Of a DNA stretch of 36,277 bases, positions 1 through 36,277 are shown piece by piece. The position numbers were made by a program, and so were the translations under genes. Below the pieces are notes generated by a model. That model was not told the origin of the DNA. It ran no database searches and saw only the letters and a list, made by a program, of their open reading frames with translations. The number at the start of each line of letters is the position of its first letter. Within the stretch, counting starts at the first letter, position 1. The DNA is from a virus: positions 1 through 36,277 of IMG/VR virus record IMGVR_UViG_3300042292_000548, one strand, 5' to 3'.

Positions 1-1
1 T

Positions 2-2662
2 CAACCATTACCAAATAGAGTCTTTGGTGGTAATGTTAGAGGTTTGAACCTAGAGATTCCCACTCCTGCAAATTTTAGTAATAATTATACTTCAAAAATA
101 AAATCAGATATATCATCAAACATAAATGATGATTTTGATAGAAAATATATTGGAAAGAGAATTACTTCGCAAAGGGATATATTTGATGAAGAACTAAATA
201 TCATGGGATCATTAAGTCCAGAGACAATAAAAAGATTAAAAGGTCTTAAATCTAAAGGGGTGAGTAGTTCGCAGTCCATTCGTGGCCAATTTGACCCAGA
301 ATCCAAAACTATAGCGATTAACACAGCCAAGGCTGGATCTAAAACAGTAAAGCATGAGTACGGACATGTTCTAGACGAGTCTCTTGGAGAAAGCCTAATG
401 CCGGGAGTACAGAAATACGCCAGTGAAATTCCTAGAACTTTACAGAACACATTAGTAGAAGCTGTCAAGCCAAAACTTGCTGAATATTTACAAAAAGAAG
501 GAATGAAACCGGGCGAAAAAAATTATGATTATAGAATGAGTAATAAGGAAATATTTGCAGATTTTTTTGCAAGAAGCGGCCCAATGGTACAAGAGATAAT
601 TACTAGCGAAACAGACGCCAAGAAGGGAATGCAAAAACTTGCTGATTTATTTACTCAGTTTCCTGACACTGTGAATAGATTATATGGAGATGTTCATGAA
701 AATTTTGATGTAATTAAAAATGCTCAAAAAAAGGCAGAAGATTTAAAATTGTTGGAACCTCAAACTACGATAGATATTCCAACAGCCCCCAAGCCTCCGG
801 TTGCAGAACCTCCGGTTGCCCCCAAGCCTCCGGTTGCAGAACCTCCGGTTGCCCCCAAGCCTCCGGTTGCAGAACCTCCGGTTGTCCCCAAGCCTCCGGT
901 TGCAGAACCTCCGGTTGCCCCCAAGCCTCCGGTTGCCCCCAAGCCTCCGGTTGCAGAACCTCCGGTTGCCCCCAAGCCTCCGGTTGCAGAACCTCCGGTT
1001 GCCCCCAAGCCTCCGGTTGCCCCCAAGCCTCCGGTTGCCCCCAAACCTCCTGTGACGAGTCCATCAGGATCAGGCCTAGAGGGAATAAGGGAGAGAATTT
1101 TTGCTAGCTTGGGTCTTGAAGGATTAACAAAAGCACAAGGACTTGGTCAAACATCATCAAATGTTAAGGGAATAGGATTTGCTATCAAGTCGGGTGCTGA
1201 TGTAGGAGCAGAAGCTTTAGCAACGCTTAGAGGTCAGGCAGACGCTTTGGCAAATACAATAAGAGACGAGATTAATATAGAGCAACAATACTTAGACGGA
1301 CTCATAGACTCAACCAAAGCACAACAGGAATATACCCAAGCTCTGAATGATGCTCAGGGCTCAATAGTGAGAGACTTAGTAACTGGAACAGACCAAGAAG
1401 TTGGACAGCAACTAACGACTCTCAATGCTGCCGCGATAGCTTCACAACAGGGAAATTTTGCCGGAATTCCAGAAACACTGAAAAAAGACGTTTTTTCTTT
1501 ATTCGATCAGTTTAGAGATATTGAAATTCCCGGTCTTGGAAAGACTGGAAAAGAAGCCCAGAGAGAAATTACAAAAAATGAAATGATGAGACGATTTGGA
1601 GTTGACGCAGCGACTGCTGAACAACTAGCAAGCAAGGCTGTTGAAGACAGAGTTCCTGTTGATCAAAGAATGGCAGACCAAATTAAGACACAAGAAGAAA
1701 AAATTCGCATGCTATTTGATCAAGAGAAGATCGCTAGAGATGCCATAATTAATTTGGATAGAATAAATAATGAAATGTTTGGCACAAAAGTTAAAGAGTT
1801 TGGAGATCATGTTGACAAGCTCAAATCTGATTTAGGGGTCAATAAAACAACACAGCAGGCTAGAGAAGCTAATGATAAAGTTGATGCCGTTCTTAATGCC
1901 CCGGAAAAAGCCGCCGCTGATGCAAAAGCGGCAGCGGCTAATAAAGAAGAACAGCAAAAAATGGATCGAATGACTCAATTAGAAGCCGAGGCGGCTCAGA
2001 CTCCGGGAAATTATGGACTATCATTTAGACAGAGACAGGTCACAGATGAAATAATGGCAGCGGAAGATGAAATAAATTCATTAGCATCAAAGGGAAATTT
2101 GTCTCAGGAAGAAACAAGCCGGTTAGAAGATTTGAAGAAAAAGAAACTAGAGAAGCAGGATTATCTGACTAAAGGCGATCCAACGCTTTTTGGTTTTAAG
2201 CTTCCATTTGGAGAAGGAGGTCTTGAGGCACCAGAACAAGATGTCGAACTATATAAAGAAGCACGAAGAAAACAGCAATCTGCTGCACAAATGCTTGAGC
2301 AAGAAAGAAATTCTGCTAAAGCACAAACTGAGGCTCTACAAATACCAAATACTGTCCCAAATGCACAAGGATGGGCTAATGCAATTAATAATCCAACAAA
2401 TATACCATCTAATATAACAAATAGCAATGCTCCTCAAGAGGTAAAGATAGATACAAACGGGCAACAAGTCGTGACCGTTAATCTCCCGAATCTGCAAGCC
2501 ATGACAAACAGTGCTATTACAGCAATGGTTTATGAACAAGTATCACAAGTATTTAAAGGATTATCGCAAGAAGTAAGAACAGCAAATAACTTTGAGGACG
2601 TATCTAATGCGTTGGCAAATGCGGCTACTAAAACACAAACCGTAGAAATGAGGAATGTATAA
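2..2662 (+). CDS. Tape-measure-like structural protein with metallopeptidase motif (5' partial)
   Basis: The frame is open to the left edge; the first in-frame start-like codon is a TTG at 44, and the codons before it (2-43) look coding, so the true start lies outside the window. Residues below count from that TTG. A zincin motif HEYGH lies at 104-108, and a glutamate at about 169 in a KEIFADFFA context is the likely third zinc ligand. Residues 248-337 are a Pro/Val repeat (PPVAPK and PPVAE units), probably an extended linker. The remainder to 872 is Gln/Ala/Glu/Lys-rich and largely helical or coiled-coil in character. Length, helix content and position just before the tail-tip genes suggest a tape measure or internal virion protein, with the peptidase perhaps acting on cell wall or on virion proteins. 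The stop overlaps the next ATG by one base. The peptidase motif is clear; the tape-measure role is inferred. Confidence 0.55.
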   Translation, partial: QPLPNRVFGGNVRGLNLEIPTPANFSNNYTSKIKSDISSNINDDFDRKYIGKRITSQRDIFDEELNIMGSLSPETIKRLKGLKSKGVSSSQSIRGQFDPESKTIAINTAKAGSKTVKHEYGHVLDESLGESLMPGVQKYASEIPRTLQNTLVEAVKPKLAEYLQKEGMKPGEKNYDYRMSNKEIFADFFARSGPMVQEIITSETDAKKGMQKLADLFTQFPDTVNRLYGDVHENFDVIKNAQKKAEDLKLLEPQTTIDIPTAPKPPVAEPPVAPKPPVAEPPVAPKPPVAEPPVVPKPPVAEPPVAPKPPVAPKPPVAEPPVAPKPPVAEPPVAPKPPVAPKPPVAPKPPVTSPSGSGLEGIRERIFASLGLEGLTKAQGLGQTSSNVKGIGFAIKSGADVGAEALATLRGQADALANTIRDEINIEQQYLDGLIDSTKAQQEYTQALNDAQGSIVRDLVTGTDQEVGQQLTTLNAAAIASQQGNFAGIPETLKKDVFSLFDQFRDIEIPGLGKTGKEAQREITKNEMMRRFGVDAATAEQLASKAVEDRVPVDQRMADQIKTQEEKIRMLFDQEKIARDAIINLDRINNEMFGTKVKEFGDHVDKLKSDLGVNKTTQQAREANDKVDAVLNAPEKAAADAKAAAANKEEQQKMDRMTQLEAEAAQTPGNYGLSFRQRQVTDEIMAAEDEINSLASKGNLSQEETSRLEDLKKKKLEKQDYLTKGDPTLFGFKLPFGEGGLEAPEQDVELYKEARRKQQSAAQMLEQERNSAKAQTEALQIPNTVPNAQGWANAINNPTNIPSNITNSNAPQEVKIDTNGQQVVTVNLPNLQAMTNSAITAMVYEQVSQVFKGLSQEVRTANNFEDVSNALANAATKTQTVEMRNV
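785..1054 (+). repeat. Pro-rich coding tandem repeat (APKPPV / AEPPV)
   Basis: 270 bases made of ten 18-base units coding APKPPV (one is VPKPPV) and six 15-base units coding AEPPV, mostly alternating, inside the tape-measure-like gene. Copies are nearly identical in DNA (core cctccggttgc). The last unit differs by synonymous changes (aaacctcctgtg). The near identity suggests recent slippage or recombination, so copy number may vary between isolates. Because of the repeat, several other frames are also open here; these are not genes. Confidence 0.95.
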
Positions 2663-4392
2663 TGCCAGTTATAGTAACTAAGGACAATGTAGATTATTAT
2701 CTTGTTCCAGCACCATTGGTTTCATTTAATAAGCAAGTTTATAACAACGTTGGTCGCCCCGGATTTGGGGTAGACTATACCGTTTCCTTACAAGGGACTC
2801 TAATTCAAACTCACGGCAATCCGTACTTTTCTGGTGGATCTGCTGGAATATATTCTAGTGGTGTTAATTGGACAAGAACAATGGACGTTGAGACGGAAGA
2901 GATTACAGACGTTGAAGGAGTAGACAGGCTCAATGCTACTATTAGAAAACAGGAGCTAATTAGAAACCTATTCAGCAATCCAATAATCAGTGGGGTTGCT
3001 AAACCAATCAGAATTACTATTCGCGGATGGGATGCGGGAATCAATGCCGGATCTGGAATAACTTTTAATGGATTTGTTGACGACATTTCATTCGACTCGG
3101 AAGGCAGATGGGCAAATCCGGGCGGTTATAATATCAATCTTAGGAATACTAACTTCCTTGGAAGTGCTAATGGGATATTTGCCGGTAATGAAAATCTTAA
3201 TCAAGCCTCCGGATATTACGTCTCTAATGTAACAGAAACTTTTGACGTTCAAGAGGATGGTAGGACAACGCTTGTTTTCCAAACTGCTGGAAGCGGCAGA
3301 AGACTACAGAATATCAATAAGGTTTACAATATTAATCGATCTATTACTGTTGTAGGATCTCCTGTATATGATTCAAATGGGTCATACATAAATAATCTTG
3401 CCCCATGGCAACAAGCAAGCGGATTCATCCACTCTTATCTGAATATCGGATCGGGAACTCTTTCTGGATTCACAAGCTTAAGAACTAGAGCTATAGGAAA
3501 TACTGTAAGTGGGGTATATAGACCGGCAAATTTTGTTTATCAAGAAAATATCGACCGGGAGGCGGGTTCTTACAGTTTAACAGAAACATATACTTTGTAC
3601 AGTGGCGGATTTCCGGTATTAGAAACAATAACTATAAATCAAGATACCGGGGAAGATGACTCAAATACCGTTAATATTCAAGGTACAATACAAGGCTTAA
3701 ATACTGTTGATGGATTTGCTGCCAGCGGCAATGCGTACTTCAATGCACTCTCTTACTTTACAGGAGTAGTCGATACTGGAATACCATCTACATCATATTA
3801 TTATGCCCGTGGAATCTTAAGAGATTTTAATAATCCGAGCATTATTCCTTGGTTACATCCACGACCATTGACTAAGTCTGTTGCGACAGATTTTAATGCT
3901 GGAACTATTAGCTATACTTACAACTATGATGATAGACCGGCAAATTTAGTTCCCGGCAGTATTTCAGAAAGTATTCAAATTAGTGATACTTATCCGGGCG
4001 AGCTTTTTTCTGTTACTCCAGTAATTGGAAGAAGCCAACCAGTTCTTCAATACTTAAATTCTAGAAGCGAATACAAAAGAAGTCTCTCAATTAATCTTAC
4101 TATGGGTACTACTGGCGTATTATCTTTTGGAAGCGTGAATAATCGTGGTGAGAATATTGATACATCAGGAACTAGAAGATCAATATTACAAAGAATGTTA
4201 TTAACGGAAAAGCCTAGTATTTTACGAACTTCTAGTTTGAATGATATTTTTCAAGCTGCAAATCCTGTAAATGATCCGAATTTTACTGTGGCTAACGGAA
4301 AATGTTTTCATTCTGCACCAAATGAAAGCTGGGATGCAAGAACAAGAAGTTATAGCTATAGTATTGAGTGGACTTATGAAAGGACGAGCTAA
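2662..4392 (+). CDS. Putative tail structural protein, distal-tail position
   Basis: 576 residues starting at an ATG that overlaps the previous TAA by one base (taATG). The protein is rich in Gly, Ser, Thr, Asn and Tyr with alternating hydrophobic residues, as in beta-rich tail proteins. No signal peptide, membrane segment or catalytic motif is visible. It contains segments such as GWDAGINAGSGITFNGFVDD and ends in SIEWTYERTS. It sits between a tape-measure-like gene and a hub-like gene, the slot taken by a distal tail protein in many long-tailed phages, and the next gene starts immediately after its stop. I do not recognise a specific family; the tail role rests on context and composition. 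Confidence 0.45.
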   Translation: MPVIVTKDNVDYYLVPAPLVSFNKQVYNNVGRPGFGVDYTVSLQGTLIQTHGNPYFSGGSAGIYSSGVNWTRTMDVETEEITDVEGVDRLNATIRKQELIRNLFSNPIISGVAKPIRITIRGWDAGINAGSGITFNGFVDDISFDSEGRWANPGGYNINLRNTNFLGSANGIFAGNENLNQASGYYVSNVTETFDVQEDGRTTLVFQTAGSGRRLQNINKVYNINRSITVVGSPVYDSNGSYINNLAPWQQASGFIHSYLNIGSGTLSGFTSLRTRAIGNTVSGVYRPANFVYQENIDREAGSYSLTETYTLYSGGFPVLETITINQDTGEDDSNTVNIQGTIQGLNTVDGFAASGNAYFNALSYFTGVVDTGIPSTSYYYARGILRDFNNPSIIPWLHPRPLTKSVATDFNAGTISYTYNYDDRPANLVPGSISESIQISDTYPGELFSVTPVIGRSQPVLQYLNSRSEYKRSLSINLTMGTTGVLSFGSVNNRGENIDTSGTRRSILQRMLLTEKPSILRTSSLNDIFQAANPVNDPNFTVANGKCFHSAPNESWDARTRSYSYSIEWTYERTS

Positions 4393-7300
4393 ATGCCAAT
4401 TAATATTCAACCATTTGGAACATCTACAGATTCTCCAACTCATGATCTAGCTCAAATTAAGCTATTTGGATGTACAGTAGTAGACTTTAGCGTTTCTGCC
4501 GATTGGTCTTCTCAAGGAGGGAGTCTTAGTTGTAGACTTATTGAGAGTGATACGGACGGGGACAGATTAACAATTCCCGTTCTTGGATCTCCAGTGCTGT
4601 TTGAATTAAAGAATCAGTCTGGAGTTGTACTATTTCAATACATCGGGCTAGTTAGTTCTTTTTCTAGGTCTTCGAATAATAGCAAAACTTATTCTGTTGA
4701 ACTTAGTAGTCCTATGACTATTCTAGATAGTACTACTGTAATATTGGACGGATATGCTGGATTGGGTTCTTCACAAGAAGGGTCTTACCTTTTTACAGGA
4801 ATGACTAATCAGGATTTTGGACACAATAATAGCAATATTGTTGTTGGAAATACTCCCGGTGTTTATAGATGGTGGAATGTTGCAAATCTAATTAATGTTT
4901 TTGGAATATTGGAAAATGATGATCCATTATATAGAGTTCCAACAGATATTAATGCTTCTTTTGGAGTAGGAGCTAGTTACGGAGACTTTGGATTTAGTAG
5001 TAAGAGCAAGGATGGGATTCCTTTAGTCAAGTTAATGTGGGCTTTACATATTGGGATTAATCATCTTCCTCCAATAAGTGAGAGCCAACGACAAAAAACT
5101 CATGGTGGGAATTTACTATTTGGTAGACATAATTACAATCTATATGATGATCAAGAAGCTATACCATACTATTATCATTTTGATGCTATACATTTTTACA
5201 ATCAAATAGTAAATAAGCTCGGTCCAGAATATAGAATTGGTGGTCAATATAAGAGTCTGTCGGAAATAATTTCTCATTTATGTGGCGAAGCTAATCTAGA
5301 ATATTTTACATATATCGACATTTATACTGATCCAACAATCGGAAGTCCAACATTACAAGATGAAGATCAGTATATGAATGAACCGGCGGTTTTTAATTGG
5401 CAAGCTGGTGTAGGACAAAGTATGACTCCTGTAAAATTTCCTCTAGGTGGAAATTATGGTGGAACAATTAGAGTTCAGATCATAGATAAGAATGCATTCT
5501 TTAATCAGTATCGACCATTTAGTAATATAGCTTACAATCTAATAGGATTGGAGTCTCCAGATTTAAAAGACTCTGTTTTAAGTTCTAATAATGGTATTCA
5601 TCCGGGCAAGCGACCCATAGGTGATTATTCTTATGGATTAGCTCCTAGCGGAAGTACAACATATTCAGATCCTCTAGATTCATCTGGAGTAAGTCAGTGG
5701 CGTGGCGGGGTTATAGAGACTACTAATAGCTCATGGGGTTTTACCGACGTTGGAACAAAGTCTATAGCTAATGGTGGTAGTTTTCCAGTTCAAGTTACAG
5801 GTTCAGCATCATTATTTGATCCAAATAAATTGTCTGATGTCAAAATAAAAAACTCTGATATATCAATCAAGCTTAATGACTTTACAACCATGAAGGTAAT
5901 CACAGGGGGTTATCAGACTAGACTAGTCTCTTCTCCTAGAAAACTTTTGCGACATTACTGGGGAGATATTACACTAACTGGCGTAGCAGATCCAAAAACA
6001 ACAATGGATACAACAACGGACGCTTTTGGATTAGATGAAACCTCAACAAGAAAAATTCCTGTTGTGACTCCTCTTTTAGATCCTAGAGATGTTGACGATT
6101 ATATCTTAATTGACATGAAGAGTGAGTTTGGGCCGATCTCTGTAACAGGAGTTTTACACAATGGTATTTATGCCGCATCTTTATTAGAAGTTAGATGTGC
6201 TATGGCATCTCTTGAAAGCTGGAAAGCATTTGTTGAGGGCTATAAGTACAATAAAGTGAGGAATTTGGTTAAAGCTTTTTATCAGCCTGTTATTCCGAGC
6301 GGACAAAAGGGAGCTAATCAAGACGAGCAAAATCAAAGTACAGACAATATCAATTCTAGGGGAGGTCTTGGCTATGCTGGCGTTTCTCAACTATTAGCTT
6401 TGGGGAATGTCCTATCTTTGTATCCAACTCGTAATTATACTGTTGCAACGAATGTTAACAAGTCTGGAGATCCGATTAATCCTCCTTCGGCATCTGGTGA
6501 AGGAATATTCGGATTGGGATTTAATGTTTCTATGGCTCAAGCCGTATTTAATGTCAAGACTAATATTCTTCCAAGAATTCATGAAAAAGTAAAGGAAATT
6601 GGTGATACGCATTATGGTAAATCTTGGTATGCTCCAGTCCCCTATGTAAAAGCAATGCAGGATTTGGATGGTGAAAATCTAGTTGGAGATTTTAAGAGGT
6701 CTTGGGAGCTTACCGATTCTGCCTATGTTGAACCATCAAACTATTATCCAAGAGAAATTCCACAAAGTAATATGTTTATCAAAGATGGAAAAGTATCCCC
6801 ATTTTTGAACTATAATCATAACTTTCTATCTTCAAATACTGGATTGTACGATACGACATACGCAAAAGATATAACCAATCTTGTTGGTCAGCAACAGCAG
6901 ATATGTAATTTTTCAGAGTATTCTTTTGATAGACTATGTATGACAAAATACTCTCCTTCTTTTGTCGATGCAAGTGGTAATGTAGTTTATAATACGTCCG
7001 GAGTTTCTGGAGTTACTGTTGTTCATGCTGCTCCAGAAAATATAGAGGACAGATACTCATTTTTACCTATCGGATATGACAATTATTATAGCAGGGCTTC
7101 TCTTCCCTATAGTGATATCTTAACCGGCTTGTCTAAGAAATATAACGAATCTCAAACTTCGGAGAATAATCTAATCCCCAGCGGCGAAGGACAATCTGGA
7201 ACCATATATTATGATACTCCCGATTTTGTTGGTAATCTTTTCTTAAAAAGCTTGGATACTGTAACTTCTGGTTCCGCTGAATATGGTTATAGCGGAATCA

Positions 7301-8130
7301 TAGGCATACCCTCTCAAACGCAACACGATTGGCTGAGAAGGGCTGTTAGCGGTCTTCAAGGTCTAGACTATCCGGATAATGGTAGATTTTGTTTTCCATT
7401 CGTTAGGTTTGAAACAGCGAGAGTATTTTTGCCAGTTCCAAGACCCGGAATGACCCCCGGAAAAGGAATGGGCGAAATGCCAGTCATAAATGGATTGAAT
7501 GCTTTTCTGGGAAGTGCAATTAAGAACAAGAACGGTCTTCCTAATGAGCCGGGAGATTTATTACCTTCTGGTAGAGTTAGACAAATGTCTATGCTGGAGG
7601 ACCAGATAGTATCTGTATTAACTCCTTTTCAAGCATGTGTTGTTCCAAGATCATTTAATTATAGTCAAGTATCAACAAGATATGTGTATGGCCCATGGAT
7701 GACAAGTTTAGAATACATTCCATTTAGAGGCAAAATAGAATACGAACAGGATGAATCTTTAATTCCTGAGAATTTCTTAATTCCAACTAATTTTGGTCAA
7801 TTTGGCAATTTTACATTAAGTCAAACAAGTGGATTCGCCGGAATGAATTTGGCTGCACAAGGAAGGGCAAATGCTATAGATGATTTTGCTTTGTTTGCAA
7901 TAGAAGAAGGAAGTATAACCATTCCGGGGGCACCATCAATAAAGAGAATAGGTGACAGTCTGTATGGGATACAACAAGTTACGGATATTAAAATAAGCGT
8001 GAATAATGATGGTATAGAAACCACATATAGCTTTAAGACCATTTCCCCAAAATTTGGTAAAAATACTAGAGATCTAGAGCAGAAACTGACTAAAATATCT
8101 AATGACATCAAGAAAATAAAACTTAGGTAG
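4393..8130 (+). CDS. Putative baseplate hub / tail-associated protein
   Basis: 1245 residues; the ATG directly follows the previous TAA with no gap. The first ~130 residues read as a hub-type beta domain: a value such as SPVLFELKNQSGVVLFQYIG resembles the 'field plus rotation or excursion from a defined frame' strands of gpD/gp27-like hub proteins, followed by SVELSSPMTILDSTTVIL. The rest is a long beta-rich region with many Tyr, Asn, Gly and Ser. The last ~80 residues (IKRIGDSLYGIQQVTDIKISVN and on) end in a basic, charged tail. It lies where tail-associated lysin or hub proteins usually lie, after the distal tail gene. No lytic motif was found. The call combines a weak N-terminal resemblance with gene order. 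Confidence 0.4.
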   Translation: MPINIQPFGTSTDSPTHDLAQIKLFGCTVVDFSVSADWSSQGGSLSCRLIESDTDGDRLTIPVLGSPVLFELKNQSGVVLFQYIGLVSSFSRSSNNSKTYSVELSSPMTILDSTTVILDGYAGLGSSQEGSYLFTGMTNQDFGHNNSNIVVGNTPGVYRWWNVANLINVFGILENDDPLYRVPTDINASFGVGASYGDFGFSSKSKDGIPLVKLMWALHIGINHLPPISESQRQKTHGGNLLFGRHNYNLYDDQEAIPYYYHFDAIHFYNQIVNKLGPEYRIGGQYKSLSEIISHLCGEANLEYFTYIDIYTDPTIGSPTLQDEDQYMNEPAVFNWQAGVGQSMTPVKFPLGGNYGGTIRVQIIDKNAFFNQYRPFSNIAYNLIGLESPDLKDSVLSSNNGIHPGKRPIGDYSYGLAPSGSTTYSDPLDSSGVSQWRGGVIETTNSSWGFTDVGTKSIANGGSFPVQVTGSASLFDPNKLSDVKIKNSDISIKLNDFTTMKVITGGYQTRLVSSPRKLLRHYWGDITLTGVADPKTTMDTTTDAFGLDETSTRKIPVVTPLLDPRDVDDYILIDMKSEFGPISVTGVLHNGIYAASLLEVRCAMASLESWKAFVEGYKYNKVRNLVKAFYQPVIPSGQKGANQDEQNQSTDNINSRGGLGYAGVSQLLALGNVLSLYPTRNYTVATNVNKSGDPINPPSASGEGIFGLGFNVSMAQAVFNVKTNILPRIHEKVKEIGDTHYGKSWYAPVPYVKAMQDLDGENLVGDFKRSWELTDSAYVEPSNYYPREIPQSNMFIKDGKVSPFLNYNHNFLSSNTGLYDTTYAKDITNLVGQQQQICNFSEYSFDRLCMTKYSPSFVDASGNVVYNTSGVSGVTVVHAAPENIEDRYSFLPIGYDNYYSRASLPYSDILTGLSKKYNESQTSENNLIPSGEGQSGTIYYDTPDFVGNLFLKSLDTVTSGSAEYGYSGIIGIPSQTQHDWLRRAVSGLQGLDYPDNGRFCFPFVRFETARVFLPVPRPGMTPGKGMGEMPVINGLNAFLGSAIKNKNGLPNEPGDLLPSGRVRQMSMLEDQIVSVLTPFQACVVPRSFNYSQVSTRYVYGPWMTSLEYIPFRGKIEYEQDESLIPENFLIPTNFGQFGNFTLSQTSGFAGMNLAAQGRANAIDDFALFAIEEGSITIPGAPSIKRIGDSLYGIQQVTDIKISVNNDGIETTYSFKTISPKFGKNTRDLEQKLTKISNDIKKIKLR

Positions 8131-8134
8131 GTAA

Positions 8135-9916
8135 ATGGCAAGAACTAATAATCCACAGATTGTAACTAAACCGGCATCTCTTCTTTTAGTTGGAGAGATT
8201 AGTCATACTTTGAGGGCACAGGGAAACCCTTTAGCTACTGGAATCGAGGTTAATGGAGCTTCCGATTCTCCCGTTGTTAGCGGAAAATGGGACGAAATAC
8301 CGCAGGCTCAAGTCGGCATACTAGACTACTCTTCCTTTACAGAACTTGCTGGAAAGTTTAAAGAAGGAGTTACTAATTCTAGTGGAATTGCGGATAGAAC
8401 TCCTTGGAATTTGGTTTCTGCTGTTTCATTGGATGCTATATTTTGTCCATATAACAATATCACCGATGGTTCTAGGGCTGGTCCATACATGCCATATTGG
8501 ACATCTCCATCAGGGTCTGTATCTTCGAATACTCCTTCTTCCACAACATTGAATCCATTCAATCCATTTAATCAATTATCTGGAATAAGTCCAAAAGGAC
8601 ATAGTGTCAGTAATGATCCATGGAGTTCTGGTGGTCATAATATATCAATGGCATTAAATTATAATCCATTAGATTCTGGAGTTAATGGAAGTGGCGGATA
8701 TGTTGGAGTAAATGGCCCATATCCTTCTGGTAGTGGTAGTCCCGTTGATTTATATTTTGAAAAGGATCACTGGGCAAGATCTACTGTAGAAGTTTCTGGA
8801 ATCAGGGGTGTTGGATTAAAATCTCCAATGGTATTAACCGGATGGGGGTATGACACAGATGGTAATCCTGTTCCGGGCAAGTCAGGCGATAAGACACAGT
8901 TTCATCCACAAGCAAGCTGGAATATGAATCTATGGAAGTCTGGTCCTGTGGATCTTAGGTGGGACAACGAAAGAGGTGTCTGGACGGGTGGTGGCGGAAA
9001 TACAACCAAAATGTATCTTGTAAAGATGACTAATTTGTATACGCCTCCTAGTTTCTCATTTGAAGTAGAAAGAAGTAATAGTAGAGATCAATATACTAGA
9101 AATGCTCCAACTTCTATTAGAACTTTTGATTCTACTGGAAATCTTTATGATCCAGAATATGTAGCATATCAAAATAATAGCAGTAATATAGGATATTATG
9201 AACAGCTTGACTATAATGGTTTAGAGTTTCCTTTTTATGAGGCTTACATCATTAGAGAAACAAATACTGATCCTGTATCAAGTAATGACTACTATAATAT
9301 TTGGACGAATGATTGTCAAGACTGCGGCCATATAACTAATTTTTGTTCAAGTGGACACAACTCATCTTCCACAAATAAGAAGATTTTGATTGAGAATCCA
9401 TTGAGACAATCTTTTGATGTGGGCGACTTGGCATTTACTGTTTATACTGGACGAACTAAAAAAGTCAATACCGGAACTTTTACTGGTGGAAATGGAGTTG
9501 GTGCTTCTGGAAAAATTACTGTTGATGCGAGTGGTAGAGCCTCATTTACGGTCTTATCTGCGGGAAGCGGATATACTACAGGAGGTTTTGGAATATCATC
9601 AACTGGCTGTAATGTATGCACAAATATCACACTTTCTTTTACTGGAAATGCCTTAACAGGAGCAACACTTTCTCCATCTGGAGGATTTACACCTAATCAA
9701 GAATGCAATATAAATATCTATCCAAATAATGCTACAGTTAATACAGAATCTTTACCAATACACTGGGTATTACAGGCAGAGTTCAAATCACAACAGGTTG
9801 TTACACATGTGGAATGTGATAATGGATTATTACAAACTTGCACAATGAAAATTCAAACACAGGGATACAAGACATGCGAATATTGTGGAGAGGATACTGC
9901 ACTTATCAATAACTAG
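8135..9916 (+). CDS. Virion protein with cysteine-rich C-terminal part
   Basis: 593 residues, beginning four bases after the hub-like gene. The N-terminal two thirds are Gly/Ser/Asn/Pro-rich and almost free of cysteine. From about residue 393 cysteines appear in pairs: NDCQDCGH, CSSGH, GCNVC, HVECDNG and a final CEYCGED, ten of the protein's eleven. Such spacing could bind metal or form disulfides. A Gly-rich beta segment (TVLSAGSGYTTGGFG) precedes the last pairs. The next gene, also cysteine-rich, opens with CYSCGKQC, so the two products may interact or share an ancestral module (inference). No enzyme motif is seen. A tail-tip or tail-fibre role is likely from position only. Confidence 0.45.
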   Translation: MARTNNPQIVTKPASLLLVGEISHTLRAQGNPLATGIEVNGASDSPVVSGKWDEIPQAQVGILDYSSFTELAGKFKEGVTNSSGIADRTPWNLVSAVSLDAIFCPYNNITDGSRAGPYMPYWTSPSGSVSSNTPSSTTLNPFNPFNQLSGISPKGHSVSNDPWSSGGHNISMALNYNPLDSGVNGSGGYVGVNGPYPSGSGSPVDLYFEKDHWARSTVEVSGIRGVGLKSPMVLTGWGYDTDGNPVPGKSGDKTQFHPQASWNMNLWKSGPVDLRWDNERGVWTGGGGNTTKMYLVKMTNLYTPPSFSFEVERSNSRDQYTRNAPTSIRTFDSTGNLYDPEYVAYQNNSSNIGYYEQLDYNGLEFPFYEAYIIRETNTDPVSSNDYYNIWTNDCQDCGHITNFCSSGHNSSSTNKKILIENPLRQSFDVGDLAFTVYTGRTKKVNTGTFTGGNGVGASGKITVDASGRASFTVLSAGSGYTTGGFGISSTGCNVCTNITLSFTGNALTGATLSPSGGFTPNQECNINIYPNNATVNTESLPIHWVLQAEFKSQQVVTHVECDNGLLQTCTMKIQTQGYKTCEYCGEDTALINN

Positions 9917-9924
9917 GAACATAT

Positions 9925-12900
9925 ATGGCTTTTATAACCAAGACGAATGATACGAAGTGTTATAGCTGCGGAAAACAATGTGTTAATGTTGAGTTCTGTT
10001 CTGCTGGTGCTAGTTATCATAATGACGATATAGGAACTCAAGGAATTTCTATATCTAGAAATATTCGGGTATCTATTACTGCTAATCCACAATTCTGGGG
10101 ATTTAGTGGAGTACTAATTTCTGGATGGGCAACATATTCTAACGGATACTACGATTTTTTTGATGGTTTTGACGAAGACTATAAAGCCGAGAAATCTTGC
10201 AATGAGGATGGTACTACCGTAACATACGGACCATTTTTTAATGAACAAAGACCTGACGTATTTTATAGATCAGTTTATGACCCCGACACTAGAATTTCTA
10301 AGCATTATTCCTCTATCGGATTAGAAGGAAGTGGTGCTGGTAGGGGAGGTGCGGAGGTATATCTTATAAATAGAACCGCCGGGCTAGTTGCTGGCGTTGC
10401 TTCAGACTTGCCATCATGTGCAACATCTAATCCTACTCAGATTTTTAAGCAATTTCCAGAAAACTTTGGATGGGGCAATAAGGTTAATTTCAATACCAAG
10501 ATTTACAAGAATCTTAGTGCCGCATGGAGATTGATCAGCTTAGAGAACTGTCATCAAACTCCCAATCTTTACGAGCCTGTTGGTTATTTAATAGATTGCT
10601 CTGGCAATGAAAAACAGAATATCAGATACAAACCTAATCAGTACGAGAATTATGAACCATCAAGATTAAGAGCTTCTGGTAGTTCATCTTATTACGATTA
10701 TAAATCCGGTTGTTATCCAGACGGTGCCGCAGCGGGAAAATACGCTGGATATTTTACCGAATCTAGTAGTATATATCGAAGTATAGCATCCTCTTCTTTT
10801 ATTCAAGCCCGACTATCATATGGATCATTTTCTGGTCCTGTTGCCGCTAGCGGTTTAAGGAATGGAATGACTATTGGTATTAAGAATGATGTGAGTGGAT
10901 CTTACAATAACGTATATACTATTTTTGATGTTACTCATTCTTCTACATTCACTTCTGTTAAGTTTATTGGATCGTCTACCGGAAACTCTCCTATAAACGG
11001 TATTCCGACTGGGGACTTTTCGCTTAGTATAGGAAAAAGCGGCCACTGGATTGCGTTTAATACGCAAGATCCACAGACATGTTGTGGGTTGAGTGCATAT
11101 GGAGTCTCTGATAGAGATAAACAGCTTTCAAGCTCTGCTAATTATCATACAGATTTTAGAAGAGTATTCAATAATCCAAAAAATATACTACAGTCAAATA
11201 GAGATAGACAATGGAGATATAACTATAATTCATTCGATACTATTGCTGCAATAAGTGGATTGTCCGGTTCTGGCAGATTAGATTATACATATCCGTCTGT
11301 TAGTGGCAATGGATATCCGGTCATAATTGAATCTGGTGGATCATATAAGATAGCTTCTGGAAATGTTCCAGTTACTGGATTTCCGCTTTTTGAAAAACAA
11401 TTTTCATACTATGGTAATTTTTTCAATACCGATCTATATGATAGTTTCAAGAGATTTGATCAGGTCTTAAATAGAGGAAAAGCCAGAAATGGAACATGCT
11501 ATAGTAAATATGCTTCATTAGAGATTTTTCCTGATTGCGTAACACAATATGATAGATACAACAAATGCGTTACAGAAACAGAAACCTATGTAACAAATAG
11601 AATTCCAAGACTAGCGTTTGTGTACAGAGGCTGTGACTTTAATGATGATTGTTCTTTTAATTCCAGTGGTCTTCCACTGGGAGGATGGAAAGATCAAGGA
11701 AATATTCCAACAGGAATAAATGACCTTAAAAGGCAGTTGGCTGGTCAAGAAGTACATATGTTCCTTAATCTCGGGAGTGCTTGGGGAGGTACAAAACCAT
11801 TAAGTCCATGCAGATGTGATTGTTCTGATACCATTGCTGGTCAAAGTCCTCCAGAGCATGTAGAGATACCAAGTCCGTTGACTTTTGCATCATTTCCTAA
11901 TTTTGATTTGAATCCAACGGGTTATGGATGTAAAGATCCGAGATATCAGGTGACCTATCGCCAACGAGAGCTTAATGGACTATTGTCCCAAAGTGGGGCT
12001 TGCGATCCATTTCCAACGTCCAACTATGCTTGTATGCCAAGGCAACCATATGTTACCTATGGTTATATCATGAACTTATGTGGAAAAGAGACAAAGGATA
12101 GAAAGAGCGTTATAACAGAAGCGTTCTCAAAACTACATCAAGATAAAACTTATACAAATGCGAATCCAACCGGCAACATTACAGAGCCAATGTATTGGAA
12201 TGTAATCGCACCAAAACCCCAGCCATTTGGAGGAGTTGCATGGTCTAGTGGATCTACTTCTACATATGATGGAGGTGGTTCTTTTGTTCAAGTTTCTGGA
12301 AGTGGATATGGATACTGGGGTTTAGCGGACGGTAATAAGCAAGTTATCGCCCCTTATTTTTGTACACAACAAAGCTCGTCTACTTGCTGCTCAAGCAGTG
12401 CAACTTATTTAGATTTCAATACTACTGGCACTCTAACAAATATACTTAATACCTCCAATGGCTGGCCTACATCCGCTGTTCCATTTTTAATAGAGTTAGA
12501 GGTAGACGATGCTTGTGTTGGGTGTGTCTCTACAAGCATGAAAAATACTACTCTTAATCTAGAGATAAATGGACTAGATAGCGAGTTTATATGGCAGCAA
12601 TTAGGAACTAGATATGGTCACAATTACTGTAAGTATGGATCTGCCGGATCTGCTGGCAAGGCCAAACTAGAGCCTTCCTTTACATGTTCTAGTGGATTTA
12701 ATCTATCAGCATGTGGCGGGGATTCTTTGAGAGCAACTCATGGCAGTTACTATACTGGAAATACATGCTCTTGTGTAAATGGATTGAATGTAACTCTATA
12801 TCCCGTAACAGTTCCAGAAGCTAGTGGTGTTATATTGGGCTGGACTAGTAATCAAATTGGAGGTGGTGCCGGTCTTACAGAAATTACCGGATGTAATGAT

Positions 12901-15900
12901 TTTGCCAGTGCTTATCTCGACGCTGATTATCTAAGAGCAGAAGGTGCTGGATATAGAATCTTTGCTCAATTTGATTTAGCATGTAATGATTTGCACCAAT
13001 ACTTAAATGATCCATACTTTCCAGATATATATTACGGAGGAAATCCTATTGGATTGATCTGGGGAAATTCAAGCCAATGCTCTCATCATTATCCAGCGAG
13101 AATCGGAGAAAACGGAGATTTAGATCTACAGACAACATTGTATTTAGTTGCTGAACAAAACGTTCCAATATTTAGAAAACTAACTGATCGTGGACTTAAA
13201 TATAAAGACTTTTCAACATGCTTAAATTCCAACGATTTTACTAGTGCTGTCAATCCGTTTGGAATTTGTCCCGGAGAAAGTGTTTATACATACGGATGTC
13301 AGCTTTCTTCGGCAAGCGGAACATATTTTTATGGATGCTATAATGCTGCCGGGTATGGTCCCGGAGCATATTTGGAATGTACCGGAGCTACTCTTTGTAA
13401 CACATGTCCAACAGGAACAGGTAGTGGAGAAGTAACATGTTCTTGTGGAAATGCAATAGGATATGAAGGAATTTCTCCAAGAAGAGTTCCCGCTAGTTAT
13501 CAATTAAATGAGTGTGATTGTAAGTGCAAAGATCCTTCATTAATTGCAAAATATACCTTAACCAGTACCGGTTTGGTTTTAGTGTCCGGATCAAGTGCCT
13601 CTTGTGCCAGCGTCTATTGGATGGGAACAGACTCAATAGCACCAACATTAATAAATTGTCCAACACCACAGCCATTTATTGGTATAAAGCTAGGATCTCA
13701 AATAAAGTCAACAGATTGGTATGATTGGAGTCATGGAATCAATGGGGTTGTCAGCGGAATAAGACATGAATTAAATTATCCATTCTTGAATACTCAAGAG
13801 TGTAATACTCTTAGGAGATATCCTTATACGGCTAGTACAAACGCTAGCAGTCTTGATTGTACTTTAAGCTCCGGAGATACGGGCTATTGTCAGGCTAATT
13901 CTACGGTAAATACAAAGACTTGTGGTAATCCTATCTATTCTAGCGGTTCTATTCCGACAGGAATGATTAAGGTACGAAAAAAGAAATGTCATCCAGAAGT
14001 TGCCATAGTTACTAAGATTGACTGTCTTGGTGACAGATACAAATTGTATATTTCTAGAGAATATCATGAGCATGATAGAACATGGTATGAGATAGTGGAA
14101 GGGTCTTGTTCTCCCGTGAATGCTGGTGCCTACGTGTACAATTATGGCTCTGGAGTTTCCGGATGTCAACAGATAAATTATGCTTCGCTAGCGGACACTG
14201 TGACTCCAGCTTATAATCCTCCTTGTAGTATCAATCCATCTTCGGGGATTTATGTTGGACAAGATTACAAATATCAGAATTCGTTATTTGCTTTAGGATC
14301 AAAAGTTTGGAATTATTTTAATCTATTCTACTCCAGCACCTTTTTACCAGCGGTTGCTAGCGGACATTTAATTCCATCAATGGCTAAGGTTAGCGGCGTT
14401 TTCAAATGCTCCGGAACTCCGATGACAATTAGAAATACGGGGACTGTTTTTTCAACTTCAGAATACTATAGTCCATCTGGATTTAATGGAATATTTGCAA
14501 CAAATAAGAAACATAGTTGTGTTCAAGACTCTACGGTTTGTGGAGGAGAACTATGGTGTAATAAGTTATTCTTTCCAAGACATAGCTATAAGTCTGGGAC
14601 TCGTATAGCTCCATTTGGATCTCCTACGATTTGCACAACTAACAACGAATTTAAAAATGCTGAATTGTATGGCTATACTGAAGATGGAGAATTAATTGCA
14701 GCAGGAAAAGACTTGCTGGATGAACAAAAATTAAGATTTGTTGATTGGTGTAATGACGACTTAGTTCAAGAATGTATTGGTGATATTGGTATAGATGATA
14801 CTGAAATTATTGTAGATAGTTATCTACCTCTAATTGGAGTTATACATCCCGGATGGAAGTTTACATCTGATGTAAAGAGTTGTACTGTTGGAGGAACCGG
14901 ATGTCAAGATACGATTCCGGTCCATACGAACTCGACTATTCAAATGGGTACTCATGAACCCAAGACATTTACTACAAATAGTTTTGAGTCTATGGGATAC
15001 TATCTAGACAAATTTGGAGTTTCCCATAATGGATCGTCAGGCATAATCAGTGCTAGTGGAAGCGATCAGTGTTTATTTAATCCATTCAAGATATTGATAG
15101 ATGTTGAATGTTCATTAAATAGAATAGGTCGCAAGGATTTTCCATCAGACCCACCAACCTTTTTACATGGAGTACAAACATGGCCTGTAGAATCTTGTCT
15201 AGGAATGGTTGGAGAGCCGGGCTGCAATTGTTCGAATACTAAGTGTGATTATGTAACTAATGTTAAAAAGGGAGATTGTACAGCTTTTGTAGGAACTTCT
15301 TATGAAGGAACATTAGTGACTGGAAAATACTGGTATTGTCCCAGCGGAGCAGAATGTAGTGGATGTGGACTGAGAAACTGCGAAGAAAGGGATGGTACTT
15401 ACATTAGGCTAGATGGACCTGTTGGTAAGTTTTTTGACTCGGCAGTATTAAATGGATCTACTGGTGCAATTGGACAATTACTTCCAACCCCAACTGTTTG
15501 TTATTGTCAGTCTGGAAGCGGTACAACATCTGGCGTTTTTGAAACTGCATCACCACTTATAGGATCATGGCTATTAAACTCTTGTGATGGAAAAGCATAT
15601 CAATTATTGGAAAATGGAACTAGATACTCTCGTAAGTGGATTTGTAATTCTAATCAGTATCTAAATAAACAACCAAGTGTTGGATATATGACCCTTTGTG
15701 AATGCGAGTCGGATCTAAATAATGGACTTTGTGACGCTCAGTATAGATGTTCAGATTTTTCAACCTGTGGATGTAATCCAGTGGGAACTGCTGGACAAGT
15801 GGTTCCAGCAATTAGCTCTATTGGATCTGGAGGAAGTGGAACTTGGTGGTCATCAGACTGTGGATGCGATGCATTGCCAATAGGCACCGGTCCATGCCAA

Positions 15901-15936
15901 CAAGATTCTTTGATACAATGGCAAATTACAGAATGA
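9925..15936 (+). CDS. Giant cysteine-rich tail protein, putative receptor-binding or adhesin
   Basis: 2003 residues; start ATG at 9925 with AGGA overlapping the previous stop (tAGGAacatat). Composition is dominated by Gly, Ser, Tyr, Asn and Thr, with about 92 Cys by manual count, spread along the whole length and often in close pairs: CYSCGKQC (N-terminus), CRCDCSD, NTCSCVNG, CNTCPTG, CDCKCKD, CNCSNTKC, CYCQSG, CECESD, CGCDALP (C-terminus). There is no signal peptide, membrane helix or collagen-like repeat. The last and largest gene of a tail module is normally a fibre, spike or adhesin, and the composition fits an exposed beta-rich protein. Whether the cysteines bind metal or form disulfides after lysis cannot be read from sequence. 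It ends at a TGA directly abutting the stop of the convergent gene. Confidence 0.5.
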   Translation: MAFITKTNDTKCYSCGKQCVNVEFCSAGASYHNDDIGTQGISISRNIRVSITANPQFWGFSGVLISGWATYSNGYYDFFDGFDEDYKAEKSCNEDGTTVTYGPFFNEQRPDVFYRSVYDPDTRISKHYSSIGLEGSGAGRGGAEVYLINRTAGLVAGVASDLPSCATSNPTQIFKQFPENFGWGNKVNFNTKIYKNLSAAWRLISLENCHQTPNLYEPVGYLIDCSGNEKQNIRYKPNQYENYEPSRLRASGSSSYYDYKSGCYPDGAAAGKYAGYFTESSSIYRSIASSSFIQARLSYGSFSGPVAASGLRNGMTIGIKNDVSGSYNNVYTIFDVTHSSTFTSVKFIGSSTGNSPINGIPTGDFSLSIGKSGHWIAFNTQDPQTCCGLSAYGVSDRDKQLSSSANYHTDFRRVFNNPKNILQSNRDRQWRYNYNSFDTIAAISGLSGSGRLDYTYPSVSGNGYPVIIESGGSYKIASGNVPVTGFPLFEKQFSYYGNFFNTDLYDSFKRFDQVLNRGKARNGTCYSKYASLEIFPDCVTQYDRYNKCVTETETYVTNRIPRLAFVYRGCDFNDDCSFNSSGLPLGGWKDQGNIPTGINDLKRQLAGQEVHMFLNLGSAWGGTKPLSPCRCDCSDTIAGQSPPEHVEIPSPLTFASFPNFDLNPTGYGCKDPRYQVTYRQRELNGLLSQSGACDPFPTSNYACMPRQPYVTYGYIMNLCGKETKDRKSVITEAFSKLHQDKTYTNANPTGNITEPMYWNVIAPKPQPFGGVAWSSGSTSTYDGGGSFVQVSGSGYGYWGLADGNKQVIAPYFCTQQSSSTCCSSSATYLDFNTTGTLTNILNTSNGWPTSAVPFLIELEVDDACVGCVSTSMKNTTLNLEINGLDSEFIWQQLGTRYGHNYCKYGSAGSAGKAKLEPSFTCSSGFNLSACGGDSLRATHGSYYTGNTCSCVNGLNVTLYPVTVPEASGVILGWTSNQIGGGAGLTEITGCNDFASAYLDADYLRAEGAGYRIFAQFDLACNDLHQYLNDPYFPDIYYGGNPIGLIWGNSSQCSHHYPARIGENGDLDLQTTLYLVAEQNVPIFRKLTDRGLKYKDFSTCLNSNDFTSAVNPFGICPGESVYTYGCQLSSASGTYFYGCYNAAGYGPGAYLECTGATLCNTCPTGTGSGEVTCSCGNAIGYEGISPRRVPASYQLNECDCKCKDPSLIAKYTLTSTGLVLVSGSSASCASVYWMGTDSIAPTLINCPTPQPFIGIKLGSQIKSTDWYDWSHGINGVVSGIRHELNYPFLNTQECNTLRRYPYTASTNASSLDCTLSSGDTGYCQANSTVNTKTCGNPIYSSGSIPTGMIKVRKKKCHPEVAIVTKIDCLGDRYKLYISREYHEHDRTWYEIVEGSCSPVNAGAYVYNYGSGVSGCQQINYASLADTVTPAYNPPCSINPSSGIYVGQDYKYQNSLFALGSKVWNYFNLFYSSTFLPAVASGHLIPSMAKVSGVFKCSGTPMTIRNTGTVFSTSEYYSPSGFNGIFATNKKHSCVQDSTVCGGELWCNKLFFPRHSYKSGTRIAPFGSPTICTTNNEFKNAELYGYTEDGELIAAGKDLLDEQKLRFVDWCNDDLVQECIGDIGIDDTEIIVDSYLPLIGVIHPGWKFTSDVKSCTVGGTGCQDTIPVHTNSTIQMGTHEPKTFTTNSFESMGYYLDKFGVSHNGSSGIISASGSDQCLFNPFKILIDVECSLNRIGRKDFPSDPPTFLHGVQTWPVESCLGMVGEPGCNCSNTKCDYVTNVKKGDCTAFVGTSYEGTLVTGKYWYCPSGAECSGCGLRNCEERDGTYIRLDGPVGKFFDSAVLNGSTGAIGQLLPTPTVCYCQSGSGTTSGVFETASPLIGSWLLNSCDGKAYQLLENGTRYSRKWICNSNQYLNKQPSVGYMTLCECESDLNNGLCDAQYRCSDFSTCGCNPVGTAGQVVPAISSIGSGGSGTWWSSDCGCDALPIGTGPCQQDSLIQWQITE

Positions 15937-16347
15937 TTACCACTTACCAATAGGGCAACTAGAACTAGCCCATTTAGTTTTTACTTCTAGAAAACATCCG
16001 CACTTAGCACATCGACTTCCGTCTTCAACTAAAAAAGGGCATGTTGAACAGATGTCTAGTCGCTCTTTTTGTTTTTCGGGAGTAATATTTTGCATTCCAT
16101 TGGCTACATGCTTTGCTGTAGATACAGCTAGGTTTTTAGCCATTTCCATTGTTGATGGAAGCTCTACCTTTTCTGGAATAGAGGCTTTTGTGCAATCGCT
16201 TGGATTTTGTTTTGGACCTCTACACTGTTCCCATAGGTTATAGTATCCTATGTGATTCTGGCATAGTTTATGTAAGTGAGAGGATTTTTCTACACCATGC
16301 CTTTGGCAGAATCCAGCCAGAGGACATTCGCAGGGAGTTTTATCCAC
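15937..16347 (-). CDS. Small zinc-finger-like cysteine-rich protein
   Basis: 136 residues starting at GTG (16347), directly after the TAA of the upstream gene (TAAGTG). The C-terminus has C100-x2-C103, C113-x2-C116-G-C118 and a terminal CPIGKW, a pattern I know from small phage proteins of unknown function, probably metal-binding. The N-terminus holds a second group (CECPLAGFC, C29, C42, C52 and several His) that could bind a second metal or cluster. The middle, about 55-95, lacks Cys and is helical. This is the last gene of the leftward cluster, and its TAA touches the stop of the giant tail gene. Function unknown. Confidence 0.6.
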   Translation of the reverse strand: MDKTPCECPLAGFCQRHGVEKSSHLHKLCQNHIGYYNLWEQCRGPKQNPSDCTKASIPEKVELPSTMEMAKNLAVSTAKHVANGMQNITPEKQKERLDICSTCPFLVEDGSRCAKCGCFLEVKTKWASSSCPIGKW

Positions 16348-16575
16348 TTATATGATTCCAGCTAGAGATTGATATGTTCCTACACCAAGAAGCATAGCAT
16401 CTAGATAATCACGATCTAGTGCTAGAAAATGTATGTGACCGGCTATCTCATGCTTTATAATGGGCGAATCCCAATTCATTGATTCTAAGTCCTGTTTGGC
16501 TATATCTTGTTCGATAATGTCGCTAAACATGACTTTATTATTTTCTATCTTGAATATTAGTCTGTAGTATTTCAT
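16348..16575 (-). CDS. Small hypothetical protein
   Basis: 75 residues, ATG at 16575 with a GGAA about five bases upstream. It is acidic and soluble with no clear motif; HEIAGHIHFLALDRDYLDAM contains closely spaced histidines but is not a recognisable HExxH site. It follows a GC-rich hairpin (16597-16626) and its stop touches the GTG of the next gene, so those two are probably translated together. I do not recognise it. Confidence 0.5.
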   Translation of the reverse strand: MKYYRLIFKIENNKVMFSDIIEQDIAKQDLESMNWDSPIIKHEIAGHIHFLALDRDYLDAMLLGVGTYQSLAGII

Positions 16576-16596
16576 TTTTATTCCATATTAGGTAAT

Positions 16597-16626
16597 GGCT
16601 AGGGCCAGATGATTCTGGCCCGAGCC
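16597..16626 (-). terminator. GC-rich stem-loop between genes, terminator-like without U-tract
   Basis: Read on the minus strand: ggctcgggccag, loop aatcat, ctggccctagcc. This is a 12-base-pair stem with one mismatch and a six-base loop. It begins about 10 bases after the stop of the 119-residue gene (16637) and ends 21 bases before the ATG at 16575. No run of T follows on either strand, so a classical intrinsic terminator is unlikely. RNA processing, 3'-end protection or attenuation are alternatives. Confidence 0.5.
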
Positions 16627-16636
16627 ATACTCTAGG

Positions 16637-16996
16637 TCACTCGTCCTTGCCGGTTTCCTTGTTATACTTCCTCCAAGGCTTCCATTTTCCAGCTTCGTCC
16701 TTGTTCTTTGGAAATAGACCGCCGCCCTTCTTATTTACGCCAAACGACCGCTTGGCAAAATTACACTCGGGCTTTGACTCATCATAACATACCATCTCGT
16801 AGTACTCATTCTCATCCTTGTCTGTGCGAACATTCACACGAACCTTATCGGATGTTTGACCATTCCGGGTACAAACGCTGTCCTCAAAAAGCTCATGCAT
16901 GTGATGCAAAAACTTAAAAGCGTCTGTATCAGTTTCACAGTCATTTGAAACTACAACATTCTTACCACCGATCTGGACAAAATATTCTACTTTCAT
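16637..16996 (-). CDS. Conserved-looking hypothetical protein paired with the annealing-protein gene
   Basis: 119 residues, ATG overlapping the upstream TGA by four bases (ATGA), so translationally coupled to the putative annealing protein. It has an N-terminal beta/alpha-like segment and a Lys/Gly-rich C-terminal end (KKGGGLFPKNKDEAGKWKPW) that could contact nucleic acid. A 60-base sample of the gene (16681-16740) is 47% GC, clearly above the sugar genes further up the cluster. A GC-rich hairpin follows its stop. No family recognised; coupling suggests a role with the upstream protein. Confidence 0.55.
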   Translation of the reverse strand: MKVEYFVQIGGKNVVVSNDCETDTDAFKFLHHMHELFEDSVCTRNGQTSDKVRVNVRTDKDENEYYEMVCYDESKPECNFAKRSFGVNKKGGGLFPKNKDEAGKWKPWRKYNKETGKDE

Positions 16997-17688
16997 GTAT
17001 TATTCCAATCTTCTTTGTAGCCAATCAAATCCTTGTTAAGATTCTGCTCGCCTCGCTTGATCTTATTTATTAGATCGATCATCTTGGCAGCAGTATCACG
17101 TTTCACTTCGTATATACTATTATATACCTTCTCACCAGCGTTGATGAACTTGAGTACGTCAATATTTAGCTTTTTACAGTTAGTATCGATATACTTAATC
17201 TGCTCTGGTTTGATTCTTTCATCCATCTGATTTGGTTGCTGAGAAAGGAACTGAGAAACATCCTTCTTGCATAGCTCCTCTGCCGCAACAACTCGCAACT
17301 TAAGTGCCTTCCTTAAAGCACGACCTTCGGCCTTTGTAGAGGCTGTAGCGGGGGCGTGGACGGCAAACATATCGTCTGTATTACCGGCCCAAACGTCTGC
17401 TGTATCCGCATAGGTTTTAATATACGATTCGCCATTAGGTCTTACCACTAGGAACTGAACCTCATAAACCACAGTTGTTTTACCAATTGGATCATTGGTT
17501 TCAGTTCTCATAACTTGAGTTGGCTTACTTGAGATAATTTCTCCAATAAGTAACTCAGACACTCGTCTAAGCCCCGCAGTCAATGGATTACCATCAATCA
17601 ATTCTTTTTCTGTGAAAAATGTCATTACATAGTCATTCCATTCTGGAGACAACATGCTTGGTTTTTCAGATTCTTCTTGCTTGACCAT
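16993..17688 (-). CDS. Putative single-strand DNA annealing protein (Rad52/Erf-like, tentative)
   Basis: 231 residues. Residues ~20-150 form an alpha/beta core: strands around VVYEVQFLVVRPNGESYIKT, then DMFAVHAPATASTKAEGRAL running into RKALKLRVVAAEEL. An Ala/Lys-rich helix after a beta sheet, ending in an R-A-L-R-K-A-L-type pattern, resembles Rad52/Erf-type annealing proteins. A C-terminal helical region (about 155-231, containing an IKPEQIKYIDTNCKKLNID segment) could serve interaction. It overlaps the nuclease gene upstream by 23 bases and the next gene by four. A 60-base sample (17281-17340) is 50% GC. A recombination role fits with UvsX and nucleases in the same cluster, but the family call is tentative. 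Confidence 0.4.
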   Translation of the reverse strand: MVKQEESEKPSMLSPEWNDYVMTFFTEKELIDGNPLTAGLRRVSELLIGEIISSKPTQVMRTETNDPIGKTTVVYEVQFLVVRPNGESYIKTYADTADVWAGNTDDMFAVHAPATASTKAEGRALRKALKLRVVAAEELCKKDVSQFLSQQPNQMDERIKPEQIKYIDTNCKKLNIDVLKFINAGEKVYNSIYEVKRDTAAKMIDLINKIKRGEQNLNKDLIGYKEDWNNT

Positions 17689-18493
17689 CTTTTACCTCAA
17701 TTTCTATTAGGCGATTCTTAGGTTCCGGAAACTTAGTACTAATCGCTTCTATTTCCTTCAAGACCAATGATAGCAGATGATTCATCTTTGTCAAGGAGAT
17801 ACTTTTATCGATCTGCTTAATTCTTAGTATCACGTATCCATTATTCAATAGAATACCTTGCTTTGCCATGTCCGCTATTTGCTGCTTTGCAAGCTTTTCT
17901 TCTCCCCATATTGGCATAAAATGGCCGGGACCATCGATTTCTATAGCAGTCTTTATTTCTGGTAGGAATAAATCTACTTCAAGATTATTACCAAAAACTA
18001 GTCCAGTCTTATGAAAATCAACCGTATATCCACTCTTCATTAGTCCATTATGAAGATGACGCTCTGTTTTAGAACCTAATTTACTAGCAGTTCTCACACT
18101 CTCTAAAGCTAGGAGTCTGATTTCCTCTTGCTTAGACTTTCCTAATAAGTCCCAGTTCTTTTTACTGATTTTGGATATTTCTAGTTTTTCATCGTCAGAA
18201 AGAGAGTGATATGCTCTTGATCTTGATGCTCCTATTTTTTCCTTGTGATTCTTATCTAGACTTTTTCCTTCTGTCGGATGTTTAGCTCTGCCCTTTTCTA
18301 ATGCAAGTCTTTGTGCATCAGAATAGTCTCTTTTATAGTGAGTCTCATCATTATGTAGAACTTTACCCAGAAACTTTAATGCACGAAGTATCTTGGTAGA
18401 ATATGTATTTAGAGATTCGGCTATTTCATAACTACTACATCCATTACTATACATATCCAATATCTTGTCCTTATTTTTTAAAGCGAATTCCAT
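17666..18493 (-). CDS. Vsr/PD-(D/E)XK-like endonuclease, probable homing type
   Basis: 275 residues. N-terminus 1-45 resembles a helix-turn-helix (SNGCSSYEIAESLNTYSTKI). The middle (~65-130) is basic, with NUMOD-like DNA-contact segments (KIGASRSRAYHSLS). The C-terminal nuclease core contains SKTERHLHNGL, then EVDLFLPEIKTAIEIDGPGH and a later YVILRIK strand. This Glu / Asp / Glu-x-Asp-Gly-x-x-His order is that of Vsr-like nucleases, including phage homing enzymes of the I-Bth0305I (EDxHD) kind. It overlaps both neighbours (16 and 23 bases) and sits between sugar genes and recombination genes, consistent with a free-standing homing endonuclease. A host-DNA-degrading nuclease is the alternative. 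Confidence 0.65.
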   Translation of the reverse strand: MEFALKNKDKILDMYSNGCSSYEIAESLNTYSTKILRALKFLGKVLHNDETHYKRDYSDAQRLALEKGRAKHPTEGKSLDKNHKEKIGASRSRAYHSLSDDEKLEISKISKKNWDLLGKSKQEEIRLLALESVRTASKLGSKTERHLHNGLMKSGYTVDFHKTGLVFGNNLEVDLFLPEIKTAIEIDGPGHFMPIWGEEKLAKQQIADMAKQGILLNNGYVILRIKQIDKSISLTKMNHLLSLVLKEIEAISTKFPEPKNRLIEIEVKDGQARRI

Positions 18494-18936
18494 ATTTCCT
18501 CCAGATTAAAGTTATTCATTACTGCTAGTGATTTTTTTGTTTTGTAGATGTTACTCAATGGTTTTAAATAGTCTTCGGATCTTACTATAATTCTCAAATT
18601 TTCATTTGATAATACATTATGTATATCGTGATAGAACATGGGTTGAAACATCCAGTCTAAGTCGTACAGATATAACACCTTTTTGGAATTATTGGAACAC
18701 CCAAGAACCAATTCCGCCCCTTTGATTGTGTGAGATATTATTACCCCATTATTGAATGAATCCATTTCCATTGGCGAAAATACTGCGGTATTTATATCCA
18801 TAAATGGCATAGTCTGGTCTAGGGAAACAAAGCACACTTCTTCATTTGATACCCTCGTTAGAGTATTAATGTACTCTATAGACTCATAGTTAAACTGAGA
18901 ATATGATACATTCTCTAAGCAGATCATTGTTTTCAT
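18478..18936 (-). CDS. Small GT-B-like fragment protein, putative glycosyltransferase half
   Basis: 152 residues; the ATG overlaps the upstream TGA by four bases. The segments KKVLYLYDLDWMFQP and NLRIIVRSEDYLKPLSN, followed by NNFNLEEIW, look like the second half of a GT-B N-terminal domain, where the protein would normally continue into a nucleotide-sugar-binding domain; here it stops. The gene just upstream looks like the complementary C-terminal half. No catalytic motif is certain. AT content is high (27% GC in the sample 18541-18600). Confidence 0.4.
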   Translation of the reverse strand: MKTMICLENVSYSQFNYESIEYINTLTRVSNEEVCFVSLDQTMPFMDINTAVFSPMEMDSFNNGVIISHTIKGAELVLGCSNNSKKVLYLYDLDWMFQPMFYHDIHNVLSNENLRIIVRSEDYLKPLSNIYKTKKSLAVMNNFNLEEIWNSL

Positions 18937-19712
18937 TGGTTAGCCAGTCTGTGCCTTTTATTTTTGAGTATTTCTTCTGATATCTTATTTAATCCTATTG
19001 TCTTGAAGATTTTTGCAGCCCTATCAAATGAGGTGTGACCGGCTAGTATATCTTCTTTGTTAAATTTGTCAACAACATATTTTTGATTTTGATTAATAGC
19101 ATTTTGAATTTTATCTATGCATTCTCTTGTGTTGAATCCATTATGAACGATAGGGTTTCCATTTGAAGCCACAATATCCATAATGCGAATATCATCGTCA
19201 TCCTTTACAAGACAAGCTTTTGAATACCTGTAAAATTTAGAGTAATCTTCTACATTGCACATGCCGCAGTATCCATTGATATTATGAGGCTGATGGGTAA
19301 AGAATTTAAATGAGCATTCTATCTTAGTGATATACTCTAGTAGATCCCCGAATATTGCTGGTGATCCAATGTACACAATGTCAGAACTATATTTTTCTAC
19401 ATCTTTATTATCAACTTTATTATCTCTTAGATGAACAAATTTTCCAATATAGTTATTAGATCTTTCGTTTACAAAAGAGAATGAGTGCTTGTTATTTGTT
19501 TCATTGATATTGATAGATATTCCATTATTTCTAATTGGAAAAGATTCCGCATTTGGTATATTGTGAATGATAATGTCGGCGGCAAAATTAGCTATTGCCT
19601 CTTGATTTACCTCTCCAGAAGCATATCCAAATTGATGTTTAGTTTCGGATATAGCAGATATAATGGATTCAAAACTAGAGTCGTAGTTATACCTATAAAA
19701 GAGTATCTTCAT
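18933..19712 (-). CDS. Putative GT-B-type glycosyltransferase (CgeB-like)
   Basis: 259 residues, ATG overlapping the preceding TGA by four bases. It begins MKILFYRYNYDSS as a Rossmann-type strand; DIIIHNIPN follows at about 50, DIVYIGSP at about 112, then a region RIMDIVASNGNPIVHNGF corresponding to the nucleotide-sugar-binding 'A-S-G-x-P-I' element of GT-B enzymes, and a C-terminal helix with HTSFDRAAKIFKTIGL typical of CgeB-like proteins. The usual acidic catalytic pair (E-x7-E) is not obvious. Part of an AT-rich run of coupled sugar genes. Confidence 0.45.
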   Translation of the reverse strand: MKILFYRYNYDSSFESIISAISETKHQFGYASGEVNQEAIANFAADIIIHNIPNAESFPIRNNGISININETNNKHSFSFVNERSNNYIGKFVHLRDNKVDNKDVEKYSSDIVYIGSPAIFGDLLEYITKIECSFKFFTHQPHNINGYCGMCNVEDYSKFYRYSKACLVKDDDDIRIMDIVASNGNPIVHNGFNTRECIDKIQNAINQNQKYVVDKFNKEDILAGHTSFDRAAKIFKTIGLNKISEEILKNKRHRLANQ

Positions 19713-20401
19713 ATTTCTATTTCTTTTAATGTTTTGATGTTTGAGCCTTTTTTGGAAAATACAGAGATTGGTATTTCTTGAGATAAGGCGTTAATAAATG
19801 AATCGATGCTGTAGAGTTTTCTTTTTTTGCAATCGTTTATCAAGTCTCTTGATGTATGAAAGTCTTCCTTACTGATGAAGAATATCTCTGACCATACATT
19901 TGGTAAACCATAGGATATATTAAGCAACTTATTATCTTCAGATAATATTCCTAGATTGTAATTATTTTTGTTGAAGTCATGAACAAAGGTATGAGTGTCT
20001 TTTGCATTAGTCAAAAACGACTCGTCAAATGTTCTGTCTCCATGTATTATATACGTGTCTTGTGCCAAAGAAACATTTAATCCTAAAATCCAACATTCTA
20101 ATGCCCCGGTCATTTTATAGTTCTGATTATTCAAGACTCTAACAGTCTGATATTCTTTTTCTCTTATATGAGAAACTAACTTCTCATTTTCAAACCCGGA
20201 GATGACAATTATCTCATTATTTTTGTATAGGTTATTTATTACGTTTATCTGTTGATCTATTAGATATTCTGAACTATTGGTCTTCAAAAGAGGTATGTTA
20301 CTATAGCCTCTTTTGTTTGACTTTTGAGAACACAGGATAATAAATGTTGTTTTCGTATCGCGGTCTTTTTTACTTTTATGAATATATCTTTTACTTGTCA
20401 T
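19709..20401 (-). CDS. Nucleotidyltransferase-like protein (sugar-nucleotide type)
   Basis: 230 residues from the ATG at 20401; a TTG at 20431 is possible but overlaps the upstream gene by 41 bases and shows no ribosome binding site. The fold order fits an NTP-transferase: TTFIILCSQKSNKRG, then IPLLKTN, a helix with LIDQQINVINN, EIIVISGFENE, NYKMTGALECWILGLN and YIIHGDRTFD near residue 122, where the Asp would bind metal. The N-terminal signature loop (normally G-x-G-x-R) is degenerate. Known relatives activate sugars or choline phosphate with NTP; here it may feed neighbouring glycosyltransferases. It overlaps the next gene by ATGA. Confidence 0.5.
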   Translation of the reverse strand: MTSKRYIHKSKKDRDTKTTFIILCSQKSNKRGYSNIPLLKTNSSEYLIDQQINVINNLYKNNEIIVISGFENEKLVSHIREKEYQTVRVLNNQNYKMTGALECWILGLNVSLAQDTYIIHGDRTFDESFLTNAKDTHTFVHDFNKNNYNLGILSEDNKLLNISYGLPNVWSEIFFISKEDFHTSRDLINDCKKRKLYSIDSFINALSQEIPISVFSKKGSNIKTLKEIEI

Positions 20402-20942
20402 TTTGATAGACTGTGCATAGATTTTTAGCAATATGAAGTCCAGCGTAGTTGTTAGTAATAATGTTAAACTTATCTTTGTCCGATATATGGTCTATTAATT
20501 TTGAGATAGACCAGAAAAGAACCGGCACATTTAATTGAATATTTGGGCCCTTAGATCTTAAAAAGCATCTAATGCTATTAATGTTATAGTCGAAGTAAAT
20601 AAATCCATTTGTGGGATTTTGTAGCCATTCAAAGTCTATAGAGTCAAGATTATTTAGAACATTATTTTCTGATAGAATACAGAAAGCTAGTGCATCTCCA
20701 TACTTTATTATATTATCTAGCATTATTTGTTCAGAATTTTCTATTTCTTCAAAGTCTCTTTTTATATATGAGATATTAGGATTATTAGAGAGATGGTATG
20801 ATTCTGCAATCTTACTAATAGAGAAATCATAAAGATTCAGTATGACTTTGTATTTTGTAGAACAGCATCCATCTATTATCTCACGAAATCTGTCTTCGCT
20901 AATATCTCCAGCGATCCTGTAATTAACTACTATACTGTTCAT
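20391..20942 (-). CDS. Hypothetical protein in sugar-gene block, divergent GT-A-like
   Basis: 183 residues, ATG at 20942, overlapping the upstream gene by 20 bases. The order of strand, NPNISYIKRDF, then EQIMLDNIIKYGDALAFCIL resembles the first half of a GT2 (GT-A) enzyme, where a sentence of helix precedes 'G-D-x-h-h-h-L-D-x-D'. The Asp-x-Asp motif is replaced by SENNVL, so it may be inactive, or the resemblance may be chance. AT-rich, as its neighbours are. Confidence 0.35.
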   Translation of the reverse strand: MNSIVVNYRIAGDISEDRFREIIDGCCSTKYKVILNLYDFSISKIAESYHLSNNPNISYIKRDFEEIENSEQIMLDNIIKYGDALAFCILSENNVLNNLDSIDFEWLQNPTNGFIYFDYNINSIRCFLRSKGPNIQLNVPVLFWSISKLIDHISDKDKFNIITNNYAGLHIAKNLCTVYQNDK

Positions 20943-21699
20943 TTATTTCTTTCCAAGTTAATGTCTGAGGGTCTGAATTCTCTTGGGATGAGATATCTTT
21001 TAGTTTAAGCTCAAATGGAATCTGTAGATCACCTTTAAGCCACTTGTATATATGAACCATACTTACTGATTCGTGTAGTCCATCATTTCCGGACACATGC
21101 AATAATCTCATCAGTTTAATATTCACAAAATTATTGACCTTGTCTATAATAGACACATCTATCTTCTTATTACTATCTAGTATGAATAGGTATCCATTTC
21201 TAGCATATTTTAAAGACTGATGAATGTGATATTCGATATCATCTGTCAGGTAGTTAATCAGCTTATATTGCTTAAAGCAATTTCCACAAAGCTCTAAGAG
21301 CTTATTGTAATTTATGTCTCTGTATAGTACGATAAACTTGAATTGGTCTATGATCGATGGTTTAGATCGGGATAAAACCTCTAGGTCCATTGAGCGACTT
21401 GGGGCGATTAGCTCATCAATAGCATTTGACAAGTTATCTATATTATCAGCGATTAAGACAATTGTTCCAGATAGATAGACTTCATTTCTACATATCTGTA
21501 TTTTTTCTTCTAGAGACTTATCATTATTCCAATCTTCTGTTCTTCTATATTGACAGATTCTATCGACTAAACACACTCCATCTACAACTTCTACTTTAGC
21601 ATTAACATTTCTGAAAACGTTATGTAGATCTAATTCACACGAACTGTCTTTGGTATCAAAAAAGCAACATCCGTTGCATTTTGTCATGAGGCTAGCCAT
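20923..21699 (-). CDS. Putative GT2-like protein with N-terminal cysteine motif
   Basis: 258 residues. The N-terminus carries C8, C11, C12, C21, C43 and C49 followed by YRRTEDW; this arrangement suggests a metal or Fe-S site. From about 77 comes a GT-A-like region: TIVLIADNIDNLSNAIDEL, then DQFKFIVLYRD and GYLFILDSNKKID, where LDSNK is in the place of a D-x-D. Its start overlaps the GT4 gene's end by 16 bases (an ATG four codons later is also possible). Probably a sugar-related enzyme or partner of the GT4 product. Catalytic competence is doubtful. Confidence 0.4.
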   Translation of the reverse strand: MASLMTKCNGCCFFDTKDSSCELDLHNVFRNVNAKVEVVDGVCLVDRICQYRRTEDWNNDKSLEEKIQICRNEVYLSGTIVLIADNIDNLSNAIDELIAPSRSMDLEVLSRSKPSIIDQFKFIVLYRDINYNKLLELCGNCFKQYKLINYLTDDIEYHIHQSLKYARNGYLFILDSNKKIDVSIIDKVNNFVNIKLMRLLHVSGNDGLHESVSMVHIYKWLKGDLQIPFELKLKDISSQENSDPQTLTWKEINEQYSS

Positions 21700-23345
21700 T
21701 TGGTATCCTTTTCTACAATTTTAGACCTGTCTCCTCTAACATCTTCACAGACGTTATAATTTTGAAGTCTGCTTTCAAATAACTTAATTATCTCTTGTCT
21801 AGTTATTGGTCTAGGTCTATTTGAAGAATATGGAGAAAACTCACTAACATAAAAATTATCAAAAGATCCTTTTGTGACTCCTCGTTGTAAATCAGTCAAC
21901 ATAGTTCTATAGAAATGGGATCTCTTATGTGGCGGATAATAGGTGAATACATTGAATACATCCTCCATGAACGCATAGTTGGATGGATTCTCTATATTTA
22001 TCTTTTGAGGCTGTATGATCTTTGGAGGCTGTTTCCAGTCTGCGTATTCGCATTCATCGATAACCTTCATCCATTCTTTTGCTGATTCTTCCCAGCTATA
22101 ATTAGTTTCAAATAGATTTCTAGTTTCTTTACGCTTCTCTAGCCTTTCTTCTTCGGATAAAGAAAAGAAGTGTGTGAATATCCCCGTCATAGATTCTCTA
22201 CTGGGGACGGCTCTATTACATCCAGTCTCTAATTCTTTATAGTAAGAGTAGCTTATTGGATATGCACCAAGCTTCTTTACAACGTCTTCCATTGCAGAAT
22301 AGTTTGTGCAGGCTATTGGAGTTCCACACGCCGCAGCTTCTACTTGAGGAAGTCCAAATCCTTCTGAGTTGGCTGGCTGAACATATAGATCGAACACATT
22401 GTATATCTTTGCTAAGACCTCATCTGACACTCCATTTCCAACATTGGCGGGACTAGAAGCATACTGCTTACATGATCCGCATACCTTCTTGATATCTCTG
22501 AAGAATGATGGTTCTACATGCTTGCAATTTTCACAAACATATGTCATTATGACTCTAGAGGAAATCTCATTTTCATGAAACAATTCTGCTAGATTCCATC
22601 CGGCATCGGGGAAGCTGGTGTGAAGATAAAGATAAGTATTATTCAGATTATTAGTCTTTATGTAGTCACTAAAAGACTCTATCAAAGCGGGGAATAACTT
22701 CCTTCTTTGATTTCTCATAACGGTTCCGACGATATTGATATCGTCACGTAGATTAAACTCACTTCTGATTTTTTGTCTATCAAGAGGAATAAATACAGGA
22801 GAGGCTGACGGAGAGGAAACGCCTCTAGTATTTATTGTGCTTCCGCCCTGTTGTTCTAGAATTGACTTAGCCCAATCAGAATATGTTAGTATATATTCCG
22901 CATCCGCAAACATATCTATCCATTCCTGATTTTGTGGCATAGCGTCTACAGTTGGCATCCATGCCCAAGAAAATATTCTACGATATGGAGAGTGATAAAT
23001 GAATGAATCCATCCAAAAATCTCTAATCGTTAGAACAATATCTGGCTCAAAATCTAGACATACTCTTTCAAATCTCCATGCTCCAAACTGATTTGCCGGA
23101 TTAGAGTTGTATAAATTTCCCTGCTGCTCATCATTATTGCTTGGTAGATTGCAATAATTTTTCCAAGGTATTGATGCCCTTCTTGGATCGTCAGGACTTC
23201 CATAAATGGAAAACTCTGCTATATCGTAATTCTTAGTATTGAATATCCTTGAGATAATTTCTTTACTATATTTTGCATATCCAGTATTGAGATATGCGGC
23301 TTCTGATATAAACAGAACCTTCTTCTTTTTATGTTTACTAGACAT
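21684..23345 (-). CDS. Glycosyltransferase family 4 with inserted zinc ribbon
   Basis: 553 residues, larger than a typical 350-400-residue GT4. N-terminal Rossmann domain opens KKVLFISEAAYLNTGYAKYS, where the Gly loop binds the acceptor side. The donor-binding domain includes INIVGTVMRNQRRKL at about 204 and NSEGFGLPQVEAAACG at 327-341, the E-x7-E signature of retaining GT4 enzymes (E328, E336). Between them lies C271-x2-C274 and C289-x2-C292, a zinc ribbon not usual in GT4. A ~110-residue C-terminal extension follows. It overlaps the sigma-factor gene by eight bases. The acceptor, whether virion protein, DNA or a cell-surface sugar, is unknown. Family assignment is strong. Confidence 0.85.
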   Translation of the reverse strand: MSSKHKKKKVLFISEAAYLNTGYAKYSKEIISRIFNTKNYDIAEFSIYGSPDDPRRASIPWKNYCNLPSNNDEQQGNLYNSNPANQFGAWRFERVCLDFEPDIVLTIRDFWMDSFIYHSPYRRIFSWAWMPTVDAMPQNQEWIDMFADAEYILTYSDWAKSILEQQGGSTINTRGVSSPSASPVFIPLDRQKIRSEFNLRDDINIVGTVMRNQRRKLFPALIESFSDYIKTNNLNNTYLYLHTSFPDAGWNLAELFHENEISSRVIMTYVCENCKHVEPSFFRDIKKVCGSCKQYASSPANVGNGVSDEVLAKIYNVFDLYVQPANSEGFGLPQVEAAACGTPIACTNYSAMEDVVKKLGAYPISYSYYKELETGCNRAVPSRESMTGIFTHFFSLSEEERLEKRKETRNLFETNYSWEESAKEWMKVIDECEYADWKQPPKIIQPQKINIENPSNYAFMEDVFNVFTYYPPHKRSHFYRTMLTDLQRGVTKGSFDNFYVSEFSPYSSNRPRPITRQEIIKLFESRLQNYNVCEDVRGDRSKIVEKDTKWLAS

Positions 23346-23811
23346 TGTTTTTTCTATCCATTCTATTTTTCATTGTACATAGTAACTTAGATACTTTGTT
23401 TGGCGTTATATCTAGTTTTGAAGCAATGCTCTTATTGGTATCTCCATTAATCTTGAGTTTTAATATATTCCTCTCAAGTTCTGTCTTAGCACAGAAGAAG
23501 TTATTGTAATCTAGACATGACAGATCTTCGTTTTCGTAGCTAAGATTTCTATTTTCAGAATATAGTAACTCGCCTTGTATCTTATTCGACTTAATAAACT
23601 TTAGCATATCATTTCTAACACAATGTGTTATAAAAGTTGATACCTTGCCTCTAGTTTCATCATATTTATGTCCGCTCTTACACAAGGCTAAGAATCCGAC
23701 TTGTATCAGATCTTCTTTACTAAAGAGCTTATTTTCTCGATATATAGAGTTAGCTATGCTATAGACTAGTCTCTGGTTATCCTCAATCATCTTTTCAACT
23801 TTACTGTCCAT
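23338..23811 (-). CDS. Sigma-70-family RNA polymerase sigma factor
   Basis: 157 residues from the ATG at 23811, two bases after the upstream TGA and with AGGA ten bases upstream; a TTG two codons earlier is possible. Region 2 is clear: NQRLVYSIANSIY, then KEDLIQVGFLALCKSGHKYD and KVSTFITHCVRNDMLKFIK, the core-binding and -10-recognition helices. The C-terminus (LERNILKLKINGDTNKSIAS, followed by KLDITPNKVSKLL) is a region-4 helix-turn-helix for -35 recognition. The short length is that of a phage or sporulation-type sigma with regions 2 and 4 only. It would redirect host RNA polymerase to phage promoters, most likely the late (tail) arm. Confidence 0.85.
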   Translation of the reverse strand: MDSKVEKMIEDNQRLVYSIANSIYRENKLFSKEDLIQVGFLALCKSGHKYDETRGKVSTFITHCVRNDMLKFIKSNKIQGELLYSENRNLSYENEDLSCLDYNNFFCAKTELERNILKLKINGDTNKSIASKLDITPNKVSKLLCTMKNRMDRKNNV

Positions 23812-23813
23812 AT

Positions 23814-24110
23814 TCAATTGTTCCTATTCATGATTTTGAACTCATTAATCCTAAAACAAACACTACCTTCGCTTTTCCTAGCAGTAGAATTTATGACTAG
23901 TAAGTAATCGTCTAGCCTCAAATTTTGATGCAATGTTAAGGCGGCGGTTCCCCATGCCTCAAATAAGAGTCTCTCATAATCTATCTTCTTAACTCCATTC
24001 ATCTTCCGTTTGTTTTCAATATCTAGGACCAAAACGATCCTCTCTGTTTCACCTTCAAAAGCGTAGAAGTCCCATTGCTTTACTTTTCCTAAAAATGTAC
24101 ACTGATTCAT
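23814..24110 (-). CDS. SSB-like OB-fold protein
   Basis: 98 residues, ATG at 24110 with AGGA six bases upstream. The order MNQCTFLGKVKQWDF, then IVLVLDIENKRK, LLFEAWGTAAL, a helix, DDYLLVINSTARKSE and VCFRINEFKIM copies the strand pattern of SSB proteins (N-terminal strand, AWG-type segment, 'V-x-G-x-L', final strand). There is no acidic SSB C-terminal tail; it ends KIMNRNN. It lies next to the polymerase genes, which fits ssDNA binding in replication. An OB-fold protein of another role remains possible. Confidence 0.55.
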   Translation of the reverse strand: MNQCTFLGKVKQWDFYAFEGETERIVLVLDIENKRKMNGVKKIDYERLLFEAWGTAALTLHQNLRLDDYLLVINSTARKSEGSVCFRINEFKIMNRNN

Positions 24111-24118
24111 ATCAATTC

Positions 24119-25672
24119 CTAAATTACAAAAATCTTGTCAACAATGAACGAATTCTTCTTCTTATCTTTGATTTCGCCGGATATCAATACGGTAGCCCTT
24201 TCATACATTATATCTTTGTTTTGCTCGTATATATCGGGAAAAACTACGATATTTTCTAGCTCACCAGAATCATCTTCTACTGAGAGAAATGCCATACAAT
24301 CGCCATTCTTTGTCTTGTATTCCTTTAGCCTTTTTATCATAACGGCAAGAATAGAATTATCGCTCTTGCCATCGGCCACTTCTTTACAGGTGGCATTTGC
24401 ATGTGCAGCACCAGAACACGCATTTAACTCAGAATGGTTGATCGAATAGCTGAGTAGTTGCTCCTCTATCTTAGCATAAACTACGGAATTGTCAAGCAGG
24501 CTACGGCCTGGACTATTAACCCTAACTAATATATTCTCTATCTTCTCTAGCCTGTTTTGAGTAGAAATTCCCCCGCCTTGTTTCTTAGTTCCAAGAGAGA
24601 TTATCTTAGATAATAATTCAGAGATATTTGTATTAGTAGTATCAAAATTACTAACTATATAGGAAATCTCTTTATCTGTTAATTCCATCATACAGTGGTA
24701 TTCATGTAACATTTCACTTCTAGACTTGCCAAGTCCAGTAAACGCCCCAACACTGATTAGGTTTTCTATTGCTCTCTTGTTTATATTTGGAAGTATATTT
24801 ATGAGGATATTGGTCCAGTTCATCTTTTCTTGGGGGAGATCCGCAAAGCTTTTCTTTAGTTGTTCTAGATGAGCAGAGCCTACATTCTTGACATTACAAA
24901 TACCAAAACAAATTGCATTGTCATGCCATGAAAAATTATCTTCAAGGAGCTTTATGTTTGGACCGCGAACATTAATACCTTCTGATTTAGCGGCCATAAT
25001 AAGCTGTCTTTTTTCAAAATCGGGATCTACCTTCTCATCAGCGTTCCTTAGCCAATTCTTGAAGAACTTCTTATTGTAATAGCATTTTACCCATGCAGAC
25101 CAATATGCCATCATGGAGTATGCAACTCCATGTGATTTATTGAACGAATATCTTGCAGACTTTTCAATCATATTAAAGATTTCAATAGCTTTCTCTTCTT
25201 CTATATTGTTCTGTATAGAGCCTTCAAGAAATTTTACACGAATCTCTTTCATGAGATCGGCCTTCTTCTTGCCAATTGCTTTTCGAAGATCGTCCGCTTC
25301 TCTTAATGAAAATCTAGCCATTTTAACAGCAATTTCCATTGCTTGTTCCTGATATACAATAACGCCATAGGTTTCTTTTAATAGATCATCAATCAATGGA
25401 TGTAAGCTTGGAATCTCTTCCCTTCCAAATTTACGGTCAACGAAATGTTGTGTCATGGATTTTCCATCAACTATAACTTTTAGACACCCTGGCCTAATTA
25501 CGCTGATAAGTGCTGCTAGCTCTGTTATATTTTGAGGTTTTACATTTTTAGACCACGTTTTGCCAAGATAGCTTTCTATTTGGAAACAGCCCTTAACTCT
25601 TCCCTCTCCGATCATCTCCCAGACCTTGGGATCATCTTCTGGAATTTGGGTTATATCAATTGGAAAACGCAT
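24119..25672 (-). CDS. dnaE: DNA polymerase III alpha, C-terminal part (fingers to OB fold)
   Basis: 517 residues. The protein starts with the segment that follows the third catalytic Asp in DnaE: ITQIPEDDPKVWEMIGEGRV, then GCFQIES, VIRPGCLK, YGVIVYQEQAMEIA, LRKAIGKKK and YSFNKSHGVAYSMMAYWSAW, all fingers-domain signatures. A helix-hairpin-helix-like part (INKRAIENLISVGAFTGLG) follows at about 300, and an OB fold near the C-terminus (ILAVMIKRLKEYK, FLSVEDDSGELENIVVFPD). It contains no catalytic Asp triad, PHP or exonuclease domain, and so must pair with the N-terminal part. The ATG overlaps the exonuclease stop by 17 bases. No intein-like sequence was found at its start. Confidence 0.88.
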   Translation of the reverse strand: MRFPIDITQIPEDDPKVWEMIGEGRVKGCFQIESYLGKTWSKNVKPQNITELAALISVIRPGCLKVIVDGKSMTQHFVDRKFGREEIPSLHPLIDDLLKETYGVIVYQEQAMEIAVKMARFSLREADDLRKAIGKKKADLMKEIRVKFLEGSIQNNIEEEKAIEIFNMIEKSARYSFNKSHGVAYSMMAYWSAWVKCYYNKKFFKNWLRNADEKVDPDFEKRQLIMAAKSEGINVRGPNIKLLEDNFSWHDNAICFGICNVKNVGSAHLEQLKKSFADLPQEKMNWTNILINILPNINKRAIENLISVGAFTGLGKSRSEMLHEYHCMMELTDKEISYIVSNFDTTNTNISELLSKIISLGTKKQGGGISTQNRLEKIENILVRVNSPGRSLLDNSVVYAKIEEQLLSYSINHSELNACSGAAHANATCKEVADGKSDNSILAVMIKRLKEYKTKNGDCMAFLSVEDDSGELENIVVFPDIYEQNKDIMYERATVLISGEIKDKKKNSFIVDKIFVI

Positions 25673-26342
25673 CTTTGAAATTCTTTCTTGCTGCTGTGGC
25701 TCTTAACATCTTCATAGTTCGACAAAATAGTTCTGCTGTCATTATTACGTCGCCCATGGCATCATGAGCTTGACCCTTTGCATATCCCATATAACCTCTA
25801 ATAAGATTATCGGCAGATAGAGAGTTTACATCCTTATTATTTTCAAACATGGCAAACATAAAGTCTAGCATGTCTATGCTATGGATTCTATTAAACAGAT
25901 CCTGCTCTCCTCGTTTTGAATCAACGGGGCCAAACTTATATGGAGGACTAGTACATAATCTATTTACTATAATGGAATCGAATCCCTTTATATTATAGCC
26001 GACCGAGATCGGGGCACTCCAGTTACCACCTTTAAAGTTGAACTGGTTCACGTAATCTGTAAAGTTTTTCCATACAGATTCTGCACTAGGTGCATCTTGT
26101 AGGATTTCTTCAGTCTTCCCGTGAACGGCAACGGCACCATCTTCTAGGGGGTCTATCCCTAGAGCGGCACATTTATCTTTGTCAAATATTGGCTTAATAA
26201 GAGACTGAAACTCTGAGCCTTCTTTGATCTCAAGCTTTCTTCCGTGAACAACAACAGCGGCTATTTGCACCGGCTGAGTCGTATAGGGATTAGCACTAGT
26301 TGTTTCAAAATCGTATACGATATAGTCCCTATAGTTCATCAT
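25656..26342 (-). CDS. DnaQ-like 3'-5' exonuclease (DEDDh)
   Basis: 228 residues. Motif Exo I is YDFETT near residue 10; Exo II lies at GYNIKGFDSIIV around 115; Exo III is HDAMGDVIMTAEL near 193-205, with His and Asp in the DEDDh spacing. It overlaps the stop of the polymerase N-part by 14 bases and the start of the C-part by 17, so it is translated between the two halves. The position indicates a proofreading subunit of that polymerase. Compare PolC, where an exonuclease lies inside the polymerase chain, and E. coli, where it is a separate subunit. Confidence 0.88.
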   Translation of the reverse strand: MMNYRDYIVYDFETTSANPYTTQPVQIAAVVVHGRKLEIKEGSEFQSLIKPIFDKDKCAALGIDPLEDGAVAVHGKTEEILQDAPSAESVWKNFTDYVNQFNFKGGNWSAPISVGYNIKGFDSIIVNRLCTSPPYKFGPVDSKRGEQDLFNRIHSIDMLDFMFAMFENNKDVNSLSADNLIRGYMGYAKGQAHDAMGDVIMTAELFCRTMKMLRATAARKNFKDAFSN

Positions 26343-28176
26343 TAACCTCTTTAATTGTTTCTGCCAACTTTTTTAAACATGACACACCTAAAATATCAAA
26401 CTTTACACCACCTATAGCCTCAAGATCACCCATTTCCATTCCTGCAATTTGCTCTGAACCTCTTGAGGATTTTACCATAGGACATATCTCTTCTAGAACT
26501 TCTGATGAGATAACTACCCCGGCTGCATGTTTGCCTTTAGTTTTAAATATTCCTTCCATACGCATAGCTTGCTGAAAAACTTTTGCGTACTCTCCCTGTA
26601 GCTCATTATTATCGTCTAGCCAGCAATAGTCAATCAGGGAGTCTCTATCATTCTCTAATGCCCATCTAATAACTGATGGATCTTCCATATCTTCAAGAAG
26701 ATCGGAAATTGCCGCTTCGTTTGGAATCTTTTCTGTGATTGCGTTCATCACATCAAAACTACAAGATTCATTAACTCTCAGGATTTCTTTGATTATAGAC
26801 TTGCCAGCGAGCCTTCCAAATGTTATCATCTGACATACTTTAGTTTCTCCATATTTATCCTTTAGATACTGAATAACTTCCTCCCGATAATCTGGAGGAA
26901 AGTCTACGTCAATATCTGGAAGTGAAATATGATCTTCTGTATTTCTTCCGTCATTATAGAATCTCTCAAAGAGAAGTCCATACTTTATGGGATCAATTAA
27001 TGTAATACCCGTTAGATAACAAACTAGTGATCCACCACCAGAACCTCTTCCCGGCCCGATTAGACATCCTTTATTCCTAAAGTGATTTACATAATCTTGA
27101 ACAATGAGAAAATATCCCGGCAGTTTGGCATTATCGATAACTTGCAATTCTTTCAAGACCCTGTCTTTATAGATATCATGTTTAGACTTATCTATCTTAT
27201 CAGCGATTAGTTTTTTCCAGCCATTCCTACATAGCTGTTTCAGATATTCATTTTCTGATGAATTATCTGGGGTTTTGAATGTGGGAAGCTTTGGATTAGA
27301 AAGGATATTTAGGTCTTCGACTAGTAGTGTAATCGATTGTAGATTTTCTAGGGACTGAGGCTTATATCTCTCTTTAAGATACTCAGGATCTTTGATATAA
27401 TAGTTACTACTCTTGATAAACTTGAGGGAGTCTAGGTCTTTTTTCTCTAGTATCTTCTGATCAAGTTTCCTCATGGTGGTCTTGAGCTTAGTACAAATAA
27501 TTACCCTGTGATCAACAGCATCGTGTCTTTGCGGGTAAAAAGAGCTTGTGTCGGGGATAGTAATCTTGCAGTCTGGATCTACGCCAAATATGATATCTTG
27601 CATGATCCTAGTAACAGGATATGATTCATGATCAGTGGCGTTGTACTCAAGATAGTAATTCTTGAATTTACTTGTCATGAACGATACGTGATGAGAAGCT
27701 ATATTGTTGGCATCTTCGGCTAAACAAGACTCTATGGAATCTCCATCAAAAGAGTGAAATATGCACTCGGTATTTGGAAGTACTAAAGAGAATAGTTTGC
27801 TTCCGACGAATCCATCTATGCAGACAAAATTATCACAATCAATATTGCTTAGTAGATCGTCAAGTTTTATCTTTGGCTCATCATCAAAATTATCCAAGTT
27901 ATTAGCAAGAGATATGATTTTTAGCAACTGCTTCCATGCATTGTAGTTCTTGCAAATCAGAACCAGTCTAGAGTTATCATCAAGAATGATCTCTGACCCT
28001 AGGATCGGCTTGATGCCCGCTTTTTTACAGCACTGTATAAAATTGACACAGCCACTGATGGTGGCAATATCCGTTATACCAGCATGTGTATATCCGTAAT
28101 CGCCACATATCTTTACTATTTGCTTAGAGCGAGAAGTTGAAGATAAGAGTGAATAATGACTATGATTTCTCAGCAT
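26329..28176 (-). CDS. dnaE: DNA polymerase III alpha, N-terminal part (PHP and palm)
   Basis: 615 residues. The PHP region (1-65) contains HSHYSLLSS, GITDIATISG and KPILGSE. The palm includes GPGRGSGGGSLVCYLTGI from 374 and PDIDVDFPPDYREEV, which gives catalytic D421 and D423 (E. coli D401 and D403). VKFDILGVS at 591-599 gives D594 (E. coli D555). The protein ends 21 residues later at VNDEL-stop. All three metal-binding Asp are therefore here, but fingers, HhH and OB domains are absent and encoded by a second gene after the exonuclease. The PHP looks degenerate: the usual T-D-H is T-D-I. It overlaps the Cas4-like gene by 17 bases. Confidence 0.9.
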   Translation of the reverse strand: MLRNHSHYSLLSSTSRSKQIVKICGDYGYTHAGITDIATISGCVNFIQCCKKAGIKPILGSEIILDDNSRLVLICKNYNAWKQLLKIISLANNLDNFDDEPKIKLDDLLSNIDCDNFVCIDGFVGSKLFSLVLPNTECIFHSFDGDSIESCLAEDANNIASHHVSFMTSKFKNYYLEYNATDHESYPVTRIMQDIIFGVDPDCKITIPDTSSFYPQRHDAVDHRVIICTKLKTTMRKLDQKILEKKDLDSLKFIKSSNYYIKDPEYLKERYKPQSLENLQSITLLVEDLNILSNPKLPTFKTPDNSSENEYLKQLCRNGWKKLIADKIDKSKHDIYKDRVLKELQVIDNAKLPGYFLIVQDYVNHFRNKGCLIGPGRGSGGGSLVCYLTGITLIDPIKYGLLFERFYNDGRNTEDHISLPDIDVDFPPDYREEVIQYLKDKYGETKVCQMITFGRLAGKSIIKEILRVNESCSFDVMNAITEKIPNEAAISDLLEDMEDPSVIRWALENDRDSLIDYCWLDDNNELQGEYAKVFQQAMRMEGIFKTKGKHAAGVVISSEVLEEICPMVKSSRGSEQIAGMEMGDLEAIGGVKFDILGVSCLKKLAETIKEVNDEL

Positions 28177-29173
28177 TGTCTAGCTTACCTCCTCCGCTTC
28201 CATACTGTCCAAATTTTTTCAGGTCCGCATGCTTATCGACCACGGCAGTCATACCCTCTGATTTTATCAGATCGTGAAAGTGCTTGCAAGTGGTCTTATT
28301 TGATCCCGGAAGTTGTTCAGAGAACTTACATAGCTTTGTACATTTCCAGTGAGATTGATCATTAGATAAAAGTTTTGGTAATTGAACAGACTTGATATAT
28401 TCAAATTTGTCCTTTAGCATCTTCTCTGCTTTGTGATAATCTTCTTCTGAAAATACAATATCAAAAAGCCCACCGTCATTTATATAGTAGATACTAGTAT
28501 AGAAGTCATGATCGGGATACATATTCTTTAATGCATAGAAGTATAATAGGAGTTGCTTATCCGAGCATAAATCTTCATAGGTTTTCTCTTGTCCTGTCGC
28601 CCAGTTCAATCTTTTACCAGACTTATAATCAAGAACCTGATAGTATGAATCATTTTCTTTTATGATTAAGTCTATGGTTCCTTTTATTGATAGGTATCCA
28701 GAGAACTCTTTACCATTCACATTGTATGAATATTGTGCCCAAGGTTTCTTGATCTCTATGTCGAAGAATAGCTCTGTAGCATGTACGTTTTGATTTCTAG
28801 GATCAAGTGCCCCATCATTATATGCTAGAGCCTTGTATGCCCATTTTACACAGGTCTTATAGTCTGATTCATCCAGACCAACATCCTCCTCATGTTTCTT
28901 GTAGTACTCAAAACATAATTTAGTTACATATTCTATATCATCACATTGGGCAAACGTAAGATTCTTGATATCATCATTTTTCAGATTCTTGCATTTGTTG
29001 TTTTGGGCTATTTTCTTATCGGCAAGAACTTGCATCACACGATGGAGAATCGTACCAAGGACTGCCTTTTTTCCGGTTTTATCTTTCATTCCGAGAACAT
29101 ACTGGAAGAAGTATTTCATTTCGCACATCTCTAGTGTACCTAGCGATGAGCTACGATGGAAACATATAATCAT
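28160..29173 (-). CDS. Cas4/RecB-like PD-(D/E)XK nuclease, probable Fe-S
   Basis: 337 residues. The nuclease core has GTILHRVMQ with H44, GTIDLIIKE with D168, then QVLDYKSGKR with D182 and K184 and SDKQLLLYFYAL with Q207, the order of RecB/Cas4 nucleases. C17 in LGTLEMCEMK at the N-terminus and C278, C282 and C296 at the C-terminus could ligate a 4Fe-4S cluster as in Cas4 and AddB, although the final spacing (C-x3-C-x13-C) is not standard. It overlaps the dNMP kinase by ATGA. No CRISPR array or cas1/cas2 is present, so a role in replication or recombination (DNA-end resection) is more likely than spacer capture. Confidence 0.82.
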   Translation of the reverse strand: MIICFHRSSSLGTLEMCEMKYFFQYVLGMKDKTGKKAVLGTILHRVMQVLADKKIAQNNKCKNLKNDDIKNLTFAQCDDIEYVTKLCFEYYKKHEEDVGLDESDYKTCVKWAYKALAYNDGALDPRNQNVHATELFFDIEIKKPWAQYSYNVNGKEFSGYLSIKGTIDLIIKENDSYYQVLDYKSGKRLNWATGQEKTYEDLCSDKQLLLYFYALKNMYPDHDFYTSIYYINDGGLFDIVFSEEDYHKAEKMLKDKFEYIKSVQLPKLLSNDQSHWKCTKLCKFSEQLPGSNKTTCKHFHDLIKSEGMTAVVDKHADLKKFGQYGSGGGKLDNAEKS

Positions 29174-30045
29174 TTAATTGAAACTGTGTATTTACCAGTC
29201 TCCCTAGTGTTTTGAGTAATTCCTAGTCCAACGAGAATTTTCTTAAAAGAATCACAAGATTCTTCAATAGACATGTTTTGATTATCAACGACTCCATCAA
29301 ATCCTTCATAATTGTCAGCATTCGTCTCACTCTTGTGAGTGCTTTCATATAACGACCTTGTTAGTCTGATAACTTTCCCACCAGCCTTTTGTACTGCTTG
29401 TATCTCGTTGATGAATCTACAATCACCAATAATAGCAATCTCCGGAGAGTCTCCCTCTATTCTCTTAAAGCAATTTTCTACCCAGATTGGTTCATATATT
29501 TTACGCATTATGTCTGTGCCCAAGAATTGCATAAACTCACGGGCAGTCATAGGGCCAGATTCGTGAATGGTTATTCCAAAACCAAGCAAATCATTCTTAG
29601 ATAACGGATATCCATGTCTGTCGCCAATACACGTTTGCCAATCTGGAAGTATAACCCCCGGCATATTCTCCCATCGTAGGTGTTCTTGAATCGTATTCTT
29701 TTCTTCATCTGTGCCATATACGCACTCCGGAGGAATATTAAACAACATCACGCACATCTCTTTTAGAGAGTCTGCAAAATTATATGCCCGAATTAGTGGC
29801 CAAACTCTACGAGAAGCATACTGATAGAATTCATCAGTTTGTTGATCTAGCTCTAGAACTCCCATTTCTTCAAATTCTTTTCCATTCTCATCGTGGAATG
29901 TACAGTTAACTACTAGCTTGCCTTCTGGAGACATGAAGAATTTCTCTATTACATCATGTCGTTTCATTTCATGACCATGAAGATAGTTCGACAGTGTTGT
30001 TTTACCACTCTGAAGACGCCCAGATATTGCTATAATTTTAGTCAT
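29170..30045 (-). CDS. Deoxynucleoside monophosphate kinase (T4 gp1-like)
   Basis: 291 residues, ATG at 30045 with a clear AAGGA seven bases upstream. The P-loop is SGRLQSGKTTLS (residues 8-19). A dNMP kinase signature is GPMTAREFMQFLGTDIMRK, then IWVENCFKRI; an IGDCRFINEI and QKAGGKVIRLTR strand follow. It is longer than T4 gp1 (241 residues), with an insertion between about 25 and 85. The reaction is phosphorylation of dNMPs to dNDPs for phage DNA synthesis in the cytoplasm. It overlaps the Cas4-like gene by four bases. Confidence 0.85.
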   Translation of the reverse strand: MTKIIAISGRLQSGKTTLSNYLHGHEMKRHDVIEKFFMSPEGKLVVNCTFHDENGKEFEEMGVLELDQQTDEFYQYASRRVWPLIRAYNFADSLKEMCVMLFNIPPECVYGTDEEKNTIQEHLRWENMPGVILPDWQTCIGDRHGYPLSKNDLLGFGITIHESGPMTAREFMQFLGTDIMRKIYEPIWVENCFKRIEGDSPEIAIIGDCRFINEIQAVQKAGGKVIRLTRSLYESTHKSETNADNYEGFDGVVDNQNMSIEESCDSFKKILVGLGITQNTRETGKYTVSIK

Positions 30046-30226
30046 ATTTTATTCCTTTGGTATTGAAAAATTCTCGAAACTTGTTTCGTTTTCGATCTAA
30101 TGAAAATACACACTTTTTGCCGTACATAATTTCATAGAGAGTAATGGTATTCTTAGTTTTTGAATTTTGAAGATAATAATAATTTCCCTGATCTATAATA
30201 GATCCAAATCCAATAAAATCTTTAAT
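30038..30226 (-). CDS. Possible small protein with non-ATG start, or gene remnant
   Basis: The ~200-base gap between primase and dNMP kinase holds an open frame with no ATG near its start. After an in-frame stop at 30244-30242 it reads, with ATT at 30226 as a possible start, IKDFIGFGSIIDQG, then YYYLQNSKTKNTITLYEIMYG and KKCVFSLDRKRNKFREFF, ending with a TAA that overlaps the kinase start by eight bases. The frame is clean for about 67 codons, the amino acids look like a real protein, and overlaps of this size are normal here. No good ribosome binding site is seen before the ATT. It may be a gene with a rare start, or a remnant that lost its start. Confidence 0.35.
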   Translation of the reverse strand: MKDFIGFGSIIDQGNYYYLQNSKTKNTITLYEIMYGKKCVFSLDRKRNKFREFFNTKGIKYD

Positions 30227-30245
30227 TTTGTTTAAAAAAGATTAA

Positions 30246-31256
30246 TTAAAATCTTCCTTCTATTTGTGGCTTTATAAGTGTATTAATTTCTGAGACTGTC
30301 ATTTCGCCAATGTCATTTTTTGGGATTTCTACGGTATATATGTTGAATAAATGCTTGAATCTATCATGGATCTCTTTTGTACATTTTTTTCCAGCAGTAT
30401 CATTATCTGTCATTGTGACAATATTTGAAACGCCAGTCTTTTGGATAAGAAACTCTTGAGAATCGCTAATTTTACTACCAAATATTCCAACAGCGTTGAA
30501 TATATCAGCTTCCCAGAGTCTGATTATATCTCCTTGTCCCTCAACGAGTATTATAGTATTAGTCCTTCTAATATGCTCAATCGCTTTACCATAGTTATAC
30601 AGAAAGTTAGACTTATTGAATCCCTTTTGATTTATCCATTTACTAGAGCTATTGCAAATTGTTCGTCCCGTACATCCAATCATAAACTCGTCATTTTCAT
30701 CATAGACCGGAAATACAATCCTTTGATACATTTGACTTGACGGATTCATGCATAGTCCAACATCAAATGTATCTAGAGTCTCTTTTTTGAAGCCCCTGTC
30801 TATATAGAATTGTGCCGGAAATATCAGATTTTTTCGTACACTAGCTCTACTAACTCGTATCTTATTTAGTTTACTGTTCTTTTTAGATTCGATCTTGATT
30901 AATTTATCAATAGCACTATTATTTTCTATACGTACTACGCTCTCGTCAACTTCTACGTTAGAACAAAAGCTTTTACAAAACTCTATCATTTCATTGAATT
31001 TGACAGATCTATTATGCTTCTTCTCTAATAGCATCCATACTAGTGACAGAATATCCTTACCCGGTTTTTCATGATGACACTGTTTTGTATTACAAAACCA
31101 CTTACCATAATACTCAAGATTGTCCTCATCTATATTGATATTAAAAGCACTTGGATTATCACCATTGTGGATCGGACAATAGCTAATTATTAGATTATTT
31201 GATTCATAGTAGTTAGTGATATCGAAAAACTCTAAGATATCAAAAATCTTCTTCAT
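30246..31256 (-). CDS. DNA primase (zinc-binding, Toprim)
   Basis: 336 residues from the ATG at 31256, which overlaps the helicase end by 17 bases; an ATG at 31319 (with GGAG upstream) would overlap by 80 bases and is less likely. An N-terminal zinc site has CPIHNGDNPS, then WFCNTKQCHHEKPG (C-x2-H ... C-x4-C/H). The Toprim domain carries ILVEGQGD and VTMTDNDTAG, the metal-binding Glu and Asp-x-Asp. FPAQFYIDRGF and VYDENDEFMIGCTGR correspond to the RNAP-core region of DnaG-like primases. It would lay RNA primers with the adjacent helicase. It lacks the C-terminal helicase-binding domain of DnaG. Confidence 0.85.
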   Translation of the reverse strand: MKKIFDILEFFDITNYYESNNLIISYCPIHNGDNPSAFNINIDEDNLEYYGKWFCNTKQCHHEKPGKDILSLVWMLLEKKHNRSVKFNEMIEFCKSFCSNVEVDESVVRIENNSAIDKLIKIESKKNSKLNKIRVSRASVRKNLIFPAQFYIDRGFKKETLDTFDVGLCMNPSSQMYQRIVFPVYDENDEFMIGCTGRTICNSSSKWINQKGFNKSNFLYNYGKAIEHIRRTNTIILVEGQGDIIRLWEADIFNAVGIFGSKISDSQEFLIQKTGVSNIVTMTDNDTAGKKCTKEIHDRFKHLFNIYTVEIPKNDIGEMTVSEINTLIKPQIEGRF

Positions 31257-32721
31257 CAGTTTGATTTTCAGAATCATCATTTGTTTGATCTGCGAATCCT
31301 TGTTGACCACCGCTTTCATTCTTTTTTATACTCCTGATTGTACCAAGCTCTCTGATTTTTGCATACTTTCCATCCATTTGCAAGCATATGTAACCGTTAT
31401 CTTCTATGCCGGGACCATGTCTTGAAACTACAGGAATCAATTTCTTATTACCACAGTTAATGCCGTCTGTGATCCTCTCTTCCTCAGTCTTATCTTTAAA
31501 GATAGAGAAGCTGGTACATAGCCAGACCAATCTATCAGATCCGCTCACAACGTCCGTAGTTTCCTTCGTAATGCCGTCTCTGTTTAATTGAACAAAGGAG
31601 AGGCATGGAACGTCGTTCTCTACGCAAAAGTTATGTAGGGCTGTAATTTGGAAGCCTAGTACTTGGAATTCTGCTAGGTTGTTATTAATGCTATTAGATG
31701 TCATAAGCTTCAAATAGTCATAAATTATCACGCAATCTTTTAGGACTCCATTTTCGTCATATCCTACTCGTTTCATTAACCATCTCTTGGCAATAGATAG
31801 AGTCTCTTCGAATGGTCTACCGGCAATACTAATGTAATCATATGGTAGATCTTTTAGTATCTTTGAGCCATTTATAACCTTATCCTTCTTGTTAGGATCT
31901 CCAAAGAAGTTTCCTGCCGCTATTTCGTTAATCTCTACCTCACTAAGATTTGCTAAGAGTCTGTTTACATGATCTTGTTGACTCATTTCTGTATCAAGCA
32001 TCAAAACCGGAATTTTGTGGGTATTAGCAATATATAGTGCAACATTGTCTCCGTAGCAACTCTTTCCTGTCTTTGGTCGAGCCGCAACTAGATCAACACA
32101 TTTCCTTCTTAATCCACCACCAATAGCCTTGTCAAATGATGGCATACCCGTTGTTATACCTATAGACTTACCTTGATTGTTCTCAAGATGGTCAATATAT
32201 GCATCAATATCATCTCCGATAGCTTTCGGAGATAGCTCGTCTTCTTTTATGTAGGAAAGACATATGTTCTGAATAGGGGATTCTGCTAATGATAAGATCT
32301 CATTAATAGATTCATCACCAGTGACTTTGTTTAATTCTGTATAGATTGTCCTCAACTCAGATTGTACTTTTCTTGCAAACTCTAGCCGTTTTAACTTCTT
32401 AGCATGTTCTAGAATGTTATCTATATGAACAGGAGTGTTCATGATACCAGACATATGCTTTAGAACATCATTCTTCTCAACATACTCGTCAAGATTGAGA
32501 CTTTTTGCAGACGAAAGAATATCTGTGTAGCCTGCGGTTTCCTTATTCTTTAATGCATCAAGAATACACTTGTACAATACCTTGTTTGTATCAAGAGTAA
32601 AGCTATCCTCATTTAGTAATAGCTCAACTTCAATAAGACTTTCTCGACCATGCTGAAACAAACCGGCGAGAACAGCACGTTCTGATGCTATGTTTTTTAA
32701 ACTAGTCTCTATCTTAGACAT
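31240..32721 (-). CDS. dnaB: Replicative DNA helicase, DnaB-type
   Basis: 493 residues from an ATG at 32721 that overlaps the upstream TGA by one base; a TTG one codon earlier is possible. The N-terminal helical domain (about 1-165) matches DnaB, with ASERAVLAGLF. The RecA-type motor has the Walker A AARPKTGKSC (214-223), LMLDTEMSQQDHVNRLL (motif 1a), the Walker B VIIYDYLKLM (332-341) and LSFVQLNRDG (H3/Q motif), then a GSDRLVWLCTS segment. It would unwind the phage fork as a hexamer with the primase encoded next. An acidic C-terminal tail (NDDSENQTDEEDF) is present. No intein here, unlike UvsX. Confidence 0.92.
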   Translation of the reverse strand: MSKIETSLKNIASERAVLAGLFQHGRESLIEVELLLNEDSFTLDTNKVLYKCILDALKNKETAGYTDILSSAKSLNLDEYVEKNDVLKHMSGIMNTPVHIDNILEHAKKLKRLEFARKVQSELRTIYTELNKVTGDESINEILSLAESPIQNICLSYIKEDELSPKAIGDDIDAYIDHLENNQGKSIGITTGMPSFDKAIGGGLRRKCVDLVAARPKTGKSCYGDNVALYIANTHKIPVLMLDTEMSQQDHVNRLLANLSEVEINEIAAGNFFGDPNKKDKVINGSKILKDLPYDYISIAGRPFEETLSIAKRWLMKRVGYDENGVLKDCVIIYDYLKLMTSNSINNNLAEFQVLGFQITALHNFCVENDVPCLSFVQLNRDGITKETTDVVSGSDRLVWLCTSFSIFKDKTEEERITDGINCGNKKLIPVVSRHGPGIEDNGYICLQMDGKYAKIRELGTIRSIKKNESGGQQGFADQTNDDSENQTDEEDF

Positions 32722-33287
32722 CAAGAGCGTCCTCTTTTTTGAATACAGTTATCACAAACATAGTTCTCTTTAACAAACATTGGATGAACTTCAACAGATT
32801 TGCTACACTCTAAGCAGGATATTCTCTTATTAGTAAATGGTCTTCTAGTTCTTTCAGATGGCTTCACAGAGTCATTAATCTTATCAAATCCGTTATCTCT
32901 TCCGGCTTCTGCAATAATTTCAGTCATTGTTTCGAATTTATTATTACCAGCAGACGTAACTGGTTTTCTAGACTTTCTTTTTCTGTCAATCGTAAAGTCG
33001 TCGGATTTTTTGACCTCGACGGTCTTTTTTATTTGTTTCTTAGCTACTTTCTTCTTAGGCTCAATCTTTTTTTCTTGTTCTAGTTCTTTCTTCAGTTTCT
33101 CTCTCAATGCAGATAAGAACTCGTCAACGGACGAGTTGTTGTCTACTTTATCGTCCTCGACTTCTTTTACCTCTCCAGTAAGCTCGCTATAGACATTACA
33201 GACCAGAGTCCAATCTTTGTTATCTATAGCTTCTTCAAGCATAAAAGCTATCTCGCTAGCTAAAATCACAAGCGGTGTTCTACTCAT
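32721..33287 (-). CDS. Hypothetical protein with charged middle and C-terminal zinc finger
   Basis: 188 residues, ATG overlapping the upstream stop by four bases. Residues ~50-110 are highly charged and Lys-rich, probably disordered. The C-terminus is ISCLECSKSVEVHP with a later YVCDNCIQKRG: two C-x2-C pairs 16 residues apart form a zinc ribbon. Lying directly before the helicase gene, it could be a loader or DNA-binding replication accessory (inference). No known family recognised. Confidence 0.55.
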   Translation of the reverse strand: MSRTPLVILASEIAFMLEEAIDNKDWTLVCNVYSELTGEVKEVEDDKVDNNSSVDEFLSALREKLKKELEQEKKIEPKKKVAKKQIKKTVEVKKSDDFTIDRKRKSRKPVTSAGNNKFETMTEIIAEAGRDNGFDKINDSVKPSERTRRPFTNKRISCLECSKSVEVHPMFVKENYVCDNCIQKRGRS

Positions 33288-33775
33288 TTGAAACTCCTTG
33301 ACTTACCAAAATCTTGAAATAGCGTTACTCTTCTCTTGATGTCTTTAGTTGTTTCAGATAAGATCTGCATGCTGGCATATAGCCTTAGTCTGCACTTTTC
33401 GATAGACTGAGCAAAGGAATTATCTGAAATTATTGACTTCTTTCTAATTTCTGCTGGTAGGAACTTATCATAATTGTCCCAATACTTAGCATAGAGAAAA
33501 TTCAATGCTTCAATACACCAGTTGTATTGACTATCTATCAAGTCATATTTTTTCTGTAGTATACCAGCATAATTCATTAAAGTCAAGGCGTTGGCAAAAC
33601 ATTCGTCACTGGACAAGCTGAGTATCTCGCCATTAGACATATTAATGATTGGCTCGTACTCGTTCCGGTCCTTGTACTCTATGATATTATTCTCTTTACA
33701 GAATGTTTCTACCCAATTGGTAAACTTCTGTAAAACTTCTATTGATTCGCCACTTGTTGTATCAAATTCTTCCAT
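33284..33775 (-). CDS. Hypothetical helical protein in replication cluster
   Basis: 163 residues, overlapping the nuclease gene upstream by 37 bases and the next gene by ATGA. Mostly helical, with FTNWVETFCKENNI near the N-terminus and a central run of Tyr/Trp/Asn-rich helices (YNWCIEALNFLYAKYWDNYD). No catalytic motif or cysteine cluster. Position between recombinase and helicase hints at replication or recombination; nothing else can be said. Confidence 0.55.
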   Translation of the reverse strand: MEEFDTTSGESIEVLQKFTNWVETFCKENNIIEYKDRNEYEPIINMSNGEILSLSSDECFANALTLMNYAGILQKKYDLIDSQYNWCIEALNFLYAKYWDNYDKFLPAEIRKKSIISDNSFAQSIEKCRLRLYASMQILSETTKDIKRRVTLFQDFGKSRSFK

Positions 33776-34164
33776 TGTTTTTCCTCATTATATGGGAGCG
33801 TCACTATCTTTATATCGTTCATTAGACACCAATCGCTCTTGTCTGAATCTCTTTTTTTGGATTTGAGAAAATCCATTACATCTTTGTGAAAGAAAGAACA
33901 ATATTCATAGTGCTGTTTACCATGAACTTCAACGATCAGCATCAATTCTGGTATAAAAAAATCAGCATAGAGTAAAGATGATCTGCCAACTCTTTTAGAT
34001 CCCGGAAGAGTCACTTCTTCATAGATAGATAATCTGGGAAATAACTCTTTTAATAGCTCTCTAGTTTTACTATGTAATGAGGACTTATTTTCTTGATATC
34101 GCCGCTTTTTGTTTTTACTGAAATTGAATTTATGTTCTTTATTGTCAAATCCAACAACTTTCAT
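33739..34164 (-). CDS. Vsr/PD-(D/E)XK-like endonuclease
   Basis: 141 residues, ATG one base after the UvsX stop. Motifs in order: LHSKTRELLKELFP (Glu helix), YADFFIPELMLIVEVHGKQH (Asp 68, Glu 79, His 81 and 85), then a KKRDSDKSDWC helix and a DIKIVTLPY strand. This is the Vsr-like core, related to the nuclease domain of the larger gene at 17666. It could be a Holliday-junction or repair nuclease working with UvsX, or a free-standing homing enzyme next to the intein-bearing gene. The basic N-terminus (NKKRRYQENK) fits DNA binding. Confidence 0.65.
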   Translation of the reverse strand: MKVVGFDNKEHKFNFSKNKKRRYQENKSSLHSKTRELLKELFPRLSIYEEVTLPGSKRVGRSSLLYADFFIPELMLIVEVHGKQHYEYCSFFHKDVMDFLKSKKRDSDKSDWCLMNDIKIVTLPYNEEKQWKNLIQQVANQ

Positions 34165-34165
34165 T

Positions 34166-36214
34166 TCAGAGCATTTCTTTTACTTGTTTCTTGATGAGAT
34201 CGAATATATCTTTTCTCTCAACTAAGAAGTCGTATATCTTGGATTGGCCTTGAAATTTTGGAGATTCGTCAAAGCCATGAGTCTTATCTAGAAAGGGAAT
34301 ACTATACCAAGCTCCACCCTTTTCGATAATCCCAAATGATTCTGCTAGCTCTATAATCTCTTTCTCTTTATCGATTCCCTTATTGTATTTGATATAGCTG
34401 ATACAGTCTGTTCCAGATGAGCCAAGTGATGAACATCCTACTCTCCAATGCACTAACTGTCCAACCTTTTTACTATTTTCTTCCCACGGTTCAATTTTCG
34501 TTATATCCATTCTTGTGTCAGCTTGATACTGAACCATTGTTCCACAATCTGGAACTTTGACTTTACCATATCCAGAAGTATTGGTAATATAATGCGTAAT
34601 GATAACTACAATTATCTTGTTCTTTACAACGTTTTGTGCATTCTTCTTAATCCAGTGTGCTAGTAGTTTTGGCAGAGATGCACGAATTGTAGCAGAAGAA
34701 CTCTCTTCTAGTTCTGATCTTGGAACTAAAGAAGAACATGAGTCTATAATGCATACTGCACCATTATTTTCTGGTCGCTTGAAAAGACTTTCTGCAATGT
34801 CAAGAAAATCTTCTGCTGATAAAGATTCTGAATCTTCTGGACTATGAACTATCTGAATCTTATCTAGATCTAGACCATGAGTTCCAGATAGATTATAAGC
34901 CTTAAGTCTGCTTTCTCCATCTATATAGATTACCGGTCTGCCTTCATCTTGAGCGTTTTTGCATATTTGCAGACAAGTTGTGCTATTATGAGTTACTACA
35001 AAATTATTTGTCAGATAGAGATGATCATTATTATCTAGCTCTATGCATCTACATTCCTCTGATCTTACAACCTCTACTTTTCTTATTGTTCTAAAAAGAT
35101 CCCCCTTTATTCTTTTGTGATCAATCTTTTTTCTAGTTATAGAGAATAGTTTTGATATATCATTTCCAGATATATGTACTCTATATGATGGAAATACTTT
35201 TCCATCACATTTAGTTGTACGATATTTGATTTTTCCTGTATATCCTAGAGATTGAATAATTTCAACAAAATCATATGCTAATTTTTCTGATACGGTAGTA
35301 TATTCAGCCACTTTACCAGAATCATTATATCCGTCTGTGTCCATTAATCCATTAATAACGGAATATCTGACATCAATAGAGTTATATTTATAGATGTCTG
35401 GAATGAATTTATAATGTGAAGTCAATCCAAATAGCTTAAGTTTTTTTAGATCCTGAACAATTGAATTACGATACTTGGATTCGCCAGATATACGATAGCT
35501 TATGCCGTCTTTTGTAATACGTTTGAGCTTCAATTCTCGATTATTGCATTCCTGTTGAAACTTAGTAAGTATCTCTTCATCTATATTTGTAAATATTGCA
35601 GATCCTGCTGAAATTCCTCCATCTCCAAGTATTGCACCTAAGATATAGGGATCGATAGGAACATCTTGAGTATAGAATTGAACTTCTTTTGTTAGTTGTA
35701 TTTTGAATCTTGGTCTGTCAGAATAAAACAGGCCCGCATCAAGAATCTCACGAAGAGAAAGTACTATTTCCGAATCAGATCTACCATGGTAATTTATTCC
35801 AACTTTCCATAGATGATCTAAACCACATTCTGCATATGTTCCATCATTGAAATGAACCCTGTATACATCCTTTGTTCCATTTAGATGAACTGCTTTAACT
35901 TTTGCTGTATTTCCATCAGGAGTACATACAATATCTCCAAGATTAATTTCACCCATTAGTTTGGGTCCATTTGGAGTATAAACAATAGCAGAAACGGGTT
36001 GTTCTTTACCAGTCTTTGGATCTCCAGAAACTATGACCCAGCTACCTTCTAGAAGTCCTCCATTCAAAGCAATATCTAGTGCTGGACTGACTGTGAGAGT
36101 TTTCAGATTCTTCTTAACAGAAATTAGTTCAGAACCTTTCGAGATTACTTTTCCAAATGCTTTTTGTATTGCCTTATCATTACTTAAATCAAGTTTTTTC
36201 TTGTCTTTAGACAT
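34166..36214 (-). CDS. uvsX: UvsX/RecA-like recombinase precursor containing an intein
   Basis: 682 residues; start ATG at 36214, with GAAGGA about ten bases upstream, three bases after the stop of the partial upstream gene. The host protein is residues 1-70 plus 411-682 (342 residues after splicing). Walker A is GDPKTGK (64-70) joined to STT (411-413): the intein interrupts it exactly before the P-loop Ser. Walker B is AVCIIDSCSSL (486-496). LPKLLAHWIKKNAQNVVKNK, the strand IIVVIITHY and CGTMVQYQADTRMDI follow RecA order (the L2 region and core). It drives strand invasion in phage recombination and recombination-dependent replication. Unspliced protein would lack a working P-loop. Confidence 0.9.
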   Translation of the reverse strand: MSKDKKKLDLSNDKAIQKAFGKVISKGSELISVKKNLKTLTVSPALDIALNGGLLEGSWVIVSGDPKTGKEQPVSAIVYTPNGPKLMGEINLGDIVCTPDGNTAKVKAVHLNGTKDVYRVHFNDGTYAECGLDHLWKVGINYHGRSDSEIVLSLREILDAGLFYSDRPRFKIQLTKEVQFYTQDVPIDPYILGAILGDGGISAGSAIFTNIDEEILTKFQQECNNRELKLKRITKDGISYRISGESKYRNSIVQDLKKLKLFGLTSHYKFIPDIYKYNSIDVRYSVINGLMDTDGYNDSGKVAEYTTVSEKLAYDFVEIIQSLGYTGKIKYRTTKCDGKVFPSYRVHISGNDISKLFSITRKKIDHKRIKGDLFRTIRKVEVVRSEECRCIELDNNDHLYLTNNFVVTHNSTTCLQICKNAQDEGRPVIYIDGESRLKAYNLSGTHGLDLDKIQIVHSPEDSESLSAEDFLDIAESLFKRPENNGAVCIIDSCSSLVPRSELEESSSATIRASLPKLLAHWIKKNAQNVVKNKIIVVIITHYITNTSGYGKVKVPDCGTMVQYQADTRMDITKIEPWEENSKKVGQLVHWRVGCSSLGSSGTDCISYIKYNKGIDKEKEIIELAESFGIIEKGGAWYSIPFLDKTHGFDESPKFQGQSKIYDFLVERKDIFDLIKKQVKEML
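34985..36004 (-). mobile_element. Intein in UvsX P-loop, class 3-type, with LAGLIDADG homing endonuclease
   Basis: 340 codons (precursor residues 71-410). The intein begins with Glu (EQPVSAIVYTPNG), not Cys or Ser, and ends THN before Ser+1. The Trp-Cys-Thr set of class 3 inteins is visible: W136 two residues after the block B His (LDHLW), C390 at block F (CRCIELD) and T408 just before the final His-Asn. In class 3 inteins the block F Cys starts splicing. Two LAGLIDADG motifs are present: YILGAILGDGGIS (190-202) and VINGLMDTDGYND (286-298), each with its acidic residue, so the endonuclease looks intact. The insertion splits the conserved P-loop codons, typical of homing sites. Confidence 0.9.
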
Positions 36215-36217
36215 AAA

Positions 36218-36277
36218 TCATAAATCCTTCAATATATTTCTCTTGGTTTGTCGAAAGGGCTTAGAGAGTTGTTCACT
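36218..36277 (-). CDS. C-terminal end of an upstream gene (partial)
   Basis: The last 19 codons and a TGA of a frame that enters from the right edge, ending three bases before the uvsX ATG. It reads SEQLSKPFRQTKRNILKDL. The AGGA that serves uvsX lies inside these codons, so the two are probably coupled. Too short to identify. Confidence 0.5.
   Translation of the reverse strand, partial: SEQLSKPFRQTKRNILKDL

Follow-up and report, generated by a model that had tools for sequence, protein, structure and literature searches.

DNA polymerase III α in two genes flanking a predicted DEDDh exonuclease gene: a conserved arrangement in a group of mostly uncultured phages

The α subunit of DNA polymerase III is a single chain in Escherichia coli, where a degenerate PHP domain goes together with a separate DEDDh exonuclease, DnaQ, and the C-family polymerase PolC of the Firmicutes likewise has a DEDDh exonuclease of its own, located in the N-terminal region of its single chain. 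Replicase genes in two pieces are also known. The cyanobacterial split DnaE and the so-called fractured genes are cases in point; the halves of split DnaE are ligated by inteins, and an endonuclease gene can occupy the gap of a fractured gene. In phages, group 2.2 of the jumbo phages encodes a split, minimal Pol III α, the two proteins of which are thought to reconstitute the enzyme (Iyer et al. 2021, PMC7824862). This α is a minimal catalytic core encoded by distant genes in the presence of a PolB, and the break is worded in that paper as separating the NTP-binding from the Mg-binding parts (PMC7824862). Two adjacent genes likewise encode the DnaE of Cellulophaga phage phi13:1 (Cbastvirus), which is cut at another site than the one reported here, before the DIDVDF motif, and presents no exonuclease gene in the gap. 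The relevant passages of two surveys of bacterial polymerases, from 2013 and 2026, make no mention of a split case (PMC3919608, PMC12926913).

The locus analyzed here lies in a viral sequence of 36,277 nucleotides (IMG/VR record IMGVR_UViG_3300042292_000548), the whole of which is hereafter termed the window. Its features are listed in Table 1, and the coordinates of the reading frames reproduce the overlaps of 14 and 17 bases that the original prediction had given. The locus shares with E. coli the domain order of DnaE, the catalytic Asp residues and the combination of a degenerate PHP domain with a separate DEDDh exonuclease, but α is not one chain here, dnaE and dnaQ are not joined in this manner in E. 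coli and the phage C-part stops after the OB fold. It differs from PolC in that the exonuclease is the product of a separate gene, and from cyanobacterial split DnaE in the site of the break and in lacking intein halves. The likeness to jumbo group 2.2 is that of a phage Pol III α made as two proteins, whereas the break site, going by the wording of that paper, is another one, PHP, HhH and OB domains are all present and no PolB match is found in 12 large relatives. The original prediction knew of no described example of this exact order, and the open-licence papers searched contain no description of the three-gene arrangement; split phage Pol III α as such had already been published (PMC7824862).

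Table 1. Genes and sequence elements of the split polymerase locus in the window
Feature	Position	Strand	Remarks
N-part of DNA polymerase III α (PHP, palm, thumb)	26329-28176	-	615 aa; Pfam PHP + DNA_pol3_alpha
DEDDh 3'-5' exonuclease (predicted) in the gap	25656-26342	-	228 aa; Pfam RNase_T, 8.6e-16
C-part of DNA polymerase III α (fingers, HhH, OB fold)	24119-25672	-	517 aa; Pfam DNA_pol3_finger + HHH_6 + weak OB match
N-part/exonuclease overlap, 14 bases (11 if second ATG)	26329-26342	-	ORF coordinates
Exonuclease/C-part overlap, 17 bases	25656-25672	-	ORF coordinates
AAGAGG, Shine-Dalgarno-like, before the exonuclease, within the end of the N-part gene	26346-26351	-	junction sequence
PD-(D/E)XK (Cas4-like) exonuclease gene, upstream of the N-part, 17-base overlap	28160-29173	-	Pfam PDDEXK_1
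98-aa protein of no known family, directly downstream of the C-part	23814-24110	-	
Sigma factor gene, beyond the 98-aa protein	23338-23817	-	

The two parts match consecutive, non-overlapping segments of the DnaE profile TIGR00594 (1022 positions), with the N-part covering positions 4-572 and the C-part positions 579-1021, as expected from the earlier proposal that together they make up one nearly complete α. Alignment to DnaE, suggested along with that proposal, places the break at about residues 573/584 of E. coli α, since the N-part stops at residue 573 and the C-part begins at residue 584 in the profile alignment; the gap between the halves thus amounts to some 6-10 positions of DnaE. These complementary alignments rule out that the C-part is a repeat or paralogue of the N-part. 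A broken PolC is ruled out as well, because the PolC profile yields only 62.9 bits against a cut-off of 1043, far weaker than DnaE. The complete DnaE order of PHP, palm, thumb, fingers, HhH and OB is recovered in complementary pieces with Pfam, TIGR00594 and PDB profiles. The break is the loop between palm and fingers, at about residues 574-583 of E. coli α, which we take to be the start of the fingers by published domain limits. The N-part holds all three catalytic Asp residues (D421, D423 and D594), none of which varies across 12 aligned relatives; D594 is located in VKFDILG and followed by 21 residues up to the N-part end, exactly as originally reported. Hence, the break parts palm from fingers and leaves the triad intact, and the notion of an active site divided between two polypeptides needs correction in this sense: it is the fingers that are separated. 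Predicted structures of the single halves, of moderate confidence (pTM 0.63 and 0.54), retrieve DnaE as the best Foldseek match for both the N-part (pLDDT 73.7; 2hpi, E 2e-26) and the C-part (pLDDT 79.8; 7pu7, E 1e-20), suggesting that each half on its own resembles the corresponding part of DnaE.

The best-scoring PHROG of the gap exonuclease is 192 (DNA polymerase exonuclease subunit), and relatives of known structure include the exonuclease domain of PolC. Its DxE, N..FD and HDAxxD motifs are conserved, and the D, E, D, H and D of the DEDDh catalytic set are among the invariant columns in aligned relatives. It is not classed as DnaQ, because it scores below the cut-offs of the DnaQ/epsilon families (26 bits versus 71.5 for TIGR00573 and 28 versus 196 for PRK05711), and it is a DEDDh superfamily member that is DnaQ-like in its predicted action, with no assignment as a DnaQ ortholog. 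Since most relatives begin the exonuclease at the equivalent of the second ATG of the window (26339), after AAGAGG, the true overlap with the N-part is probably 11 bases. The location of AAGAGG inside the N-part gene, followed by this second ATG, suggests translational coupling; the GAGG is kept in L001, L003, L005 and L027 and altered in L008 and L009. Coupling appears to differ among relatives, because the overlap is characteristic of the clade of the window and many distant relatives have about 180-230 nt between N-part and exonuclease, a spacer that contains a small open frame in several of them. The 1:1:1 production of the three proteins assumed in the original prediction is conjectural.

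Searches of viral contigs with the N-part, the exonuclease and the C-part as queries returned hundreds of relatives. The search for the two halves flanking an exonuclease, likewise suggested at the outset, identified 107 distinct loci covering the region, with the N-exonuclease-C order on one strand and an identity that descends to about 42%; in all of them (107/107) three open frames are found in place of a single continuous α frame. This count leaves out L101, in which the exonuclease match is in two pieces. In the three genes alike, pN is approximately 0.09-0.23 against a near-saturated pS, pointing to strong selection against amino-acid change in the N-part, the exonuclease and the C-part. 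Chance and an assembly or sequencing error are ruled out by the 107 distinct loci and the low pN. The arrangement is real and conserved, and probably functional. Among contigs of metagenome-assembled genomes (MAG), only three carry the gene order, labelled as Flavobacteriales, SAR202 and Chitinophagia, which are possibly misbinned phage, and tblastn against cultured phages gave no match for the exonuclease.

Were the halves covalently rejoined, by trans-splicing inteins, RNA splicing or ribosomal bypass, the gene would be split and the enzyme whole. Inteins and homing endonucleases do occur in the polymerase genes of close relatives, and in L020 and L242 it is the fingers part that is broken, with split-intein-like halves flanking an endonuclease-type gene in the gap. 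At the N/C break, however, no locus presents intein halves, in agreement with the original prediction: in all loci the N-parts stop about 20-45 residues past the third Asp and the C-parts carry just a short leader, which rules out a split intein. The overlapping genes of the window leave no space for an intron, and Rfam returns no match there even at E 0.1; in nine related loci, at the gathering threshold, it returns tRNA only, and a divergent intron may lie within the larger insertions of some relatives. Evidence against a conserved frameshift fusion is that the reading frame of the exonuclease relative to the N-part varies between relatives. Covalent rejoining seems very unlikely to us on these grounds, and we infer non-covalent assembly of the halves to be the best remaining explanation.

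The broken genes might, on the other hand, be of little consequence if one or both halves were remnants and the phage relied on the host replicase or on another polymerase, and the many insertions, deletions and breaks in the polymerase genes of this group would fit such decay. Against it stand the strong selection on both halves, the invariant catalytic residues and the fact that 12 contigs of the group, 96-244 kb long and possibly incomplete, yield neither a PolA nor a PolB match, so that we regard it as highly improbable. Because these 12 large contigs have no PolA or PolB match, neither of these is favored as the true replicase, and the split α is probably the replicase of the group. The same contigs, possibly incomplete, yield no beta clamp match with PF02768. 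C-part matches number one per contig wherever the fission holds, except in L023, in which the C-part is cut again. The assignment to tailed phages is consistent with Terminase_6N, which matches above the cut-off in three contigs (G008, G009 and G011) as well as in the MAG record from which L236 derives.

We therefore favor, with a probability of about 0.8, a true fission of a DnaE-type replicase with halves that reassemble non-covalently and an exonuclease that proofreads in trans. The gene would have undergone fission in a large group of tailed phages, most of them uncultured, with N-part and C-part produced as separate proteins from adjacent genes; the halves would reassemble into an active polymerase via the contacts between palm and fingers, which are extensive in a normal α, and the gap-encoded exonuclease would act as the proofreading subunit, like E. 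coli DnaQ (epsilon). Assembly of the halves, their polymerase activity, physical association with the exonuclease and expression from one transcript are points that we infer. If correct, this would be a conserved natural two-chain Pol III α, seemingly working without an intein and probably the sole replicase of many uncultured phages, in which the fission of an essential-enzyme gene has been retained and not purged. The palm-fingers loop would then be a site at which C-family polymerases can be cut, and whether the fingers work as a separate subunit becomes directly testable.

The PHP motifs of the window are degenerate (LRNHSHYS and TDIAT, versus LHLHTHYS and TDHG in canonical relatives), as they are throughout its clade, and they are similar to their counterparts in E. 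coli α (LRVHSDYS and TDFTN). In the window, proofreading is thus more likely the task of the separate exonuclease, and in the clade of the window this enzyme would replace the degenerate PHP domain. Most distant relatives, though, retain LHxHTHYSLLDG and TDHG, and another subclade, of the L168 type, combines degenerate motifs with a shortened PHP. It could then be argued that the exonuclease is an unrelated nuclease that happens to occupy the break, given that PHP may proofread in the many distant relatives with canonical motifs and that the exonuclease is far from the polymerase in L138 and L243. We find this doubtful in view of the recurrence of this gene at the same break in 107 loci, the polymerase exonuclease subunit as its top PHROG and the PolC exonuclease domain among its solved relatives. 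A further possibility is that the core replicase consists of three obligatory chains: the exonuclease would dock across the palm-fingers break and aid the co-translational assembly of N- and C-parts, so that proofreader and polymerase halves would depend on one another. This seems to us unlikely. With regard to the favored reading, gene adjacency is no proof of a complex, because in the L138/L243 group the exonuclease gene is not linked to that of the polymerase, and the tight linkage elsewhere could reflect the clustering of replication genes and not co-assembly.

The break itself is tolerated without an exonuclease gene in it. In the cultured Rossellomorea phage phiT1 (PV767480), DnaE is broken in the same palm-fingers loop into two separate, adjacent genes with no intein halves, gp20 ending in ...KFDLLGLKTLKVIQNSVDQINQGVAV and gp18 beginning with MFDILDIPLDDAKT, but the gap holds a 50-aa ORF and no exonuclease, and the phage presents no PolA, PolB or RNase_T match. 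Together with the exonuclease remote from the polymerase in L138 and L243, this case indicates that tolerance of the break does not depend on the exonuclease. Since phiT1 falls, in a quick tree, outside the clade of the window (100% support), its break is probably independent and the same loop would have been cut twice. It is the sole annotated record with this break, and its two pieces are listed there as two polymerase III α subunits.

A group formed by L242-L245 is continuous across the palm-fingers junction and cut near the site that precedes DIDVDF; its exonuclease gene is remote from the polymerase genes and occupies a syntenic slot in L138. In the quick tree this group nests, on a long branch, inside the split clade, and an AU test is against the split rows forming one clade (p 0.017); as regards a single origin of the fission, this nesting may reflect re-fusion, two separate fissions or an error in the tree. 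Insertions are frequent in these genes: L009 has an endonuclease VII gene between exonuclease and C-part, L022 a LAGLIDADG gene within the N-part, L008 a GIY-YIG-type gene ahead of the N-part and L012 an intein with HNH in the C-part. The polymerase genes of the group are an insertion hot spot, and fission by way of such a mobile element is a plausible conjecture for the origin of the arrangement; no trace of an inserted element is left at the N/C break of the window.

Pfam and PHROG profile searches give no match for the 98-aa protein, the gene of which is found at the matching place in many of the close relatives L001-L023, and the PD-(D/E)XK gene is the upstream neighbor at the matching place in these same loci.

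Division of the DNA polymerase III alpha subunit among the related viral loci extends into the C-part itself in L023, where two overlapping open frames (8473-10034), meeting near residue 280, make up this part, and judging from the frames alpha would therefore consist of three chains. A second break, in the polymerase fingers part near RYSFNK/SH, was observed in L242/L234 and L020. Its gap is occupied by an endonuclease-type gene flanked by intein-like halves, an organization that likens it to 'fractured genes'. At the other end of the subunit, the N-part of L168-type loci lacks the middle of the PHP domain (approximately residues 100-206) within a single reading frame, and the PHP motifs are degenerate.

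The C-terminal tail of the DEDDh exonuclease carries a motif, [KN]F[KE]xxF, mostly AF or SF, that is conserved across the exonuclease family and may represent a contact peptide for the polymerase or the clamp. Between N and the exonuclease gene, the distant relatives L064, L069, L035, L042 and L168 harbor small open frames, which measure ~55-75 codons and fall into two or more distinct kinds.

Elsewhere in the window, the Pfam and PHROG scan covered the first four of five large genes and returned no matches for any of them. In the RecA gene, a LAGLIDADG homing-endonuclease stretch precedes the RecA match (residues 285-352), and this gene therefore probably contains an intein. Terminase and primase PHROG matches also fall on it and are likely to be intein cross-matches.

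Features of the window
Feature	Position	Strand	Evidence
Four large genes (872, 576, 1245, 593 aa)	44-9916	+	
Fifth large gene (2003 aa)	9925-15936	+	
Exonuclease C-terminus with tail motif	25656-25690	-	
RecA gene with LAGLIDADG stretch	34166-36214	-	Pfam and PHROG matches
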